Assembly (NCBI GenBank): GCA_018882885.1
Contig: VERG01000004.1
Coordinates: forward strand, 1-64,000
Length of the DNA: 64,000 nucleotides
Direction of reading: 5' to 3'
Source: Candidatus Nanopelagicaceae bacterium
GTDB lineage: Bacteria > Actinomycetota > Actinomycetes > Nanopelagicales > Nanopelagicaceae
The notes below the pieces were generated by a model, which was not told where the DNA came from, ran no database searches, and saw nothing but the letters and a program-made list of their open reading frames with translations. Positions 1 through 64,000 of this stretch are shown piece after piece. Positions within the stretch are counted from its first letter, which is position 1, and every line of letters starts with the position of its first letter. Both the position numbers and the translations under genes were made by a program.

Positions 1-130
1 CCTTGCGGCGGGGGCCGCGCTCTCCATCTGGATGGAAGAACATCTCAGTTGGAAGGGAACGGCAAGCACCCTCATACTGCCACTCCCAATTTGAGGCTAC
101 CGGCTTCGGTAAGCGCGAGGTTTCAGACAT
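1..130 (-). CDS. WhiB-family transcriptional regulator (5' part; runs off left edge)
   Basis: First 43 codons of a WhiB gene, translated from the minus strand. WhiB proteins are small actinobacterial DNA-binding regulators that hold a [4Fe-4S] cluster on four cysteines. Visible are NWEWQYEGACR, with the first cluster cysteine at Cys23, and FFHPDGERGPRR, which together are the family's N-terminal signature. The CxxC pair, the Gly/Trp turn and the basic tail lie outside the window. ATG at 130 is favoured because TATGGT sits six bases upstream, a leaderless arrangement. It is divergent from the MerR-type gene. Which WhiB paralogue this is cannot be told from the fragment. Confidence 0.9.
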   Translation of the reverse strand, partial: MSETSRLPKPVASNWEWQYEGACRSLPTEMFFHPDGERGPRRK

Positions 131-136
131 GGGTGA

Positions 137-165
137 ACCATACAATCGCGCCATAAGTTGTTCAA
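137..165. promoter_or_regulatory. Overlapping divergent promoters of whiB and the MerR gene
   Basis: Minus strand: TTGAAC (160-165), a 17-base spacer and TATGGT (137-142), then six bases to the whiB ATG. Plus strand: TACAAT (141-146), 11 bases before the TTG at 158. The two -10 boxes overlap by two bases, so the two polymerases would compete. Promoter calls are by eye only. Confidence 0.55.
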
Positions 166-1174
166 GTACCTGCCCCTCGAAACGCGCTTAAAAGATGCTG
201 TGAGCCGATTTCAAGTCGCGCACACCACATTTCGGACCCACTATTGGCCCGTGGCCGACAAAGCATTCAACTCAGATGCCCTCACAAGCAGTGAGGCCTT
301 AACGGTTGCTGCCGTGGCTCGGCGACTGGGTGTCGCTCCCGCAACATTGCGTACCTGGGATCGTCGTTATGGGTTGGGGCCTTCAGAGCACAGCTCCGGC
401 GAACATCGCCGTTATAACAATCATGATTTAGCCCGGCTAACTCTGATGCGCAAATTAGTTATTGCAGGGGTTTCGCCTGCTGAAGCTGCGCAAAGAGCAC
501 TTACATTTGATGGAAGATCTACACCGGAATTAATCTCTAACTCCATTTCTAAAGATGTAGCGGTTCGAGAAGAGTTAGTTGAAACCTTGATTCGCGCAGC
601 GCGAGCTTATGATCGCAACTTTATCGAAGAGTTGCTGCGTTCAGAATTGTCTGCTCGCGGAATAACAAATACCTGGAATGAAGTAATTGTCCCGCTATTG
701 ATTTTGATTGGCGATGAGTGGGCTGAGTCTGGCACTGGAATTGAAACTGAGCATTTAGTAAGTGAAATCATTAAGAGAATTTTGCAAGAAGAGAATAGAT
801 CTGTTGAGAATCCCATAAATGCCCGTCCAGTATTGTTGGCATGCATTGGTGAAGAGATGCATTCTCTTGCGTTGTATGCATTGGGCGCAGCATTGTCTGA
901 GCGAAAAGTTGCAATTCAATTTTTAGGTGCCCGAACACCAATTGAAGCTATCAGCGCAGTGGTAAAACGCTCTGCGCCGCCGGCAATATTCCTTTGGGCC
1001 CAGCTTGGTAAGAATGGCGATCCAACAGTGATTGGAGAGCTACCAAGTATCAGACCTGCACCGCGCATTGTTCTGGGAGGACCGGGATGGAAAGTTGCCG
1101 ATAAGAAATCAGCGGTTGTCGTGGATGATTTATTGGAAGCGGTCGAGGAGATTATGCGGGCGGTCGGCGCCTGA
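158..1174 (+). CDS. MerR-family regulator with B12-binding-like domain (CarH/LitR-like)
   Basis: An N-terminal MerR winged helix (residues 46-115; AVARRLGVAPATLRTWDRRYG) is followed by a four-helix cap (135-212) and a Rossmann-like cobalamin-binding fold (222-330). The cap carries W188-x9-E198-H199, the motif that contacts adenosyl-B12 in CarH/LitR photoreceptors. The fold carries E233-x-H235, so the axial-ligand histidine is present, but the ExHxxG glycine is Ala238. Family knowledge: such proteins repress DNA in the dark with AdoB12 bound and release it in light, often over carotenoid genes. Here the target is unknown; whiB is divergent. The start is uncertain: TTG 158 lies 11 bases after a -10 box, and GTG 200 and GTG 251 are alternatives; conserved sequence begins only near residue 45. 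Confidence 0.85.
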   Translation: MFKYLPLETRLKDAVSRFQVAHTTFRTHYWPVADKAFNSDALTSSEALTVAAVARRLGVAPATLRTWDRRYGLGPSEHSSGEHRRYNNHDLARLTLMRKLVIAGVSPAEAAQRALTFDGRSTPELISNSISKDVAVREELVETLIRAARAYDRNFIEELLRSELSARGITNTWNEVIVPLLILIGDEWAESGTGIETEHLVSEIIKRILQEENRSVENPINARPVLLACIGEEMHSLALYALGAALSERKVAIQFLGARTPIEAISAVVKRSAPPAIFLWAQLGKNGDPTVIGELPSIRPAPRIVLGGPGWKVADKKSAVVVDDLLEAVEEIMRAVGA

Positions 1175-1210
1175 TTTAGCCGGCATTTGGTGAGCAATAA
1201 TCTCAACCAT

Positions 1211-3456
<2,246 letters not shown>

Positions 3457-5010
3457 ATGCGAAGCAATAGCAATCACGTTTTAGTAATAGATTTTGGCGC
3501 GCAATATGCCCAATTAATTGCCAGACGGGTTCGGCAGGCCAATGTTTATAGTGAAATTCTTCCTGCGACAGTTTCAGTCGAGGAGATTTTGGCGCGCAAT
3601 CCAAAAGCGATAATCCTTTCTGGCGGTCCCTCATCTGTTTATTCTGATGGAGCACCGAGGATTGATCCCAGGATCTTTGAACACGAAATTCCAATTTTTG
3701 GTATCTGCTACGGCTTTCAAGCGATGGCGCAAGCCTTGGGCGGTGAGGTAGCTAAGACCGGTAAATCAGAGTTTGGTAGAACTAAGTTTTCCGCTGAAAG
3801 ATCGACAAAACTTTTTAAAGATCTCCCTGAATCATTCAATGTTTGGATGAGTCATGGCGATAGCGTGGCTAAAGCGCCAAATGGATTTCAAACAATAGGC
3901 AGCACCACAGACACGGCGATTGCAGCTTTTGAAAACGAGAGTGGATTATTGGCGGGGGTGCAGTTTCATCCAGAAGTTTTGCACTCTGAGTTCGGACAGC
4001 AAATTTTGCAGCATTGGCTAGTCAATATAGTTAAATGCAAGCCAACCTGGACCTCAGAAAATATCGTTGAAAACGAGATCATTAATATCAAATCCCAAGT
4101 CGGGGATAAAAAGGTTATTTGTGGTCTATCTGGTGGTGTTGACTCAGCGGTTGCTGCGGCACTAGTTCAAAAAGCCATTGGCAATCAACTCACTTGTGTT
4201 TTTGTCGATCACGGCTTATTGCGCCAAGGAGAAGCCGAGCAAGTGGAAAGTGATTTTGTGGCGGCTACTGGTGTGCAATTAAAGGTGGTTGATGCCAAGG
4301 AGAGATTTCTAAATGCTCTTTCTGGGGTTGTTGATCCAGAAGAAAAACGCAAAATTATCGGAAGAGAGTTCATCCGAGTTTTTGAAACTGCTGCCAAAGA
4401 AATTTCTCAAAACGAGAAAGTTGATTTTTTAGTGCAAGGGACCCTTTATCCAGACATAGTTGAGTCTGGCGGAGGCAGCGGAACAGCAAATATCAAATCC
4501 CATCACAATGTTGGCGGATTGCCAGATGATTTGGAGTTCTCATTAATTGAACCACTTCGAACATTATTTAAAGATGAGGTGCGCGAAGTAGGCATTAAAT
4601 TAGGTTTGCCGGAAGCCATCGTCTGGCGTCAACCCTTCCCAGGGCCAGGGCTAGCAATTCGAATTGTCGGTGAAGTTACTGAAGAAAGACTTAGAATCCT
4701 AAGACGGGCCGACTTAATCGCTCGCGAAGAATTACACTTTGCTGGTCTAGATCGAGAGATCTGGCAGTGCCCAGTTGTGTTACTTGCTGATGTACGAAGT
4801 GTTGGAGTGCAGGGAGATGGTCGAAGTTACGGCCATCCCATTGTTCTAAGGCCCGTATCCAGTGAAGATGCGATGACAGCGGATTGGTCGCGGGTTCCTT
4901 ATGAGGTGCTCGCAAAAATCTCAAATCGCATTACCAACGAGGTGCGCGAGGTAAACCGTGTAGTTCTGGATGTGACATCAAAGCCACCAGGAACTATTGA
5001 GTGGGAATAA
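3457..5010 (+). CDS. guaA: GMP synthase (glutamine-hydrolysing)
   Basis: Converts XMP to GMP with ATP and glutamine. Domain order: class I glutamine amidotransferase (1-190) with GICYGFQ (nucleophile Cys84) and the QFHPEV His/Glu pair; ATP pyrophosphatase (about 205-390) with the P-loop LSGGVDSAV; and the C-terminal dimerisation domain, ending in the conserved KPPGTIEWE. The 517-aa length is typical. ATG follows the guaB3 stop with no gap, so translation is probably coupled. With guaB and guaB3 this completes the IMP to GMP branch in one operon. Confidence 0.97.
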
Positions 5011-5038
5011 GAAGTAAAGGAAAGAGGATTTTAGAAAG

Positions 5039-5710
5039 ATGAAGCGGTTGTCTGCAGTAGTCATAGCTGCGCTATCCATATCCATCCTCTCCCTACCTGC
5101 AAATTCAATTGCAGAGACCAAAAAGTCCAACTCAAAGTTTGAGAAGGCTGAAAAGGTGAAATGCAAATCCACAAAAGCTGCGGCAGCAAATCCAACGCGT
5201 ATTGCTCCACCTGAAAATATTTTAAAGCGCGGGCCGCGCACGATTACATTCCAAACTAATTGCGGCAATATTGTTATTCAGACCTATTTTAAGCAGGCGC
5301 CGGTAACCATTACAGTTTTAAATTCATTGATCAAAGGTGGTTACTACAACCGCACCCTTTGCCATCGCCTCACAACTGAAGGTATCTATGTTCTGCAATG
5401 TGGCGACCCGACAGCAACAGGATCTGGTGGTCCGGAGTTTCGTTATCGTGATGAAAACCTACCTGTGGCAGGAACGAATAATTACCCTGCTGGAGTAGTT
5501 GCAATGGCCAATTCGGGACCCAACACCAATGGTTCACAGTTCTTTTTGGTTTATAAAGACACAACACTTGGACCCAATTACACAATCTGGGGCAGGATTG
5601 TTTCTGGTTTAGAGATTGTTAAATATATTGCTGAAGGTGGCGTAAAAAGTGGTGGAGCAGATGGAACTCCGCTGCGCACAATCGCAATTGAGCGCGCGAG
5701 CAGCAATTAA
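5039..5710 (+). CDS. Secreted cyclophilin-type peptidyl-prolyl isomerase
   Basis: A 223-aa protein with a Sec signal peptide (MKRLSAVVIAALSISILSLPANS) and a lysine-rich linker (residues 25-60). The cyclophilin fold (about 70-222) shows ITFQTNCGNIVIQTY, GGYYNRTLCHRL, NTNGSQFFLVYKD and YTIWGRIVSGLEIV. It would speed cis-trans proline isomerisation of exported proteins outside the membrane. There is no lipobox cysteine right after the signal peptide, so it is secreted or loosely anchored. It lies 28 bases after guaA and may be co-transcribed. The stop is two bases from that of the convergent PIG-L gene, leaving no room for a terminator. Confidence 0.88.
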   Translation: MKRLSAVVIAALSISILSLPANSIAETKKSNSKFEKAEKVKCKSTKAAAANPTRIAPPENILKRGPRTITFQTNCGNIVIQTYFKQAPVTITVLNSLIKGGYYNRTLCHRLTTEGIYVLQCGDPTATGSGGPEFRYRDENLPVAGTNNYPAGVVAMANSGPNTNGSQFFLVYKDTTLGPNYTIWGRIVSGLEIVKYIAEGGVKSGGADGTPLRTIAIERASSN

Positions 5711-5711
5711 A

Positions 5712-6434
5712 TCAATCAGTACTAATTACTTTAAATACTTCGGCAACTCTTCCTTCTGCTAAGCCTTGCGCCTGTGCATTGCGTTCGCCCCATTCCCGCA
5801 CCATTTTCTCTAACTCTTTATTGTGTGCGGTTTGACTAACGTGCGCATGTAGCGCTGCCATTTTTTTACCGAAGGTATCAGTGATATCAACAAAGTGATT
5901 TGGAGTAGGCGAGCCGGTCATCCAAACTTCGCGTACCCGCCAAGGCTCAAAGCCAGCCTCTCTTAGATCGGTAAAGGCATATGGGTTTCTGGCGTCGGGA
6001 TACACAGCTTGGATTGCGGTCTCTCCAGCCGCCAAGTGATCTGGGTGGCTCGCAAAGATGCGCTCCCAATTTCGTTCCGGTGACTGCACCAACATGCGAT
6101 CTGGTTTAGCAATTCTGATCGCTTTAACAATTTCTTTACGTAACTCGATAGATGGCATCAACCAACCATCTCTGTAATTTAAATAGGTAATTTCGCTGAC
6201 GCCAACTGCGGCGCCGGCATCACGTTGTTCTTTCTGCCGAACCTGTGCCATTTGCTCAAGAGGAATGCCAGACTCTTCGCCACCCTGATCACCATTGGTG
6301 ATGATGCAGTATGAAACCTGGATTCCTTTCGCGCTCCATTGCGCGATAGTTCCACCCGCACCAAAATCGCAGTCATCGGGATGGGCCATGACAACTAATA
6401 CCCGCTTGATTTCATCATCGTTCAATGGAGTCAC
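5712..6434 (-). CDS. PIG-L/LmbE-family deacetylase
   Basis: A 240-aa zinc-dependent de-N-acetylase of the PIG-L family. The metal motif AHPDD lies at residues 17-21 (VLVVMAHPDDCDFGAGGT), and the third zinc ligand is probably in the FASHPDHLAAGE stretch. The family removes acetyl groups from GlcNAc-type sugars. The substrate here is unknown; the separate MshB at 60.7 kb argues that this is not the mycothiol enzyme. The GTG start at 6434 is supported by TAGGAT six bases upstream. Divergent from pcrA with overlapping promoters. Confidence 0.88.
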   Translation of the reverse strand: MTPLNDDEIKRVLVVMAHPDDCDFGAGGTIAQWSAKGIQVSYCIITNGDQGGEESGIPLEQMAQVRQKEQRDAGAAVGVSEITYLNYRDGWLMPSIELRKEIVKAIRIAKPDRMLVQSPERNWERIFASHPDHLAAGETAIQAVYPDARNPYAFTDLREAGFEPWRVREVWMTGSPTPNHFVDITDTFGKKMAALHAHVSQTAHNKELEKMVREWGERNAQAQGLAEGRVAEVFKVISTD

Positions 6435-6440
6435 CGGCCT

Positions 6441-6450
6441 ATCCTAGACT
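6441..6450. promoter_or_regulatory. Overlapping -10 boxes of PIG-L gene and pcrA
   Basis: Minus strand TAGGAT (6446-6441) lies six bases from the PIG-L GTG. Plus strand TAGACT (6445-6450) lies seven bases from the pcrA ATG at 6458. The two boxes share two bases and both imply leaderless mRNAs. Confidence 0.6.
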
Positions 6451-6457
6451 TCTCATC

Positions 6458-8677
6458 ATGTCTGAAAGGTTGTTGGAAGGTCTTAACCCGCAACAGCAAT
6501 CAGCGGTAACGCATTTTGGTGGGCCTTTACTTGTGGTTGCGGGCGCAGGTTCTGGAAAGACCCGAGTTCTGACGAGGCGCATCGCTTATCTATTGGCGGC
6601 CCGCAATGTTCAACCATATGAAATCTTGGCTATTACCTTCACCAACAAAGCCGCTGGTGAAATGAAGGAGCGGGTCTCCGAATTAGTTGGCAATCGGGCC
6701 AAGATTATGTGGGTCTCAACTTTTCACTCTGCCTGTGTGCGCATTTTGCGCCAAGAAGCTGTGCGACTTGGATACTCCTCTACTTTTTCAATCTATGACC
6801 AGGCAGATAGTTTGCGGTTAATCACATTGGTAATGCGGGATTTAAACCTTGATCCAAAAAGATACATTCCGCGAGGAGTAGCTTCAGTAATCTCTAATGC
6901 GAAAAATGAACTTCTTGGACCAGCAGATTATCGAAACGCAACTCAAAATCATTTTGAAGAGGTTGTAGCAGAGGTTTATGCCATCTACCAACAAAGATTA
7001 ACCGCTGCCAACGCTATGGATTTTGATGATTTGATTATGAAGACTGTAGAAGTATTACAACGCTTTCCTGAAGCCCGCGCCCGTTATCGCCATCGCTTCA
7101 AACATATTTTGGTTGATGAGTATCAGGACACCAACCACGCCCAATACATTTTGATTAGAGAGTTGGTAGGTAGTGATTTAGAAGGAGTTCCAGCCGCACA
7201 GCTTTGTGTAGTGGGGGACGCGGATCAATCTATTTATGGCTTCAGAGGCGCAACCATTCGCAACATTATGCAGTTTGAAGAGGATTACCCAGATGCTACG
7301 ACAGTTTTGCTTGAGCAGAATTATCGCTCTACCCAAAATATCTTGAGCGCAGCTAATGCGGTTATCTCACTGAATGAATCCCGCAAAGAAAAGAATTTGT
7401 GGTCAGATGCGGGAAGTGGTGCCAAACTCATCGGTTTTGTTGCTGAAAATGAACATCACGAGGCCGAGTTTGTCAGAGATGAGTTGTTTAGATTGCAACG
7501 AGAAGGAATCTCTAACTTTGGAGATACCGCGATTTTTTATCGGACCAATGCACAATCACGTGTATTTGAAGAGATATTCATGCGGGCTACGGTTCCTTAC
7601 AAAGTTGTGGGCGGGGTTCGGTTTTATGAAAGAAAAGAGGTAAAGGATTTATTAGCTTATCTTCGAGTATTGGTTAACCCTGATGACGAAGTATCTATGC
7701 GTCGTATTATCAACACCCCAAAGCGCGGAATCGGTGATCGTGCAATAGAGAACTTGGAGGAGTTAGCTAAAAAAGAGGGCATCTCTTTCTGGCAATCCTT
7801 AAATCGCGCCTCTGAGGCGGGACTAACCCCAAAGACTTCATCTTCGATCTCGGCATTTGTTGCGCTAGTAAATACCTTACGAGTACTTGTAGAGGCTAAA
7901 TCTCCGCCATCAAATATCGCTGCTGCAGCACTTGAGCAATCAGGTCTGCTGGACGAACTTCGCGATAGTCACGATCCGCAAGATGAGGTTAGAGTTGAAA
8001 ACTTGGAGGAGTTGGTTGCCGTTGCAGAGGAGTATCAAGAGCGAGAGGTGGATGAAGGCGAAGAGATTTCATTAGCGGGATTTTTGGAGGATGTTGCTTT
8101 AGTCGCAGACGCTGATGAAATTCCAGAGGGTGAAGATCATGGTGGTGTTGTCACTTTGATGACTCTGCACACCGCGAAAGGTTTGGAGTTTCCCACTGTA
8201 TTTCTCACCGGTATGGAGGAAGGGGTTTTCCCGCACTCCAGAACATTAGGTGAAAAGAAGGAGTTAGAGGAGGAGCGACGGCTGGCTTATGTTGGTTTGA
8301 CCCGGGCCAGAGAAAGATTATTCCTTTCTCGTGCGGAGTATCGATCTTCTTGGGGCGCACCAAATTACAACCCACCATCTAGATTTCTTGATGAAATTCC
8401 CGAAAACTTGATTGATTGGAATAAGAGTGAAAGTGGTTTTTCATCACCACCAATCACGCGAAAGAAGTTCACGCCGCCGCCACTTCCAAAAGCAACTGGA
8501 AAGCAATCTCTTAAAGTTCAGTTGAGTGTTGGTGACCGCGTTTCTCATGACACCTTTGGTCTAGGTACTGTGATTGCAGTCTCAGGAGAAGGGGATAAGG
8601 CTGAGGCAACTATTAACTTTGGCAGCTATGGAGATAAGCGATTGTTGCTCCGATATGCGCCAGTCGATAAGTTATGA
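6458..8677 (+). CDS. pcrA: ATP-dependent DNA helicase PcrA/UvrD
   Basis: An SF1A 3'-5' helicase of about 739 aa, acting in nucleotide excision repair, removal of stalled complexes and replication restart. Motifs in order: LNPQQQSAV (Q motif), AGAGSGKT (Walker A), ITFTNKAAGEM (Ia), VDEYQDTN (II), VVGDADQSIYGFRGA (III), LEQNYRS (IV), VTLMTLHTAKGLEF (V) and YVGLTRARE (VI). The C-terminal tail holds the RNA-polymerase-binding Tudor-like segment (VGDRVSHDTFGLGTVI). An in-frame ATG at 6425 exists, but 6458 is chosen because TAGACT lies seven bases before it and MSERLLEGLNPQQ matches usual family starts. Confidence 0.95.
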   Translation: MSERLLEGLNPQQQSAVTHFGGPLLVVAGAGSGKTRVLTRRIAYLLAARNVQPYEILAITFTNKAAGEMKERVSELVGNRAKIMWVSTFHSACVRILRQEAVRLGYSSTFSIYDQADSLRLITLVMRDLNLDPKRYIPRGVASVISNAKNELLGPADYRNATQNHFEEVVAEVYAIYQQRLTAANAMDFDDLIMKTVEVLQRFPEARARYRHRFKHILVDEYQDTNHAQYILIRELVGSDLEGVPAAQLCVVGDADQSIYGFRGATIRNIMQFEEDYPDATTVLLEQNYRSTQNILSAANAVISLNESRKEKNLWSDAGSGAKLIGFVAENEHHEAEFVRDELFRLQREGISNFGDTAIFYRTNAQSRVFEEIFMRATVPYKVVGGVRFYERKEVKDLLAYLRVLVNPDDEVSMRRIINTPKRGIGDRAIENLEELAKKEGISFWQSLNRASEAGLTPKTSSSISAFVALVNTLRVLVEAKSPPSNIAAAALEQSGLLDELRDSHDPQDEVRVENLEELVAVAEEYQEREVDEGEEISLAGFLEDVALVADADEIPEGEDHGGVVTLMTLHTAKGLEFPTVFLTGMEEGVFPHSRTLGEKKELEEERRLAYVGLTRARERLFLSRAEYRSSWGAPNYNPPSRFLDEIPENLIDWNKSESGFSSPPITRKKFTPPPLPKATGKQSLKVQLSVGDRVSHDTFGLGTVIAVSGEGDKAEATINFGSYGDKRLLLRYAPVDKL
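8668..8673 (+). promoter_or_regulatory. -10 box, leaderless sucC
   Basis: TAAGTT followed by seven bases and the sucC ATG at 8681. It lies inside the last codons of pcrA, so sucCD can be transcribed independently. Confidence 0.5.
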
Positions 8678-8680
8678 CCC

Positions 8681-9844
8681 ATGGACCTTTTTGAGTACCA
8701 AGCACGGGATTTATTTGAAGCTAGCGGAGTTCCAGTTTTAGCTGGTGCGGTCGCCTCCACTCCAGAGCAGGCACAACAAGCTGCAGAGAAGATTGGTGGC
8801 AAAGTTGTTGTAAAAGCTCAAGTCAAAATTGGTGGTCGTGGAAAAGCTGGCGGTGTGAAGTTAGCTGAAAATCCCAGCGATGCATTTGAAAAGGCAAAAG
8901 CAATTCTTGGCATGGATATCAAAGGTCATACCGTTCATAAGGTAATGATTGCTGGAGCTGCTCCAATTGAGAGCGAGTATTACTTGGCAATTCTCTTAGA
9001 CCGTGCAGCCCGCAGCTTTTTGGTAATGGCCTCCGTTTCAGGTGGTATGGATATTGAAGAGGTAGCCCACAAAACTCCAGAAAAGTTAGCCAAGGTTCAT
9101 GTTGATCCAAATGCTGGTATCTCAGCAGAAAACGCTTTAGAGATTGTTAGAAAAGGCGGATTCCCAGCAGATGTTGAGAGGGCGGTTGCAGAGGTTTTGG
9201 TGACGCTTTGGAAAACCTTCAAAGATTCCGATGCAACATTGGTTGAGGTAAACCCTCTAGTGAAAACCACCGATGGTCGCATTATCGCTTTAGATGGCAA
9301 GGTCACATTGGATGACAACGCAGCTTTTCGTCACCCAGATCATGAAGCTTTAATTGATCACGCTGCTACCAACCCACTTGAGGCTTTAGCAAAAGAGAAG
9401 GACCTCAATTACGTAAAGCTTGATGGTGAGGTTGGCGTTATCGGCAATGGTGCGGGCTTGGTTATGAGTACTTTGGATGTTGTCGCTTACGCAGGCGAAA
9501 AATTCGGCGGAGTTAAGCCCGCCAACTTCCTAGATATTGGAGGCGGTGCATCAGCCCAAGTTATGGCTGATGGCTTGTCAATCATTCTTGGTGATCCAGC
9601 GGTCAAATCAGTATTTGTAAATGTATTTGGTGGAATTACCGCTTGCGATGCGGTTGCAAATGGAATTGTTCAAGCGCTGGCGATGTTGGGAGATAAAGCC
9701 ACCAAACCCATAGTTGTGCGACTTGATGGCAATAATGTTGTAGAGGGTAGAAGGATTCTTAATGAGGCCAACCACCCATTGGTTCAACAACTAGACACTA
9801 TGGATGGTGCAGCTGCAAGAGCTGCAGAATTGGCGGCGAAATAA
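8681..9844 (+). CDS. sucC: Succinyl-CoA synthetase beta subunit
   Basis: Nucleotide-binding subunit of the TCA-cycle enzyme that converts succinyl-CoA to succinate with substrate-level phosphorylation. The ATP-grasp domain starts [19 protein letters not shown] and includes [18 protein letters not shown]. Later come EVNPLV with its metal-binding glutamate and the C-terminal [11 protein letters not shown] and [16 protein letters not shown] stretches that meet the alpha subunit. The 387-aa length is normal. sucD begins two bases after the stop. Confidence 0.96.
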
Positions 9845-9846
9845 CC

Positions 9847-10737
9847 ATGGCGATTTTTCTAGATGAAAACACCAAAGTAATCGTTCAGGGTATGACCGGA
9901 TCTGAAGGAACCAAACACACCCGTCGCATGATCGCCAGCGGCACCAAGATTGTTGGCGGAGTTACACCTGGTAAAGGTGGTCAGGTTGTTGAGATTGAAG
10001 GTAAATCACTGCCGGTATTCAACTCAGTATCTGAAGCTGTTGCCGCCACAGGTGCAAACGCCTCAGTTATTTTCGTACCACCAAAGTTTGCTAAGAGCGC
10101 GGTAGTAGATGCGATTGATGCACATGTGCCTTTGATTGTTGTGATTACTGAGGGAATTCCAGTTCATGACACCGCGAGCTTCTGGGCACATGCGCAAAAG
10201 GTTGGAAAGTCACGGATTATTGGACCAAACTGTCCAGGATTAATTAGCCCAGGCAAATCAAATATCGGTATCACACCTTCAGATATCACCGGCCCAGGAA
10301 AGATTGGGTTGGTTTCAAAATCTGGAACTTTGACTTATCAAATGATGTATGAACTGCGGGATATTGGATTTACCACGGCGGTAGGTATTGGTGGCGATCC
10401 AATCATCGGCACCACCCATATTGATTGCCTTAAGGCGTTTCAAGATGACCCTGATACCGAAGCGATCGTGATGATCGGTGAGATTGGTGGCGATGCTGAA
10501 GAGCGAGCTGCTGCATTTATCAAAGATTATGTAACTAAACCTGTAGTTGGTTATGTTGCTGGCTTCACTGCGCCTGAGGGTAAGACCATGGGACATGCGG
10601 GTGCGATTGTTTCTGGTTCCTCTGGAACAGCGGAGGCTAAGAAAGTAGCGCTTGAGGCGGCCGGGGTTAAGGTTGGTAAGACACCAAGTGAAACCGCCAA
10701 CCTGCTGCGTGCGGTACTTAACGCTTCTAAGGGCTAA
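9847..10737 (+). CDS. sucD: Succinyl-CoA synthetase alpha subunit
   Basis: CoA-binding and phosphohistidine subunit. The N-terminal Rossmann domain has [15 protein letters not shown] and GVTPGKGG. The second domain has [22 protein letters not shown] and the active-site histidine in the [18 protein letters not shown] stretch. At 296 aa it is full length. The stop codon TAA doubles as the first three bases of the next gene's -10 box (TAACTT). Confidence 0.96.
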
Positions 10738-10740
10738 CTT
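10735..10740 (+). promoter_or_regulatory. -10 box built on the sucD stop codon
   Basis: TAACTT, whose TAA is the sucD stop, followed by six bases and ATG 10747. Confidence 0.5.
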
Positions 10741-10746
10741 AAGGGC

Positions 10747-11886
10747 ATGACCCGAACCTGGCTTGTAGCTTTTCAGCAAGCGGTTCGTAGCATCACTTTA
10801 ATTCTTTTGCCCCTTGCCTTTATTTCTCTAATTACTTGGGCGACGGCTGGAAGCTCCACCGGAAATACCGCTGATCCTTTACGTGCTGCAATCTGGTTTT
10901 TCCTAATTGCTCATCACATCCCATTGGATCTATCTCTTTCAAATACCGCGCTTTCCGGAAACTTAACTTTTTTCCCTATAGGAGCTTTACTGATTCCTTT
11001 TTTAGCGGTTCGTAGCGCATATCAGAGAATGCTGATTGCATTGGAGTCACACACCTTGCGAGATAAACGTGGCTATGTCTTATCTATCGCATTTATGTAC
11101 GCATTAATCGGCACTCTAATTTCACTCTTCGCGTTAGGGACTACGGTAAGAGCCCAGTTTTACATTGTCTTTCCAATGCTATTTTTGGTTGCGGCAATCT
11201 CTGGATTTCTTGCTAGTAACTTACTTCCAGAGCATGCGCTGCAATTCCCTTGGCAACGCGGATTGCGGATGGCGTGGATATCTACCTTGGCGATGATTGG
11301 CTTTGGCGGTCTGGTCTTCACTATTTCATTAATCTGGCACTTTCCCACCGTATTAAATTTGACACGGGTGATTGAACCGGGCTTTTTTGGTGGTTTAGCT
11401 TTTTTTGCGATTCAAGCCTTATACCTACCTAATCTCGCGGTCGCTGCACTTAGTTTTGTCGCAGGCAGCGGTGTGGTTATTGGTGATGGTTCATGGCTTA
11501 ATCCTTTTGTGCATCGAATAGATGAAATTCCAGCGATTCCACTTCTTGGTGGTCTGCCGGTTAACTCTTATCCACCTCTGATAATCGGTGCGCTATTTGT
11601 TATCGTCACCGGAGTGGTTTGCGCCCAATACGGAGTTACTAATTACTCCGATAAAGAAGAACAGAAGAGGGTTTTCCTATCTGGCGCTGGTTTTGTATTT
11701 GTCCTAAATCTTATTGTGGCTCGAATCTCTAGCGGAGAGTTGTTATCCAACAATCTTTCTTCCGTCGGACCACAATGGTGGTTGATGCCAATCCTGTTGA
11801 CGGCGGAGTTTGGGGCAGGAATTTTTATTTGGATTTTGATTCCCAAAGTTAAACAAAGTATTAAGGATGCAAGAAGTGAAGTATAA
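10747..11886 (+). CDS. Polytopic membrane protein, DUF6350/PerM-like
   Basis: A 379-aa protein made almost wholly of hydrophobic segments (roughly nine or more). I see no catalytic motif. The position between sucCD and purH matches the mycobacterial order sucC-sucD-perM-purN-purH. PerM in mycobacteria supports cell division and envelope integrity. The family call therefore rests on synteny and membrane character more than on sequence. Its end overlaps the purH start by 20 bases. Confidence 0.65.
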   Translation: MTRTWLVAFQQAVRSITLILLPLAFISLITWATAGSSTGNTADPLRAAIWFFLIAHHIPLDLSLSNTALSGNLTFFPIGALLIPFLAVRSAYQRMLIALESHTLRDKRGYVLSIAFMYALIGTLISLFALGTTVRAQFYIVFPMLFLVAAISGFLASNLLPEHALQFPWQRGLRMAWISTLAMIGFGGLVFTISLIWHFPTVLNLTRVIEPGFFGGLAFFAIQALYLPNLAVAALSFVAGSGVVIGDGSWLNPFVHRIDEIPAIPLLGGLPVNSYPPLIIGALFVIVTGVVCAQYGVTNYSDKEEQKRVFLSGAGFVFVLNLIVARISSGELLSNNLSSVGPQWWLMPILLTAEFGAGIFIWILIPKVKQSIKDARSEV

Positions 11887-13300
11887 GAAAATTACCCGAG
11901 CGTTAATCTCCGTTTCAAATAAAGAAGGGGTTGCCTCCTTAGCCCAAGAGTTAGCAAAAAATGGGGTCGAAATCATTGCCAGCGATGGAACTGCGGCTCT
12001 ACTAAAAGCTTCCGGAATTGAAGTTAAAACCGTCACTGAGGTGACCGGTTCACCAGAGCTCTTGGAAGGAAAGGTTAAAACCCTTCACCCATTAATTCAT
12101 GCAGCAATACTCGTGGATCAAAACAATCCAGCACAGATTGCAGAGATTAAAGGGGTTGGCCCCATAGATTTGCTAATAATAAATCTTTATCCCACCTCTG
12201 GATTTGATATAGGTGGCCCTGCTCTCACAAGAGCCGCAGCCAAAAACTGTGAACATGTAGCGGTTATAACCGCCCCAGATCAATACTCAGAGTTATTGGA
12301 AAGTTTAGAAATGGGAACTACCTTGCAACAAAGGGAAAAATGGGCGGTCTCAGCCTTACTTCTTACCGCTAAATATGACCTAGCTTTATTAAAGGAACGC
12401 TCCAAACCTTTGCGTTATGGCGAAAATCCTCATCAAGATGGGGCTATTGCAACCACATTTGAGCATGAGGTACTGCAAGGCAAAGCGATGTCATTTAATA
12501 ATTACCTGGATCTGCAGGCTGCTTGGGAGATTTCACGTAGTTGTGGATCAGCGGTTGCAATAGTCAAACATGGCATTCCATCGGGTGTCGCCCAAGCCGA
12601 AACTGCCACAAACGGTTTTAACTCAGCTTGGGCCTGTGATCCGGTTTCAGCTTTCGGGGGAGTTGTTGTATCAGATCTAGTAATTGATGCAGAGTGTGCG
12701 AGCGAGATAGTTAAGAGATTTGTAGAAGTAGTCGCTGCTGCCGAAATAACAAAAGAAGCCCAAGAAATCTTTGCTACCAAGCCAAATCTCAGAGTAGTTA
12801 AATTGGCAAAGCCTGATAGAGGAGATTTCGCACTTCGAGAGATTGACGGTGGTTTTCTATTTCAAACTCAGGATTCTTTTGATAATGCTGGCGACAAATT
12901 TGAGAATTGGAAATTGGTATCAGGTATTGCTGTCGATGAGAGCACCGCTGCGGATTTAGAGTTGGCCTGGCGAATAGCTGGAAACTCCCGTAGTAACGCG
13001 GTGGTGTTGGTTAAAGATCGTGCCGCAATAGGTATTGGAGCGGGAAGTGTAAGTAGGGTAGATGCGGCCGGTTTAGCTATTTCCAAAGCAAATGAGTTCA
13101 ATAAAGCAAAAATTCTCGGCAGTGTCGCGGCTAGCGATGGCTTCTTTCCCTTTCCCGATGGTGTTGAGGCCTTAATAGCATCGGGTGTGAGAGTAATTGT
13201 CCAGCCTGGAGGAAGCGTGAAAGATGATGCGGTAATTGCGGCTGCTCAAAGCGCTGGGATAAGTATGTATTTGACCGGCCAGCGTCATTTCTCACACTAA
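11867..13300 (+). CDS. purH: Bifunctional AICAR transformylase/IMP cyclohydrolase
   Basis: The last two steps of de novo IMP synthesis. The N-terminal MGS-like cyclohydrolase domain (ALISVSNKEGVASLAQEL, VKTLHPLIHAAIL, GGPALTRAAAKN) is followed by the AICARFT domain (LRYGENPHQ, VKHGIPSG, ACDPVSAFGGVV, and QPGGSVKDDAVIAAA before GQRHFSH). At 477 aa it is some 40 residues shorter than most, spread over small loop losses. The KHxxPxG variant keeps the catalytic Lys and His. ATG 11867 overlaps the upstream gene; GTG 11876 is an alternative. No purN, usually found beside it in mycobacteria, is present here. Confidence 0.93.
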   Translation: MQEVKYKKITRALISVSNKEGVASLAQELAKNGVEIIASDGTAALLKASGIEVKTVTEVTGSPELLEGKVKTLHPLIHAAILVDQNNPAQIAEIKGVGPIDLLIINLYPTSGFDIGGPALTRAAAKNCEHVAVITAPDQYSELLESLEMGTTLQQREKWAVSALLLTAKYDLALLKERSKPLRYGENPHQDGAIATTFEHEVLQGKAMSFNNYLDLQAAWEISRSCGSAVAIVKHGIPSGVAQAETATNGFNSAWACDPVSAFGGVVVSDLVIDAECASEIVKRFVEVVAAAEITKEAQEIFATKPNLRVVKLAKPDRGDFALREIDGGFLFQTQDSFDNAGDKFENWKLVSGIAVDESTAADLELAWRIAGNSRSNAVVLVKDRAAIGIGAGSVSRVDAAGLAISKANEFNKAKILGSVAASDGFFPFPDGVEALIASGVRVIVQPGGSVKDDAVIAAAQSAGISMYLTGQRHFSH

Positions 13301-13303
13301 AAT
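13298..13303 (+). promoter_or_regulatory. -10 box built on the purH stop codon
   Basis: TAAAAT, beginning with the purH TAA stop, followed by seven bases and the folD ATG at 13311. Confidence 0.55.
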
Positions 13304-13310
13304 TATCGTT

Positions 13311-14153
13311 ATGAATATGGCGCGAATTCTTGATGGCAAGTTATGCGCCCAAACAATCAAAAACCAGATTGCACAGCAAGTAAAAGGATTAGCAACTAAA
13401 CCGGGATTGGGCACAATCTTGGTAGGTGATGATCCTGGTTCGCATGCTTATGTAAATGGAAAGCACAGAGATTGCGCTGAAGTTGGCATTAACTCTATTC
13501 GAGTAGACCTACCGGCTAGTGCTACGCAATTCGATGTTCTAAAAGCTGTTAAGGATTTAAATGATGCAAAAGAGTGCACCGGATACATTGTTCAACTGCC
13601 ACTACCTGGCGACATTGATACTAATTTGGTTTTAGAAGCAATAGATCCCGATAAAGATGCCGATGGATTGCATCCAATTAATCTGGGAAGGTTAGTGTTG
13701 AATCAACCTGCGCCCCGGCCATGTACCCCAAATGGAATTATTGAATTGTTGAAACGCAATGATATTTCTTGGGCGGGAAAAGATGTAGCGATTATTGGAC
13801 GAGGCACTACTGTTGGTCGACCTCTTTCATTGATGTTAAATAGCAAAGAAATTAATGCAACCGTAACCAATCTACATACCGGTTCCAAAGATTTAGCTGC
13901 ACACACTAGGAGAGCAGATATCGTGGTCGCCGCAATCGGCCAAGCTCATTTTCTAAAGGCAGAGATGATTAAACCGGGAGCTGTTGTCGTAGATGTTGGA
14001 ATCACCAGAACTCAAACTGGTTTGCAGGGAGATGTACACCCAGATGTTGCGCAGATTGCCTCGGCGATAACCCCAATGCCGGGCGGTGTCGGACCAATGA
14101 CCAGAGCGATGTTGCTCAACAACATTTTGCTTATTGCACAGGCCAAAGTATGA
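13311..14153 (+). CDS. folD: Methylenetetrahydrofolate dehydrogenase/cyclohydrolase
   Basis: Interconverts 5,10-methylene-THF and 10-formyl-THF, which supplies the one-carbon unit used by the neighbouring PurH. Seen: the Tyr/Lys region HAYVNGKHRDCAEVGI, VQLPLPGDID, PDKDADGLHPINLG and, in the Rossmann domain, IIGRGTTVGRPLSLML. It ends with MPGGVGPMTRAML. The 280-aa length is typical. An internal ATG at 13317 is possible, but the promoter spacing favours 13311. The end overlaps the next start by four bases. Confidence 0.95.
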   Translation: MNMARILDGKLCAQTIKNQIAQQVKGLATKPGLGTILVGDDPGSHAYVNGKHRDCAEVGINSIRVDLPASATQFDVLKAVKDLNDAKECTGYIVQLPLPGDIDTNLVLEAIDPDKDADGLHPINLGRLVLNQPAPRPCTPNGIIELLKRNDISWAGKDVAIIGRGTTVGRPLSLMLNSKEINATVTNLHTGSKDLAAHTRRADIVVAAIGQAHFLKAEMIKPGAVVVDVGITRTQTGLQGDVHPDVAQIASAITPMPGGVGPMTRAMLLNNILLIAQAKV

Positions 14154-14356
14154 AGCGAGTTTCATACTTAATCGGGTTGGCTGGAATTGTCATTGGCATC
14201 TTGCTATCGGTCAGAGCTGGTGCGCTTACGATTGCTGCGGCCCTTGCCATATTTCTGGCTCAAGATTTCCGACGGTTGAGAACTAGCGAAAAAATCATCC
14301 CCGCCGTGTTATTTGTGTCGCTGATAACAATCGCATTGGCGCTACCCCGACGCTAG
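14150..14356 (+). CDS. DUF3017 small membrane protein
   Basis: A 68-aa protein with two hydrophobic segments (residues 6-21 and about 26-40) joined by a short turn, and a further hydrophobic stretch near the C-terminus (50-64). The family is confined to actinobacteria and usually sits directly after folD, as here, with an ATGA overlap. Its function is unknown. The overlap suggests its translation depends on folD. Confidence 0.75.
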   Translation: MKRVSYLIGLAGIVIGILLSVRAGALTIAAALAIFLAQDFRRLRTSEKIIPAVLFVSLITIALALPRR

Positions 14357-14360
14357 AAGG

Positions 14361-14366
14361 TAGGTT
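14361..14366 (+). promoter_or_regulatory. -10 box, leaderless mdh
   Basis: TAGGTT followed by seven bases and the mdh ATG at 14374. Confidence 0.55.
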
Positions 14367-14373
14367 TCGCGCC

Positions 14374-15330
14374 ATGAGCAGATCTGGAAAAGTCACTGTA
14401 GTTGGCGCTGGTTTTTACGGTTCCACCACCGCCTTGCGCCTTGCCGAGTACAACATCTTTGAAACCGTTGTTTTGACCGATATAGTCGAAGGCAAGCCAG
14501 AAGGTTTGGCTTTAGATATTAATCAATCAAGATCAATCGAAGGATTTGAAACCAAAGTTGTGGGAGCTACGACTACCGCTGATGGTCAGGGTTATGAAGC
14601 TACTGCTAACTCAGATGTTGTAGTGATTACTGCGGGTCTACCACGCAAACCTGGTATGAGCAGAATGGATCTAATTGGAGTCAACGCTGGAATCGTTCGT
14701 GGTGTTGCAGAAAATATCGCAAAACATTCACCAAATGCGGTTCTAATCGTAGTTTCAAATCCATTAGATGAAATGACGGCGTTGGCGCAGATTGCATCCA
14801 AGTTCCCACACCATCGCGTTATGGGCCAAGCTGGAATGTTGGATACCGCTCGTTTCACACACTTTGTGGCAGAGAAGTTGAATGTGCCGGTTGCCTCAGT
14901 TAAAACCCTTACCCTGGGAAGTCATGGTGACACCATGGTTCCAGTACCAAGTCGCTGCACTGTTGATGGAAAACCACTCTCCGAGAAATTAAGTGCTGCT
15001 GAGATTGAAGAGTTAGTAACTAGAACCCGCAATGGCGGCGCAGAGGTAGTTGCATTGTTGAAGACCGGCTCGGCCTACTACGCACCTTCTGCTGCTGCGG
15101 CTCGCATGGCACGTGCTGTTATTCAAGATACTGGTGAGGTTATGCCGGTATGTGCTTGGGTCGATGGTGAGTATGGGATCTCCGGTGTTTATCTTGGAGT
15201 CGAAGCGGAAATCGGCCGCTCTGGAGTTAAAAAAGTTGTTGCCGGAAACCTGACTGATTCAGAGTTGGCAGAGCTAAAGGTTGCTGCCGAAGCGGTGCGG
15301 GCAAAACAAGCAGATGTTAAGGATCTCTAG
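14374..15330 (+). CDS. mdh: Malate dehydrogenase, LDH-like type
   Basis: NAD-dependent malate to oxaloacetate. The 318-aa chain has the Rossmann start VTVVGAGFYGST, the substrate loop RKPGMSRMDL (arginine at the position that is glutamine in lactate dehydrogenases, hence malate), VVSNPLDEMT and the active-site histidine in GSHGDTMVP. It belongs to the tetrameric LDH-like branch seen in Bacillus and Chloroflexus, not the longer actinobacterial form. It has its own leaderless promoter and is followed by icd, another TCA-cycle gene, after 27 bases. Confidence 0.92.
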   Translation: MSRSGKVTVVGAGFYGSTTALRLAEYNIFETVVLTDIVEGKPEGLALDINQSRSIEGFETKVVGATTTADGQGYEATANSDVVVITAGLPRKPGMSRMDLIGVNAGIVRGVAENIAKHSPNAVLIVVSNPLDEMTALAQIASKFPHHRVMGQAGMLDTARFTHFVAEKLNVPVASVKTLTLGSHGDTMVPVPSRCTVDGKPLSEKLSAAEIEELVTRTRNGGAEVVALLKTGSAYYAPSAAAARMARAVIQDTGEVMPVCAWVDGEYGISGVYLGVEAEIGRSGVKKVVAGNLTDSELAELKVAAEAVRAKQADVKDL

Positions 15331-15357
15331 AAAAAACAAGTTGAGAAAGGTACCTAG

Positions 15358-16572
15358 ATGAGCAAGATCAAAGTGCAGGGAACGGTCGTCGAGCTTGACG
15401 GCGATGAAATGACCCGAATTATCTGGGATTTCATCAAGAAACAATTGATTTTGCCTTATCTAGATATCAATCTGGAGTATTACGACCTTGGAATTCAACA
15501 CCGCGACGCCACTAATGATCAGGTAACCATCGATTCTGCACATGCCATTCAAAAGCATGGCGTTGGCGTTAAATGCGCAACCATTACCCCAGATGAGGCG
15601 CGTGTCAAAGAGTTTGGCCTCAAGCAGATGTGGAAGTCACCTAATGGAACTATCCGCAATATTTTGGGTGGAGTTATTTTCCGCGAGCCGATCATTATCA
15701 AGAATGTTCCGAGGTTAGTTCCTCATTGGAGCAAGCCGATCGTGATTGGCCGTCATGCATTTGGTGATCAATACCGTGCTACAGATTTCCGGGTTCCGGG
15801 AGCTGGAAAGTTAACTGTAACTTTCACGCCAGAAGATGGCTCAAAGCCAATGGAGTTCAATGTTTTTGATTTCAAGAGCTCCGGTGTTGCGATGGCGATG
15901 TATAACTTGGATGACTCAATTAGAGATTTTGCGCGCGCCTCTTTTAATTATGGAATCGCCCGTAAATATCCGGTATATCTCTCAACAAAGAACACAATTC
16001 TGAAAGCTTATGATGGTCGTTTCAAAGATATCTTCGCCGAGATTTTTGAAAATGAGTTCAAAGCAGAGTTTGAAAAACTTGGCTTAGAGTATGACCATCG
16101 CTTAATTGATGACATGGTTGCTACATCTCTACGTTGGGAGGGTGGCTATATCTGGGCCTGTAAGAACTACGATGGCGATGTTCAATCAGACACCGTTGCG
16201 CAGGGCTATGGCTCACTTGGTTTGATGACCTCAGTTCTGATGTCTCCAGATGGAAGAACTGTTGAGGCAGAGGCGGCTCATGGCACCGTTACCCGTCATT
16301 ACCGCGATCACCAAGCCGGTAAGGCCACCTCTACAAATCCAATCGCATCAATCTTTGCTTGGACCCAGGGTCTGCAGCACCGCGCTAAATTGGATAACAC
16401 TCCAGAGCTGGCAAAGTTTGCCTCGACTCTAGAGCGGGTTTGTATCGAAACTGTAGAGAGCGGAAAGATGACAAAGGATCTGGCTCTTCTAATCAGCAAC
16501 GATGCTCCTTGGCTAAATACCCAAGAGTTCCTATCTGCGATTGATGAGAATCTACAGAAGGCGATGAAGTAA
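15358..16572 (+). CDS. icd: Isocitrate dehydrogenase (NADP-dependent, eukaryote-like subfamily)
   Basis: Oxidative decarboxylation of isocitrate to 2-oxoglutarate. Seen: [13 protein letters not shown], the substrate-binding serine loop [24 protein letters not shown] and the metal-site aspartates near [16 protein letters not shown] and [20 protein letters not shown] follows. At 404 aa it fits the homodimeric subfamily related to eukaryotic NADP-IDH. A Shine-Dalgarno-like GAGAAAGG precedes the ATG, unlike the leaderless neighbours. A strong terminator follows. Confidence 0.94.
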
Positions 16573-16593
16573 AAATCAGTTAAATATTGCAAT

Positions 16594-16625
16594 AAAAAAG
16601 CCCCCGAAAACTCGGGGGCTTTTTT
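16594..16625. terminator. Bidirectional rho-independent terminator
   Basis: A 14-bp perfect stem (16594-16607 with 16612-16625), GC core GCCCCCGA/TCGGGGGC, four-base loop AAAC, flanked by A-runs on one side and T-runs on the other. It serves both icd (+) and the convergent ABC ATPase gene (-). Confidence 0.95.
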
Positions 16626-16645
16626 AATCCTCTGTTACTTCAAAG

Positions 16646-17728
16646 TTACTTCAAACGCTTGCCATCAGCAACGTTGAATAGATGAACCGCATCGCCCTTT
16701 GCAGAGACGGTTACGGTTTGACCTGACTTAGGTGGATTCTTTGGATCCCAACGCACAATAACCTGTGCGCCCTCATCAGATGCGTTAGCAAACTTGAGAG
16801 ATGAATCAGCTGGCTTGCCATAAACAAATGCATCGGCACCAAGCTCTTCAACTACCTCAACCTGAATATCAAAGCCCTTAGAGGCTGGGGTAAATCCTTC
16901 TGGGCGGATACCAACGATTACCGATGATCCGGCGGAGGCTGGAACATCTAGCTCCAGACCACCGAGCTTTGCTTTGCCACCAGATACTGGAGCAATCAAA
17001 AGATTCATAGCAGGAGATCCAATGAAACCAGCGACGAAAGCGTTTGCAGGATTGTCATAAAGATTTCTTGGGGTATCAACCTGTTGTAGTAAGCCATCCT
17101 TAAGAACCGCTACACGGTCACCCATTGTCATAGCTTCTACCTGATCATGTGTTACATAAACGGTAGTAATTCCTAGTCTGCGTTGTAGAGCAGCAATCTG
17201 GGTACGTGTTGCCACACGCAATTTGGCATCAAGGTTGGAAAGTGGTTCATCCATTAAGAAAACCTGTGGCTCGCGAACAATTGCTCGACCCATAGCTACA
17301 CGTTGACGTTGACCACCTGATAGCGCCTTAGGTTTGCGCTCTAGATATGGTTCGAGATCAAGCAACTTAGCTGCCTCTAGAACTCGGCGATCACGTTCTT
17401 CCTTTGCTACGCCAGCAATCTTTAGGGCAAAGCCCATATTTTCTGCAACTGTCATGTGCGGATAAAGAGCATATGACTGAAACACCATCGCGATATCACG
17501 ATCTTTTGGTGCAACATTTGTTACATCGCGATCGCCAATAAATATTGCACCGGTGTCGATCTCCTCGAGTCCGGCGAGCATGCGAAGTGATGTTGATTTA
17601 CCGCAACCGGATGGTCCGACCAAAACCAAAAACTCACCATCATTAACGGTGAGATTTAATTTATCGACTGCAGGGGTTGTGGTTCCTGGATAGATGCGAG
17701 ATGCATCTTTGAATACGACTGATGCCAT
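16646..17728 (-). CDS. Carbohydrate ABC transporter ATPase (MalK/UgpC/MsiK type)
   Basis: A 360-aa ATPase. Nucleotide-binding domain: VGPSGCGKST (Walker A), VFQSYALYPHMTV (Q-loop), LSGGQRQRVAMGRA (signature), VFLMDEPLSNLDAKL (Walker B) and YVTHDQVEAM (switch His). A C-terminal MalK-like TOBE/OB region spans about 240-355. No permease or binding protein lies nearby, so this looks like a shared ATPase that powers several sugar importers, as MsiK does in Streptomyces; that role is inferred. It has a GGAGAAGGA ribosome site and a leader of about 150 bases, unusual in this window. Confidence 0.9.
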   Translation of the reverse strand: MASVVFKDASRIYPGTTTPAVDKLNLTVNDGEFLVLVGPSGCGKSTSLRMLAGLEEIDTGAIFIGDRDVTNVAPKDRDIAMVFQSYALYPHMTVAENMGFALKIAGVAKEERDRRVLEAAKLLDLEPYLERKPKALSGGQRQRVAMGRAIVREPQVFLMDEPLSNLDAKLRVATRTQIAALQRRLGITTVYVTHDQVEAMTMGDRVAVLKDGLLQQVDTPRNLYDNPANAFVAGFIGSPAMNLLIAPVSGGKAKLGGLELDVPASAGSSVIVGIRPEGFTPASKGFDIQVEVVEELGADAFVYGKPADSSLKFANASDEGAQVIVRWDPKNPPKSGQTVTVSAKGDAVHLFNVADGKRLK

Positions 17729-17875
17729 TTTTTTTCTTCCTTCTCCGGGCAGGTACGTGCCCGACGCTCCGTTGGATGAAGTAAGTCCACATCGCTGTGG
17801 ATGCGGCGAAGGCTACGCGTGAGTTGAGCGTGAGGGAAGGGGGGAGCAAAGGTTTTTTAGCCAGCTGGGCCCCTG
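17729..17875 (-). promoter_or_regulatory. Long structured 5' leader of the ABC ATPase gene
   Basis: About 145 bases between the likely transcription start and the ATG. It holds two 6-bp hairpins: CGGGCA/TGCCCG (17746-17763, six-base loop) and TCCACA/TGTGGA (17786-17801, TCGC loop), then the GGAGAAGGA ribosome site. It is one of the longest leaders here. Function unknown; cis-acting RNA control is possible. Confidence 0.45.
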
Positions 17876-17881
17876 TTCTTA

Positions 17882-17888
17882 TAACCTA
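17882..17888. promoter_or_regulatory. Symmetric shared -10 of ABC ATPase and HlyC-like genes
   Basis: The heptamer TAACCTA contains TAACCT on the plus strand (ten bases before ATG 17898) and TAGGTT on the minus strand. One element could therefore open DNA for transcription either way. Confidence 0.5.
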
Positions 17889-17897
17889 GGCCACCTT

Positions 17898-19259
17898 ATG
17901 GACCCTGATGGTGCCCAAGCGAGTATCCCGGCCTTCAACCTGGGTGGCTTTGCGCTAGATCTTGGCGTTGTTCTCCTTTTCATTTTCCTAGCCTCAATCT
18001 TTGTCGCTGCCGAAATCGCATTGATCTCTCTTCGAGAGGGTCAGGTCAAATCTCTTGCCGAGCGCGGCAAGCGTGGCGCCCGAGTGGCAGCTTTGGCCTC
18101 GAGTCCAAATCGATTTCTTGCTGCCGTTCAAGTTGGTGTCACCTTAAGCGGATTTTTGTCGGCGGCTTTTGGTGCCGAACGGTTGGGCAATTATGTAATT
18201 CCACGTTTTGTAGAGCTGGGCCTAAGCCAAGGGGTCAGCGAAACCCTTTCCTTAATCGGATTAACTCTGGTTATTGCCTACTTCTCATTGGTATTTGGCG
18301 AACTGGTTCCCAAACGTTTGGCATTGCATTCAACTGAAAAGATAGCGCTTCTTGTTGCAACACCAGTTTCGATAACAGCGCGACTATTCCGTCCTTTAAT
18401 TTGGATTCTCTCTCACTCCTCTGATTTTGTACTGCGAATTTTTGGTGTCGATCCAAAAGCTTCCCGAGAAGATATGTCCGAAGAGGAGCTTGTTGATTTA
18501 GTAACTGGTCACAAGGCTCTAACTGAAGAAGAGCGCGACATTGTCGAAGAGGTATTCAACGCAAGCGAGAGACAAGTGCATGAGGTTATGGTGCCGCGCA
18601 CCGAAGTTGATTTTCTTGATGGCAATTTAAGTGTTGCCGATGCTATTCGCGTTGCGGTTGAGAAGGCCCATTCACGTTATCCAGTGGTTCGTGGAACTAG
18701 TGATGAGGTAATCGGTTTCATACACGTGAGAGATTTAATGGATCCAGAGGTCTCAGGAAGCAACAAACCAATTCTCAACTTTGTGCGCGAAATCGTTTTT
18801 TTACCTGGGACAAAAGGGGTTTTGCCTGCGCTGTCTGAAATGCGTACTCAACGTCAGCAAATAGCTATCGTGCTGGATGAATATGGTGGAACCGATGGAA
18901 TTGTCACCATGGAGGATTTAGTAGAGACGCTAATTGGTGATATTCATGATGAATACGATGATCAAACCGCAGAGGTCTCCAACCAGACCCGTTCTGGAGA
19001 TTATGAGATTGATGGCTTAATTTCCCTAGAGGATATGACGGAGCAAACCGGTGTTGAGATTCCAGAGGGCCCTTATGAAACCCTCAGCGGTTATGTGATG
19101 CACTCCTTAGGTCGCATCCCAGAGATAAATGATGTGCTCCATGTTGCAGGCGCTCGGATGACGGTCTTGAGCATGGAAGGTAAGCGGGTGGGAACTTTGT
19201 TGTTATCTCGGGAGCAGGACCAACCTGAGATAAATCAGACAGATTCCAAAAAGAATTGA
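17898..19259 (+). CDS. CNNM/HlyC-CorC family membrane protein
   Basis: A 453-aa protein. The N-terminal DUF21 domain (about 15-200) has four hydrophobic segments and the AAEIALISLREGQVKSLAERG motif. A CBS pair follows (about 215-345; VMVPRTEVDFLD, SRYPVVRGTSDEVIGFIHVRDL and VLDEYGGTDGIVTMEDLVE), then a CorC_HlyC C-terminal domain (360-440). Related proteins are implicated in Mg2+ or Na+ export and were once called hemolysins. The ion here is not known. trpS follows 12 bases later. Confidence 0.9.
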   Translation: MDPDGAQASIPAFNLGGFALDLGVVLLFIFLASIFVAAEIALISLREGQVKSLAERGKRGARVAALASSPNRFLAAVQVGVTLSGFLSAAFGAERLGNYVIPRFVELGLSQGVSETLSLIGLTLVIAYFSLVFGELVPKRLALHSTEKIALLVATPVSITARLFRPLIWILSHSSDFVLRIFGVDPKASREDMSEEELVDLVTGHKALTEEERDIVEEVFNASERQVHEVMVPRTEVDFLDGNLSVADAIRVAVEKAHSRYPVVRGTSDEVIGFIHVRDLMDPEVSGSNKPILNFVREIVFLPGTKGVLPALSEMRTQRQQIAIVLDEYGGTDGIVTMEDLVETLIGDIHDEYDDQTAEVSNQTRSGDYEIDGLISLEDMTEQTGVEIPEGPYETLSGYVMHSLGRIPEINDVLHVAGARMTVLSMEGKRVGTLLLSREQDQPEINQTDSKKN

Positions 19260-19271
19260 GAAGATAACCCA

Positions 19272-20273
19272 ATGAAGCGTGTGTTATCTGGGATTCAACC
19301 CACCGCAGAGTCTTTCCATTTAGGTAATTACTTAGGTGCGGTTCGACAATGGGTAGAGTTGCAGAAAACTCATGATGCTTTTTATTGTGTAGTTGATCTG
19401 CATGCCCTTACCGTCGAAACTGAACCCGCGGTTCTGCGCCGCCGCACTTTGGTAGCAGCAGCGCAATTAATTGCACTTGGTTTAGATCCGGATAAGTGCA
19501 CTTTATTCATTCAATCCCATGTACCAGAGCACAATCAATTAGGTTGGGTTTTAGAGTGCCTTGCTGGTTTTGGTGAAGCTAGCCGCATGACACAGTTCAA
19601 AGATAAATCTCAAAAGAGCGGCGCCGATCGCACCGTCGTCGGTTTATTTACCTACCCAATTCTGCAGGCTGCTGACATTATGTTGTACCAAGCTAATTTG
19701 GTTCCCGTTGGCGAAGATCAGAGACAGCACATTGAATTAACCCGTGACCTGGGCCAGCGCTTCAACTCTCGTTACGGTCAAACCTTTGTAATTCCAGAGG
19801 CCTACATTTTGAAGAGTGCGGCAAAGATTAATGATCTCCAGGATCCAACCGCCAAAATGAGTAAATCCGCCGCCTCGAATGCTGGTGTAATAGATATTTT
19901 GGATGCAGCTGACATTAATGTAAAAAAGATTAAAAGCGCGGTAACCGATACCGGCAAAGAGATTGTTTTTGATGAGAAAAACAAGCCTGGAATCTCCAAT
20001 TTATTGAGTATTCACTCTGCGCTTAGTGGAAACTCTATAAAAGATCTAGAAAATCAATTTGCAGGAAAAGGTTATGGCGATTTCAAATCTGCGGTCGCCG
20101 AGGTAGTGACAGATTTCTTCGCCCCAGTAAGACAAAAAACCCAAGAGCTCTTGGCGGATGAAGCGGCATTACTTCAACTTCTCGCGGTAGGTAGTCAAAA
20201 AGCTAGAGATGTTGCCGCAAAAACTTTGGCGCAGACCTACTCTGCCCTTGGTCTTGTGCCGCCGAAACTTTAA
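19272..20273 (+). CDS. trpS: Tryptophanyl-tRNA synthetase
   Basis: A class I aminoacyl-tRNA synthetase of 333 aa. The HIGH-equivalent lies in [18 protein letters not shown], followed by [10 protein letters not shown] and the tryptophan pocket with [15 protein letters not shown]. The KMSKS loop is intact (AKMSKSAAS). Length is typical of bacterial TrpS. The start overlaps no neighbour; a weak GAGAAG lies 10 bases upstream. It is not linked to trp biosynthesis genes here. Confidence 0.95.
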
Positions 20274-20283
20274 TACTTACCAA

Positions 20284-21255
20284 ATGAAACTGCGGGCTCT
20301 ACTTTTAATCTTTACGCTGATATTTTCTGCGGTTTCGCCAGCCAGAGCCGAGAATCCTTCTGCAAAAGTTGCGGTGGCATACGACATTGGTTTTCTAGGA
20401 GATAACTCCTTCAATGATGCGGTAAATGAAGCGCTGGTAACCGCCAAGAAAAAGTACAACTTGGTAGAGCCATTTATCCGCGAAGTGCCAACCAATGGCT
20501 CGGCAGTGGATCGCTTGTCGCGACTTAGATTTCTCGCTCAAAATGGATACAACCTAGTTATTGCAGTCGGCTCAGGGTATCGAGAGACAGTACGTCGAGT
20601 CTCAATGGAGTATCCCGATATTCAATTCGCCTTGATAAATGACAAAGCTATTGGACAGATGAATGTCTCAAACATCTATTTTCGAGAGGATCATGGCGCT
20701 TACCTATCTGGTGTAATTGCAGCAACCTTCTCAAAAAAGAAAAGTATCGGATTTATAGGCAGCGATCCGGATTTATTTGTCAGCTTTAGCGCTGGTGCCC
20801 GCGCAATTTCTAAAACCATAAGGGTCGTCAACATTGCTTATCCCGACTCCTTAGCGGCGCTCAAATCTGGATTAGGAAAAATCGATGTTGGATACTCGAC
20901 TTGGGATGGCGATGCAACTGTTCTCACCACGGTACTTGATGGATACGCCAAAAAAGTTAAGTTGATTGTAGAAAGACCTGATCAGTACTTTTCTGAGCTC
21001 AACTCGGCACAGAGTGTTATTTTGGCATCCATTAATAAGAATCTGACTCGCCCGATTGATCAACTAGTGGGTGCAGCTTTAGCGCAGCGTTCAATAATTG
21101 ATGTGGTTGATGAAAAAGAGGGAATCTATGGTCGCGAGTACAGTTTAAGAAATCGCGGGGTTTCCTTCACAATGAATGCACCAATCAGTAGCACACAACG
21201 TGCTCGGATAAATCTTGAGATAAAAAAGTTCTTAGCTAATCCAAAATCAAAATAG
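20284..21255 (+). CDS. BMP-family substrate-binding protein (first copy)
   Basis: A 323-aa extracytoplasmic binding protein of the basic-membrane-protein (PnrA/BmpA/Med) family, whose known members bind nucleosides. Signal peptide MKLRALLLIFTLIFSAVSPARA, then VAVAYDIGFLGDNSFNDAV, LVIAVGSGYRE, YPDIQFALINDK and KKSIGFIGSDPD, the usual family landmarks. There is no lipobox cysteine. ATG 20284 is chosen because the longer reading would start inside trpS. It stands apart from the transporter genes and its 3' end overlaps ribokinase by nine bases, tail to tail. Confidence 0.85.
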   Translation: MKLRALLLIFTLIFSAVSPARAENPSAKVAVAYDIGFLGDNSFNDAVNEALVTAKKKYNLVEPFIREVPTNGSAVDRLSRLRFLAQNGYNLVIAVGSGYRETVRRVSMEYPDIQFALINDKAIGQMNVSNIYFREDHGAYLSGVIAATFSKKKSIGFIGSDPDLFVSFSAGARAISKTIRVVNIAYPDSLAALKSGLGKIDVGYSTWDGDATVLTTVLDGYAKKVKLIVERPDQYFSELNSAQSVILASINKNLTRPIDQLVGAALAQRSIIDVVDEKEGIYGREYSLRNRGVSFTMNAPISSTQRARINLEIKKFLANPKSK

Positions 21256-22185
21256 ATTTTTAAGCAGTTGGGCTGCTTCTGCCTTGCTGGGATATGAAGA
21301 TTGAGTCCCTTTTCTAGTGACGCTGTCAGAGGCACACGCACATCCCAGCCGCACAGATTCTTCAATCTCAAATCCAGATGCTATTCCAAATGCAAAGGCA
21401 CCGACAAAGGAATCTCCCGCCCCGGTTGAATCAACCGCTTTAACCTTGGGAGCTAAAACGTAAATTATCTTTCCATTGCTATCTGTGTAAGCCGCGCCTT
21501 TCTCTCCCAGAGTGACCACGAAGTTACAACCCAGAAGTTTGGCTACTTTTGATATTTCAACCTCATTATCTGGTTGTTTTCCATCTGGATTTAGACCAGC
21601 AAACTCGGTTTCATTTGGAATTATCCAGTCACATAAAGAAATTAGCTCAGGTGTCAATGGTGCAAAAGGGGCTGGATTCAAAATTGTTGTGATCCCCATG
21701 CTGCGGGCCTTTCGAAATGCTGCGCTGGTCACCGCTTGAGGAATTTCCAGCTGTCCAATAACTACCTGCGCATTTGGTAGTGCAGAGATTGCATCTTCGG
21801 CCTGCTGCGGAGTCATCGCATTGTTGGCGCCGGGAACACAGATAATCCGATTAGTTCCGCTGGGCTCGACCCAAATCGGGGCAACTCCACTGGCTCCGGA
21901 AACTCGGGCTATAAAGGTGGTGTCGATACCCTGATCATGAAAATTCTTTATTGTGGTGTCGCCAAAAACATCATCTCCCAAGGTGTTTACCATCGAAACC
22001 TTGGCGCCTAAACGGCTAGCCATAACCGCCTGGTTAGCTCCCTTGCCGCCAAATCCAAGGGAAAATGAGTCTCCAATCACAGTTTCCCCGGCGCTGGGAA
22101 TCTTTTGAGAGTAGGCGATCATGTCAATCATCGTGCTGCCTACAACCACAATCTCTGGCGGGGATTTCTCGTTAAAAACCGGCAT
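21247..22185 (-). CDS. rbsK: Ribokinase (PfkB family)
   Basis: Phosphorylates D-ribose to ribose-5-phosphate, the entry for ribose freed by nucleoside hydrolases nearby. PfkB motifs: GGKGANQAVMASRLG near the N-terminus and DSTGAGDSFVGAFAFG with the catalytic aspartate near the C-terminus. Also seen is the ribokinase-type NPAPFAPL and NETEFAGL. About 312 aa from ATG 22185; a longer reading to 22266 adds a poorly conserved, promoter-overlapping extension, and GTG 22191 is possible. Divergent from the LacI regulator. Confidence 0.9.
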   Translation of the reverse strand: MPVFNEKSPPEIVVVGSTMIDMIAYSQKIPSAGETVIGDSFSLGFGGKGANQAVMASRLGAKVSMVNTLGDDVFGDTTIKNFHDQGIDTTFIARVSGASGVAPIWVEPSGTNRIICVPGANNAMTPQQAEDAISALPNAQVVIGQLEIPQAVTSAAFRKARSMGITTILNPAPFAPLTPELISLCDWIIPNETEFAGLNPDGKQPDNEVEISKVAKLLGCNFVVTLGEKGAAYTDSNGKIIYVLAPKVKAVDSTGAGDSFVGAFAFGIASGFEIEESVRLGCACASDSVTRKGTQSSYPSKAEAAQLLKNLF

Positions 22186-22237
22186 GGACACCTGACTTCT
22201 CGGAAGGGTGGGTTCTAGACGGGACGATACTCCAAGC

Positions 22238-22248
22238 GATAAGTTATC
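22238..22248. repeat. 11-bp palindrome GATAAGTTATC in the rbsK-lacI spacer
   Basis: A perfect inverted repeat (GATAA, central G, TTATC) directly beside the LacI-type operator. It may be a second operator or part of the rbsK promoter. Confidence 0.35.
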
Positions 22249-22249
22249 T

Positions 22250-22261
22250 GCAATCGTTTTT
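22250..22261 (+). promoter_or_regulatory. Candidate LacI/PurR-like operator, site 1
   Basis: GCAATCGTTTTT matches 11 of 12 positions of the PurR-type pattern GCAAnCGnTTnC. It lies between divergent rbsK and the LacI regulator, a classic autoregulation position. Related sites are at 29879 and 34491. Confidence 0.5.
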
Positions 22262-22304
22262 AGCAATTTGTTAAAGATGACTTACTAGCTTTTGGGGAGC
22301 AGAA

Positions 22305-23357
22305 ATGTCCAATGCGACAATTTCAGATGTAGCCAAGAAAGTTGGCGTATCTGAATCAACTGTCTCCCGATACTTAAGCGGATTTAAGGTTCGAAACTCC
22401 GAATCAATTAAAAAAGCAATTAAGGATTTAAATTACCGACCCAACATCATGGCCCGAAACCTAAAGTCCGGTAAGACCGGCATGGTGGCGGTCATAGTTC
22501 CTGACATCTCCAACCCATTTTTTGCCTCCATTGTTCGCGGAGCCGAAGTTGCTGCCGGTGATGATTACATGTTGCAGCTGATTTCAACTAATGATGATCC
22601 AGATAAAGAAGAGGCCGCTATTCGCAGATTGAATGGTCGTGTTGATGGATTGATTTACGTTCCGGCAAAAGAAGACTCCCAAGCAATAACAGAGTTTGAA
22701 GATTATGCATTTCCCGTAGTGTTTGTAGATAGAGTAATTAGCAACCTGCGGAGATTTGATTCTGTCTTGGCTGATAATCAAACTGGTGCATCACTTGCTA
22801 CCAAACACTTGATCGAGCATGGTCATGCTGCAATTGCACATATTGCCGGCCCTTCCGCATCTACTCCGGGCAAAGGAAGAGCTGAGGGTTATCTGGCAGC
22901 ATTGAAAAAATCCAAGATTGAAAGAAATAATGATTACCTTGTTGAGTCAGATTTCACTGTACTAGGTGGTTATCAAGCCATGATGGGTTTGTTGGCTCTT
23001 AAGAAGCGCCCCTCTGCGGTATTTGTGGGCAATAACCTCATGACTATCGGGGCTCTGAAAGCCCTAAAAGAATCAAAGGTAAATGTGCCAGATGAAATGG
23101 CGGTCATCGGCTTTGATGATCATGAACTATCAGATTTGGTTAACCCTCCTCTAACGGTCATCTCTCGAGATGCCCACTTGCAGGGCGCGTTGGCGATGTC
23201 AACGTTGCTAGAGCGAATAAGAGATGGTTACCAATTTCCCCCTAAGCAACTCAAGGTTGATTCCAATCTTGTTATCCGTCAGTCCTGTGGCTCGACATGT
23301 CTCTACAGGAAAACGGATTCAGATAAAAAGATCTTGAGTTCTTCGACAAGCAGTTAA
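22305..23357 (+). CDS. LacI-family transcriptional regulator
   Basis: A 350-aa protein. The N-terminal helix-turn-helix with hinge reads ATISDVAKKVGVSESTVSRYLSG at residues 3-25, split here as recognition helix STVSRY and the hinge NIMARNLKSGKTG. The periplasmic-binding-like sensor (60-330) has VIVPDISNPFFASIVRGAE, DGLIYVPA and AVIGFDDHELSDLVNPPLT. Sensors of this class bind sugars or nucleoside-derived ligands. Context (rbsK, BMP proteins, nucleoside transporter) suggests ribose or a nucleoside as effector. Good ribosome site GGGGAG. It is probably co-transcribed with the binding protein that follows. Confidence 0.92.
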   Translation: MSNATISDVAKKVGVSESTVSRYLSGFKVRNSESIKKAIKDLNYRPNIMARNLKSGKTGMVAVIVPDISNPFFASIVRGAEVAAGDDYMLQLISTNDDPDKEEAAIRRLNGRVDGLIYVPAKEDSQAITEFEDYAFPVVFVDRVISNLRRFDSVLADNQTGASLATKHLIEHGHAAIAHIAGPSASTPGKGRAEGYLAALKKSKIERNNDYLVESDFTVLGGYQAMMGLLALKKRPSAVFVGNNLMTIGALKALKESKVNVPDEMAVIGFDDHELSDLVNPPLTVISRDAHLQGALAMSTLLERIRDGYQFPPKQLKVDSNLVIRQSCGSTCLYRKTDSDKKILSSSTSS

Positions 23358-23382
23358 TTACTACTACTAAGGAGATAACTGA

Positions 23383-24423
23383 ATGCAGAAGAAAACCCTT
23401 CGCAAACTCGGCGCATCACTAATTGCTGGTGCCCTAGTTGCAACAGGTCTTATCGCAGCAGCTCCAGCTCAAGCAGCTACCAAGAAGACAATCGGTATTG
23501 CTTACAGCTTGGGTGGCCGCGATGTGCCAGGCTTTAACCAGCTTGCCTACATTGGCGTTAAGCCATTGCTTGATAAGGATAAATCCCTCAAGCTAATCGA
23601 GTCTCAGGACAGCCCAACCGCTACCGATGATCAGCGTGCAGAGCGTCTTCGCCTTATGGCAAAGCGCGGCGCTAATCCAATCGTTGTAGTTGGTTTCACC
23701 TATGCAACCGCCCTCGGCAAAGTTGCAAAGGAGTTTCCAAAGGTTCAATGGGGCATCGTTGATGACTCATCTGTTACAGCACCTAACGTACAAAGTATCG
23801 TCTTCAAGGAAGAAGAAGGCTCATACTTGGTAGGTCTAGCTGCTGCTATGACAACAAAGAGTGGTCGTATTGGATTTATTGGTGGCGTTAACACACCACT
23901 AATCGCTAAGTTCGAAGCTGGCTTTATTGCTGGTGCAAAGGCGATCAATCCAAAGATCAAGATTCAATCAACTTACATCTCCAACTTCCCAGACTTCTCA
24001 GGATTTAACGATCCTGCAAAGGGATATGAGGCTGCTAAGGGTATGTACCAGAACGGCGCAGATGTTGTTTATGCAGCAGCTGGCGGAACCGGAACCGGTA
24101 TGCACAAGGCTGCTTCTGAACTTGGCAAGTGGTCTATTGGTGTAGATGCTGATGAAGCAACCTACCCAGCCCACAAGGATTACAAGGCGACAATCCTTAC
24201 CTCAATGCTAAAGCGCGTTGATTTGGGAACTCGTGCCTTTGTTGCTGATGCTCTTGCTGGCAAGAAGACCGCAGGTGTAAAGACCTGGGGTTACAAGCAG
24301 GGTGGCGTTGGCTACACAACAACTGGTGGTTACCTAAGTAGCGTAACTAGCGTAATCAACACCTATGCCAAGAAGATCTCATCTGGAGCTGTAAAGGTTC
24401 CAACAGATCCAAAGCAGGCGTAA
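23383..24423 (+). CDS. BMP-family substrate-binding protein of the nucleoside ABC transporter
   Basis: A 346-aa extracytoplasmic protein with Sec signal peptide MQKKTLRKLGASLIAG and onward to APAQA. The mature part shows KTIGIAYSLGGRDVPGFNQ, NPIVVVGFTYA, VQWGIVDDSS, EEGSYLVGLAAAMTTKSGRIGFI and ADVVYAAAGGTGTG, typical of the nucleoside-binding BMP/PnrA family. No cysteine follows the signal peptide, so it is not an evident lipoprotein. Strong ribosome site AAGGAG. A terminator-like hairpin after the gene probably lets it be made in excess over the membrane parts. Confidence 0.9.
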   Translation: MQKKTLRKLGASLIAGALVATGLIAAAPAQAATKKTIGIAYSLGGRDVPGFNQLAYIGVKPLLDKDKSLKLIESQDSPTATDDQRAERLRLMAKRGANPIVVVGFTYATALGKVAKEFPKVQWGIVDDSSVTAPNVQSIVFKEEEGSYLVGLAAAMTTKSGRIGFIGGVNTPLIAKFEAGFIAGAKAINPKIKIQSTYISNFPDFSGFNDPAKGYEAAKGMYQNGADVVYAAAGGTGTGMHKAASELGKWSIGVDADEATYPAHKDYKATILTSMLKRVDLGTRAFVADALAGKKTAGVKTWGYKQGGVGYTTTGGYLSSVTSVINTYAKKISSGAVKVPTDPKQA

Positions 24424-24436
24424 GTAAATAAGTAAT

Positions 24437-24476
24437 AACAGGGTGCGCCACAAAAAAGTGGTGCACCCTGTTTTAA
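24437..24476 (+). terminator. Attenuating terminator after the binding-protein gene
   Basis: A 15-bp stem with one G-T wobble (24437-24451 with 24458-24472), six-A loop, followed by TT and an A-run. It lies between the binding-protein gene and the ATPase, where partial termination commonly raises the binding-protein dose. Confidence 0.85.
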
Positions 24477-24492
24477 AAAAAGGGGAACCAAG

Positions 24493-26007
24493 TTGTCAAA
24501 TGTCCTTGAGGTAGTTGGGATTGAAAAACGATATCCCGGTGTTGTGGCAAATAAGGATGTTTCCATTCAAATTGAAGCAGGAACTATTCACGCCATCATC
24601 GGCGAAAATGGTGCCGGTAAATCAACTTTGATGAAGACCCTTTACGGCTTAATCAAGCCAGATGCTGGGCAGATAAAGGTTTTCGGCAGTGAGGTAAATC
24701 TAAAATCCCCACAGGATGCGATAGCACTTGGTATCGGAATGGTGCACCAACATTTCAAGTTGGCTGACAACGCAACAGTTTTAGAAAATGTAATTTTGGG
24801 TAGCGAGCCAACCCGTTTTGGCTTTGTAGTTAAATTTGACGAGGCGCGAAAAAAGTTAGTTGAAATAGCTGAAAACTATGGTTTGGATATTGATCCAGAT
24901 GAGCCGCTCTCCAATCTTGGGGTAGGCGAGAGGCAACGTGTAGAGATTGCCAAGGTGTTATTCCGGGGCGCGAAAATATTAATTTTGGATGAACCAACCG
25001 CAGTTCTGGTGCCTCAAGAGGTTGATGAGTTATTTGCCAACCTTCGAGAGCTCGTCAAAAAAGGTTTGACAGTAATTTTCATCTCGCACAAATTGGATGA
25101 GGTTTTATCTATCGCAGATGACATAACCATCATGCGTCAAGGCACAACAGTTGCAACCAGAAAGCCAAATAAAACCAACAAAAAAGAATTAGCCGAGTTG
25201 ATGGTGGGCGGCGAATTGCCAAAACCAAAAGCAGGCGAGTTAAAGGTAAGCCCTGAGAGCATATTGAGTATTAAATCCGCCTCATACTTCCGAGCTGATG
25301 GCCGTCAGATTCTTGATGATGTGAATCTAGAGCTACATGGTGGTGAAATCATTGGTTTGGCTGGAGTTGAAGGTAATGGCCAAAGTGAGTTAATCGAATT
25401 GATTATGGGGTTAATTCAGCCGGCTACAGGTTCAGTTGAAGTACTTGGCTTAAATGCCGCCACAACATTAACTAGAGATATTCGAAATGCTGGCGTTGCC
25501 TACATCCCACAGGATCGACAGAGAGATGGTCTATTAATGACCGCTCCACTTTGGGAAAATCGCATTTTAGGTCACCAATTTGCTGAGCCCATGGCAAAAA
25601 GTATTTGGGTAAATAAAGGCGCCGCCATCGCAGATTCAAAGAGAGTTGTGAGTGAGTTTGATGTTCGCACTCCCGGTATCAATGTCTTGGCTAGTGCACT
25701 TTCTGGTGGAAATCAGCAGAAATTTATTGTGGGCCGAGAGTTAACTGGTGATCCAAAATTAATAGTTGCGGCACAACCAACCCGTGGCGTAGATGTTGGA
25801 GCACAGGCCATTATCTGGGAGCATCTAATGCAGGCCCGTTCCAAAGGTGCCGGAATTCTCTTAATTTCTGCAGATCTAGAGGAGCTGTTCTCACTTTCAG
25901 ATCGCATTGCGGTTATCTATAGCGGAAAGATTGTTTCAATTTTGAACCCCACAAAAACTACCCCCGAGGATCTTGGTCTAGCTATGACAGGAGCACAGAG
26001 CGCATGA
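24493..26007 (+). CDS. Nucleoside ABC transporter ATPase (double domain)
   Basis: A 504-aa protein with two fused nucleotide-binding domains, as in Bacillus NupO/YufO. Domain 1 (1-240): GENGAGKST, LGVGERQR, LILDEPTAVL. Domain 2 (255-500): degenerate Walker A GVEGNGQSE, LSGGNQQK, VAAQPTRGVDVG. The second site is probably not hydrolytic, as in RbsA-type proteins. TTG start at 24493, preceded by AAGGGGA. Its end overlaps the permease start by ATGA. It energises uptake through the two permeases that follow. Confidence 0.92.
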   Translation: MSNVLEVVGIEKRYPGVVANKDVSIQIEAGTIHAIIGENGAGKSTLMKTLYGLIKPDAGQIKVFGSEVNLKSPQDAIALGIGMVHQHFKLADNATVLENVILGSEPTRFGFVVKFDEARKKLVEIAENYGLDIDPDEPLSNLGVGERQRVEIAKVLFRGAKILILDEPTAVLVPQEVDELFANLRELVKKGLTVIFISHKLDEVLSIADDITIMRQGTTVATRKPNKTNKKELAELMVGGELPKPKAGELKVSPESILSIKSASYFRADGRQILDDVNLELHGGEIIGLAGVEGNGQSELIELIMGLIQPATGSVEVLGLNAATTLTRDIRNAGVAYIPQDRQRDGLLMTAPLWENRILGHQFAEPMAKSIWVNKGAAIADSKRVVSEFDVRTPGINVLASALSGGNQQKFIVGRELTGDPKLIVAAQPTRGVDVGAQAIIWEHLMQARSKGAGILLISADLEELFSLSDRIAVIYSGKIVSILNPTKTTPEDLGLAMTGAQSA

Positions 26008-27110
26008 CAAAAAGCCGGCTTTTTTGGGGGATTGTCGCGCCAACTGCAGCGATCCTAAACTCCTTATTGTTTGTATACATCATCTTAAAGCTACGCGGTG
26101 TAGAACCAATAGAGATGTTCAAACTGATGATCTCTTATGGCTTTGATCCACGTAACTTGGTATCAGAGATTAATCAGACCGTCGCTTATTACATGGCGGG
26201 AGTAGCTGCGGCAATTGGTTTTAAGATGTTGTTATTTAACATCGGTATCGATGGCCAATACCGCATGGGCGCATTTTTTGGCGCTGTCGTAGGGGCTGCA
26301 GTGAATCTGCCTCCTGTCCTGCATGTCTTACTAATTATCTTGGTTGCAATGTTGGCGGGTGGTGTATGGGCGGCTATCGCTGGATATTTAAAGGTTAAGC
26401 GCGGAGTAAATGAAGTTATTTCAAACATTATGTTGAACTTCATAGCAGCTGCGATCATCGCCTTTTTATTGAGCCCTAATCTCCTAGGTTCTCTTCCAGA
26501 AGGCTCACAAAATCTGCAGACTAAACCAATTCCTGCCAGCGGACAGATGCCAACCATAAAAGCCTTCGAAGGTGAGATTTATACATTCTTCTTCATCGCA
26601 ATTGTTGTTGGTGTTGGCTATTGGATAATGCTCAACAAAACCATCTTCGGATTCAATTTGAGAGCTACTGGACTTTCATTCCGCGCAGCTCGCGCTAGCG
26701 GAGTTAACGCGCCAGGAATGATTTTTATTACCACGGTGCTTTCCGGAGCGATTGCAGGTCTAGTTGGAATTGGAACTTTGTTATCAGATACCCATTCCTA
26801 CAGCATGGCATTTCCATCCGGATACGCCTTCACCGGTTTGGCACTTGCTCTTTTGGGTAGAAATCATCCTGTCGGAATATTTTTTGCCGCATTCCTTTGG
26901 TCCTTCCTCGAGCGTTCCGCTCCGGTTCTGGAGTTTGAAGGTGTGCCGCCAGAGATTGTAATTGTTATGCAGGGAACCATTGTGCTTTCCATTGTTATCG
27001 CTTACGAGGTTGTTGCGCGAATAAATCTACGTCAACAACAAAGAGCGGTTGGTTCGGCAAATACTGAGAATCAAAATTCTCAAGCAGAGCAAGTTAAGGA
27101 GACTAAGTAA
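26004..27110 (+). CDS. Nucleoside ABC transporter permease 1
   Basis: A 368-aa polytopic protein of the branched-chain/BPD_transp_2 type, like Bacillus NupP/YufP. It has about eight to ten hydrophobic segments. Landmarks are FNIGIDGQYRMGAFFGA, KVKRGVNEVISNIMLNFIA, LRATGLSFRAARASGVN and FTGLALALLGRNHPVG. The NEVISNIMLNF region is the usual ATPase-coupling loop. Overlaps both neighbours (4 bases and 1 base), so stoichiometric translation with the ATPase and second permease is likely. Confidence 0.92.
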   Translation: MTKSRLFWGIVAPTAAILNSLLFVYIILKLRGVEPIEMFKLMISYGFDPRNLVSEINQTVAYYMAGVAAAIGFKMLLFNIGIDGQYRMGAFFGAVVGAAVNLPPVLHVLLIILVAMLAGGVWAAIAGYLKVKRGVNEVISNIMLNFIAAAIIAFLLSPNLLGSLPEGSQNLQTKPIPASGQMPTIKAFEGEIYTFFFIAIVVGVGYWIMLNKTIFGFNLRATGLSFRAARASGVNAPGMIFITTVLSGAIAGLVGIGTLLSDTHSYSMAFPSGYAFTGLALALLGRNHPVGIFFAAFLWSFLERSAPVLEFEGVPPEIVIVMQGTIVLSIVIAYEVVARINLRQQQRAVGSANTENQNSQAEQVKETK

Positions 27111-28360
27111 TGTCAACTAACACAAATTCTGCTAAGAAATCCGGATCAAAAACTAAATCATTTTTTAAATCTCCGGCTCGAGTGACGCTTTTGATTGCGG
27201 GAATCTTCTTAATCATCTCCTTAGTTGAGGTAATTACCGGCGCCACAGATATTTCATCACCTGGAACCTCCGGTGCGACTCTGCGATTTGCCATTCCGCT
27301 TTTAATGGCTGGTTTAGGTGGATTGTGGGCGGAGCGGGCTGGTGTCATCAACATTGGTCTAGAGGGAATGATGATTGTTGGAACCTGGACCGCAGCTTGG
27401 TTTGGTTACCTTCATGGTCCAGTCATTGGAATCTTGGCCGCTGCGTTTTTTGGATTGGCATCAGGATTTTTCCACGCCATAATGACTGTAAAAATTGGAA
27501 TTGATCAAGCGGTATCGGGTTTGGCAATTAACCTAATTGCAGCAGGCGCAGCTCGCTATCTATCTGGAATCTTTTTCCCACCTGTGGGTGGCGATAGAAC
27601 TGTTTCACCTCCTGTTGATACCTTGCCATCGTTTTCTATACCGATTATCGCCCCGATACTAAAAAGTATCGATGAAAAAGAAATTTTCTTTGTCTCCAAC
27701 ATCGCAGGCTTGTTGTACGGCGTAACAAAAGAGTTGTCGGTTGTGACTGTTGGATTCTTACTTCTCGTTCCTTTGACCTCATGGATTCTCTGGCGTAGCA
27801 AGTTTGGTTTACGAATGCGCTTTTCAGGTGAAAATCCCATGGCCGCGGAGTCCTTGGGAATCAATGTTTATCGCACCCGCTACATCGCAATTTCCGTCTC
27901 GGGAATGTTGGCCTCCTTAGGAGGTGCTTATTTGGCGCTAGTTGCCTCCTCGGTTTACCGCGAGGGTCAGACCGCTGGCCGTGGCTTCATTGGCTTAGCA
28001 ACGGTGATCTTTGGAAACTGGAAGCCAAGCGGGGTATTTGCCGGTTCAATACTCTTTGGATTCACTGATGCAATCCGAGTAAGGCAGGCAGAGTCGGTCA
28101 CGGCTTTGATTCTCGCCGCGGGATTCGTGGCATTGCTGCTTTCAATTTTCTACACCTCATCTAGAAGATGGAAACCAGCCGCCTCTTATTTCACTATCGG
28201 GTTGGTTGCGCTTTGGATCAATCAAAGCGTGGAGACAATCCCTCAAGAGTTCGTCACCGTATTTCCAAATGTTGCAACGCTATTGGTGCTTACCTTCTTG
28301 GCTCAGAGGTTAACTCCTCCAGCTATGGCGGGTATGCCTTATAGGCGTGGCTCTGAATAA
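27110..28360 (+). CDS. Nucleoside ABC transporter permease 2
   Basis: A 416-aa polytopic protein like Bacillus NupQ/YufQ. Landmarks: LWAERAGVINIGLEGMMIVG, VKIGIDQAVSGLAINLIA, LRMRFSGENPMAAESLGINV and GRGFIGLATVIFGNWKPSG. It is longer than most relatives (about 310-330 aa) because of a lysine-rich, cytosolic N-terminus and extra C-terminal hydrophobic segments (370-405). It forms the channel with permease 1. The gene starts on the last base of the upstream stop. Confidence 0.92.
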   Translation: MSTNTNSAKKSGSKTKSFFKSPARVTLLIAGIFLIISLVEVITGATDISSPGTSGATLRFAIPLLMAGLGGLWAERAGVINIGLEGMMIVGTWTAAWFGYLHGPVIGILAAAFFGLASGFFHAIMTVKIGIDQAVSGLAINLIAAGAARYLSGIFFPPVGGDRTVSPPVDTLPSFSIPIIAPILKSIDEKEIFFVSNIAGLLYGVTKELSVVTVGFLLLVPLTSWILWRSKFGLRMRFSGENPMAAESLGINVYRTRYIAISVSGMLASLGGAYLALVASSVYREGQTAGRGFIGLATVIFGNWKPSGVFAGSILFGFTDAIRVRQAESVTALILAAGFVALLLSIFYTSSRRWKPAASYFTIGLVALWINQSVETIPQEFVTVFPNVATLLVLTFLAQRLTPPAMAGMPYRRGSE

Positions 28361-28374
28361 ATCAAAAGGAAAAG

Positions 28375-29364
28375 ATGAGCGTTAATTGGAGCTCTCCAGT
28401 TCTTAAAAGCCTGGAGCCGGTATTAAGTAATGCCAAGTTGGTACATATCAATAAAGAGAAAGTAATTGATGTCGCAAACTGGATGGCGTATGAAGAGTTT
28501 CCCAAACCAGATGGTTCAATGCTTTTTGATTTTGGCAACAACCCCGATACCTTGATGGATTTCACCATGGTTGTAAACACCATGAACTTTGCCTTCACAG
28601 ATTTTCAATCTGGGGTCAAGTTTGAAACTGATTACCAGGGTAAGAGATGGTGCGATAGTGAAGCGATGTTGGCTTGTATGCATCGTGCTGTTAACTCTGG
28701 AACTCCGTTATTTTCAGGCGAGTTTTTAGCTGAGTTAACCGCAGAGAAGTTCAATTCAATCTTCTCCGGCACCATTGAGATGCCGATGGTTAAGGAACGA
28801 GTTGAAATCTTCAATGAGGTTGGGCGGGTTCTAGTCGAAAAGTACCAAGGTAGTTATCACAATTTTGTCCGCTCCTGCTCACCACGCCTATATGACAACG
28901 GAAATGGGCTCTTGGAGCGTTTGGTTGTTGAGTTCCCTAGGTTTAATGATGTTAGCGACTATCACGGGCATAAGATCCAGATTTTTAAATTGGCACAACT
29001 TGGAATCTGGGGGATGCATCTAGCACTCTCGCCACGCGGGCATTGGAAGTTAGAGGATGCCGCAGAGCTAACCGCCTTTGCCGATTACATCGTGCCGGTC
29101 GGTCTTAGAGTGATGGGAATTTTTGAATATGCACCAGAGTTAGAAAATCAGATTAACTCATTGCAGGAAGTTAAACGAGATAGTGATGCAGAGATTGAAT
29201 TACGGGCTAGCTCAATCTATTGCATAGCACTTCTGACTGATGAGATTAATAAGAGAAGGCCAAATATGACCCCACTTCTAATGCCACAGGTTGACTTTAG
29301 ATTTTGGAAAACCTACCACGCCACTCACTGGCCACATCACCTAACCAAAACAGTGATGTACTAG
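28375..29364 (+). CDS. DUF2419 queuosine 5'-phosphate N-glycosylase-like protein (Qng1 family)
   Basis: A 329-aa protein recognised as the DUF2419 family, which in eukaryotes (C9orf64) and some bacteria splits queuosine 5'-phosphate to the free base queuine for tRNA modification. Seen: NTMNFAFTDFQSGVKFE, FVRSCSPRLYDNG, VVEFPRFNDVS and the C-terminal MPQVDFRFWKTYH, conserved blocks as I recall them. It sits 14 bases after the nucleoside permease with its own AAAGGA ribosome site, so it is in the transporter operon. This suggests that the transported nucleosides include queuosine, or that the enzyme acts on related nucleotides. Stop TAG shares the palindrome CTAG with the convergent gene. Confidence 0.78.
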   Translation: MSVNWSSPVLKSLEPVLSNAKLVHINKEKVIDVANWMAYEEFPKPDGSMLFDFGNNPDTLMDFTMVVNTMNFAFTDFQSGVKFETDYQGKRWCDSEAMLACMHRAVNSGTPLFSGEFLAELTAEKFNSIFSGTIEMPMVKERVEIFNEVGRVLVEKYQGSYHNFVRSCSPRLYDNGNGLLERLVVEFPRFNDVSDYHGHKIQIFKLAQLGIWGMHLALSPRGHWKLEDAAELTAFADYIVPVGLRVMGIFEYAPELENQINSLQEVKRDSDAEIELRASSIYCIALLTDEINKRRPNMTPLLMPQVDFRFWKTYHATHWPHHLTKTVMY

Positions 29365-29822
29365 TTTTGCGAATCTAATTCAGTTTTCCAGCTTCTGAGA
29401 ATTGGCAACGCCTTCTCAAAGCGATCTACTACCTGTCCAACATCTTCAACGCAGCCGCGTACAAATAGATTGATTCCCTTTCCATCAATCATGTTGCGAT
29501 CTCGAATTACTCTTGTGTCAGTCACCAGGCCAACAATGCCTTTTTTGGATTTATCGGTCCGCATAGCAGCCCAGAAGATGCCAATCTCTGTCGCGGTTCC
29601 GTCATCAACCATCGGCCCATCTAGCAAGGCCAGCACCGCGTTGGCGGCCATTACCTCTTTAGAATCGACTTCAAAGATAAATTTCGCGGTTACCGGATCT
29701 GGTAATGGAATTTCATGTGGCACAAAAACCTCAAAGCCTTCACTACGTAGCTGCGCAGCACATTGATCTATAAAACTTCGCTCATATGGAGTGAATAAAG
29801 GTCCAGCAAAATAAATCCGCAT
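29361..29822 (-). CDS. Nucleoside 2-deoxyribosyltransferase-like protein
   Basis: A 153-aa Rossmann-like protein of the nucleoside 2-deoxyribosyltransferase family. Landmarks: MRIYFAGPLFTPYER at the N-terminus, VLALLDGPMVDDGTATEIG with the acidic active-site residues (the glutamate of TEIG is the expected nucleophile), and NLFVRGCVED near the end. The family moves deoxyribose between bases or hydrolyses 2'-deoxynucleosides or their phosphates. Ribosome site AAGGGAG about 9 bases upstream. Neighbours all serve nucleoside salvage, which supports the call. Confidence 0.82.
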   Translation of the reverse strand: MRIYFAGPLFTPYERSFIDQCAAQLRSEGFEVFVPHEIPLPDPVTAKFIFEVDSKEVMAANAVLALLDGPMVDDGTATEIGIFWAAMRTDKSKKGIVGLVTDTRVIRDRNMIDGKGINLFVRGCVEDVGQVVDRFEKALPILRSWKTELDSQN

Positions 29823-29878
29823 TTGGCAACACTCCCTTCGAGTATGTAGACGAGGGTAGCCTTTCTAGGTAGATTTCT

Positions 29879-29890
29879 GCAATCGATTTC
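29879..29890 (+). promoter_or_regulatory. Candidate LacI/PurR-like operator, site 2
   Basis: GCAATCGATTTC is an exact match to GCAAnCGnTTnC, and TGCAAT-CG-ATTTCA pairs at five of six arm positions. It lies just upstream of the MFS transporter gene. Confidence 0.55.
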
Positions 29891-29911
29891 ACTAATTAAT
29901 TTCAGGGGAGT

Positions 29912-31114
29912 TTGTTGCTAACTTCGTATAGGGAAGTAATTAGGCATAGCCACGCTTTGCCCACCTTTGGGTTTGGCATGGTGGGTCGCATTCCAGTGGC
30001 CATGAATACCGTGGCGCTAGTTTTCTTAATCTCATCTGTCAGAGATTCATTTTTGCTCGCTGGTATTGCTTCCTCCTTTTACACCTTGTGTGGCGCAATA
30101 GTTGGCCCTCGCATTGGCAGATTAGCTGATCGATATGGAACCCGGGTGGTTTTGCTCCCGATAACTTTTGTAAATGCGTTATCAATAGTTGGGGTCGTCT
30201 TTTTCAGCTCGAGATCTGTTGCCTTGTTGTTGCTCTTTTCCGCACTTTCAGGTGCAACTATGCCCAGTTTTGGAAGTTACACAAGAACGAGATGGAGCCG
30301 CACAATAAAAGATAAGAGAGAGTTAGGTGTAGCGCTCTCTCTGGAGTCAGTTCTTGATGAAACCGCTTTCGTTGTTGGTCCTGCTTTAGCGGGATTTCTC
30401 TTTGCGCTGTATGGATCTGATTCACCACTTTTGGCTGGAATATTTTTTACAATAATTGGTGGAGCTGGACTTGCGATCACCTCATTTGATCATGCCAATA
30501 AGGATGGGGAGAGACAACAGCTAGGAGGACTTTTCAAGATTCAGTATGTAAAGAGCCTCTTAGCTTCCCTAATAGCACTAGGCATGTTGTTTGGATCTAA
30601 TTACGTTGTAATCCTTGCGGTGGCAAAAGAGAGTGGAAGAGCCGCCGATGGTGGCCTTTGGGTTGGTTTATATCCAATAGGTAGCACCATTGCTGGCCTG
30701 GTTTATGGTTTGATTCATTGGAAATCACGTAACGCTACGCGATACACACTGGCATTAGCCTTTATGACCTTTTCAACTAGCGCAATACTCTTCTTTCAAA
30801 ACATAGAGACGATTGTCTTTTTTATTATTCTCTCTGGAATAGGAATCGCTCCTGCTCTAATAGCAGCAAACGCTCATTTAAAGGAGCTAGTTCCCCTTAA
30901 CCGTTTAAATGAGGCTTTTTCACTTCTAGGTGCATCGCTTTCCATCGGAATTACCCTAGGCAGTTCGCTAAGTGGGATGTTGGTAGACCGATTTGGGGGT
31001 TGGAATGGGTTTTACTTCATGAGCGCTGCAACGCTTTTGGCCACACTTCTATCCTTAATTGGCGTAAAGGCTGGAAAGCATGAACCTCTAGGTGAAACAA
31101 TAAATCATGGCTGA
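29912..31114 (+). CDS. MFS transporter, probably for nucleosides or their products
   Basis: A 400-aa major-facilitator protein with about twelve hydrophobic segments. The loop 2-3 motif is GRLADRYGTRVVL and its repeat in the second half is GMLVDRFGGWNG. No substrate signature is recognised. Context (operator site 2 upstream, nucleoside hydrolase overlapping downstream by 8 bases) points to nucleosides, bases or pentoses. The start is TTG; TTG 29915 is slightly better spaced from GGGGAG. Confidence 0.8.
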   Translation: MLLTSYREVIRHSHALPTFGFGMVGRIPVAMNTVALVFLISSVRDSFLLAGIASSFYTLCGAIVGPRIGRLADRYGTRVVLLPITFVNALSIVGVVFFSSRSVALLLLFSALSGATMPSFGSYTRTRWSRTIKDKRELGVALSLESVLDETAFVVGPALAGFLFALYGSDSPLLAGIFFTIIGGAGLAITSFDHANKDGERQQLGGLFKIQYVKSLLASLIALGMLFGSNYVVILAVAKESGRAADGGLWVGLYPIGSTIAGLVYGLIHWKSRNATRYTLALAFMTFSTSAILFFQNIETIVFFIILSGIGIAPALIAANAHLKELVPLNRLNEAFSLLGASLSIGITLGSSLSGMLVDRFGGWNGFYFMSAATLLATLLSLIGVKAGKHEPLGETINHG

Positions 31115-32042
31115 GAAGATAATTTTCGATACCGATCCGGGGATTGATGATGCACTGGCTTTACTTCTTCTCGCTGCTGCACCCGAATTAGATTTAATGG
31201 CGATTACCGTTACTCATGGCAATACCTCTCAAGATAAATGTCTATCCAACGCCTTGAAGTTGGTGGAGTTGCTAGGTATCGAACAGGTACCGGTAGCTCG
31301 GGGTGCGCAAGAACCACTAGTAAAAGAGTTATCGGTAGCCGAGGAGACTCATGGCGACGGAGGATTGGGTTATGCGGTACTGCCGGAAGCTAAGTTGAAA
31401 CCGGTCAATGAATCAGCTCATGATTTAATCATTAGATTAGTTAATGAAAACCCTAATCAAATTACCTTACTTTGCGTTGGACCCATGACAAATATTGCTC
31501 TTGCCCTGTTGAAAAAACCAGAAATTGCCAAGAAGGTAAAACGGATTGTTGCAATGGGTGGTTCTATTCATTACCCAGGAAACTCAACGCCGCAATCGGA
31601 GTACAACGTGTTTTGTGATCCGGAAAGCTATGAAATTGTTGTAAATGCAGGAATAGATTTCACTTTAGTGCCCCTTGATGTCACTTATCAATGTCTTCTT
31701 ACCAACCAACATATAGACCAAATAACGCATGCCCGTCCTGAGATAAAGAGTTTTATAAAGGAATCAACCCGTTTTTACATAGAGTTTCACGCTGAATATC
31801 AAGGAATTCAAGGTTGCGCTATTAATGATCCACTAGCAGCTGCGATCTTGATAGATCCAACACTGGTTGAAAATCGCGATTACTTTATCTCCGTAGATTT
31901 ATCTGGTGGTCCTTCTAAAGCCAAGACCATTGCCGATCACTATGGCGCACTAAAGAAAGCCCCCAATGCTCGAGTGTCCATGGCGGTTGATGTAGATCGC
32001 TTCATGAAACTTTTCATCGAACGTATGAATAGGTTGAACTGA
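31107..32042 (+). CDS. Nucleoside hydrolase 1 (IUNH family)
   Basis: A 311-aa Ca2+-dependent N-ribohydrolase of the inosine-uridine-preferring family. The metal-binding N-terminus is FDTDPGIDDALAL. Next come LLCVGPMTNIALAL and VAMGGSIHYPGNSTPQSEYNVFCDPE, whose asparagine and glutamate bind ribose, and NDPLAAAILIDP with the catalytic aspartate region. It frees base and ribose, which rbsK can then phosphorylate. The gene overlaps the MFS gene at its start and the uridine phosphorylase gene by one base at its end. Confidence 0.92.
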   Translation: MAEKIIFDTDPGIDDALALLLLAAAPELDLMAITVTHGNTSQDKCLSNALKLVELLGIEQVPVARGAQEPLVKELSVAEETHGDGGLGYAVLPEAKLKPVNESAHDLIIRLVNENPNQITLLCVGPMTNIALALLKKPEIAKKVKRIVAMGGSIHYPGNSTPQSEYNVFCDPESYEIVVNAGIDFTLVPLDVTYQCLLTNQHIDQITHARPEIKSFIKESTRFYIEFHAEYQGIQGCAINDPLAAAILIDPTLVENRDYFISVDLSGGPSKAKTIADHYGALKKAPNARVSMAVDVDRFMKLFIERMNRLN

Positions 32043-32773
32043 TGAAGCAGTATCACACTCAAACCGAGTTAGGAGATGTTGGCAGATATGTATTGATGCC
32101 AGGGGATCCCGGTCGAGTTCCGCTAATTGCTGCCAGGTTAGAAAATGCGGTTCACATCGCAACAAATCGTGAGTATGTCACTTACACCGGATGGCTAGAG
32201 GGAGTAAAAGTTTCTGTTACATCCACTGGTATTGGATGTCCTTCATCCGCGATTGCGGTGGAGGAGCTTTATCGCAGTGGTGCAGACACTTTTATTAGAG
32301 TCGGAACCTCAGGCAGTTTGCAACCAGGCACTAAATCAAATGACTTAGCGATAGTGACTGGAGCTATCCGGCACGAAGGAACCTCTTCACACTACATGCC
32401 AATCGAGTTTCCTGCGGTATGCGATTTAGAGATTGTGCAGGCTATGAGAAGTGCAGTACAGAGGCTGGGAGTCAGATATCAAGTTGGGATATCTCACTCC
32501 AAGGACTCTTTTTATGGAGAGGTAGAACCGGAGCGCTCTGCAAACAGCGCGCAGCTAAAAGATTTATGGAGAGCCTGGCAGATAGGTGGTGCAATCTGCT
32601 CGGAGATGGAGATTTCAACTATCTGTATTGTTTCTAGCATTTTACGTGCCAGAGCCGGAGGAATAATGGCGATGCATGGCGAAGGAGATTTTGGGTCACT
32701 AGATGGTTTAATTATTGCGGCCGTAGAGTCGGTAAGAGAGTTAATAAAATTGGATAAAGAAAAAGCGGAATAA
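32042..32773 (+). CDS. Uridine phosphorylase-family protein A
   Basis: A 243-aa nucleoside phosphorylase (PNP/UDP family 1). Phosphate site: MPGDPGR and FIRVGTSG. Base-site region: KDSFYGEVEPERS. Sugar site: CSEMEIS with the conserved Glu-Met-Glu. Splits uridine or related nucleosides with phosphate into base and (deoxy)ribose-1-phosphate. It is a close paralogue of the next gene, but the base-contact segment has Glu-Val where the partner has Gln-His, so substrate preference may differ. ATG overlaps the preceding TGA. Confidence 0.88.
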   Translation: MKQYHTQTELGDVGRYVLMPGDPGRVPLIAARLENAVHIATNREYVTYTGWLEGVKVSVTSTGIGCPSSAIAVEELYRSGADTFIRVGTSGSLQPGTKSNDLAIVTGAIRHEGTSSHYMPIEFPAVCDLEIVQAMRSAVQRLGVRYQVGISHSKDSFYGEVEPERSANSAQLKDLWRAWQIGGAICSEMEISTICIVSSILRARAGGIMAMHGEGDFGSLDGLIIAAVESVRELIKLDKEKAE

Positions 32774-32787
32774 GAAAAAGGAAAAAT

Positions 32788-33543
32788 ATGGAAAGCAACG
32801 GAAAGCAGTATCACATCCAACTTGAGCGTGGGGATGTTGGAAAGTATGTATTGCTGCCCGGAGATCCAGGGCGTTGCGAGCCGATTTCAAGACTTTTTGA
32901 TAACCCAAGACATGTTGCCACCAACCGCGAATACGTCACCTACACCGGCACTTTAGATGGTGTTCCAGTATCTGTTACTTCGACTGGTATTGGCTGCCCG
33001 TCAGCGGCGATCGCTCTTGAAGAGTTAGTCAGATGTGGCGCTGACACCTTTATCCGTGTTGGAACCTCAGGTCATATTCAAAAAGATATTCGCTCGGGCG
33101 AGTTAGCAATTATCAGCGCCGCAATTCGAGATGAAGGAACCTCGCGCCACTACATGCCCATAGAGTTTCCAGCAATTGCAGATATTGATGTTGTCTTAGC
33201 GTTACAAGCTGCGGCCAAGAAAACTGGAGCCATTCATCGCACTGGTATCACTCAGTCCAAAGACTCCTTTTATGGACAACATGAACCAGAGCGCATGGGA
33301 GTTGCCAAAGATTTACTAGAACGCTGGAAGGCATGGGAGATTGGTGGCGCTTTGTGCTCTGAAATGGAGGCCTCTGCGTTATTTGTTATCGCATCGATGC
33401 TGCGGGTCAGAGCCGGAGGGATAATGATGGTGCATGGCAAAGAGCCAATGCCACCGCTTGATATCTTGCTCGAAACCGCAGTACAAGGTTTGCGCGAACT
33501 AATCGCGGCTGACAAAGCAACCGGGCGCTCAGTTACTGTGTAA
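32788..33543 (+). CDS. Uridine phosphorylase-family protein B
   Basis: A 251-aa paralogue of the preceding protein, with LPGDPGRCEP, NREYVTYTGTLDGVPV, FIRVGTSGHIQ, KDSFYGQHEPERMG and CSEMEAS. The KDSFYGQHEPE form is the one I associate with uridine phosphorylases of Gram-positive bacteria, so this copy is the better candidate for true uridine phosphorylase. Ribosome site AAAGGAAAAA. The 3' end overlaps nucleoside hydrolase 2 tail to tail by 11 bases. Confidence 0.9.
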   Translation: MESNGKQYHIQLERGDVGKYVLLPGDPGRCEPISRLFDNPRHVATNREYVTYTGTLDGVPVSVTSTGIGCPSAAIALEELVRCGADTFIRVGTSGHIQKDIRSGELAIISAAIRDEGTSRHYMPIEFPAIADIDVVLALQAAAKKTGAIHRTGITQSKDSFYGQHEPERMGVAKDLLERWKAWEIGGALCSEMEASALFVIASMLRVRAGGIMMVHGKEPMPPLDILLETAVQGLRELIAADKATGRSVTV

Positions 33544-34474
33544 TTGCAGCGGCTTTGATGGCATCCAACATTAGACTCCAAAACTTGTCGAAATCCAATT
33601 CCAACGCGACATTGCAGTTGGCCGCTTCACCGAGACGATTGTAGATATCAACCACAGTGGCACCGCGAGTAAGTGGTCCACTCAACTCAACTTGAACATT
33701 TACAAACCGAGATTTCACTACACTGCGATCGATTAAGAGTGCGATAGCAACTGGATCGTGAAGTGGTGGATCAGGCATCTCAAAAACATCATCATAGGTT
33801 TTTGCAAAGAATTTGAGCAGCCCAATTATGGTTTTACTTAATTCGCTCTGCATCTCTTCTAGTTTGGCAAATATCTGTTTAGTTACTAGGGCTTGATGGG
33901 TTACATCTAGTCCACACATAGTTAGCGGCAAACCACTTCTCAAAACAACATCTGCGGCTTCAGGATCCATCCAAATGTTGAATTCGGCATACGGGGTACG
34001 GTTTCCTCTGCTGGCGCTGCCGCCCATAAAAACAATCTCAGAAACCTGATTTTTCAATTGCGGATACATCTTTAAAAACAACGCAATGTTAGTTAGGGGA
34101 CCAGTTGCGACCAGAGTTACTGGCTCGGGGTGTTCGGAAACTAGCTTTGCAATCAAATCCACGGCATGCAACTCTGATAATTCAATTTTCGGTTGTGGAA
34201 GTTCTGCGCCATCCAAAGCGGATTCACCATGAATATCATGCGCCTCTTCAATCGCGCCTAGAATTGCTTTACCCGCACCTTCAGCAATGGGAACATTTAT
34301 TCCCGCCAGAGTTGCAACACGGCGTGCATTCAATGTCACCTTTGCAATTCCACCATTACCAGAGACTGTAGTTACTCCGAGCAGCTTTAGAGATGGGTTG
34401 TGAGCCGCCAGGATCATGGCTAAAGCGTCATCATGGCCTGGGTCGCAGTCCAAAATTAAAGGTATGGGTTTCAT
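33533..34474 (-). CDS. Nucleoside hydrolase 2 (IUNH family)
   Basis: A 313-aa protein homologous to the hydrolase at 31.1 kb but clearly diverged: LDCDPGHDDALAMIL, VATGPLTNIALFL, VFMGGSASRGNRTPYAEFNIWMDPE and LHDPVAIALLID. The N-terminal DCDPGHDD (against DTDPGIDD) resembles the pyrimidine-preferring RihA/RihB branch. ATG 34474 is chosen over a longer start at 34504 because TACGCT lies six bases upstream. Divergent from deoC; operator site 3 sits between them. Confidence 0.92.
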   Translation of the reverse strand: MKPIPLILDCDPGHDDALAMILAAHNPSLKLLGVTTVSGNGGIAKVTLNARRVATLAGINVPIAEGAGKAILGAIEEAHDIHGESALDGAELPQPKIELSELHAVDLIAKLVSEHPEPVTLVATGPLTNIALFLKMYPQLKNQVSEIVFMGGSASRGNRTPYAEFNIWMDPEAADVVLRSGLPLTMCGLDVTHQALVTKQIFAKLEEMQSELSKTIIGLLKFFAKTYDDVFEMPDPPLHDPVAIALLIDRSVVKSRFVNVQVELSGPLTRGATVVDIYNRLGEAANCNVALELDFDKFWSLMLDAIKAAAITQ

Positions 34475-34480
34475 GTCACA

Positions 34481-34486
34481 AGCGTA
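34481..34486 (-). promoter_or_regulatory. -10 box, leaderless nucleoside hydrolase 2
   Basis: TACGCT on the minus strand, six bases before ATG 34474. Confidence 0.55.
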
Positions 34487-34490
34487 GGGG

Positions 34491-34502
34491 TAAAGCGATT
34501 GC
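34491..34502 (-). promoter_or_regulatory. Candidate LacI/PurR-like operator, site 3
   Basis: Minus strand GCAATCGCTTTA matches 11 of 12 positions of GCAAnCGnTTnC. Its centre is about 22 bases upstream of the predicted hydrolase start point, where a repressor would block polymerase, and about 60 upstream of deoC. Confidence 0.5.
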
Positions 34503-34544
34503 ATATTCTAGTAAAACGCCCTTCTCAATCTGAATTGGGCTAGA

Positions 34545-34550
34545 TAGGAT
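34545..34550 (+). promoter_or_regulatory. -10 box, leaderless deoC
   Basis: TAGGAT followed by six bases and ATG 34557. Confidence 0.6.
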
Positions 34551-34556
34551 TGCAAC

Positions 34557-35495
34557 ATGCTTCTGACCGATAGCAGCGAGAGCTCGATAAAGAGTTTTCT
34601 AAGAAATCTTTCACCAGTTGATCAAGTTGGTGCAGATTCTCGTGCCGCTATGTTGGCAACAAGAAGTATTAAAACCTCTAGCAAACTTTGGGCGATTGAC
34701 ACCGCAATCTCGATGATTGATTTAACAACACTAGAAGGTGCAGACACCCCAGGTAAAGTTGCAGCACTTTGTACGAAAGCGGTGCGACCAGATCCAAGTG
34801 ATAGCTCAGTACCTCATGTCGGAGCGGTTTGTGTTTACAACGATATGGTGAAAATTGCTCGTGACCATTTAGACAAAAATGGCGGAAATGAAATTCCAGT
34901 TGCAGCTGTATCTACCGCGTTCCCTTCGGGTCGTGCCAGCCTTGATGTGAAGAAGCGGGATACAGAGGATGCCATCGCAAGTGGTGCCACCGAGATCGAT
35001 ATGGTGATTGATCGCGGCGCCTTTCTCTCTGGAAATCTAGAAAAAGTCTTTACTGAAATCGTTTGCATTAAGGAAATCTGTGGGGAGCGTGCCCATCTAA
35101 AAGTTATTTTGGAGACTGGCGAGCTCGTGACCTATGACAATGTTCGCAAAGCCTCCTTTCTGGCCATGGCAGCGGGCGCCGATTTCATAAAGACCAGCAC
35201 GGGAAAGGTTTCCCCAGCTGCGACCGCTCCAGTGGTTCTAGTGATGTTAGAAGCGGTTCGTGATTACTTTGTAATGACCGGCAAGAGAATTGGGGTTAAA
35301 CCCGCTGGCGGTATCCGAACCACAAAAGATGCCATCAAGCAATTAGTTCTAGTAAATGAAACCGCAGGTCCAGATTGGCTAGATCCAAAACTGTTTCGTA
35401 TCGGAGCTAGCGCTCTTCTCAATGATTTACTTATGCAACGCATGAAAATGAAAAGTGGACAGTACTCCGGAAGAAACTACGTGACATTGGATTAA
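34557..35495 (+). CDS. deoC: Deoxyribose-phosphate aldolase
   Basis: Splits 2-deoxyribose-5-phosphate into acetaldehyde and glyceraldehyde-3-phosphate. Class I aldolase; the Schiff-base lysine is in ADFIKTSTGK and the proton-relay lysine in IGVKPAGGIRT. At 312 aa it belongs to the longer DERA subgroup (close to 318-aa animal enzymes), with an N-terminal extension ahead of MIDLTTLEG. Acetaldehyde released here is a plausible substrate of the ALDH pair encoded directly downstream, which begins on the last base of the deoC stop. Confidence 0.94.
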   Translation: MLLTDSSESSIKSFLRNLSPVDQVGADSRAAMLATRSIKTSSKLWAIDTAISMIDLTTLEGADTPGKVAALCTKAVRPDPSDSSVPHVGAVCVYNDMVKIARDHLDKNGGNEIPVAAVSTAFPSGRASLDVKKRDTEDAIASGATEIDMVIDRGAFLSGNLEKVFTEIVCIKEICGERAHLKVILETGELVTYDNVRKASFLAMAAGADFIKTSTGKVSPAATAPVVLVMLEAVRDYFVMTGKRIGVKPAGGIRTTKDAIKQLVLVNETAGPDWLDPKLFRIGASALLNDLLMQRMKMKSGQYSGRNYVTLD

Positions 35496-36940
35496 TGATG
35501 AAATTTGAATATGCCCCGGCGCCCGAATCAACTGCAATTGTTGATATCCAATCTGAGTACAACCTCTTTATAGATGACAAGTTTGTCCCCTCCAAAGGCG
35601 GCAAGAGATTTGAAACAATTAATCCATCCAATGAAAAGGTTTTGTCACGAGTCACCCAAGCAACCGCTGCCGATGTTGATAAAGCCGTAAAAGCTGCCTC
35701 TGAGGCATATCGCAAAACTTGGTCAAAACTGAGCGGGGCACAAAGAGGTAAGTATCTTTTTAGAATCGCCCGAATTTTGCAGGAAAGAGCCCGCGAGTTT
35801 GCGGTGCTTGAATCGATGGATAACGGAAAACCAATTCGAGAGACTCGAGATACTGATATCCCGTTAGCGGCTGCGCACTTTTTCTATCACGCCGGTTGGG
35901 CTGACAAACTTGATTACGCTGGTCTTGGTAAAAATCCAAAGCCACATGGAGTAGTTGGCCAGATAATTCCATGGAACTTCCCAATGTTGATGTTGGCTTG
36001 GAAGGTAGCACCTGCGTTAGCTACTGGAAATACCGTTGTTTTAAAGCCAGCTGAGACCACTCCATTGACCGCGCTCTTATTTGCAGAGGTGTGCCAACAA
36101 GCAGATTTACCAAAAGGTGTGGTGAATATTCTGACCGGTGACGGCTCTACCGGAGCTGCAATTGTTAATCATCCTGGCATCAACAAGATTGCTTTCACTG
36201 GCTCAACTGAAGTTGGAAAAATTATCGCGAAAAGCGTAGCCAGTTCAAAAAAAGCATTGACCCTAGAGCTGGGCGGTAAGGGCGCCAACATAATCTTTGA
36301 AGATGCGCCCATTGATGAAACCGTTGAAGGGGTTATTAATGGCATTTTCTTCAACCAAGGACATGTTTGCTGTGCTGGATCTCGCTTGTTAGTACAGGAA
36401 AATATAAAAGATGAACTGCTTGAGAAGTTAAAGCGCCGCATGTCGCTAATTCGTGTAGGAGATCCACTTGATAAAAACACTGATCTAGGTGCGATTAACT
36501 CTCAGGCCCAGTTGATGAAAATTAGAGAGTTAGCAGAGTCTGGGGATGCTGAGGGCGCACAGCGTTGGTCGCCGCAGTGCCAGCTACCAGAAAAAGGTTT
36601 CTGGTTTCCACCAACATTCTTCACCGGTGTTTCACAGGCGCATCGCATCGCGCGGGAAGAGATTTTCGGACCAGTGCTTTCTGTGATTACCTTTAGAACC
36701 CCCAGCGAAGCGATTGAAAAGGCCAATAACACCCCATTCGGTTTATCTGCCGGTATCTGGACCGATAAGGGCTCTCGAATTCTTTGGAGCGCCCAACAAT
36801 TAAAAGCTGGTGTTATTTGGGCCAACACCTTCAACAAATTTGATCCAGCTAGCCCATTTGGTGGTTACAAAGAATCAGGCTGGGGACGCGAAGGTGGCCG
36901 ACATGGATTATCTGCTTATCTAAAAGGAGATTTCTCATGA
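35495..36940 (+). CDS. Aldehyde dehydrogenase, catalytic ALDH16-like half
   Basis: A 481-aa NAD(P)-dependent aldehyde dehydrogenase. Landmarks: IIPWNFPMLMLAWKVAPALA (cofactor site), FTGSTEVGKII, LELGGKGANIIF (general-base Glu), FFNQGHVCCAGSRLLV (catalytic Cys) and EEIFGPVLSVITF. The C-terminus has SPFGGYKESGWGREGG. It probably oxidises acetaldehyde from DeoC or another aldehyde. It starts one base inside the deoC stop (a second ATG at 35498 is possible) and overlaps the half-length ALDH gene by four bases. Confidence 0.92.
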   Translation: MMKFEYAPAPESTAIVDIQSEYNLFIDDKFVPSKGGKRFETINPSNEKVLSRVTQATAADVDKAVKAASEAYRKTWSKLSGAQRGKYLFRIARILQERAREFAVLESMDNGKPIRETRDTDIPLAAAHFFYHAGWADKLDYAGLGKNPKPHGVVGQIIPWNFPMLMLAWKVAPALATGNTVVLKPAETTPLTALLFAEVCQQADLPKGVVNILTGDGSTGAAIVNHPGINKIAFTGSTEVGKIIAKSVASSKKALTLELGGKGANIIFEDAPIDETVEGVINGIFFNQGHVCCAGSRLLVQENIKDELLEKLKRRMSLIRVGDPLDKNTDLGAINSQAQLMKIRELAESGDAEGAQRWSPQCQLPEKGFWFPPTFFTGVSQAHRIAREEIFGPVLSVITFRTPSEAIEKANNTPFGLSAGIWTDKGSRILWSAQQLKAGVIWANTFNKFDPASPFGGYKESGWGREGGRHGLSAYLKGDFS

Positions 36941-37776
36941 GGGTTGATGTAAAAAAGACTTATAAGCTTTTTATCGGCGGACAATTTCCGAGAAGTGAAT
37001 CAGGGCGTAGTTATGAACTACTTGATGCAAAGGGAAACTTTTTAGCAAATCCCGCTTTAGCATCGAGGAAAGATCTACGCGATGCGGTTGTCGCCGCAAG
37101 AGCAGCTTCAGAAAAATGGGCATCAGCTTCGGCTTTTAATAGATCTCAGATTCTCTACCGCGTTGCGGAGGTAATGGAAGGTCGTCGCGAACAGTTTGTA
37201 TCCGAAGTCATGGCTCAGGAAGGTGTCACAAAGGCGCAAGCCATTAAGCAAGTGGATGCCGCGATAGATCTTTGGGTTTGGTATGCAGGTTGGTGCGACA
37301 AGATCCCTACGATTTTTGGCTCAACCAACCCAGTTTCTGGCTCTTTTTACAACTTCACTACTCCAGAACCAGTCGGAGTAGTTGCAGCCTTTATAGATGG
37401 CAGCTCATCGCTTATCGATATTGTTCATGGAATAGCACCAATTTTGTCTGGCGGTAATGTAGTTATCGCTATTGCAAATGAAGAGTATCCGCTTTGTGCC
37501 ATAACACTTTCTGAGGTAATTGCCACCAGCGATATATCTGGTGGAGTTGTAAATGTTTTAACCGGCCGCACAGAGGAGTTAACTCCCTGGGTGGCTTCCC
37601 ATATGGATATAGATGGCGTAGATGGATCAGGGCTCGAAATGGCCGCATATGAGACATTGAAGAGAGATGGCGCAGATAACTTGAAACGCATCTATCGATT
37701 TAAGGCCGAAGGTTCACCGCAGCGCATAATTAGTTTCATGGAAAACAAAACCGTTTGGCACCCGATCGGGATTTAG
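36937..37776 (+). CDS. Half-length non-catalytic ALDH-like protein (ALDH16 C-terminal-domain-like)
   Basis: A 279-aa protein that aligns with the N-terminal half of aldehyde dehydrogenases: KLFIGGQFPRSESGRSY, AAFNRSQILYRVAE-like SAFNRSQILYRVAEVMEGR, DLWVWYAGWCDKIP and EPVGVVAAFIDGSSS in place of the usual cofactor loop PWNFP. It lacks the catalytic cysteine and glutamate blocks. The ORF is intact and has a clean stop, so it is not an obvious frameshift. Bacterial ALDH16 proteins carry just such an empty second ALDH domain of about 290 residues fused behind a full catalytic one, so these two overlapping genes look like a split ALDH16. Partner of the preceding gene is inferred. Confidence 0.82.
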   Translation: MRVDVKKTYKLFIGGQFPRSESGRSYELLDAKGNFLANPALASRKDLRDAVVAARAASEKWASASAFNRSQILYRVAEVMEGRREQFVSEVMAQEGVTKAQAIKQVDAAIDLWVWYAGWCDKIPTIFGSTNPVSGSFYNFTTPEPVGVVAAFIDGSSSLIDIVHGIAPILSGGNVVIAIANEEYPLCAITLSEVIATSDISGGVVNVLTGRTEELTPWVASHMDIDGVDGSGLEMAAYETLKRDGADNLKRIYRFKAEGSPQRIISFMENKTVWHPIGI

Positions 37777-38948
37777 TTCTTTACCAAAACTTTCTCATAA
37801 CCTCTTAAAGAGAAGGTTGGTCTTCTAACCGGCTCGGTAGTGAGTTGTAAATTAGGAAAGCGCTTTACTAAGGCTGGAAGTGAAACTGACATCTCCAGGC
37901 GAGCTAGCGGAGCACCAATACAGAAGTGAATTCCAGCACCAAAACCAATATGAGGATTGGGTTGACGCGAAACATTGAAAACATCGGCGTCACCGAAAAC
38001 CGTTTCATCTCTATTTGCCGAACCCAACAAACTAACGATTTTCTGCCCAGTTTTTATCTTCACTCCTGAGATTTCAATATCGCTAGTAGCGGTTCGCTCG
38101 AAATACTGTAAAGGGGAATCAAAACGTAAAAACTCCTCAATCGCCGTCTCTGAATACTTATCAGGCTCTCTAAAGAGTAAATCGCGTTGTGCCGGGTTAT
38201 TTAGCAGCGAGACCATGCCATTGCCAAAGCCATTAACACTTGCTTCGTGACCAGCGTTGAGTAGCAATACGCAAGTTGCTATTAGTTCGTGGGTTGATAA
38301 CTTATCTCCAGCCTCATGAACCTGGGTTAATTCGGTGATCAAATCATCTTTTGGATTCTTCTTGCGACTCTCCATCAATCCACGCACGTACTCAGCAAAC
38401 TCATTGGCGGCTTTTTGCGCCTCAATTTGATGGAAAAGCGGTGGGTTAACTTCATACATCTTCACAATAGATTGGGACCAAGGACGTAGCAGGTGCTCAT
38501 CCTCTGGTGGGAACCCTAGAAGTAGTGCGATTACCTTTACCGGAAGAGGTTCTGCGTAATCAGCGATTAAGTCAAACTCAGAGGATTTGGAATCTATTTG
38601 ATCTAGCAGTGAATCCGTTATTCCAGCTACCGCATCTCTCATTCCCTCAATACGGTTTCGGTTAAATGCTTTGAGAACTAATCCACGCAATCTGGTGTGT
38701 TTTGGTGGCTCACTATCCAAAATAGAGTCTGAATGTAGCCAATTGAAAACACTCCACTCCGACTCAGGAACTCGATCCTGATAAATCCGGCCCAAACCCT
38801 TATTGCGCAAAACCTCATTAGCGTCACGATGGGTTGCGGCGAGAAATACATTAAGTTCGGGATGCCAGATTGGTTGATTAGATTTACGTAACTCAGCCAG
38901 GTGTGGATATGGATTCTCAATTACGGCAGAGTCGCGAAAATCAATCAT
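37773..38948 (-). CDS. Cytochrome P450
   Basis: A 391-aa soluble bacterial P450. Seen: I-helix LLNAGHEAS, K-helix ExxR in IEEFLRFDSPLQYFERTA, and the haem loop FGAGIHFCIGAPLARLE with the cysteine ligand near residue 342. The I-helix has Ala-Gly-His-Glu-Ala-Ser where AGxxT is commonest. Substrate unknown; the location inside a nucleoside island is unusual. Redox partner candidate in the window is FdxA at 63.4 kb, but no dedicated ferredoxin lies beside it. Has its own leaderless promoter; the stop overlaps the half-ALDH stop as TTAG. Confidence 0.93.
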   Translation of the reverse strand: MIDFRDSAVIENPYPHLAELRKSNQPIWHPELNVFLAATHRDANEVLRNKGLGRIYQDRVPESEWSVFNWLHSDSILDSEPPKHTRLRGLVLKAFNRNRIEGMRDAVAGITDSLLDQIDSKSSEFDLIADYAEPLPVKVIALLLGFPPEDEHLLRPWSQSIVKMYEVNPPLFHQIEAQKAANEFAEYVRGLMESRKKNPKDDLITELTQVHEAGDKLSTHELIATCVLLLNAGHEASVNGFGNGMVSLLNNPAQRDLLFREPDKYSETAIEEFLRFDSPLQYFERTATSDIEISGVKIKTGQKIVSLLGSANRDETVFGDADVFNVSRQPNPHIGFGAGIHFCIGAPLARLEMSVSLPALVKRFPNLQLTTEPVRRPTFSLRGYEKVLVKN

Positions 38949-38955
38949 GTGATAA

Positions 38956-38961
38956 ATCCTA
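38956..38961 (-). promoter_or_regulatory. -10 box, leaderless P450
   Basis: Minus strand TAGGAT, seven bases before ATG 38948, in the 16-base gap after the adenosine deaminase stop. Confidence 0.55.
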
Positions 38962-38964
38962 TCC

Positions 38965-39981
38965 TTACGAAACTACTTTAAAAGCGGCCGCTTTAGCCTT
39001 TGTATTCATTTCCATTAAATCTTCAATACTCCAGTTATGTATGTTGCCCATCAACTCATACTCTCGGCTCAGATTCGTATTGCTCATCAATCTATTGTCG
39101 GTATTCAGAGCGATGTTGAAACCTAGATCATGGAGTACCGCTGCTGGATGGCTCTCATAATCTGCAGCTGCACCGGTTTGCAGATTTGAAGTAGGCGCCA
39201 TTTCTAGGTGAATCTGCAGATCTCTTATGATCTTGGCATCATCTGAAAGCTTTGGGGTATCTCCAGATAAATCAATCTCATCAATCAATCTAACGCCATG
39301 CCCAATTCGCTTGGCGCGACAGTTAGATATTGCATCCCTCATGGATTCAAAGGGAGCGGCCTCGCCGGCGTGAATTGTGTAGGGAAAGCCTTGATCATGC
39401 AGCAAATCAAAGGCGGCTCGATGGTTGCTGGCCGGAAACCCTAATTCCGCTCCTGCAATATCAAATCCCACCACGCCCTTATTACGGAATTTCAAGATTG
39501 TTTCCGCTACTTCAAGCGAGCGGTTGGTATGTCGCATTGCGCAGGCGATGAAGTTAGTTTCAATCGACCGATTTAACAATTTTGCTTCTGATATACCTTC
39601 GGAAATCCCCTGTAACGTGGCCTCGATAACTTGTGAAATGGAGAGTCCGCCTTGGGTAAACAACTCCGGCGCTCCACGTACCTCTGCATAAACCACACCA
39701 TCTAGCGCTAAATCAATCACACATTCCCGGGAGACACGAACTAGATTTTCGTAACTTTGCATTACCGCAATTGTGTAATCAAAGTTCTTTAAGTACTTCT
39801 CTAGAGAGCCTTCATTGCAGCTGGCAAAGATTGTTTCCTGCAAAAACTCTGGTTCATAAGTTGGCAATTCCAGATTGATTTGCTTTGCAATCTCGATAAT
39901 GGTTTGGGGTCGCAAGCCACCATCTACATGGTCGTGTAATAGGACCTTTGGTAACTCGGAGATAACTTTTGTTGGTAACAA
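38965..39981 (-). CDS. add: Adenosine deaminase
   Basis: Converts adenosine and deoxyadenosine to inosine forms that phosphorylases or hydrolases can split. A 338-aa zinc amidohydrolase: HDHVDGGLRP (metal His-x-His), TIHAGEAAP (His and catalytic Glu), RIGHGVRLID and LNTDNRLMSNT (zinc aspartate; Asn follows it as in other actinobacterial members). The only reasonable start is TTG 39981. It lies 18 bases downstream of cdd on the same strand. Confidence 0.93.
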   Translation of the reverse strand: MLPTKVISELPKVLLHDHVDGGLRPQTIIEIAKQINLELPTYEPEFLQETIFASCNEGSLEKYLKNFDYTIAVMQSYENLVRVSRECVIDLALDGVVYAEVRGAPELFTQGGLSISQVIEATLQGISEGISEAKLLNRSIETNFIACAMRHTNRSLEVAETILKFRNKGVVGFDIAGAELGFPASNHRAAFDLLHDQGFPYTIHAGEAAPFESMRDAISNCRAKRIGHGVRLIDEIDLSGDTPKLSDDAKIIRDLQIHLEMAPTSNLQTGAAADYESHPAAVLHDLGFNIALNTDNRLMSNTNLSREYELMGNIHNWSIEDLMEMNTKAKAAAFKVVS

Positions 39982-39999
39982 GTGAGCTCAGTTAATCAA

Positions 40000-40386
40000 C
40001 TACAGATTGTCTGGACCAAAAGCCCAAGGTAAAAGATCTGATAAAGGTGCTGGACCCTCTGGTGTCATAAATTGAGTATTCGGAGTGCTGTGCTCCCAAA
40101 GTAATTGACGACAACGTCCACAAGGTGAAAGTGCATTTCCATGTGCATCAACGCAGTAAATCGCCCGCAGAATTGAGCGGCCGGTCAAAATCAGATTAGA
40201 GACCAATCCACACTCGGCGCAGAGCCCCAATCCATAACTGGCGTTTTCGACATTACAGCCACTTACAATCCGTCCATCTTCAGTCAGCGCCGCAACACCT
40301 ACAGGAAAATTCGAATAAGGTGCATAAGCCCTTTTCATTGCTGTAACAGCTGAACTTTGTAACTCCGACCAGTTTATTTCGCTCAT
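40000..40386 (-). CDS. cdd: Cytidine deaminase
   Basis: A 128-aa homotetrameric-type zinc enzyme that turns cytidine and deoxycytidine into uridine forms, feeding the uridine phosphorylases. Zinc motifs: GLCAECG (Cys and catalytic Glu) and SPCGRCRQLL (two Cys). Family length is 125-140 aa. ATG 40386 is preceded by TAAACT at six bases, built on the stop of the mutase gene. Confidence 0.95.
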   Translation of the reverse strand: MSEINWSELQSSAVTAMKRAYAPYSNFPVGVAALTEDGRIVSGCNVENASYGLGLCAECGLVSNLILTGRSILRAIYCVDAHGNALSPCGRCRQLLWEHSTPNTQFMTPEGPAPLSDLLPWAFGPDNL

Positions 40387-40392
40387 ATCCGC

Positions 40393-40398
40393 AGTTTA
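40393..40398 (-). promoter_or_regulatory. -10 box built on the mutase stop codon
   Basis: Minus strand TAAACT begins with the mutase TAA stop and stands six bases before the cdd ATG. Confidence 0.5.
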
Positions 40399-42048
40399 TT
40401 GTGAAGTGAGCATTTTGCGAAGGGTTTCTTCAATCACATCCATCATCTGAGCAGCTTTAGATTTAGCGATGGAAAGTTCGCCCTGGGTTACCACCTCGAT
40501 GTAACACTTTATCTTCGGCTCAGTACCACTGGGTCTAATGATGATTCTGGTTCCACCCTCTAGAAACATTCGTACGCCATTTGTAGGAGGGAGATGATCC
40601 TTTGGCGCCTCTAAATCATCAAATTGAATCAACTTAAAGCCACCTATTTGCTCAGGGGTATTCTCTCTAAATTTCCCTAAAGTATCTGCTATCTGCTTGA
40701 CACTTGTAGTGCGAACAGAGATTTGGCGTGTGGCGTGAAAACCATGTCTGCTCCATATTTCATCAAGTAAATTCAAAATACTCTTTCCTTCAACGGCCAG
40801 ATCAGTTGCCATCTGCACCATCATCAAGGCTGCGCTAATTCCATCCTTGTCATTTACTGAGCTGGTATCAACCGCATATCCCAGAGCTTCCTCGTAGGCA
40901 AAGCAGAGATTTGGCAATTTTGATAACCATTTAAATCCGGTCAGGGTTTCTTGAAAATTAACACCATAATGCTTGGCGATCTTGCTTACAATTGTTGAAG
41001 AAACAATGGAGTTGGCCATTACAGAATTAGCCGCGGGTTTGTGCCTAGCGATGTATTCAGCCAAGAGCGCACCCACTTCATCGCCTCGCAACATCCGCCA
41101 ACCAGTAACTGGATCTTTAATAGCAACGGCACAGCGATCAGCATCAGGATCATTTGCAATTACTAAGTCAGCGTTCTCTTCGCCCGCCGTTTTAAGAGCC
41201 AAATCAATTGCTCCAGGCTCTTCGGGATTTGGAAAGGCAACGGTTGGAAAATCTGGATCTGGTTGTGCTTGTGCGGTCACAAGAATTGGAGCTGGGAAGC
41301 CGGCTTTTACAAATACCTTAGTAAGAGTTTCAGTGCCGACCCCGTGCATCGCTGTGTAAACGACCTTTAATTTCCCTGGATTTGTAGCCAACTTTGCGGT
41401 GGTTGAAATGTAGGACTCGACATCGGTCTCACTCAAGACATTCCAACCATTGGCCCTGGGCAAAGTTGGAAGTGGTGGAACCTTTGAAATCTCCTCTGAA
41501 ATCTGCGCATCTGCAGGAGAAATTATCTGGGAACCATCGTAGAAAACTCCGTCAACAGTTCCGCCTAAATAAACCTTGTAACCATTATCTTGCGGTGGAT
41601 TGTGACTTGCGGTCACCATGATTCCAACATCGCAGTTAAGTTTTCTTGTGACAAAAGCAAGAACTGGTGTTGGTAATGGTCGAGGCAAAACGTAAACCGA
41701 AAACCCAGCACCCATCATGATTTCCGCGGTATCACGGGTGAAATCCTCTGATCCATATCTTGCATCTCTACCAATTGCTACTGATTTCATGCCACGCTTT
41801 TTCATGTAGCTTGCGATTCCAGCAGCGGTCTTAGTTACAACCGCTCTATTCATACGAGACGGTCCTGGTCCAAGTGCACCACGTAAACCTGCGGTGCCAA
41901 ACTCAAGAAAACCCGAGAAACAAGATTTCAATTCAGCCGCATCTTCAGACTCCAACATCTGCCTTAATTGAGCACGGGTCTTTGGATCAGGATCCTCTGC
42001 AATCCAACTTTCCACCTGCTCTAGCAACTCTGGAGAAATCTGTTCCAT
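40396..42048 (-). CDS. Phosphosugar mutase (PGM2-like; candidate phosphopentomutase)
   Basis: A 550-aa alpha-D-phosphohexomutase-superfamily enzyme. Seen: FGTAGLRGALGPGPSRMN, the phosphoserine loop TASHNPPQDNGYKVY, the metal loop NDPDADRCAV, the sugar loop EEALGYAV and the phosphate site RPSGTEPKIKCY. Length and EEALGY place it near PGM2, some members of which act as phosphopentomutases. No deoB is seen in the island, although the phosphorylases would yield (deoxy)ribose-1-phosphate. I therefore infer that it converts pentose-1-phosphates to 5-phosphates for deoC and the pentose pathway; hexose activity is equally possible from sequence alone. Confidence 0.85.
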   Translation of the reverse strand: MEQISPELLEQVESWIAEDPDPKTRAQLRQMLESEDAAELKSCFSGFLEFGTAGLRGALGPGPSRMNRAVVTKTAAGIASYMKKRGMKSVAIGRDARYGSEDFTRDTAEIMMGAGFSVYVLPRPLPTPVLAFVTRKLNCDVGIMVTASHNPPQDNGYKVYLGGTVDGVFYDGSQIISPADAQISEEISKVPPLPTLPRANGWNVLSETDVESYISTTAKLATNPGKLKVVYTAMHGVGTETLTKVFVKAGFPAPILVTAQAQPDPDFPTVAFPNPEEPGAIDLALKTAGEENADLVIANDPDADRCAVAIKDPVTGWRMLRGDEVGALLAEYIARHKPAANSVMANSIVSSTIVSKIAKHYGVNFQETLTGFKWLSKLPNLCFAYEEALGYAVDTSSVNDKDGISAALMMVQMATDLAVEGKSILNLLDEIWSRHGFHATRQISVRTTSVKQIADTLGKFRENTPEQIGGFKLIQFDDLEAPKDHLPPTNGVRMFLEGGTRIIIRPSGTEPKIKCYIEVVTQGELSIAKSKAAQMMDVIEETLRKMLTSQ

Positions 42049-42055
42049 AGCGCAA

Positions 42056-42061
42056 AACCTA
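42056..42061 (-). promoter_or_regulatory. -10 box, leaderless mutase gene
   Basis: Minus strand TAGGTT, seven bases before ATG 42048. Confidence 0.55.
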
Positions 42062-42502
42062 CTACTGAGCGGCTCTATTCAATAAATCCAAAATGTAATC
42101 TTCGGGCGCCCCAGCCTCGCGCGCAGCTGCTGTCATGATTTCCAAATAACGTTTTGAAGGTACTCCGCCTTCAAATGAGTTCAAAACATAAACATAACAA
42201 AGAGAGGATCCATCCAGAGTCTCCACTCGAACCCGAATCTTGCGATACAGATCTGTGGTAACTCCCTCCCATTCATCTAAGGAGTTTTCATCTGCTGTTG
42301 TGAGGTCATAAATCGAAACAAAAACGCTGCCTGATGAATCCTCCGCCAGTGTGGCTACCGCGCCTTCCCAGCCAATCTCTTCACCGCCGAAAGTTAACCG
42401 CCAACCACGTAACCATCCTGTGCCGCGATGTGGAGAGTGAGGGGCACGCAGCAGCATCTGTCTCGGATCAAGGTTAGAACCGTAGGCGGCATACAAAGTC
42501 AT
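42062..42502 (-). CDS. Gamma-glutamylcyclotransferase-like protein
   Basis: A 146-aa protein of the AIG2/GGCT-like fold. The N-terminal MTLYAAYGSNLDPRQM carries the YGSN substrate loop, and the acidic residue expected for catalysis is in the SLDEWEGV segment. The family releases 5-oxoproline from gamma-glutamyl compounds, but many members have unknown substrates. The start overlaps the maf stop by four bases (ATGA), so it is translated with maf. Confidence 0.8.
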   Translation of the reverse strand: MTLYAAYGSNLDPRQMLLRAPHSPHRGTGWLRGWRLTFGGEEIGWEGAVATLAEDSSGSVFVSIYDLTTADENSLDEWEGVTTDLYRKIRVRVETLDGSSLCYVYVLNSFEGGVPSKRYLEIMTAAAREAGAPEDYILDLLNRAAQ

Positions 42503-43098
42503 GAGAGCAAATCAAACCATTCATAACCAAGTTTGTTAATAGCGTTACGGATTAAAGGCAATGAAAGACCGATGACATTGGAAGTCTCGCCCTCAATCCG
42601 TGAGATAAATGGTGAACTTAAGCCATCAAGGGTAAAGCCCCCAGCAACATTTAATGGTTCACCTGTAGCCACATAACTTTCAATCTCTTGGTCGCTCATA
42701 TCTGCGAAAAAAACCTTAGTTGATGCGATATCGCTGATTTCAATCTGTTTTTGAACATCGATTATTGAATGACCTGTATGAAGCACTCCAGATTTGCCAC
42801 GTAATAACTTTGCACGAGAAATTGCATTTTCTGGAGTTAGTGGTTTACCGAGAGAGTTACCCTCAAACTCAAAGGTCGAGTCGCAACCGATTACCAAGGC
42901 GGGAGTTGAGATGTTTTTTGCAACTGTATGCGCCTTTACAATCGCTAAGGCAATAACAAGTTCTTTGGGCGAAAGTGTTGAGTAAGCGGCATCCTCTTCA
43001 TCTACGCCGCTAACAATTACCTCTGGGTTAATCCCAGCATTCTGTAACAGCCTTAGCCTTGAAGGTGAGGCCGATGCCAGGACTACTTTTGGCGCCAC
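42499..43098 (-). CDS. maf: Maf-family nucleoside triphosphate pyrophosphatase
   Basis: A 199-aa house-cleaning enzyme that hydrolyses dTTP, UTP or modified nucleotides to monophosphates. N-terminal signature VVLASASPSRLRLLQNAG, then CDSTFEFEGNSLGKP with the catalytic Asp, and GGFTLDGLSSPFISRIEG near the end. Start is GTG 43098, four bases after the UDP-sugar dehydrogenase stop. Length is typical. Confidence 0.92.
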   Translation of the reverse strand: MAPKVVLASASPSRLRLLQNAGINPEVIVSGVDEEDAAYSTLSPKELVIALAIVKAHTVAKNISTPALVIGCDSTFEFEGNSLGKPLTPENAISRAKLLRGKSGVLHTGHSIIDVQKQIEISDIASTKVFFADMSDQEIESYVATGEPLNVAGGFTLDGLSSPFISRIEGETSNVIGLSLPLIRNAINKLGYEWFDLLS

Positions 43099-43102
43099 AG
43101 CT

Positions 43103-44407
43103 TTAACTTCTACCTAGAGCTCTGAATTTCCAGCCTGCTGCAACCCATGCTTCACGATTCAACGCATTGCGACCATCAATAATCGCAGCTGTTTTAACTA
43201 GCTTATGGGCAAGCTTTGGATCAATTTCGCGATACATCTTCCACTCAGTTAAATGTAAAACGATGTCGGCATCACGCAAACACTCCTCTATTTCGGAGGT
43301 GTAATGCAACTCAGGATGACGAACTCGAGCCGGTTCGATCGCTTTTGGATCATGTACAACTACATTAGCTCCGGCAGCTTGTATTTGAGCAGCAATATCA
43401 AGGGCGGGGGAGTCTCTAACATCATCGCTATCGGGTTTAAAGGCTGCACCCAAGACCGCAATCTTTTTTCCCTTTAAATCATCTGCAATATCGGCACGAA
43501 CTAAATCAATCATCCTTTGTCGTGCGCGCAAATTAATAGAGTCGATTTCACGCAGGAACTCAAGTGATTGTTCAGCACCTAACTCTTGAGAGCGGGCCAT
43601 AAATGCCCGAATATCTTTGGGTAGACATCCACCACCAAATCCAATACCGGCTTGTAAGAAACGGGAACCGATTCTGGGATCGTAACCAATTGCTTTTGCT
43701 AATACCGTGACATCTCCACCAGCCGCTTCACATATTTCCGCCATCGCGTTGATGAAAGAGATTTTGGTCGCTAAAAATGAATTTGCCGCAACCTTAACTA
43801 GTTCGGCGGTAGGCAAATCCGCTGTAATCCATGGAACCTCGTTTTTTAATAGTGATTGATAAACCTCTCGCAAAACCTGTTCTGCATTATCCGAGGTAAC
43901 TCCAACAACTAGGCGATTAGGTCGCAAGGTATCTTCAACCGCAAAACCTTCACGGAGAAACTCTGGATTCCAGGCTAATTCAAGGTTTGGATGTGAAACC
44001 GATAATTCCTTTTTTAATCTTTCCGCGGTTCCCACCGGAACTGTTGATTTTCCAACCAGTAGAGAGCCCGCTTTCGCAAATTCAGCAACCGCTTTGAAAG
44101 CAGCATCCACATAGGTTAAATCAGCAGCAATCCCATCTTTTTGTTGTGGGGTGCCAACACAGATAAAGTGCACATCGCAATCAACCAGCTGCGAGAAATC
44201 AGTTGTAAATTTAAGACGACCGCTGTTTAGCTCTTGGGTAAGCAGCTCCTCTAAGTGGGGCTCAAAAAATGGCACTCGGCCACTTTGAAGTTGGCTGATT
44301 TTGTTGGCATCTACATCTACTCCAACCACCTCAAATCCAAGCGAGGACATGGCTGCTGCATGGGTAGCGCCCAAATAACCGGTTCCAACTACGGAAAGCT
44401 TAAGCAT
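43103..44407 (-). CDS. UDP-glucose/GDP-mannose dehydrogenase family protein
   Basis: A 434-aa NAD-dependent nucleotide-sugar dehydrogenase, most likely UDP-glucose 6-dehydrogenase giving UDP-glucuronate for surface polymers. N-terminal Rossmann domain: VVGTGYLGATHAAAMSSLG and VGVDVD. Middle: FVCVGTP-like ICVGTPQ and STVPVGTAE. The catalytic cysteine is in GFGGGCLPKDIRAF, and the C-terminal domain begins IAVLGAAFKPDSDDVRDSP. It lies directly downstream of an LCP gene, which fits envelope polysaccharide synthesis. Confidence 0.92.
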   Translation of the reverse strand: MLKLSVVGTGYLGATHAAAMSSLGFEVVGVDVDANKISQLQSGRVPFFEPHLEELLTQELNSGRLKFTTDFSQLVDCDVHFICVGTPQQKDGIAADLTYVDAAFKAVAEFAKAGSLLVGKSTVPVGTAERLKKELSVSHPNLELAWNPEFLREGFAVEDTLRPNRLVVGVTSDNAEQVLREVYQSLLKNEVPWITADLPTAELVKVAANSFLATKISFINAMAEICEAAGGDVTVLAKAIGYDPRIGSRFLQAGIGFGGGCLPKDIRAFMARSQELGAEQSLEFLREIDSINLRARQRMIDLVRADIADDLKGKKIAVLGAAFKPDSDDVRDSPALDIAAQIQAAGANVVVHDPKAIEPARVRHPELHYTSEIEECLRDADIVLHLTEWKMYREIDPKLAHKLVKTAAIIDGRNALNREAWVAAGWKFRALGRS

Positions 44408-44416
44408 GGTGCGAAA

Positions 44417-44422
44417 AGCCTA
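44417..44422 (-). promoter_or_regulatory. -10 box built on the LCP stop codon
   Basis: Minus strand TAGGCT starts with the LCP gene's TAG stop; nine bases separate it from ATG 44407. Confidence 0.4.
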
Positions 44423-45505
44423 GCCCTTGCAAGGGTTATCGGCCGCACTTCCGGTCTTGAATTTATCAACGATGCTCGGTGACGCTGAAGGGTCCGCCTT
44501 AACCTTGTCCAGCAAGGCCTCATCATTTTTGATTCTAGAGAATAACTCTGGAGCTAATACTGGATCCCACAAAACAGCGCCACTTACACCGTTCTTGCGG
44601 TAGTTGTAATACTTCAAAGGAATTGTCAAAGTTCTTACATTAGAAGCGGAAAGATTCCGCAACTGTTTACCTAGTGTTAATAAATCAGCTTGGTTTAAAC
44701 CTTCATCTGTGACAACGCTATCCAGTGCTGACCCGATGAAATCAACCATCTTTACTGGATTTAACAAAACTCCAGCGCTAGTGGCTTTGCGCAACATGGC
44801 TCCGGCAAACTCTTGCTGACGTTTCATTCTTCCTAAATCGCCAAGTCCATCAAAATACCGGGTGCGGACATATTTCAGTGAGTCAATTCCATCCAATACA
44901 TGACGTCCAGCAGGTAACACCAAATGACTCTTTGGATCATCTATGTCTCGTTTAGTGCAGATTTCAACGCCACCCAGCGCATCCACCATCCTGACAAAGC
45001 CAACAAAGTTGACCTCAATGTAATGATCAATTCGCAAACCAGACATCTCTTCAAAGGTTTGAATTAATAATGGTGCTCCGCCCCAATTAAAAGCAGAGTT
45101 GATTTTTGAGTAACTGGCGGGAATTACCTCACCTTGAGCATTCTTATGTTCTGGAATTCGAGCATATGAATCTCTCGGCACTGAAATAATCGCAGCCTTA
45201 TCCCGTTTCTTTGAGACATGAACCAACAACATAGTGTCAGAGCGTTTTCCAGCGGCGACCTCAGTTCCACCCACCTTTAACTTTTTTATCTCAGCTCTAG
45301 TTAGACCCTCGCGGGTATCAGAGCCGACAATCAGATAATTAACCGCACTTGATTCCTTTTTGGGTCGGTCATTCAATCCAGCAAATGCATCTATCTTGGG
45401 AATAGCCGCTGTGATTCGCCCGAGACCTACCCAGGAGATCGCCGAAATCGCCACAATAGATATGGAAAGAATCGTAAAGAACCGAATTGCCCGTGGTGAT
45501 TTCAC
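44420..45505 (-). CDS. LytR-CpsA-Psr (LCP) family protein
   Basis: A membrane-anchored phosphotransferase that attaches polysaccharides or teichoic-type polymers to the cell wall. One N-terminal membrane segment (FFTILSISIVAISAISWVGL) is followed by the LCP domain: NYLIVGSDTREG, KRSDTMLLVHVS, ISVPRDSYARIP, KINSAFNWGG and YVRTRYFDGLGDLGRMKRQQ, which holds the catalytic Arg/Asp set. GTG 45505 is chosen over GTG 45550 because TACGCT lies seven bases before it and the longer form would overlap the divergent gene's start. Confidence 0.92.
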   Translation of the reverse strand: MKSPRAIRFFTILSISIVAISAISWVGLGRITAAIPKIDAFAGLNDRPKKESSAVNYLIVGSDTREGLTRAEIKKLKVGGTEVAAGKRSDTMLLVHVSKKRDKAAIISVPRDSYARIPEHKNAQGEVIPASYSKINSAFNWGGAPLLIQTFEEMSGLRIDHYIEVNFVGFVRMVDALGGVEICTKRDIDDPKSHLVLPAGRHVLDGIDSLKYVRTRYFDGLGDLGRMKRQQEFAGAMLRKATSAGVLLNPVKMVDFIGSALDSVVTDEGLNQADLLTLGKQLRNLSASNVRTLTIPLKYYNYRKNGVSGAVLWDPVLAPELFSRIKNDEALLDKVKADPSASPSIVDKFKTGSAADNPCKG

Positions 45506-45512
45506 AGGGCTT

Positions 45513-45533
45513 AGCGTAATTGGACGATAGCGT
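45513..45533. promoter_or_regulatory. Divergent -10 boxes, LCP and glycosyltransferase genes
   Basis: Minus strand TACGCT (45518-45513) stands seven bases before LCP GTG 45505. Plus strand TAGCGT (45528-45533) stands nine bases before ATG 45543. The plus strand also reads TAGCGT at 45512-45517, overlapping the minus box. Confidence 0.5.
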
Positions 45534-45542
45534 TTGAACGTT

Positions 45543-46547
45543 ATGACCACTCATTCTCAGTACGGTGATAAATCCCACCCGAGGGATTTTCCGCCTGTCT
45601 CAATCATTCTCACGGTATTAAATGAAGAAAGCCATCTTCGTAGCGCCATTCAGGCCGCTCTCAACTCTGATTATCAAGGTGAGATTGAGATAGTTGTTGC
45701 AGTAGCTCCCTCAAAAGATCAAACCATGCAGATCGCGCGTGAAATTGCTTTAAAAAATATTCGAGTTAAAGTGATAGAAAATCCATCAGGGAAAACCCCT
45801 TCTGGATTAAACGCTGCGCTGCGAAACTCCCGACATGAAATTGTGGTCCGCATCGACGGTCACTCTGAAATTGAAAGTGATTACATCACAAAAGCAGTGG
45901 CAACTTTAACCAGAACTGGAGCGGTCAATGTTGGCGGTGTTATGGCGGCCGAAGGAGTTACGAATTTTGAGAAAGCGGTCGCGAGCGCGATGCGTTCACC
46001 AATTGGAGTGGGAGCGGCCAAGTTTCATACCGGAGGCGCTGAAGGTGCTACCGACACTGTTTACCTAGGAGTTTTTCAGCGCAGCGCAATTGAGGCAATC
46101 GGAGGGTATGACGAAGAGTTTGTTAGAGCCCAGGATTGGGAGATGAATTTCCGATTGCGGGAAAAAGGCGGGGTAATTTGGTTTAACCCAGATCTTAAAG
46201 TCACCTATCGACCACGTAACTCTTTAAGAAAATTAGCAAAACAATACTTTGAGTACGGGCGCTGGCGTCGCATGGTTTCCAGGACGCATAAAGGCACCAT
46301 TAACTTCCGCTATTTAGCGCCGCCGGTAAATCTTGTTATTAATTTTCTCTCCATTTCACTTGGGGCTTTGCTTTCGCCTTACTTCCTGATTCCAAGTGCC
46401 ACTTATGTTTTGGCTATTCTCCTTTCATCTGCCTTCATAGGAAAGAGTTGGGGGGAAAGAATTAGGTTGCCAATAGTTTTGATTACCATGCATTTTTCCT
46501 GGGGATTTGGTTTCATTTCATCTCCGCGCAACCTAATTAAGCGTTAA
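45543..46547 (+). CDS. Glycosyltransferase family 2 (ExoA-like)
   Basis: A 334-aa GT-A fold glycosyltransferase: VSIILTVLNEESHLRSAI at the N-terminus, the RIDGHSEI acidic (DxD-like) metal site, then ARAQDWEMNFRL-type VRAQDWEMNFRLREKGG acceptor motif. Three or so hydrophobic segments at 265-320 anchor the C-terminus, as in succinoglycan ExoA-type enzymes. The donor and acceptor are unknown; neighbouring UDP-sugar dehydrogenase and LCP genes suggest extracellular or wall polysaccharide. ATG 45543 is preferred to TTG 45534. Confidence 0.88.
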   Translation: MTTHSQYGDKSHPRDFPPVSIILTVLNEESHLRSAIQAALNSDYQGEIEIVVAVAPSKDQTMQIAREIALKNIRVKVIENPSGKTPSGLNAALRNSRHEIVVRIDGHSEIESDYITKAVATLTRTGAVNVGGVMAAEGVTNFEKAVASAMRSPIGVGAAKFHTGGAEGATDTVYLGVFQRSAIEAIGGYDEEFVRAQDWEMNFRLREKGGVIWFNPDLKVTYRPRNSLRKLAKQYFEYGRWRRMVSRTHKGTINFRYLAPPVNLVINFLSISLGALLSPYFLIPSATYVLAILLSSAFIGKSWGERIRLPIVLITMHFSWGFGFISSPRNLIKR

Positions 46548-46563
46548 ATCCTGCTCGCTGCGG

Positions 46564-46569
46564 TACCCT
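46564..46569 (+). promoter_or_regulatory. -10 box, leaderless SpoIID-like gene
   Basis: TACCCT followed by seven bases and ATG 46577. Confidence 0.6.
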
Positions 46570-46576
46570 AAGAAAT

Positions 46577-47917
46577 ATGAGTAAAAGAATGCACTTCCTC
46601 ACTTCTTTTACAGTGTTAATCACTGCATTAGCGCTGCTGTCTGGGGTCACGCAGTCCAGCTCAGCTCAAGCACAAAGTAAAATTCCGACTGAGTTTAGAT
46701 TTTTTGGATCGGGATACGGTCATGGCGTAGGCATGAGTCAGATTGGTGCACGAGGCCAAGCGCTCGAGGGAAAAACCGCCAACGAAATTTTGAATTACTA
46801 CTATCCCGGCACTTCAGTGACTCCGTTTCCAGATAATCATTTAATCCGAGTCAACATCGCTAATTTAGTTAACTCAGCATCTCTAAAACCAGAAGAGCCA
46901 ACTGGACAAATTATTTTGTATCGCGGAGATATTCCACTTGGTGAAAATCCAGAGCCATTTGGAGTTTACGCAGGGGATACCACCATACTCTTCACTAATT
47001 TTCTAGGAACTGTTGTGCCTGTTCCTTCATCGCCAACTGCAAAGTACGCGGCTATAAACCCTGAAGCGGCATGGACCGTTAGGTGGGAGACCAGCACCAC
47101 GACTATCGCATTTACAAATGGCACCACAACTAGCCGATACAAGTATGGTCAAATTGTTTTTAAGAGTGTAAAAAATCTTTTAAGTTCTTACCTTGCTGTA
47201 ACAAACACCTTACGTTTACATGATGAGTATTTATGGGGAATCGGGGAGGTACCATCCTCTTGGCCGGCAGCTGCTCTGGAGGCACAAGCAATTGCCGCAA
47301 GAACTTACGCTCTGGGCAAGTTGAGTCGAATCAGACCGGAGTGTGATTGCAACATTTACAACACCACCGTTGATCAAAACTTTGTCGGATTTGTAAAAGA
47401 AACAGAACCTATTTGGGGAATCAAATGGAAGGAGGCGGTCACCAGAACCTTTGTTGATGCCGATAACGCATTGACGGTAACTCTGAATGGCCGTCCCATT
47501 AGCGCTTTTTATTTTTCATCTAGTGGTGGGCAAACTCAAAATGTTAAAGATGTGTGGGGAAACCCAATTGACTATTTACAAGGCGTTCCAGATCCATGGA
47601 GCTTAGATCCGCAGATTAATAAGAGGTATGCCTTGTGGTCCCGGTTTATCTCTCAACAAACCATGGCACAGGCCTTTGGCCTGCCAAATGTGATCTTTTT
47701 TTCAGTTAACTCTCGAACCGCAACGGGAAGCATCTCTTCCATAACTGGATTTTCTGCAACGGGTGCCAGCGTGACATTAACCGGTGAGGTGTTCCGTTCG
47801 AAAGTTAAACTTCCTTCCACCTGGATTCACAACTCTAGACCAATAATCAGATTGCCTTTTGTAGCCACTGATTGTTCAGAAACTCCGGCACCTGTTGTAC
47901 CCCTGTGCAGAATCTAA
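46577..47917 (+). CDS. Secreted SpoIID/LytB-domain protein
   Basis: A 446-aa exported protein. Signal peptide at residues 1-32 (hydrophobic FTVLITALALLSGV, then SAQAQ). The SpoIID core includes the early GYGHGVGMSQIGARGQ block and the later EYLWGIGEVPSSWPAAALEAQAIAARTYA in two parts, with the catalytic-type glutamate in GIGEVPSSW. SpoIID enzymes are lytic transglycosylases on peptidoglycan; in non-sporulating actinobacteria they are thought to remodel the wall. A variable C-terminal region (390-446) has no recognised domain. Confidence 0.88.
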   Translation: MSKRMHFLTSFTVLITALALLSGVTQSSSAQAQSKIPTEFRFFGSGYGHGVGMSQIGARGQALEGKTANEILNYYYPGTSVTPFPDNHLIRVNIANLVNSASLKPEEPTGQIILYRGDIPLGENPEPFGVYAGDTTILFTNFLGTVVPVPSSPTAKYAAINPEAAWTVRWETSTTTIAFTNGTTTSRYKYGQIVFKSVKNLLSSYLAVTNTLRLHDEYLWGIGEVPSSWPAAALEAQAIAARTYALGKLSRIRPECDCNIYNTTVDQNFVGFVKETEPIWGIKWKEAVTRTFVDADNALTVTLNGRPISAFYFSSSGGQTQNVKDVWGNPIDYLQGVPDPWSLDPQINKRYALWSRFISQQTMAQAFGLPNVIFFSVNSRTATGSISSITGFSATGASVTLTGEVFRSKVKLPSTWIHNSRPIIRLPFVATDCSETPAPVVPLCRI

Positions 47918-47922
47918 AGAAT

Positions 47923-48876
47923 TTAATTAGCGTGCAGAGCAGCGTTTAGGCCGCCCCAGGTGCCTGATTTAGGCAAGGCTTCAAGCGCTCCGGTTTGTGA
48001 GTTTCTTCTAAATAACATTCCATTTACTCCAGATAGCTCACGTGCTTTTACAACCCCACCATCTGGCAACTTAACTTTGGCACCTGCGGTTAAATAAATC
48101 CCTGCTTCGATAACACAATCATCGCCTAAGGAAATGCCAAGACCTGAGTTGGCTCCAAGCAAAGTTTTTTTGCCGATGGAGATAACCTCTTTTCCGCCAC
48201 CGCTAAGAGTGCCCATAATTGATGCACCGCCACCAATATCTGATCCATCTCCAACTACAACGCCAGCTGAAATTCTGCCCTCAACCATTGAAGCTCCAAG
48301 GGTTCCAGCATTGAAGTTAACAAACCCTTCATGCATAACTGTTGTGCCGTTAGCGAGATGCGCTCCTAAACGAACCCGATCGGCATCAGCAATGCGCACC
48401 CCTTCTGGAATTACATAATCAACCATGCGGGGAAACTTATCTACGCCATAAACCGCCACATAACCATGTTTTTCCTGCAGTTTTTGCCGCACCTTTGCAA
48501 AAGTGGAAACCGCGCAAGGACCAAAGGAGCTCCAAACCACGTTATTTAGTAAACCAAAGATTCCATCTAGCTTTAGGCCATGTGGTTTAACTAATCGATG
48601 TGACAATAAATGCAGCCTCAAATAAGCATCTGAAACGTTGGCGGGTGGTGCATCTAAATCAATCTCTAACTCAACATATTGTTTTGAAACTTCTCGAACA
48701 GAATCCGGCTGCAGTAACCCGCTCAAATCTGGAGCTTTTGACTTATTCAAGCCACCTAAACCCAGAACCGGAAAAAATGTATCCAAAACAGATCCATCTG
48801 AGGCGACGGTCGCTACTCCAAAACCGAAAGCGCTGCGGTTACCGTCTTGTAAATCAGGCATAGGTGATTCAACCAT
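47923..48876 (-). CDS. dapD: Tetrahydrodipicolinate N-succinyltransferase (actinobacterial type)
   Basis: Lysine/diaminopimelate pathway enzyme, succinyl-CoA plus tetrahydrodipicolinate. About 317 aa with a left-handed beta helix (about 180-290) built of hexapeptide repeats, seen as GTTVMHEGFVNFNAGTLG, MVEGRISAGVVVGDGSDIGG and GKKTLLGANSGLGI. The N-terminal extension FGFGVATVASDGSVLDTFFP is typical of actinobacterial DapD. ATG 48876 is chosen over TTG 48882 because TAGCGT lies six bases upstream. dapC, the next enzyme in the pathway, starts at the right end of the window. Confidence 0.93.
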   Translation of the reverse strand: MVESPMPDLQDGNRSAFGFGVATVASDGSVLDTFFPVLGLGGLNKSKAPDLSGLLQPDSVREVSKQYVELEIDLDAPPANVSDAYLRLHLLSHRLVKPHGLKLDGIFGLLNNVVWSSFGPCAVSTFAKVRQKLQEKHGYVAVYGVDKFPRMVDYVIPEGVRIADADRVRLGAHLANGTTVMHEGFVNFNAGTLGASMVEGRISAGVVVGDGSDIGGGASIMGTLSGGGKEVISIGKKTLLGANSGLGISLGDDCVIEAGIYLTAGAKVKLPDGGVVKARELSGVNGMLFRRNSQTGALEALPKSGTWGGLNAALHAN

Positions 48877-48882
48877 GGGCAA

Positions 48883-48888
48883 ACGCTA
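48883..48888 (-). promoter_or_regulatory. -10 box, leaderless dapD
   Basis: Minus strand TAGCGT, six bases before ATG 48876. Confidence 0.6.
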
Positions 48889-48922
48889 CCAATACGGTAC
48901 CGAGATAACTCAATCGAGCATC

Positions 48923-48928
48923 TAGAGT
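48923..48928 (+). promoter_or_regulatory. -10 box, leaderless LOG-family gene
   Basis: TAGAGT followed by six bases and ATG 48935. Confidence 0.6.
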
Positions 48929-48934
48929 TGAGTT

Positions 48935-49477
48935 ATGAAGATAGCCGTTTATTGCGCATCATCAACCGCGGTCTCTCCGGAAAATCTCCAATTAGGTTTT
49001 GATCTAGGAGCGGCAATAGCTCAACAAGGTCATCAATTGGTTTGGGGCGGCGGGGCAATTTCAGTGATGGGCGAGGTTGCCAAAGGTGCACGCCAATTTG
49101 GTGGCAAAACCATTGGCGTAATCCCAGAGCGATTGATGAATGTTGAGTTCATAGATCATGATTCCAGCGAACTACATGTTGTTGCAGATATGCGCGAACG
49201 CAAAGGCTTGATCGAGCGGCTCTCGGACGGATTTATCGCTCTGCCGGGTGGCATCGGAACCTTGGAGGAGTTCTTTGAAATCTGGGTGGGACGTTATCTA
49301 GGCTTTCACAATAAGCCGATTGCAGTACTTGATCCTTCTAGTGTTTATCAAACATTGCGAATAGCTCTTGATGATTTAACAGCGAAAAATTTCATGAAGC
49401 CGGGCCAGCATGAGTTAGTAAAATGGTGCAGTGAAATTACCGAAGCGCTTAATCATTTAGGCGATACAGCGAAATAA
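48935..49477 (+). CDS. LOG-family nucleotide phosphoribohydrolase
   Basis: A 180-aa Rossmann-fold protein of the TIGR00730/LONELY GUY group, which cleaves nucleoside 5'-monophosphates (classically cytokinin ribotides) to base and ribose-5-phosphate. Seen: VYCASSTAVSPEN, VWGGGAISVMGEVAKGA and the active-site LPGGIGTLEEFFE. In actinobacteria the gene commonly lies near dapD/dapE, as here. Whether it makes cytokinins or only recycles nucleotides is not known. Confidence 0.9.
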   Translation: MKIAVYCASSTAVSPENLQLGFDLGAAIAQQGHQLVWGGGAISVMGEVAKGARQFGGKTIGVIPERLMNVEFIDHDSSELHVVADMRERKGLIERLSDGFIALPGGIGTLEEFFEIWVGRYLGFHNKPIAVLDPSSVYQTLRIALDDLTAKNFMKPGQHELVKWCSEITEALNHLGDTAK

Positions 49478-49516
49478 GCTGATTAGGTTTCTACTAGAAG
49501 TAATTCAGGAGTAAAA

Positions 49517-49951
49517 ATGTTAGAAGAGTTCCGAGTCTCTGTGACTATCAATGGAGATATAAATAAAGTTTGGGACAAGCTGGTTGATTGGAAATCACAA
49601 GGCGAATGGATGGCGTTGACAAAAGTTAACTCCAGTGTCGATAACGGTGGAGTTTCTGGAGTAGGTACTGAGATATCCGCATTTACCGGAGTTGGAAAGT
49701 TTGGAGTATTAGACAAGATGCGGGTTACCAAATGGGAGCCACCAGTTTTTTGTGCGGTCGATCATTACGGCAAATTGATCAAGGGGATTGGTGAGTTTCG
49801 ATTAACTCAAATCTCACCCGAAAAAGTTAGATTTGATTGGTATGAAAAAATCATTGCTCCAAAGTTTGTATTGGCATTGGTCAAACCCGGCATAATCCTT
49901 GCGGTTACCTATTCACTCAGGAAGTTCTCACGCCGCTGCGCCAGGAATTAG
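49517..49951 (+). CDS. SRPBCC-fold protein (polyketide cyclase/START-like)
   Basis: A 144-aa small hydrophobic-ligand-binding fold: FRVSVTINGDINKVWDKLVDW at the start, then GEWMALTKV and a C-terminal helix region near LALVKPGIIL. Members bind lipids or act as cyclases or chaperones; the substrate cannot be inferred. It has a clear ribosome site (AGGAG, six bases before ATG), unlike its leaderless neighbours. Function unknown. Confidence 0.75.
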   Translation: MLEEFRVSVTINGDINKVWDKLVDWKSQGEWMALTKVNSSVDNGGVSGVGTEISAFTGVGKFGVLDKMRVTKWEPPVFCAVDHYGKLIKGIGEFRLTQISPEKVRFDWYEKIIAPKFVLALVKPGIILAVTYSLRKFSRRCARN

Positions 49952-49974
49952 TTACCTGTTTTAACGCTAGCCAG

Positions 49975-49980
49975 TAACCT
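49975..49980 (+). promoter_or_regulatory. -10 box, leaderless mini-sigma gene
   Basis: TAACCT followed by seven bases and GTG 49988. Confidence 0.55.
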
Positions 49981-49987
49981 TAAGGTT

Positions 49988-50188
49988 GTGGAAACGCCGA
50001 CATTGGCAGAGTTAATCGACTCGCTACCTGAGGAGGAGCGGGTGATATTGACCCTGCACTACATGCGCCAACTTTCCATCGCGCAGATCGCGGGCAAAAT
50101 TGGGGTACCAGAACGCGCTGTGAGCGCAGTTTTGGCTTCGGCCAGAGCGAGATTGAGCTCGGCTTTCAATTTCCCCTCAGGTAGCTAG
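49988..50188 (+). CDS. Sigma-70 region-4-like small HTH protein
   Basis: A 66-aa protein that is essentially one sigma-factor region 4: LIDSLPEEERVILTLHYMRQ then LSIAQIAGKIGVPERAVSAV as the helix-turn-helix. No region 2 precedes it; the upstream sequence is a normal intergenic gap with a leaderless promoter. Region 4 binds -35 elements, so the protein could act as a DNA-binding accessory or anti-factor, or be a remnant of an ECF sigma. In mycobacteria sigE lies near the orthologues of the O-methyltransferase and tatB genes found downstream here. Function unknown. Confidence 0.7.
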   Translation: METPTLAELIDSLPEEERVILTLHYMRQLSIAQIAGKIGVPERAVSAVLASARARLSSAFNFPSGS

Positions 50189-50252
50189 ATACGAGATAAT
50201 TCGCGCCTTACACAGAGCTAGCGCAAGCTAATCTAGAGAAAGGGCCCCACCA

Positions 50253-50432
50253 ATGGCAGCCATGAAACCCCGCACTGGCGATGGACCAATGGAAGTTACC
50301 AAGGAAGCCCGCAGCCTGGTTATGCGCATCCCACTAGAAGGTGGCGGAAGACTGGTCGTAGAGCTAAATCAAGAAGAGGCCCGCAACTTGGCCGATGTTC
50401 TAAACGCCTCGATTGCACTTCTAAAGAAGTGA
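50253..50432 (+). CDS. DUF3117 small conserved protein
   Basis: A 59-aa protein, MAAMKPRTGDGPMEVTKE and onward to ADVLNASIALLKK, a perfect fit to the actinobacterial DUF3117 family, which is extremely conserved and of unknown function. An AGAAAGG-type ribosome site lies about nine bases upstream. Its stop overlaps the pepA GTG start (GTGA), so the two are translationally coupled. A short TAGC-GCAA-GCTA hairpin precedes the ribosome site. Confidence 0.88.
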   Translation: MAAMKPRTGDGPMEVTKEARSLVMRIPLEGGGRLVVELNQEEARNLADVLNASIALLKK

Positions 50433-51922
50433 ACCGACCGATTCCGAAACTCGGATCGGTCAAGTATCCGAAACAACTCTCGGAGCAATTTTTTAAGAAA
50501 TTTACCCACATTGCATTGCCATTAATTTCAAAAGATGGCGATCTGCAGATTGACTTAAACAAAAAAGAGATTAAATCCTTAGAGGAGATTTTTAATATCT
50601 CATTTGCTATTGAGATTAAAAAGCATGGTGCCGGTATCACGGGCAAAGCTGGTGAGTTAATAGATATTCCGGTAATAGAGGATGAATTAAAAAGAATCAT
50701 TTTGGTTGCAGTAGGAAATCGCTCAGAGATAGAAATCCGAAAAGCAGCAACTGCAATAGGGCGCAAAGTCAAAGCAAGTAAAGCTAACTTGATCTCCTGG
50801 ATAGCCGAAAATGGCAAAGCTGCGCAGATTCATTATCTTGGTACCGCTCTTGCGACATACTCCTGGAGTCAAAAGAGTTCGGCAAAACCAGAAACTCCGG
50901 AGATTAATCTGCTGGGGGATTTTTCTGAGGTTTGTGATCGTTCAACAATATTGCTGGAAGCAACCTGGAAAGCTAGAGATTTAATCCACACCCCATCAAA
51001 TGTTAAATCTCCCAGTTGGATGGCGGAGCAAGCGAAGAAGTTTGCTAAGAACAACGCTTTGTCAGTGAAGGTTAAAGCTGGCAAAGAGTTAGTCGAGTTC
51101 GGCGGCTTACGAGCGGTTGGAAACTCAAGTCAAAAAAATCCACCGAGATTTGTTGAGGTTTCCTACAAGCCTCGTGGAGTCAAAAATCCAATTCATGTAG
51201 TCCTGGTGGGTAAAGGAATTACCTTTGATACAGGCGGAGTTTCATTGAAGCGTCCTTACGACACAATGACCGCGATGAAAAGTGATATGTCCGGTGCGGC
51301 GGCGGTCTTAATGACCACAATCGCGGCTGCAGAATTAAAGCTACCCGTCCAAGTCACAGCTTTATTGATGCTGGCAGAAAATGCTCTTTCCGGCACAGCG
51401 CAAAGACCATCTGATGTCATCAAACATTATGGTGGAACAACAGTTGAGGTAATTAATACGGATGCGGAAGGACGACTAGTTCTCGCAGATGGATTGGCCT
51501 ATGCCGATAAGAATTTAGATCCTGATTACTTAATTGATGTTGCAACATTGACCGGCGCTGCAACACTTGGCTTGAGCCGTTATTACGGCGCGATGTATAC
51601 CCGTGACAAAAAGTTAGCGAATCAGCTATCAAATCTAAGTGAATTCACCGGAGATCGTATTTGGCACATGCCGCTAGTTGATGATTACGATGTGGCTTTA
51701 GCAAGTGATATAGCTGATTACAATCACACCGCCGACAAATTCAAGTTTCAAGGTGGTTCAGTAACCGCCGCGTTGTTTTTGGAGAAGTTTGTTGGTAATC
51801 GCAAATGGGCGCACTTAGATATCGCTGGACCAGCTCGTTCAGAGGTTGATGCAGGGGAAAATGTTAAAGGTGGAACCGGCTATGGAGTCCGATTGCTAAC
51901 AGAATGGATTTCCGGATTGTGA
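50429..51922 (+). CDS. pepA: Leucyl aminopeptidase (M17)
   Basis: A 497-aa hexameric cytosolic exopeptidase using two metal ions. The C-terminal catalytic domain contains GKGITFDTGGVSLK (Lys, Asp), KSDMSGAAAVL and the signature NTDAEGRLVLADGLAYA, plus the IDVATLTGAATLGLSRYYGA stretch given here in part. The N-terminal domain (1-165) is variable. The GTG start overlaps DUF3117 by four bases. It recycles peptides, useful for a nutrient-limited planktonic cell. Confidence 0.93.
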   Translation: MNRPIPKLGSVKYPKQLSEQFFKKFTHIALPLISKDGDLQIDLNKKEIKSLEEIFNISFAIEIKKHGAGITGKAGELIDIPVIEDELKRIILVAVGNRSEIEIRKAATAIGRKVKASKANLISWIAENGKAAQIHYLGTALATYSWSQKSSAKPETPEINLLGDFSEVCDRSTILLEATWKARDLIHTPSNVKSPSWMAEQAKKFAKNNALSVKVKAGKELVEFGGLRAVGNSSQKNPPRFVEVSYKPRGVKNPIHVVLVGKGITFDTGGVSLKRPYDTMTAMKSDMSGAAAVLMTTIAAAELKLPVQVTALLMLAENALSGTAQRPSDVIKHYGGTTVEVINTDAEGRLVLADGLAYADKNLDPDYLIDVATLTGAATLGLSRYYGAMYTRDKKLANQLSNLSEFTGDRIWHMPLVDDYDVALASDIADYNHTADKFKFQGGSVTAALFLEKFVGNRKWAHLDIAGPARSEVDAGENVKGGTGYGVRLLTEWISGL

Positions 51923-52602
51923 TTCCAGAGATTGGCGATAAAGCCTTCGCAGAACGGCTATTGGCAAACCGTGGCGATATGAAGCCATACTCAAACTCCT
52001 TTGTGCCAGAAACTGAAATCATGCAACGGGCGCGCGCCCGTGGCGTAGATATCGGAACCTACGACATAACACCGGCTGTAGGTTCTTTACTGCGCTACAT
52101 AACCCATTTGATCGGTGCGCATGCCATAGTTGAAGTTGGCACTGGTGCGGGTGTAAGTGGATTATGGATCTTCCAGAGTTTGGCGCAAAAAGGTTTGCTG
52201 ACCTCAATTGATGATGAAGTTGAAAATGCAAAACTTGCAAAGCAGGCTTTTGATGAAGCTGGTATTAATGCCTCTCGATACCGTTTGATAACTGGAAATA
52301 GCCGGGAAATTGTGGGCAAATTGGCGGATAGTCTTTATGACATCTTTGTCTTGAGAAGAAGCTCTGATTTGCTCGAGAGCGTAGAAAACGCTTACCGCTC
52401 TCTTCGTCCTGGAGGGGTTTTAGTTATTGATCGAGCTTTACTAGCAGGCAAGGTGGCGGATCCAACACAACGCGATCCGGAGACCATTGCCTATAAAGAG
52501 GTAATTAAGGTAATTAAAGAGTCTCCGAATCAATGGCTACCGATGTTGTTACCGGTTGGCGATGGAGTCTTAATCGCTACAAAAGTTGAATCATTAGGAT
52601 AA
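51904..52602 (+). CDS. O-methyltransferase (SAM-dependent, type 3)
   Basis: A 232-aa class I methyltransferase. SAM motif I is AIVEVGTGAGVSGLWIF; motif for the metal-linked CCoAOMT-like family is weaker (VLRRSSDLLE in place of the usual aspartate-rich FIDADK), so metal use is doubtful. LRPGGVLVIDRALL is clear. The gene is syntenic with mycobacterial Rv1220c beside tatB and mrp. It overlaps pepA by 19 bases; GTG 51919 would reduce the overlap to four bases and may be the true start. Confidence 0.85.
   Translation: MDFRIVIPEIGDKAFAERLLANRGDMKPYSNSFVPETEIMQRARARGVDIGTYDITPAVGSLLRYITHLIGAHAIVEVGTGAGVSGLWIFQSLAQKGLLTSIDDEVENAKLAKQAFDEAGINASRYRLITGNSREIVGKLADSLYDIFVLRRSSDLLESVENAYRSLRPGGVLVIDRALLAGKVADPTQRDPETIAYKEVIKVIKESPNQWLPMLLPVGDGVLIATKVESLG
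52595..52600 (+). promoter_or_regulatory. -10 box, leaderless tatB
   Basis: TAGGAT followed by six bases and ATG 52607, inside the end of the O-methyltransferase gene. Confidence 0.5.
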
Positions 52603-52606
52603 GCAG

Positions 52607-52945
52607 ATGTTTGGAATTGGCATGGGGGAGTTCCTGGGACTTGTTGTTCTAGGTCTATTCCTAGTTGGCCCTGACAAACTTCCTAACGCGGCGCGGGATT
52701 TTGCTCGGTTTTTACATAAGGTACGTAATTTCACTTCATATGCCTCAAAAGAGTTAAAGGAAAATCTCGGACCTGGTTTTGAAGATTTAGATGTCACAGA
52801 TTTGACCCCAAAAAATTTGGCAAAGAAAGTTATTGGCAACGCCATGGATGATGTGAAGGGTGAGGTCAAACCAGTTGTTGGCGAGATTAAGCGCCAAAGT
52901 AAAGAGATCAAAGAGGTTGCCAAAATAGATCCGGATCTTTTGTGA
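52607..52945 (+). CDS. tatB: Twin-arginine translocase subunit TatB
   Basis: A 112-aa protein with one N-terminal membrane helix (FGIGMGEFLGLVVLGLFLVG), the conserved GPDKLPNAARD hinge and a long amphipathic, charged helix (about 22-75). The Glu at position 8 of the helix is the residue used in TatBC substrate recognition. It works with TatC to receive folded proteins with RR signals; TatA and TatC are not in the window. The next gene starts four bases before its end. Confidence 0.88.
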   Translation: MFGIGMGEFLGLVVLGLFLVGPDKLPNAARDFARFLHKVRNFTSYASKELKENLGPGFEDLDVTDLTPKNLAKKVIGNAMDDVKGEVKPVVGEIKRQSKEIKEVAKIDPDLL

Positions 52946-54069
52946 GTTCATCAGTAATTCAAGAGATCAACGCTGCGCTCGCAACCGTTTCAGATCCAGA
53001 GCTGCATCGACCACTGCCAGATTTAGGGATGGTAGAAAAGGTGGAATTCGCTGATGGCAAGGCTGAGATAAAGATTCTTCTTACTATCTCCGGCTGTCCC
53101 ATGCGTGATCGTCTGCAAAATGATGTTACCGAAGCTGTCATGAAAGTTTCAGCGGTAAATCAAGTTGCCCTTGAGTTTGGGGTAATGAATGAGGCACAGA
53201 GAGATAATGTAAAGAAGTTACTTCGAGGTGGAAGAGAGAAATTTATTCCTTTCGCTCAGCCAGATTCATTGACCCGAGTATGGGGAATCTCATCAGGCAA
53301 AGGCGGGGTGGGAAAATCCTCAGTTACGGTAAATCTTGCGGCGGCACTTTCTACACGTGGATTTAAAGTAGGCGTGCTTGATGCTGATGTTTATGGTCAT
53401 TCAATCCCGAGGCTGTTGGGTATCGAAGGACAGAGACCAACTGCAATAGATCAGACCTTTATTCCAATTGAAGTAAATGGCATCAAAGTAGTATCTATTG
53501 AGATGTTTAAGCCGGATCGAGCTGATCCAGTTGCCTACCGCGGTCCATTGCTGCATAGAGTCTTAGAGCAGTTGCTAAGTGATGCTTACTGGGGAGATTT
53601 AGATTTCCTTCTGCTTGATCTGCCGCCAGGCACCGGCGATATAGCAATCTCACTTGGTCAGTTGATTCCCGCCTCTGAAATTGTTGTTGTAACTACACCT
53701 CAAATTGCAGCCGCTGAAGTTGCCGAACGCGCTGGCAGAATTGCCCACCAACTTAAGCAGCACATAATTGGCGTAATCGAAAACATGTCTGCATCTACAG
53801 ATTCAAAAACCGGCGCGCAGGTTGCACTCTTTGGATCAGGAGGCGGGGAAGAAACCGCTAATCGACTAAGTACTTTGGTAGGAGCTCAGGTGCCTTTGGT
53901 TGGCGAGATTCCTTTTGAAATGCAATTACGCGAAGGCGGCGACGCTGGAAAACCAATAGTTTGGCAAAACCCAGATGCCGCGGCGGCTCAAGAGTTCTTC
54001 AAGATTGTTGACGCGCTAGCCCCAAGAAAGAAATCACTTCTTGGTGTTCGGCTGGGTGTCAGTACCTGA
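52942..54069 (+). CDS. mrp: Mrp/ApbC-type iron-sulfur carrier ATPase
   Basis: A 375-aa P-loop protein that holds and delivers Fe-S clusters. An N-terminal MIP18/DUF59 domain (1-95; ISGCPMRDRLQND) is followed by the deviant Walker A SSGKGGVGKSSVTVNLA and DADVYGHSIPRLLG, then LLLDLPPGTGDIAISL. The bridging CPxC usually found after ENMS is absent (ENMSASTDSKTG here), as in some other actinobacterial members. GTG 52942. Its 3' end overlaps the convergent DUF1003 gene by 36 bases. Confidence 0.92.
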   Translation: MSSSVIQEINAALATVSDPELHRPLPDLGMVEKVEFADGKAEIKILLTISGCPMRDRLQNDVTEAVMKVSAVNQVALEFGVMNEAQRDNVKKLLRGGREKFIPFAQPDSLTRVWGISSGKGGVGKSSVTVNLAAALSTRGFKVGVLDADVYGHSIPRLLGIEGQRPTAIDQTFIPIEVNGIKVVSIEMFKPDRADPVAYRGPLLHRVLEQLLSDAYWGDLDFLLLDLPPGTGDIAISLGQLIPASEIVVVTTPQIAAAEVAERAGRIAHQLKQHIIGVIENMSASTDSKTGAQVALFGSGGGEETANRLSTLVGAQVPLVGEIPFEMQLREGGDAGKPIVWQNPDAAAAQEFFKIVDALAPRKKSLLGVRLGVST

Positions 54070-54498
54070 TTTTTCCTCAATTAATTCCTTTATCTCAGCT
54101 ACCAACTCTTTGCGCATTGCAGCAATTTCACGAACCATGAACTCAGTAACCGCTAAATTGCGCTCATCTCTTGCTCTATCTTCTTGAGAGGTTACTCGAT
54201 CGCGATCAGCTTGACGATTTTGCGCCAAGAGAATCAATGGAGCGGCATAAGAGGCTTGAAGGGATAGCAAAAGTGTCAGGAATATGAAGGGATACTCATC
54301 AAAACGCAAATCTCTTGGTCCGAGTGTGTTCCACAAAACCCAAGCGGTGACAAAAATTGTCATATAGACCAGGAACTTTGCGGTACCAATAAATCTTGCA
54401 AACTTCTCTGAGAGTTGACCAAAGGTTTCTGGATCATAGTTAGGACGCAATGCACGGCGTGATTCACGCGGTGTCTCTAATCTAGAAATACGAGCCAT
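54034..54498 (-). CDS. DUF1003 membrane protein
   Basis: A 154-aa protein of the DUF1003 family: two hydrophobic segments (FLVYMTIFVTAWVLWNTLG and FIFLTLLLSLQASYAAPLILL), then NRQADRDRVTSQEDRARDE, the family's charged signature. Function unknown; in mycobacteria it likewise sits beside the MgtE_N/CBS gene. ATG 54498 is chosen because it has an excellent ribosome site (AAAGGAGG) whereas the longer reading to 54561 starts inside the upstream gene. The tail overlaps mrp antisense by 36 bases. Confidence 0.85.
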   Translation of the reverse strand: MARISRLETPRESRRALRPNYDPETFGQLSEKFARFIGTAKFLVYMTIFVTAWVLWNTLGPRDLRFDEYPFIFLTLLLSLQASYAAPLILLAQNRQADRDRVTSQEDRARDERNLAVTEFMVREIAAMRKELVAEIKELIEEKSGTDTQPNTKK

Positions 54499-54511
54499 TA
54501 CATTCCCTCCT

Positions 54512-55741
54512 TTACGCGCTGCGCCAGTTTGCTGGCAATAGGTGATCGAGTACATCATCAACAGTTACGGCTCCCAATAATCTTTCATTTTCATCAACTA
54601 CTGGAGCTGCAATCAAGTTGTAATTAGCTAAATGTTTCACAACATCATTTAGCGAGGTTTCTGGAGAGATTGCGTTGGTTTCCTTCTCCGCCACAATTCC
54701 TAGGCTCAAAGCGGGAGGTTCACGAAGTAGTCGTTGTACGTGAACTACTCCAACCAATCTACCGGTTGGAGTTTCAAGTGGAGCACGGCAGACAAAGACC
54801 TGCGCTGCTGAAGCAGGTGCCAAATCCTTATTTCTAACCGCAGCAAGTGCTTCTGCAACAGTTGAATCGGTGCTCAAAATAACGGGATCAGTTGTCATCA
54901 TTCCGCCGGCAGAAAAATCCTCGTACTCCATGAGGCGACGTACATCTTGCGCCTCATCCTCTTCCATTAAGTTTAGAAGTGTTTCAGCCTTCTCTGCGCC
55001 GACCTCACGCAAAACATCTGCGGCATCATCCGGTGCCATTTCGCTCAAAACATCAGCTACTAACTCGCCCTCTAACTGTGAAACGAGAGCAACACGATCG
55101 GCATCATCCATTTCTTCTAAAACATCAGCTAATTTTTCATCATTCATGGTGCGAGCGATTTCAGTTTGGCGCTCAACATCTAGTTCATGAAGCGCGGCCG
55201 CTACCTCTTGTGCTGGTAGCAAATTTATATCTTCATTTGCTGCGGCCAAATTAATACTGTGGTGCGCCGAATCAAACTCAACATCTGACCATTTGACAGT
55301 TGTGCTAGTGCCACGGCGGAATGTTCCGGCTCGCTTTAAGACATGAATGTAAGAGGCGTACCAATCCTTGTTGTCTTGGCGCTCCATGCCGATATCTTCA
55401 ATGACCACCGTCTTACCTGATTCAATCAAACGGGTGGCGTGATCCAAAAAAGTTTCTAGTAACAGTAATTCGCCGTGGCGTTGTTGGTACCTGCGAATGT
55501 TCAAAGATCCTGTGATGAATACTCCACCATCATCGATAGAGGTAACGCGAGTGATCGGTATAAAAATCTTACGGCGCTGAGGAACTTCAACAATAAAGCC
55601 GAGAATGCGCGGAGCTAAATTATCTTGTCTAATTGCCGCGACGGCATCGCGAATCTTCCCAACTCGTTCTGCGTTGGGATCAAATACTGGAGTACCAGCC
55701 AGCTTGGCCAGAAATATCCGAGTTAATTCTGCTTGGCGCAT
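54512..55741 (-). CDS. PRC-barrel/MgtE_N/CBS regulatory protein
   Basis: A 409-aa cytosolic protein. A PRC-barrel-like N-terminal region (15-90) leads to MgtE N-domain superhelical repeats (about 165-265; MNDEKLADVLEEMDDADRV, EMAPDDAADVLREV) and a CBS pair (280-405; VGVVHVQRLLREPP, GAVTVDDVLDHLLP). The MgtE membrane domain is missing, so it cannot itself transport Mg2+; it may sense Mg2+ or nucleotides for another partner. ATG 55741 has a strong GGAGGT; the longer reading to 55831 would overlap the divergent permease. Confidence 0.88.
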   Translation of the reverse strand: MRQAELTRIFLAKLAGTPVFDPNAERVGKIRDAVAAIRQDNLAPRILGFIVEVPQRRKIFIPITRVTSIDDGGVFITGSLNIRRYQQRHGELLLLETFLDHATRLIESGKTVVIEDIGMERQDNKDWYASYIHVLKRAGTFRRGTSTTVKWSDVEFDSAHHSINLAAANEDINLLPAQEVAAALHELDVERQTEIARTMNDEKLADVLEEMDDADRVALVSQLEGELVADVLSEMAPDDAADVLREVGAEKAETLLNLMEEDEAQDVRRLMEYEDFSAGGMMTTDPVILSTDSTVAEALAAVRNKDLAPASAAQVFVCRAPLETPTGRLVGVVHVQRLLREPPALSLGIVAEKETNAISPETSLNDVVKHLANYNLIAAPVVDENERLLGAVTVDDVLDHLLPANWRSA

Positions 55742-55774
55742 CAGGTACCTCCATGGGTAAAGGCTAGCCGATAG

Positions 55775-55780
55775 TAGGTT
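55775..55780 (+). promoter_or_regulatory. -10 box, leaderless EamA permease
   Basis: TAGGTT followed by six bases and GTG 55787. Confidence 0.55.
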
Positions 55781-55786
55781 TGCGCC

Positions 55787-56710
55787 GTGACCACCTCGAA
55801 CTCCGGTATATCTCAATCGAGTAATTTCCACACTCAGCTTCCAGTTGGTCGCGATATTGCATTACTTATTCTGGGGATTATTGGCATAGGGACCTCGGGA
55901 CCATTAATCGCTCTGAGCACCATGCCTATTCTGGCTCTGATCTTCTGGCGCAATTTAGGTGGCTCCCTTTTGATGCTGCCGTTCGCTCTAAGAAAAGCAG
56001 AGTGGAGGGATGTCAAGAATCGTGACGCGATTAGATGGTCTGTGCTGGCTGGAGTTGTTTTGGCGCTTCACTTTATTGGTTTTTTCATTGCTATGCGTTT
56101 TACCAGTGTTGCGGCGGGAACTGCCTTAACCGCACTGCAACCAATATTTGCCGCATATTTTGTAAAGCGAACTGGCGGTCATATCCCACGCCAAGCTTGG
56201 TGGGGAATGATTATCAGTTTTGTAGGAGTATTGATTATTACTGGAGTTGATTTTCAAATCTCGAGAAGAGCATTTCTTGGTGATCTAGCCGCCATTGCCT
56301 GTGCTGCCTTAGCTGCTCTCTATGTAATGTTAGGTGCAAAGGCACAGAGAAAACTCACAACTTCTACCTACACAACTATTTGCTATTTTGTTTGCGCCGC
56401 CACCACGCTTCCTATTGCTTTTTTCTCTAGAACTGAACTAATTGGATTTTCTGCAAGAGAATGGTGGTTACTTCTGGCGCTAATTGGTGGCGCGCAGATT
56501 TTGGGGCACACTATGTTTAACTTGGTGTTAAAGCGAGTTTCACCTGCGGTGGTATCTCTGATTGTGTTTTTTGAGGTTCCAGTCGGTGCGGTTTTGGCTT
56601 ACTGGTGGTTAGGGCAGTTACCACCTGCCGGAATAATTCCAGGTCTAATTTTATTGTTGCTCGGTTGTGGAATTTTCGTATTGCGGAGTAAAGCGGAGGA
56701 TAAGCGGTAG
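55787..56710 (+). CDS. EamA/DMT-family permease
   Basis: A 307-aa drug/metabolite transporter superfamily member with ten hydrophobic segments in two EamA repeats (about 20-145 and 165-300). Landmarks: the first-repeat end FTSVAAGTALTALQPIFAAY and the second-repeat VSPAVVSLIVFFEVPVGAVLAYWWLG in part. These exporters move amino acids, nucleosides or metabolites; the substrate is unknown. The TAG stop doubles as the start of the next gene's -10 box. Confidence 0.88.
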   Translation: MTTSNSGISQSSNFHTQLPVGRDIALLILGIIGIGTSGPLIALSTMPILALIFWRNLGGSLLMLPFALRKAEWRDVKNRDAIRWSVLAGVVLALHFIGFFIAMRFTSVAAGTALTALQPIFAAYFVKRTGGHIPRQAWWGMIISFVGVLIITGVDFQISRRAFLGDLAAIACAALAALYVMLGAKAQRKLTTSTYTTICYFVCAATTLPIAFFSRTELIGFSAREWWLLLALIGGAQILGHTMFNLVLKRVSPAVVSLIVFFEVPVGAVLAYWWLGQLPPAGIIPGLILLLLGCGIFVLRSKAEDKR

Positions 56711-56713
56711 CCT
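56708..56713 (+). promoter_or_regulatory. -10 box built on the EamA stop codon
   Basis: TAGCCT begins with the EamA TAG stop; seven bases follow, then GTG 56721. Confidence 0.55.
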
Positions 56714-56720
56714 TGCTCAT

Positions 56721-57584
56721 GTGTTGATTGACCTACATACCCACACCAATGCAAGTGATGGCACAGACACACCCTCACAACTAATTGATAAGGCAATCAA
56801 CAAAAGAGTTGATGTATTGGCGCTCACAGATCACGATACGACCCGCGGGTGGTCCGAAGCTACTGATGCGCTTCTAAATCATCCATCAAACTCAAATATG
56901 CAGCTGGTTTTAGGCTCGGAAATCTCATGCCAAGATGAAAATGGGATCAGCATTCACATGTTGGGGCTGCTATTTGATGGGGATTACCAACCTCTAATTC
57001 AGGAGTTGGAAAAGACCCGGGAGAACCGACTTTCTCGTATGGAGAAAATTGTTGCCAGATTAAATGAGGCCGGAATTGAGATTACTCTGGCGGAGGTTTA
57101 CGCTCAAAAACGAGATGATGCAACTCTTGGTCGACCGCACTTAGCCGATGCTTTAGTGGCGCGCGGTCATGTTGCATCTCGTGAAGAGGCTTTTGCTGCT
57201 CTATTGCATAACAAATCAAAGTACTACATAAATCATTACTCGCCATCACCAGTTGATGCCATCAAGTTGATTAAGAATGCCGGGGGAGTCGCAATTATTG
57301 CCCATCCACTTGCCTCGCAAAGAGGTAGAACCATCAGTATGGATCTATTTGATCAGTTAATTGCAGCAGGTTTGGATGGGGTTGAAGTAGATCATCGCGA
57401 TCACTCTCAATTAGAAAAAAGTGAGTTGATTAGACTGGCAATTGAAAGAGATCTAATTGTGACCGGCTCTAGTGATTATCACGGCACCGGCAAGATGAAT
57501 CAATTAGCTGAACACACAACAAACCCGGCACAATGGGAGGCTTTAGAAGCCAGAGCAAACTCCAGAAGGGTGGTCTCAAGATGA
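56721..57584 (+). CDS. PHP-domain phosphoesterase (TrpH/YciV-like)
   Basis: A 287-aa metal-dependent phosphoesterase. The start VLIDLHTHTNASDGTDTP gives the HxH motif, then ALTDHDT, GSEISCQ, the central FGRPH-like TLGRPHLADALV and the C-terminal GSDYHG. E. coli relatives (RnaseAM/YciV) degrade 3',5'-bisphosphate nucleotides and short RNAs; the same role is plausible. GTG 56721 is chosen on promoter spacing and because the metal motif begins four residues later; a longer reading would run into the permease gene. Overlaps MarC by ATGA. Confidence 0.9.
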   Translation: MLIDLHTHTNASDGTDTPSQLIDKAINKRVDVLALTDHDTTRGWSEATDALLNHPSNSNMQLVLGSEISCQDENGISIHMLGLLFDGDYQPLIQELEKTRENRLSRMEKIVARLNEAGIEITLAEVYAQKRDDATLGRPHLADALVARGHVASREEAFAALLHNKSKYYINHYSPSPVDAIKLIKNAGGVAIIAHPLASQRGRTISMDLFDQLIAAGLDGVEVDHRDHSQLEKSELIRLAIERDLIVTGSSDYHGTGKMNQLAEHTTNPAQWEALEARANSRRVVSR

Positions 57585-58192
57585 ATGATGTAACAACCAT
57601 TACCTTTGGTTTGCAGGCCTTTGTTACCTTACTCGTAATTCTTGATCCACCAGGTGCAACTCCGGTTTTCCTGGGCGTGCTTGGTAATCGCAGCCGCGCC
57701 GAGCGCACCTTGTTGGCGTGGCAAGCCGCGGCGACATCGCTATTTGTTATTACATTATTTGCATTATTTGGTCAGTTTATTGTTGGTTATCTAGACATCT
57801 CGATGCCCGCTCTTCAGGGTGCTGGAGGATTGTTGTTATTACTAGTTTCACTTGAGCTGCTAAAGGGAAATGATCACAAAGATGATGAAGGCGCGAAGAA
57901 GAATCTGGCTTTAGTTCCACTTGGAACGCCATTGCTGGCCGGCCCTGGAGCAATTGTCACAATAATGCTTTTCGCGCAAGAGGTGGAAAGTACCTCTATG
58001 ACTCTGGCTTTAGCCTTAGCGGTAGTAGGAGCGCATCTGATTATTGGTTTAACCCTGATGTTTTCAACCCATGTCGTCTCGCTGATCAAAGAGTCAGGTG
58101 TGATGTTGCTTGCCAAGGTCGCGGGTCTTCTGACCGCAGCAATCGCTTTCGAGATGCTAATGACGGGAATTAAGGAATTATTCTCGGTGTGA
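57581..58192 (+). CDS. MarC-family integral membrane protein
   Basis: A 203-aa protein with six hydrophobic segments and the family landmarks LVILDPPGATPVFLG, a loop GNDHKDDEGAKKNLALVPLGTPLLAGPGAI in part, and GVMLLAKVAGLLTAAIAFEM. MarC proteins were once linked to multiple antibiotic resistance, but that is not supported; the substrate is unknown. ATG 57581 (overlapping the PHP stop) has AGAAGGGTGG upstream, so a longer reading from 57533 is rejected. Confidence 0.88.
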   Translation: MNDVTTITFGLQAFVTLLVILDPPGATPVFLGVLGNRSRAERTLLAWQAAATSLFVITLFALFGQFIVGYLDISMPALQGAGGLLLLLVSLELLKGNDHKDDEGAKKNLALVPLGTPLLAGPGAIVTIMLFAQEVESTSMTLALALAVVGAHLIIGLTLMFSTHVVSLIKESGVMLLAKVAGLLTAAIAFEMLMTGIKELFSV

Positions 58193-58968
58193 ACCAAGGA
58201 TATTTCGCAGCTGACTCCGTTACCTGGCGGATTCATTCTGATACTGCGATGTTTGTGGGCGGAATTAGAGCGTTATTGGAACAAGCTTTACATCCCAAAG
58301 CTATGGCTGGAGTAGCGGCTCACTCCAATTTTCGCGAGGATGCTTGGGGCCGATTGCAACGAACCGGTGATTATGTTGGAACTCTAACCTTTGGAAGCAA
58401 AACCGAAGCTGACAAATTGGCTTCCCGGGTTCGAAGAGTTCATGAGATCTTAAAAGTTGATGAACCAGAGTTACTACTTTGGGTTCATATGGCAATGGTT
58501 GATGCCTTCTTAGATACTGCGGTTCGCTCTGGATTAAAACTCTCGATTTCAGAACAAGATAAATATGTTGATGAAATGGTTGTTTTCGCCGAGTTGGTCG
58601 GGATTGAAACTGGATTAGTTCCAAGAACTGTCGGCCAGATGCAAAACTATTTTCAAGAAATCATGCCAAAACTCTCAGCTTCAGATGATGCGAAAAGAGC
58701 GGCGCTATTCATAGCCCTGCCTCCGTTACCACCATTATTACGTTTTGGAACTCCAATCGCGCCACTTTGGGGCGGTATTACCTCTCTAGCAGCAGCCGCA
58801 TTACCAAAATGGGCGCGCAAGTTATACGGCTGGCCAAGTGTTCCTGGTCAAGATAGCGCCACAGATCTTGCATTACGGGCTACAAGAAATGCATTGCAAT
58901 TTCTTCCTGAATCACTGAGGCAGCCCCAGCAGTTCAAGGTTGGAAAAGTTAAGGAACATACCGCCTAA
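58189..58968 (+). CDS. MpaB/DUF2236-family oxygenase-like protein
   Basis: A 259-aa mostly helical protein of the DUF2236 group, which includes haem-dependent latex-clearing oxygenases and the fungal MpaB. Seen: the N-terminal SVTWRIHSDTAMFVGGIRALLEQALHP stretch in part, RLQRTGDYVGTLTFG, and LLWVHMAMVDAFL with its conserved histidine, which probably sits at the metal or haem site. Substrate unknown. GTG start overlaps the MarC stop; the end shares its last base with the ParA start, so MarC, this gene and ParA form one transcript. Confidence 0.82.
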   Translation: MNQGYFAADSVTWRIHSDTAMFVGGIRALLEQALHPKAMAGVAAHSNFREDAWGRLQRTGDYVGTLTFGSKTEADKLASRVRRVHEILKVDEPELLLWVHMAMVDAFLDTAVRSGLKLSISEQDKYVDEMVVFAELVGIETGLVPRTVGQMQNYFQEIMPKLSASDDAKRAALFIALPPLPPLLRFGTPIAPLWGGITSLAAAALPKWARKLYGWPSVPGQDSATDLALRATRNALQFLPESLRQPQQFKVGKVKEHTA

Positions 58969-59678
58969 TGAAGTTGATAATGTTCGCAAATCTTGCTGGT
59001 GGAGTAGGTAAGACAACCTCCTCTCTCGCTTGCGCTGTGGCGGCAACTGAATATGGCAAGAAAGTTTTGCTGATCGATGCTGATGCCAACGCAGCACTTA
59101 CCTTTGCCAACGGTGTTGAAAATCCACGCATCACAACCAAAGAGTTTCTATCGCAGGAGTACCCATTGGAAACAGCTCTAATCCGCACCAGCGAACGGGT
59201 CTCCTTGCTGTCATCTTCTTCACGTTTAAGTAGTTTCGAAACAGAGAAATTAATCTCTCAAGAAAAATTCCGTGAGGTGACCAAGGATTTTGATCTGGTG
59301 ATCGTTGATACCGCTTCCGGCCCGGATTATTTTCTTCAGTATTTCGCTCAACTAGCTGATTTGGTAATAATTCCTACCACTTTGGAGATTTTGCCAATTC
59401 GAGGCGCACTGCATGCAAAGGATTTTGTCGGCGCAGGTGGCTTTGAAAAGAAGCCACACCTTTTAATCACGATGCAAAGCAGCGGTGCAGGTATAGAAAT
59501 TCCAGTGCAACTATCAGAGGATTTTGAAATTCTTGAACCTGTATTAACCCGAGATTCGGCGGTAAGTGAATCACAGGCTTGCGGAAAATCCTTCTTGACT
59601 ACCGCAAATCACAGTGAAGTTGCAGCGCAGTATCGGGAGATTACCTACACCTTGCTGGAAGAGTTAAAGCTTATTTAA
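58968..59678 (+). CDS. Orphan ParA/MinD-like ATPase
   Basis: A 236-aa ParA-type P-loop protein. Deviant Walker A NLAGGVGKTTSSLACA, then DADANAALTFANG, IVDTASGPDYFLQ (Walker B region) and VIIPTTLEILPIRGA. No ParB, parS-like cluster or plasmid gene lies beside it. It could position a membrane or carboxysome-like cargo, or serve its neighbours, the MpaB-like and MarC proteins; this is unknown. Stop TAA forms TTAA with the convergent DUF3107 stop. Confidence 0.85.
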   Translation: MKLIMFANLAGGVGKTTSSLACAVAATEYGKKVLLIDADANAALTFANGVENPRITTKEFLSQEYPLETALIRTSERVSLLSSSSRLSSFETEKLISQEKFREVTKDFDLVIVDTASGPDYFLQYFAQLADLVIIPTTLEILPIRGALHAKDFVGAGGFEKKPHLLITMQSSGAGIEIPVQLSEDFEILEPVLTRDSAVSESQACGKSFLTTANHSEVAAQYREITYTLLEELKLI

Positions 59679-59944
59679 GCGCCGGCAAAGCCAACGCGAC
59701 GCTCAGAGATATCGCCAATTTCAACTGAACCAATCTTGCTGGCAGGCACAACATATTGGCGCCCTCTTGTGTCGGTGAGAATTAGTGGCTGAGAGGCATC
59801 CAGCGCCTTAGTTATCAAAGCAACTACCTCATCACGATCTGCTGCGGTTTCGATGGTTAACTCTCTGACTTGATCCGCAACAGAGATGCGAACCTCAGAT
59901 TTAGCGCCTTCAACCTTGCCCGATGCACTTTTCTTAGTTGTCAT
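59675..59944 (-). CDS. DUF3107 small protein
   Basis: An 89-aa actinobacterial protein of unknown function. A lysine-rich N-terminal tail (1-15) precedes the DUF3107 core: RISVADQVRELTIETAADRDE and GRQYVVPASKIGSVEIG. In mycobacteria its homologue (TB9.4) lies beside a TetR regulator, and here the TetR gene also follows on the same strand. ATG 59944 has TAGGAT six bases upstream. Confidence 0.82.
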   Translation of the reverse strand: MTTKKSASGKVEGAKSEVRISVADQVRELTIETAADRDEVVALITKALDASQPLILTDTRGRQYVVPASKIGSVEIGDISERRVGFAGA

Positions 59945-59950
59945 ATTCCT

Positions 59951-59956
59951 ATCCTA
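59951..59956 (-). promoter_or_regulatory. -10 box, leaderless DUF3107 gene
   Basis: Minus strand TAGGAT, six bases before ATG 59944. Confidence 0.55.
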
Positions 59957-59988
59957 AAGATTTTGTAGCTTTTGTGCGATTTAAGCTC

Positions 59989-60606
59989 TCAACTCTGTTT
60001 TGGGAAGCCAGAAATGCCGCGCCACATGAGATTTGTAACCATCGCCGATGCTTTATCCCGATCGATTTTGCCATCTTTTTCTAACCAGTGGCGGGCGGTT
60101 ATCTGCACACAACCAATCAAGCCAATGGCCAACATCATGGACTCTTCTTTGGGTAAGCCGGTATCAATTGAAATAACAGCACTAACAGCTGCAGCACAGT
60201 CGTAAGTCATGCGGTTTAGACGTTGCCGCACTTGGGGTTCAACATTCATATCGCTTTCAAATAGTAATCTGAAGGCACCGCCCTCAGAATCAATAAAGCC
60301 AAAGTAAGCATCAACGGTTGCTTTTACGCGATTCTTATTTTCCTTAGTTGAGGCGATTGCTTTCTGTATCGCGAAAACTAGCGAATCAATATGTACATCC
60401 AATACCGCTAAATAAAGATCCAACTTTGAAGGAAAGTGTTGATATAGGACTGGTTTGCTGACCTCTGCACGATCTGCGATGTCATCCATCGATGCAGCAT
60501 GAAATCCAGAGACTGTAAAAACCTCTAGAGCGGCGGATAAGAGAAGGGCGCGCCGTTCATCTCTTGGCAATCGTGCGCGGCCATCTAATCTTTCATTTGT
60601 ACTCAT
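59989..60606 (-). CDS. TetR/AcrR-family transcriptional regulator
   Basis: A 205-aa repressor-type protein. N-terminal helix-turn-helix: LLLSAALEVFTVSGFHAASMDDIADRAEVSKPVLYQHFPSK split between residues 20-60, with SKPVLYQHF as recognition helix. The C-terminal ligand domain (70-205) is variable. It is the orthologue by position of mycobacterial Rv3208 next to DUF3107. Ligand unknown. ATG 60606 is preferred to ATG 60615 because TACGAT lies seven bases before it. Confidence 0.9.
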   Translation of the reverse strand: MSTNERLDGRARLPRDERRALLLSAALEVFTVSGFHAASMDDIADRAEVSKPVLYQHFPSKLDLYLAVLDVHIDSLVFAIQKAIASTKENKNRVKATVDAYFGFIDSEGGAFRLLFESDMNVEPQVRQRLNRMTYDCAAAVSAVISIDTGLPKEESMMLAIGLIGCVQITARHWLEKDGKIDRDKASAMVTNLMWRGISGFPKQS

Positions 60607-60613
60607 CGGCTTC

Positions 60614-60619
60614 ATCGTA
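60614..60619 (-). promoter_or_regulatory. -10 box, leaderless TetR gene
   Basis: Minus strand TACGAT, seven bases before ATG 60606. Confidence 0.55.
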
Positions 60620-60653
60620 CGAGATTGAATGAGAATTAACTAATAGAAACCAG

Positions 60654-60659
60654 TACGCT
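60654..60659 (+). promoter_or_regulatory. Probable -10 box of mshB
   Basis: TACGCT, 11 bases before ATG 60671, which would leave a leader of only about five bases. Confidence 0.4.
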
Positions 60660-60670
60660 TGGTGCCCATC

Positions 60671-61543
60671 ATGGAAAATCTTCGTCTCCTGCTAGTACAC
60701 GCTCACCCCGATGATGAAACCATCAACAATGGTGCCACCATGGCGCTTTATGTTGAGCGCGGCGCAAAAGTTACGCTCGTGACCTGCACGAGAGGTGAAG
60801 AGGGTGAGGTGCTAGTTCCAGAGCTTGAACACCTAGCTAGCAATAAAGAGGACAGGCTTGGTAAACATCGCGAAGGCGAGCTGGCAGATGCGATGGCGGT
60901 TCTGGGAGTAACAGATTTTCGATTTTTAGGCGCACCTCACAAGATTTATAGAGATAGCGGCATGATGGATACCGAAGCTAATAAACGTTCGGATAATTTT
61001 TGGAATGCAAATCTTGATGAAGCCGCTTCTCACTTGGTAGAGATTATTCTTGAAGTAAAGCCACAAGTAATGGTTACTTATGATGAAATCGGTGGTTACG
61101 GACATCCCGACCATATTCAGGCACACCGAGTTGCTATGCGCGCGGCAGAGATAGCCCGTGCCCAAGGATGGGAAATCAAGAAGATTTACTGGAACACGAT
61201 TCCCAAATCGGTAATTGAGCAGGGGATTGAAGCGATGAAAGGAACTGGAAACCAGTTCTTTGGCGTTGATAAAGCGGAGGATTTTCCATTTGCCCAACCG
61301 GATGAGTTGGTAACTACGGTGATTGATGCTGAGTCATACGCACAGCGAAAGATGCAGGCGATGAAGGCACATCCAACTCAGATCTCTGTCGATGGACCCT
61401 TCTTTGCTCTCTCAGATAATTTAGGTTTTAAAGTTTGGGGACAGGAGTTTTACCGCTTGGTTTACGGTGAGAAGGGCAATGTTCTCAATCAAGATGGTCG
61501 TGAAACAGACCTCTTTTCAGGAATCTCCACTACGGTGAATTAA
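60671..61543 (+). CDS. mshB: Mycothiol deacetylase MshB
   Basis: Deacetylates GlcNAc-Ins to GlcN-Ins, a step in making mycothiol, the main low-molecular-weight thiol of actinobacteria. About 290 aa of the PIG-L fold: HAHPDDETINNGATMALY gives the zinc His-Asp pair, TRGEEGEVLVPELEHLA is the MshB-specific stretch, and YDEIGGYGHPDHIQAHR supplies the third zinc ligand. A longer TTG 60659 start would leave no space after the -10 box. MshA, MshC and MshD are not in the window. Confidence 0.93.
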   Translation: MENLRLLLVHAHPDDETINNGATMALYVERGAKVTLVTCTRGEEGEVLVPELEHLASNKEDRLGKHREGELADAMAVLGVTDFRFLGAPHKIYRDSGMMDTEANKRSDNFWNANLDEAASHLVEIILEVKPQVMVTYDEIGGYGHPDHIQAHRVAMRAAEIARAQGWEIKKIYWNTIPKSVIEQGIEAMKGTGNQFFGVDKAEDFPFAQPDELVTTVIDAESYAQRKMQAMKAHPTQISVDGPFFALSDNLGFKVWGQEFYRLVYGEKGNVLNQDGRETDLFSGISTTVN

Positions 61544-61545
61544 AA

Positions 61546-61863
61546 ATGAGATTTTTATTCAACTTAATCTTTGGTGCCTTAGTCGGTGTATCGGGCACTT
61601 TTCTACATAACTCTTACCGACCAGCTGGTTTATTAATCTCATTCTTGGCGCTTTGGCTGGGACTCAAAATGGTTACCAATATGAACCGAAATAAGGTTTC
61701 ACAGCTTGCTTTTATCTTGGGATGGCTTTTTGTGATTGTTCGCGCCTCAACTTTAGGAAATGGCGGCGAGGTTTTGATTGAAGCAAATCTCTACGGGAAC
61801 TTTTTAGTATTCGGTGGAATTTTGCTCTGCTTTGTGACATTGCTTCGTAGAATTAAAATTTAA
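61546..61863 (+). CDS. Small integral membrane protein beside mshB
   Basis: A 105-aa protein with about four hydrophobic segments (2-22, 27-45, 53-70, 80-98) and a basic C-terminus (LLRRIKI). Starts two bases after the mshB stop, and mycobacteria likewise carry small membrane-protein genes downstream of mshB; it may correspond to the family labelled DUF6113, which I cannot confirm. Function unknown. The 3' end overlaps cysS tail to tail by 11 bases. Confidence 0.7.
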   Translation: MRFLFNLIFGALVGVSGTFLHNSYRPAGLLISFLALWLGLKMVTNMNRNKVSQLAFILGWLFVIVRASTLGNGGEVLIEANLYGNFLVFGGILLCFVTLLRRIKI

Positions 61864-63280
61864 TCCATTTCCAGCTTTGACCTGTACTTGTATCTCTTAC
61901 CTCTATACCTTTATTTAGTAATAGGTCTCTAAGCTCATCACTTCTTGCGAAATCCTTTGCGCTGCGAGCCAAGTTTCTCTGCTCCAAAAGTTCGATGAGC
62001 TCCTCGGTTAACTCTCGTCCTGGAAGCTCTAGTAGTTTTAAGCCAAACAACTCATCGACCATCTCGAAAATATAAGCCCTTTCCTGATCCTGAAATTCCA
62101 AATCCTTTTCCACTGCGCGCAGCTTCAACATCGCCCTAGGAGTATCAAGATCATTAAGAAAATCCAGCAACATGGCTTCAACTAAATCTCTAGCACGAGC
62201 GGTCTCAGTCGCTCCTACATCCCGCCACTTCTGGTACTTCTCCCGCCAACGTTGCAAAGTTGAGAAAGCCGCGTTTATTGAGGCCCAGGAAAGATCCATC
62301 TGGCTGCGGTAACGATTTTCTAGAAAACAAAAGCGGACAGCAAGCGGATCAATTCCGCGCTGCAAAACATCCTTCACCAAGACTACATTTCCAGCGCTCT
62401 TGGACATCTTGCGGCCCTCAAATAAGAGATGTTCTCCATGAAGCCAAAGTGAAACCGCCTCAGAGCTGTCAGCGCTGGCTGTTACTAAAGGATTAGATTG
62501 AGCTCTCTCATTCTCATGATGCGGAAAGCGCAGATCTATTCCACCAATGTGAAGATCGATATGTCCATCTAAATAATGTAATGACATTGCAGAGCACTCG
62601 ATATGCCAGCCCGGAAAGCCTTTGCCCCAAGGGGTTGGCCAAATCATTTCTGTTCGATTGCCCGCAGATTTCCATAGCGCCCAATCTGCGTGAAATCTCT
62701 TGGCACCACCTTCGCTGTACTCATAGCGGTGACCAGGCTTTAAGGCATCCAACCTGTTACCACTTAGTTCTCCGTAACTTTCAAATTTGGCGGCGGAGAA
62801 GTAAACCGAATCATCATCTCCAATATAGGCATAATCCATTGCAATGAGTTTCTTAATGTGCTCAATCATTAGGTCGATGCACTCGCTAGCTCGGGGATAC
62901 TTATCTGCTGGCAAAATATTCAGCGCTGCTAAATCAGCGTGAAACTTTGACTCATAATCTCTAGCTATAGCAAAGGGATCACGTTTTTCCAATTTGGATT
63001 GGGACAACATCTTGTCCTCTTCAAAATCATCACTCATGTGGCCTACATCAGTTATGTTTTGAATCAATCTAACTTTATAACCGGAAAATTCCAATGCTCG
63101 CTTTACCAAGTCACCTAAAAGAAAGGTTCGTAAATTTCCGACATGAGCATCTCTGTAAACCGTTGGGCCACAGCAGTAAATCCGAATACTTTCACCATCG
63201 GAACTGTGCACCCCGGCCAACTGCCTGGATAGGGTGTCATAAATCTGAAGCGTATTGGGCTCCGTTATCTCGCGCTTCAT
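61853..63280 (-). CDS. cysS: Cysteinyl-tRNA synthetase
   Basis: A 475-aa class I synthetase charging tRNA-Cys. Zinc and HIGH region: YCCGPTVYRDAHVGNLRT; zinc ligands continue in WHIECSAMSLHYLDG and FPHHENERAQS; KMSKS is intact (RKMSKSAGNVV). The helical C-terminal domain (about 335-475; ARSAKDFARSDELRDLL) is kept, which separates it from the shorter mycothiol ligase MshC that shares the catalytic fold. ATG 63280 has AGGCGGG just upstream. Divergent from fdxA. Confidence 0.93.
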   Translation of the reverse strand: MKREITEPNTLQIYDTLSRQLAGVHSSDGESIRIYCCGPTVYRDAHVGNLRTFLLGDLVKRALEFSGYKVRLIQNITDVGHMSDDFEEDKMLSQSKLEKRDPFAIARDYESKFHADLAALNILPADKYPRASECIDLMIEHIKKLIAMDYAYIGDDDSVYFSAAKFESYGELSGNRLDALKPGHRYEYSEGGAKRFHADWALWKSAGNRTEMIWPTPWGKGFPGWHIECSAMSLHYLDGHIDLHIGGIDLRFPHHENERAQSNPLVTASADSSEAVSLWLHGEHLLFEGRKMSKSAGNVVLVKDVLQRGIDPLAVRFCFLENRYRSQMDLSWASINAAFSTLQRWREKYQKWRDVGATETARARDLVEAMLLDFLNDLDTPRAMLKLRAVEKDLEFQDQERAYIFEMVDELFGLKLLELPGRELTEELIELLEQRNLARSAKDFARSDELRDLLLNKGIEVRDTSTGQSWKWIKF

Positions 63281-63294
63281 ACCCGCCTATTCTG

Positions 63295-63301
63295 TAGGAT
63301 A
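63295..63301. promoter_or_regulatory. Symmetric shared -10 of cysS and fdxA
   Basis: TAGGATA contains TAGGAT on the plus strand (toward fdxA, giving a leader of about 55 bases) and TATCCT on the minus strand (toward cysS). Confidence 0.45.
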
Positions 63302-63319
63302 TGAGCCATCGAGTCACCA

Positions 63320-63341
63320 ATGGTCAGTCAAGAGTGACCAT
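63320..63341. repeat. Inverted repeat in the fdxA leader
   Basis: Perfect 7-bp arms ATGGTCA (63320-63326) and TGACCAT (63335-63341) with an 8-base spacer, between the promoter and the GAGGAG ribosome site of fdxA. It could be an operator or an RNA hairpin that controls translation. Confidence 0.55.
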
Positions 63342-63362
63342 AGAAAATTTGAGGAGTAGAAC

Positions 63363-63686
63363 ATGACTTATGTGATTGCCCTTCCTTGCGTTGATGTAAA
63401 GGACAAGTCATGTATCGAAGAGTGTCCGGTGGATTGCATCTACGAAGGCGATCGCATGATGTATATCCAGCCCGATGAGTGTGTTGATTGTGGCGCCTGC
63501 GAGCCGGTCTGTCCGGTTGAGGCAATCTATTACGAAGACGATGTTCCATCGCAGTGGAATGAGTACAAAGAGGTAAACGCAGAGTTCTTTGATGAGATCG
63601 GATCCCCTGGCGGCGCCAGCAAAGTTGGTCCAATTTCAAAAGATCATCCCAAGCTACTTCAGATTCAAAAGAAGCCAGCTGAATAA
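63363..63686 (+). CDS. fdxA: Ferredoxin, 7Fe type
   Basis: A 107-aa electron carrier with two cluster motifs: CIEECPVDCIYEG and CVDCGACEPVCPVEAIY, in the arrangement of actinobacterial 7Fe ([3Fe-4S][4Fe-4S]) ferredoxins. The C-terminal tail (65-107) is usual for the FdxA/FdxC group. It can feed P450s or other oxidoreductases. Good ribosome site GAGGAG. It is followed by dapC in the same reading frame, as in mycobacteria (fdxC-dapC). Confidence 0.93.
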   Translation: MTYVIALPCVDVKDKSCIEECPVDCIYEGDRMMYIQPDECVDCGACEPVCPVEAIYYEDDVPSQWNEYKEVNAEFFDEIGSPGGASKVGPISKDHPKLLQIQKKPAE

Positions 63687-63695
63687 GGGGTCTCT

Positions 63696-64000
63696 ATCAA
63701 GCTTCCTGATTTTCCTTGGGATGCTCTTGCCCCTTACGGGCAAAGAGCACGCTCTCACCCGCAAGGAATCATTGATTTATCCCAAGGCACACCGGTTGAC
63801 CCAACCCCAGAGTTCATTCAAGAGGCGCTTCGTTCCAACTCAAATTCACCTAGCTATCCAGTAACTACGGGAGCTGCAGAGTTAAGAGCGGAGCTTCGTC
63901 GTTATTGCATTGAGGTTTTGGGCGCTTCAGGTGAGTTTGATGTTTTGCCAACAATTGGCTCGAAGGAAATTGTGGCTTTACTTCCATTTTTGCTTCAGGT
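63696..64000 (+). CDS. dapC: Succinyldiaminopimelate aminotransferase (5' part; runs off right edge)
   Basis: N-terminal about 101 residues of the PLP-dependent DapC, the step after DapD in lysine/DAP synthesis. Seen: KLPDFPWDALAPYGQRARSH, DLSQGTPVDPTPEFIQEAL and VLPTIGSKEIVALLPFLL, matching actinobacterial DapC. The frame is open from the fdxA stop (TAA 63684-63686) onward, but contains no ATG, GTG or TTG anywhere near the conserved N-terminus. The best initiation point is ATC 63696, five bases after AAGGGG. A near-cognate start, stop readthrough from fdxA, or a base error are the options. Confidence 0.85.
   Translation, partial: MKLPDFPWDALAPYGQRARSHPQGIIDLSQGTPVDPTPEFIQEALRSNSNSPSYPVTTGAAELRAELRRYCIEVLGASGEFDVLPTIGSKEIVALLPFLLQ

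Follow-up and report, generated by a model that had tools for sequence, protein, structure and literature searches.

The window, that is, the whole 64,000 nucleotide stretch analyzed here from a contig of a Candidatus Nanopelagicaceae bacterium, contains an importer operon that ends in a gene of the Qng1/DUF2419 family, flanked by a divergent kinase gene on one side and by a series of nucleoside-related genes on the other. The features concerned are the following:

21247-22266, minus strand: PfkB kinase, annotated as ribokinase (PF00294, 218 bits), divergent from the operon
22305-23357, plus strand: LacI-family regulator (PF00356 and Peripla_BP), first gene of the operon
23383-24423, plus strand: BMP/PnrA-type substrate-binding lipoprotein (PF02608), presumed nucleoside binder
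24493-26007, plus strand: ABC ATPase with two ABC domains (PF00005, two stretches)
26004-27110, plus strand: ABC permease 1 (BPD_transp_2, PF02653), overlapping the ATPase and permease 2 genes
27110-28360, plus strand: ABC permease 2 (BPD_transp_2, PF02653), hereafter perm2
28375-29364, plus strand: Qng1/DUF2419-family protein of 329 aa, of a PfkB-linked subfamily (clade A), with K205 and D237
29361-29822, minus strand: PF05014 protein of 153 aa (66 bits), nucleoside 2-deoxyribosyltransferase or nucleotide N-hydrolase-like, overlapping the Qng1 stop by 4 bp
29912-31114, plus strand: MFS transporter (PF07690)
31107-32042, plus strand: nucleoside hydrolase IUNH1 (PF01156), RihA/RihC-like below the cut-offs
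32042-32773 and 32788-33543, plus strand: two tandem nucleoside phosphorylase paralogs (TIGR01718, 245.5 and 276.9, below the cut-off of 280.3)
33533-34504, minus strand: nucleoside hydrolase IUNH2, UriH/RihA-like below the cut-offs

The genes for the LacI regulator, the BMP lipoprotein, the double ATPase, the two permeases and the Qng1-family protein follow each other in this order and in one direction, with 25, 69, -4, -1 and 14 bp between them, and a full BMP-type ABC set (PF02608 lipoprotein, double ATPase, two PF02653 permeases) is thus encoded in one operon. The lipoprotein matches Lbp (7x0r), TmpC (2fqw) and BmpD (6shu) in phmmer searches. The operon shares the BMP lipoprotein, the double ATPase and the two BPD_transp_2 permeases with BMP/PnrA-type nucleoside ABC importers, but differs from the usual representatives in ending with a Qng1 gene. 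The original prediction had placed a DUF2419/Qng1 gene 14 bases after the second permease of a nucleoside-type ABC operon, and this description was confirmed: perm2 ends at 28360, and the Qng1-family frame opens at 28375 with an ATG that has AAGGAAAAG upstream. No riboswitch was found at the operon, and scans for promoters and terminators gave no excess over shuffled sequences. Upstream of the PfkB gene, positions 20209-21255 of the plus strand encode another BMP-like protein, which PF02608 matches in part (96 bits) and which has no importer of its own alongside. Also, an msiK RNA cis-regulatory motif (RF01747, 63.8 bits versus 33) occupies positions 17730-17789 of the minus strand, upstream of the minus-strand gene 16646-17728.

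The product of the last operon gene falls inside DUF2419 by profile search, matching positions 6-285 of the 285 of the Q_salvage profile (PF10343) with 200.6 bits (cut-off 25; E = 5e-59), and it is the sole PF10343 protein of the 1.29 Mb, 99.87% complete genome. The Sphaerobacter and human enzymes, its best relatives of solved structure, were recovered by phmmer with E values of about 1e-37 and 1.5e-31, respectively. Its AlphaFold model (pLDDT 91) has a TM-score of 0.85 to 7u91, 7u07 and 7ulc, with a probability of 1.00 for 7u91, the complex of Qng1 with queuosine-5'-monophosphate (Q-5'-MP). The characterised proteins (Sphaerobacter thermophilus, 7u07/7u91; human QNG1, 7ugk) have the same fold at about 27% identity, and the same catalytic pair, Lys199 and Asp231. 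The closest database copy, with 95% identity, belongs to a Candidatus Nanopelagicales MAG, in agreement with the planktonic actinobacterial host that had been proposed. All copies have an open frame with no internal stops, and no viral or phage carriage of Qng1 was found. A candidate fusion of Qng1 with an extra domain, in frames of 594-683 aa from high-G+C relatives, was rejected, the surplus in the two frames read out (L110 and L111) being antisense of the divergent PfkB gene.

Alignment of the active site, proposed as a check of the original prediction, had a divided outcome. Lys199 and Asp231, the residues mutated in the solved Sphaerobacter entries K199C (7u5a) and D231N (7ulc), correspond to K205 and D237 of the window protein and are invariant in all clade-A sequences, whereas all 23 of these differ at W76, G92-Y93-W94, R200, K/R233 and Q236, positions on which the Sphaerobacter and human enzymes agree. 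The replacements are W76 to T, G92-Y93-W94 to D-[ST]-[ED], R200 to L, K/R233 to I and Q236 to V, with variation confined to the bracketed positions of the triplet, so that the characterised motifs NF[CS]FW, GYW, KRAQ and ADY[KR]xPQ read NFAFT, D[ST][ED], KLAQ and ADYIVPV in clade A. The clade is monophyletic (support 100/100) and sits on a long stem branch. Judging from these sequences, catalysis is probably kept in clade A and the choice of substrate may have shifted with respect to the characterised enzymes; given that the replacements run throughout the clade, queuosine is only a candidate substrate. Another explanation is thereby brought in, to which we assign a lower probability, about one chance in four, namely that the same kinase and nucleotide-glycosidase module acts on the 5'-monophosphate of another modified, possibly purine-like, nucleoside and serves nutrition rather than tRNA modification. 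The pattern of changed surroundings about an unchanged catalytic pair and the long, fully supported stem favor it, but the family and fold are Qng1's own, and the changed residues were identified by alignment. A third PF10343 branch, with NFGSGW and ADNxVPHVL motifs, occurs at 15 loci of other Actinomycetota (L107, L112 and L114-L126), where it often adjoins UvrD-like helicase genes, with no PfkB of the clade-A kind nearby.

Conservation of the arrangement was assessed in related loci and in 201 genomes of the order. Qng1 lies directly downstream of perm2 in 24 of 29 related loci, and perm2 orthologs (54-100% identity) and Qng1 occur, adjacent to each other, in an identical set of 20 of the 201 genomes, all other perm2 paralogs having at most 48% identity. 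On account of this adjacency and of the identical genome sets, the perm2-Qng1 arrangement is far from chance. In genomes lacking Qng1 the same chromosomal site is occupied by another BMP-type importer, frequently accompanied by a PfkB-IUNH pair; the importers of this alternative type (L127-L136) have 43-48% perm2 identity and never occur with Qng1. Since the type of importer differs at a single chromosomal site, Qng1 is part of an exchangeable nucleoside cassette. The PF05014 gene adjoins Qng1 in most Nanopelagicales loci, on either strand and even in those without ABC genes, and beyond IUNH2 the window continues with DeoC and aldehyde dehydrogenase genes (DeoC and the first aldehyde dehydrogenase being named from the sequence). 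The importer lies among hydrolase, phosphorylase and DeoC genes in a locus for nucleoside catabolism, and to call it queuosine-specific would not be justified. Also at this locus, a cytochrome P450 gene (37773-38948, minus strand) lies beside an adenosine deaminase gene (38965-39981, minus strand), and most of the order keeps this pair there, irrespective of the type of importer cassette.

Among the neighbors of Qng1, the PfkB gene shows the deepest conservation. In the ten clade-A loci that lack ABC genes (L018, L021, L022, L024, L030, L108, L109, L110, L111 and L113, from several families including Actinomarina), Qng1 has, without exception, an orthologous PfkB gene as its immediate divergent neighbor, with, where measured, at most about 200 bp between the matched parts. 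In the cassette of the order the orientation of PfkB is the same and the importer operon separates it from Qng1, and PfkB flanks the operon wherever the flank is available. The divergent PfkB in all ABC-less loci indicates that PfkB and Qng1 are the conserved unit and that the importer is an addition; this obligate neighbor distinguishes clade A from the characterised Qng1 enzymes. According to the title of Hung et al. 2023 (cited in PMC11493786), characterised Qng1 acts biologically on Q-5'-MP, and a kinase would consequently be needed if the nucleoside is imported. Going by this reported substrate, cleavage would release ribose-5-phosphate, making a ribokinase needless downstream and a nucleoside kinase necessary upstream. 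The search for a kinase proposed earlier has thus yielded a candidate, and PfkB is predicted to be the nucleoside kinase partner of Qng1. By analogy, this suggests a kinase and nucleotide-glycosidase module comparable to PsuK-PsuG, in which a PfkB kinase and a nucleotide glycosidase also work in series, although the PsuG glycosidase family is unrelated to Qng1 and its substrate is a C-glycoside. The window genome itself holds a PsuG-PfkB pair (L145, PF04227 and PfkB), and so provides a precedent for the two-step design. Our literature search returned no "queuosine kinase", nor any kinase supplying Q-5'-MP to Qng1, while the primary Qng1 papers, which lay outside this search, might already remark on PfkB clustering; an ABC transporter family near bTGT, Qng1 and QueK genes has been listed as a candidate class only (PMC11130926).

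The annotation of PfkB as ribokinase needs to be weighed against this prediction. Its TIGR02152 score of 301.5 is just above the equivalog cut-off of 299.65, and the ribokinase residues are retained. Both facts would suit an ordinary ribokinase combined with an ordinary carbon-feeding nucleoside importer, Qng1 recycling Q-5'-MP from the turnover of the cell's own tRNA and being carried along with the importer genes since what it releases also enters the ribose-phosphate pool. The adjoining IUNH, phosphorylase, DeoC and aldehyde dehydrogenase genes are in line with such an arrangement, as is the PfkB paired with a nucleoside hydrolase at the alternative locus. We nevertheless regard it as unlikely: PfkB adjoins Qng1 even where neither importer nor hydrolase lies alongside, the Qng1-paired PfkBs of loci without ABC genes score under the ribokinase cut-off (273.2 in L108, 279.9 in L109, 284.2 in L030 and 288.8 in L021), and the ribose-5-phosphate yielded by Qng1 itself would leave a ribokinase superfluous. 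Replacement of Asn by Met at ribokinase residue 14 was rejected as a sign of changed PfkB specificity, since human RBKS and the PfkBs linked to hydrolases have Met there too; the E. coli RbsK row in the PfkB comparisons served only as a distant outgroup.

A role in queuosine salvage would call for a means of using the recovered base. The window genome encodes tgt, and QueA, QueG and QueH are absent from it. Among the 201 genomes of the order tgt occurs in 187, QueA in none and Qng1 in 20. With no QueA in the order, any production of queuosine (Q) must depend on an external supply of the finished base or nucleoside; tgt itself, being near universal, is uninformative as a co-occurrence signal. 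The search for tgt and a queuine-type enzyme suggested with the original prediction recovered the gene, but not the type, the GGALDK motif in the TGT of the window genome differing both from GGLAVGE of preQ1 enzymes and from GG[LS][AS]G, published for queuine enzymes (PMC11570991). As each of 35 TGTs sampled from the order carries GGA[LIV][DE]K, irrespective of the presence of Qng1 or QPTR, specificity is not readable from the motif.

Other routes to the same end are known. QPTR/YhhQ (PF02592) together with queuine-type bTGT (Chlamydia type) serves the same purpose, a tgt without QueA needing an outside base, but QPTR imports the free base, whereas the predicted cargo of the window system is a nucleoside, and PF02592 had no match in the window genome. 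QueK, a queuosine hydrolase of the nucleoside-hydrolase family, frees queuine from a nucleoside form as Qng1 does, yet has an unrelated fold and needs no kinase; the two IUNH genes of the window resemble RihA/RihC and UriH/RihA, in both cases below the cut-offs. QPTR, the dedicated importer of queuosine precursors, is present in 23 of the 201 genomes, none of which has Qng1, and in the genus of the window genome the two are perfectly complementary (Qng1 in five genomes, QPTR in the other nine). QPTR lies between an MFS gene and tgt in the sister species G139 and G147, and this spot is empty in the window genome (G000), G049 and G084. In the TGT tree the five Qng1 genomes of the genus form one group (94/92) among QPTR genomes, so that the swap is best counted as one replacement event; the genus-level exclusion was accordingly dropped as a statistic. 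Over the order as a whole, an overlap of zero would arise by chance with a probability of 0.077. The exclusion is suggestive and falls short of proof.

Neither Qng1 nor QPTR was found in 158 of the 201 genomes, though most of them have tgt. In the window genome tgt (L002, contig 31) is located between two MFS genes (MFS_1/MFS_3). A tgt-flanking MFS protein is a possible queuosine-precursor transporter in genomes without QPTR and Qng1. The many genomes with neither gene and the MFS genes around tgt would also be expected if Qng1 were a decaying passenger and queuine entered otherwise, for instance through the MFS protein beside tgt. This we consider highly improbable in view of the intact frames of all Qng1 copies, their invariant catalytic residues and their strict co-occurrence with perm2.

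In the distant outgroup G245, which carries a bare PfkB-Qng1 pair, the roughly 1.49 Mb read of its 2.2 Mb include an operon of queA and a preQ1-type tgt, whose pocket motif is GGLSVGE. By its sequence, G245 probably makes Q from preQ1 with no direct use of free queuine. This weakens a strict story of queuine auxotrophy and strengthens the case for another nucleoside as the substrate, for which the position of the operon in a nucleoside-catabolism locus also speaks. Against it, the lineage of the window has retained tgt in the absence of QueA, and QPTR was lost there where the module was gained. It is accordingly somewhat doubtful, if worth considering, that the PfkB-linked DUF2419 subfamily is a distinct enzyme of new base specificity and, together with a dedicated PfkB nucleoside kinase, makes up an undescribed kinase and nucleotide N-glycosidase pathway for a modified non-queuosine nucleoside in planktonic and related Actinomycetota.

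Import of queuosine, its phosphorylation and its cleavage to queuine constitute the best reading of the module, one that we hold with roughly even confidence. In this pathway, the BMP-type ABC importer would take up nucleosides, including queuosine from decaying tRNA, and the PfkB kinase would convert queuosine to Q-5'-MP. The Qng1-family protein, whose family, fold and catalytic pair are established, would then hydrolyze the N-glycosidic bond to give queuine and ribose-5-phosphate, and the TGT encoded elsewhere in the genome would insert queuine, its presumed substrate, into GUN tRNAs. In the lineage of the window, the PfkB-Qng1-importer module would thereby replace QPTR import of the free precursor. 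This reading is opposed by the replacement of positions common to both solved Qng1 enzymes and the long stem branch, by a PfkB score just over the ribokinase cut-off and the ribokinase-like PfkBs adjoining nucleoside hydrolases at the alternative locus, and by the single-event nature of the genus exclusion, the order-wide value, the number of genomes with neither gene and the queA of G245. The proposal that the cell imports and recycles queuosine is therefore upheld as regards family, catalytic residues, operon, tgt and a candidate kinase, and not as regards the queuosine specificity of importer and substrate; the PfkB partner and the exclusion of QPTR had escaped it. The system is better described as a PfkB kinase and Qng1-type glycosidase module with an added importer and queuosine as a candidate substrate.

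The locus names a concrete candidate kinase and a concrete candidate importer, with 20 genomes available for testing, and singles out a group of Qng1 proteins that may have changed in specificity. If the queuosine reading is true, abundant planktonic actinobacteria would rely on nucleosides leaked by their neighbors for a tRNA modification.
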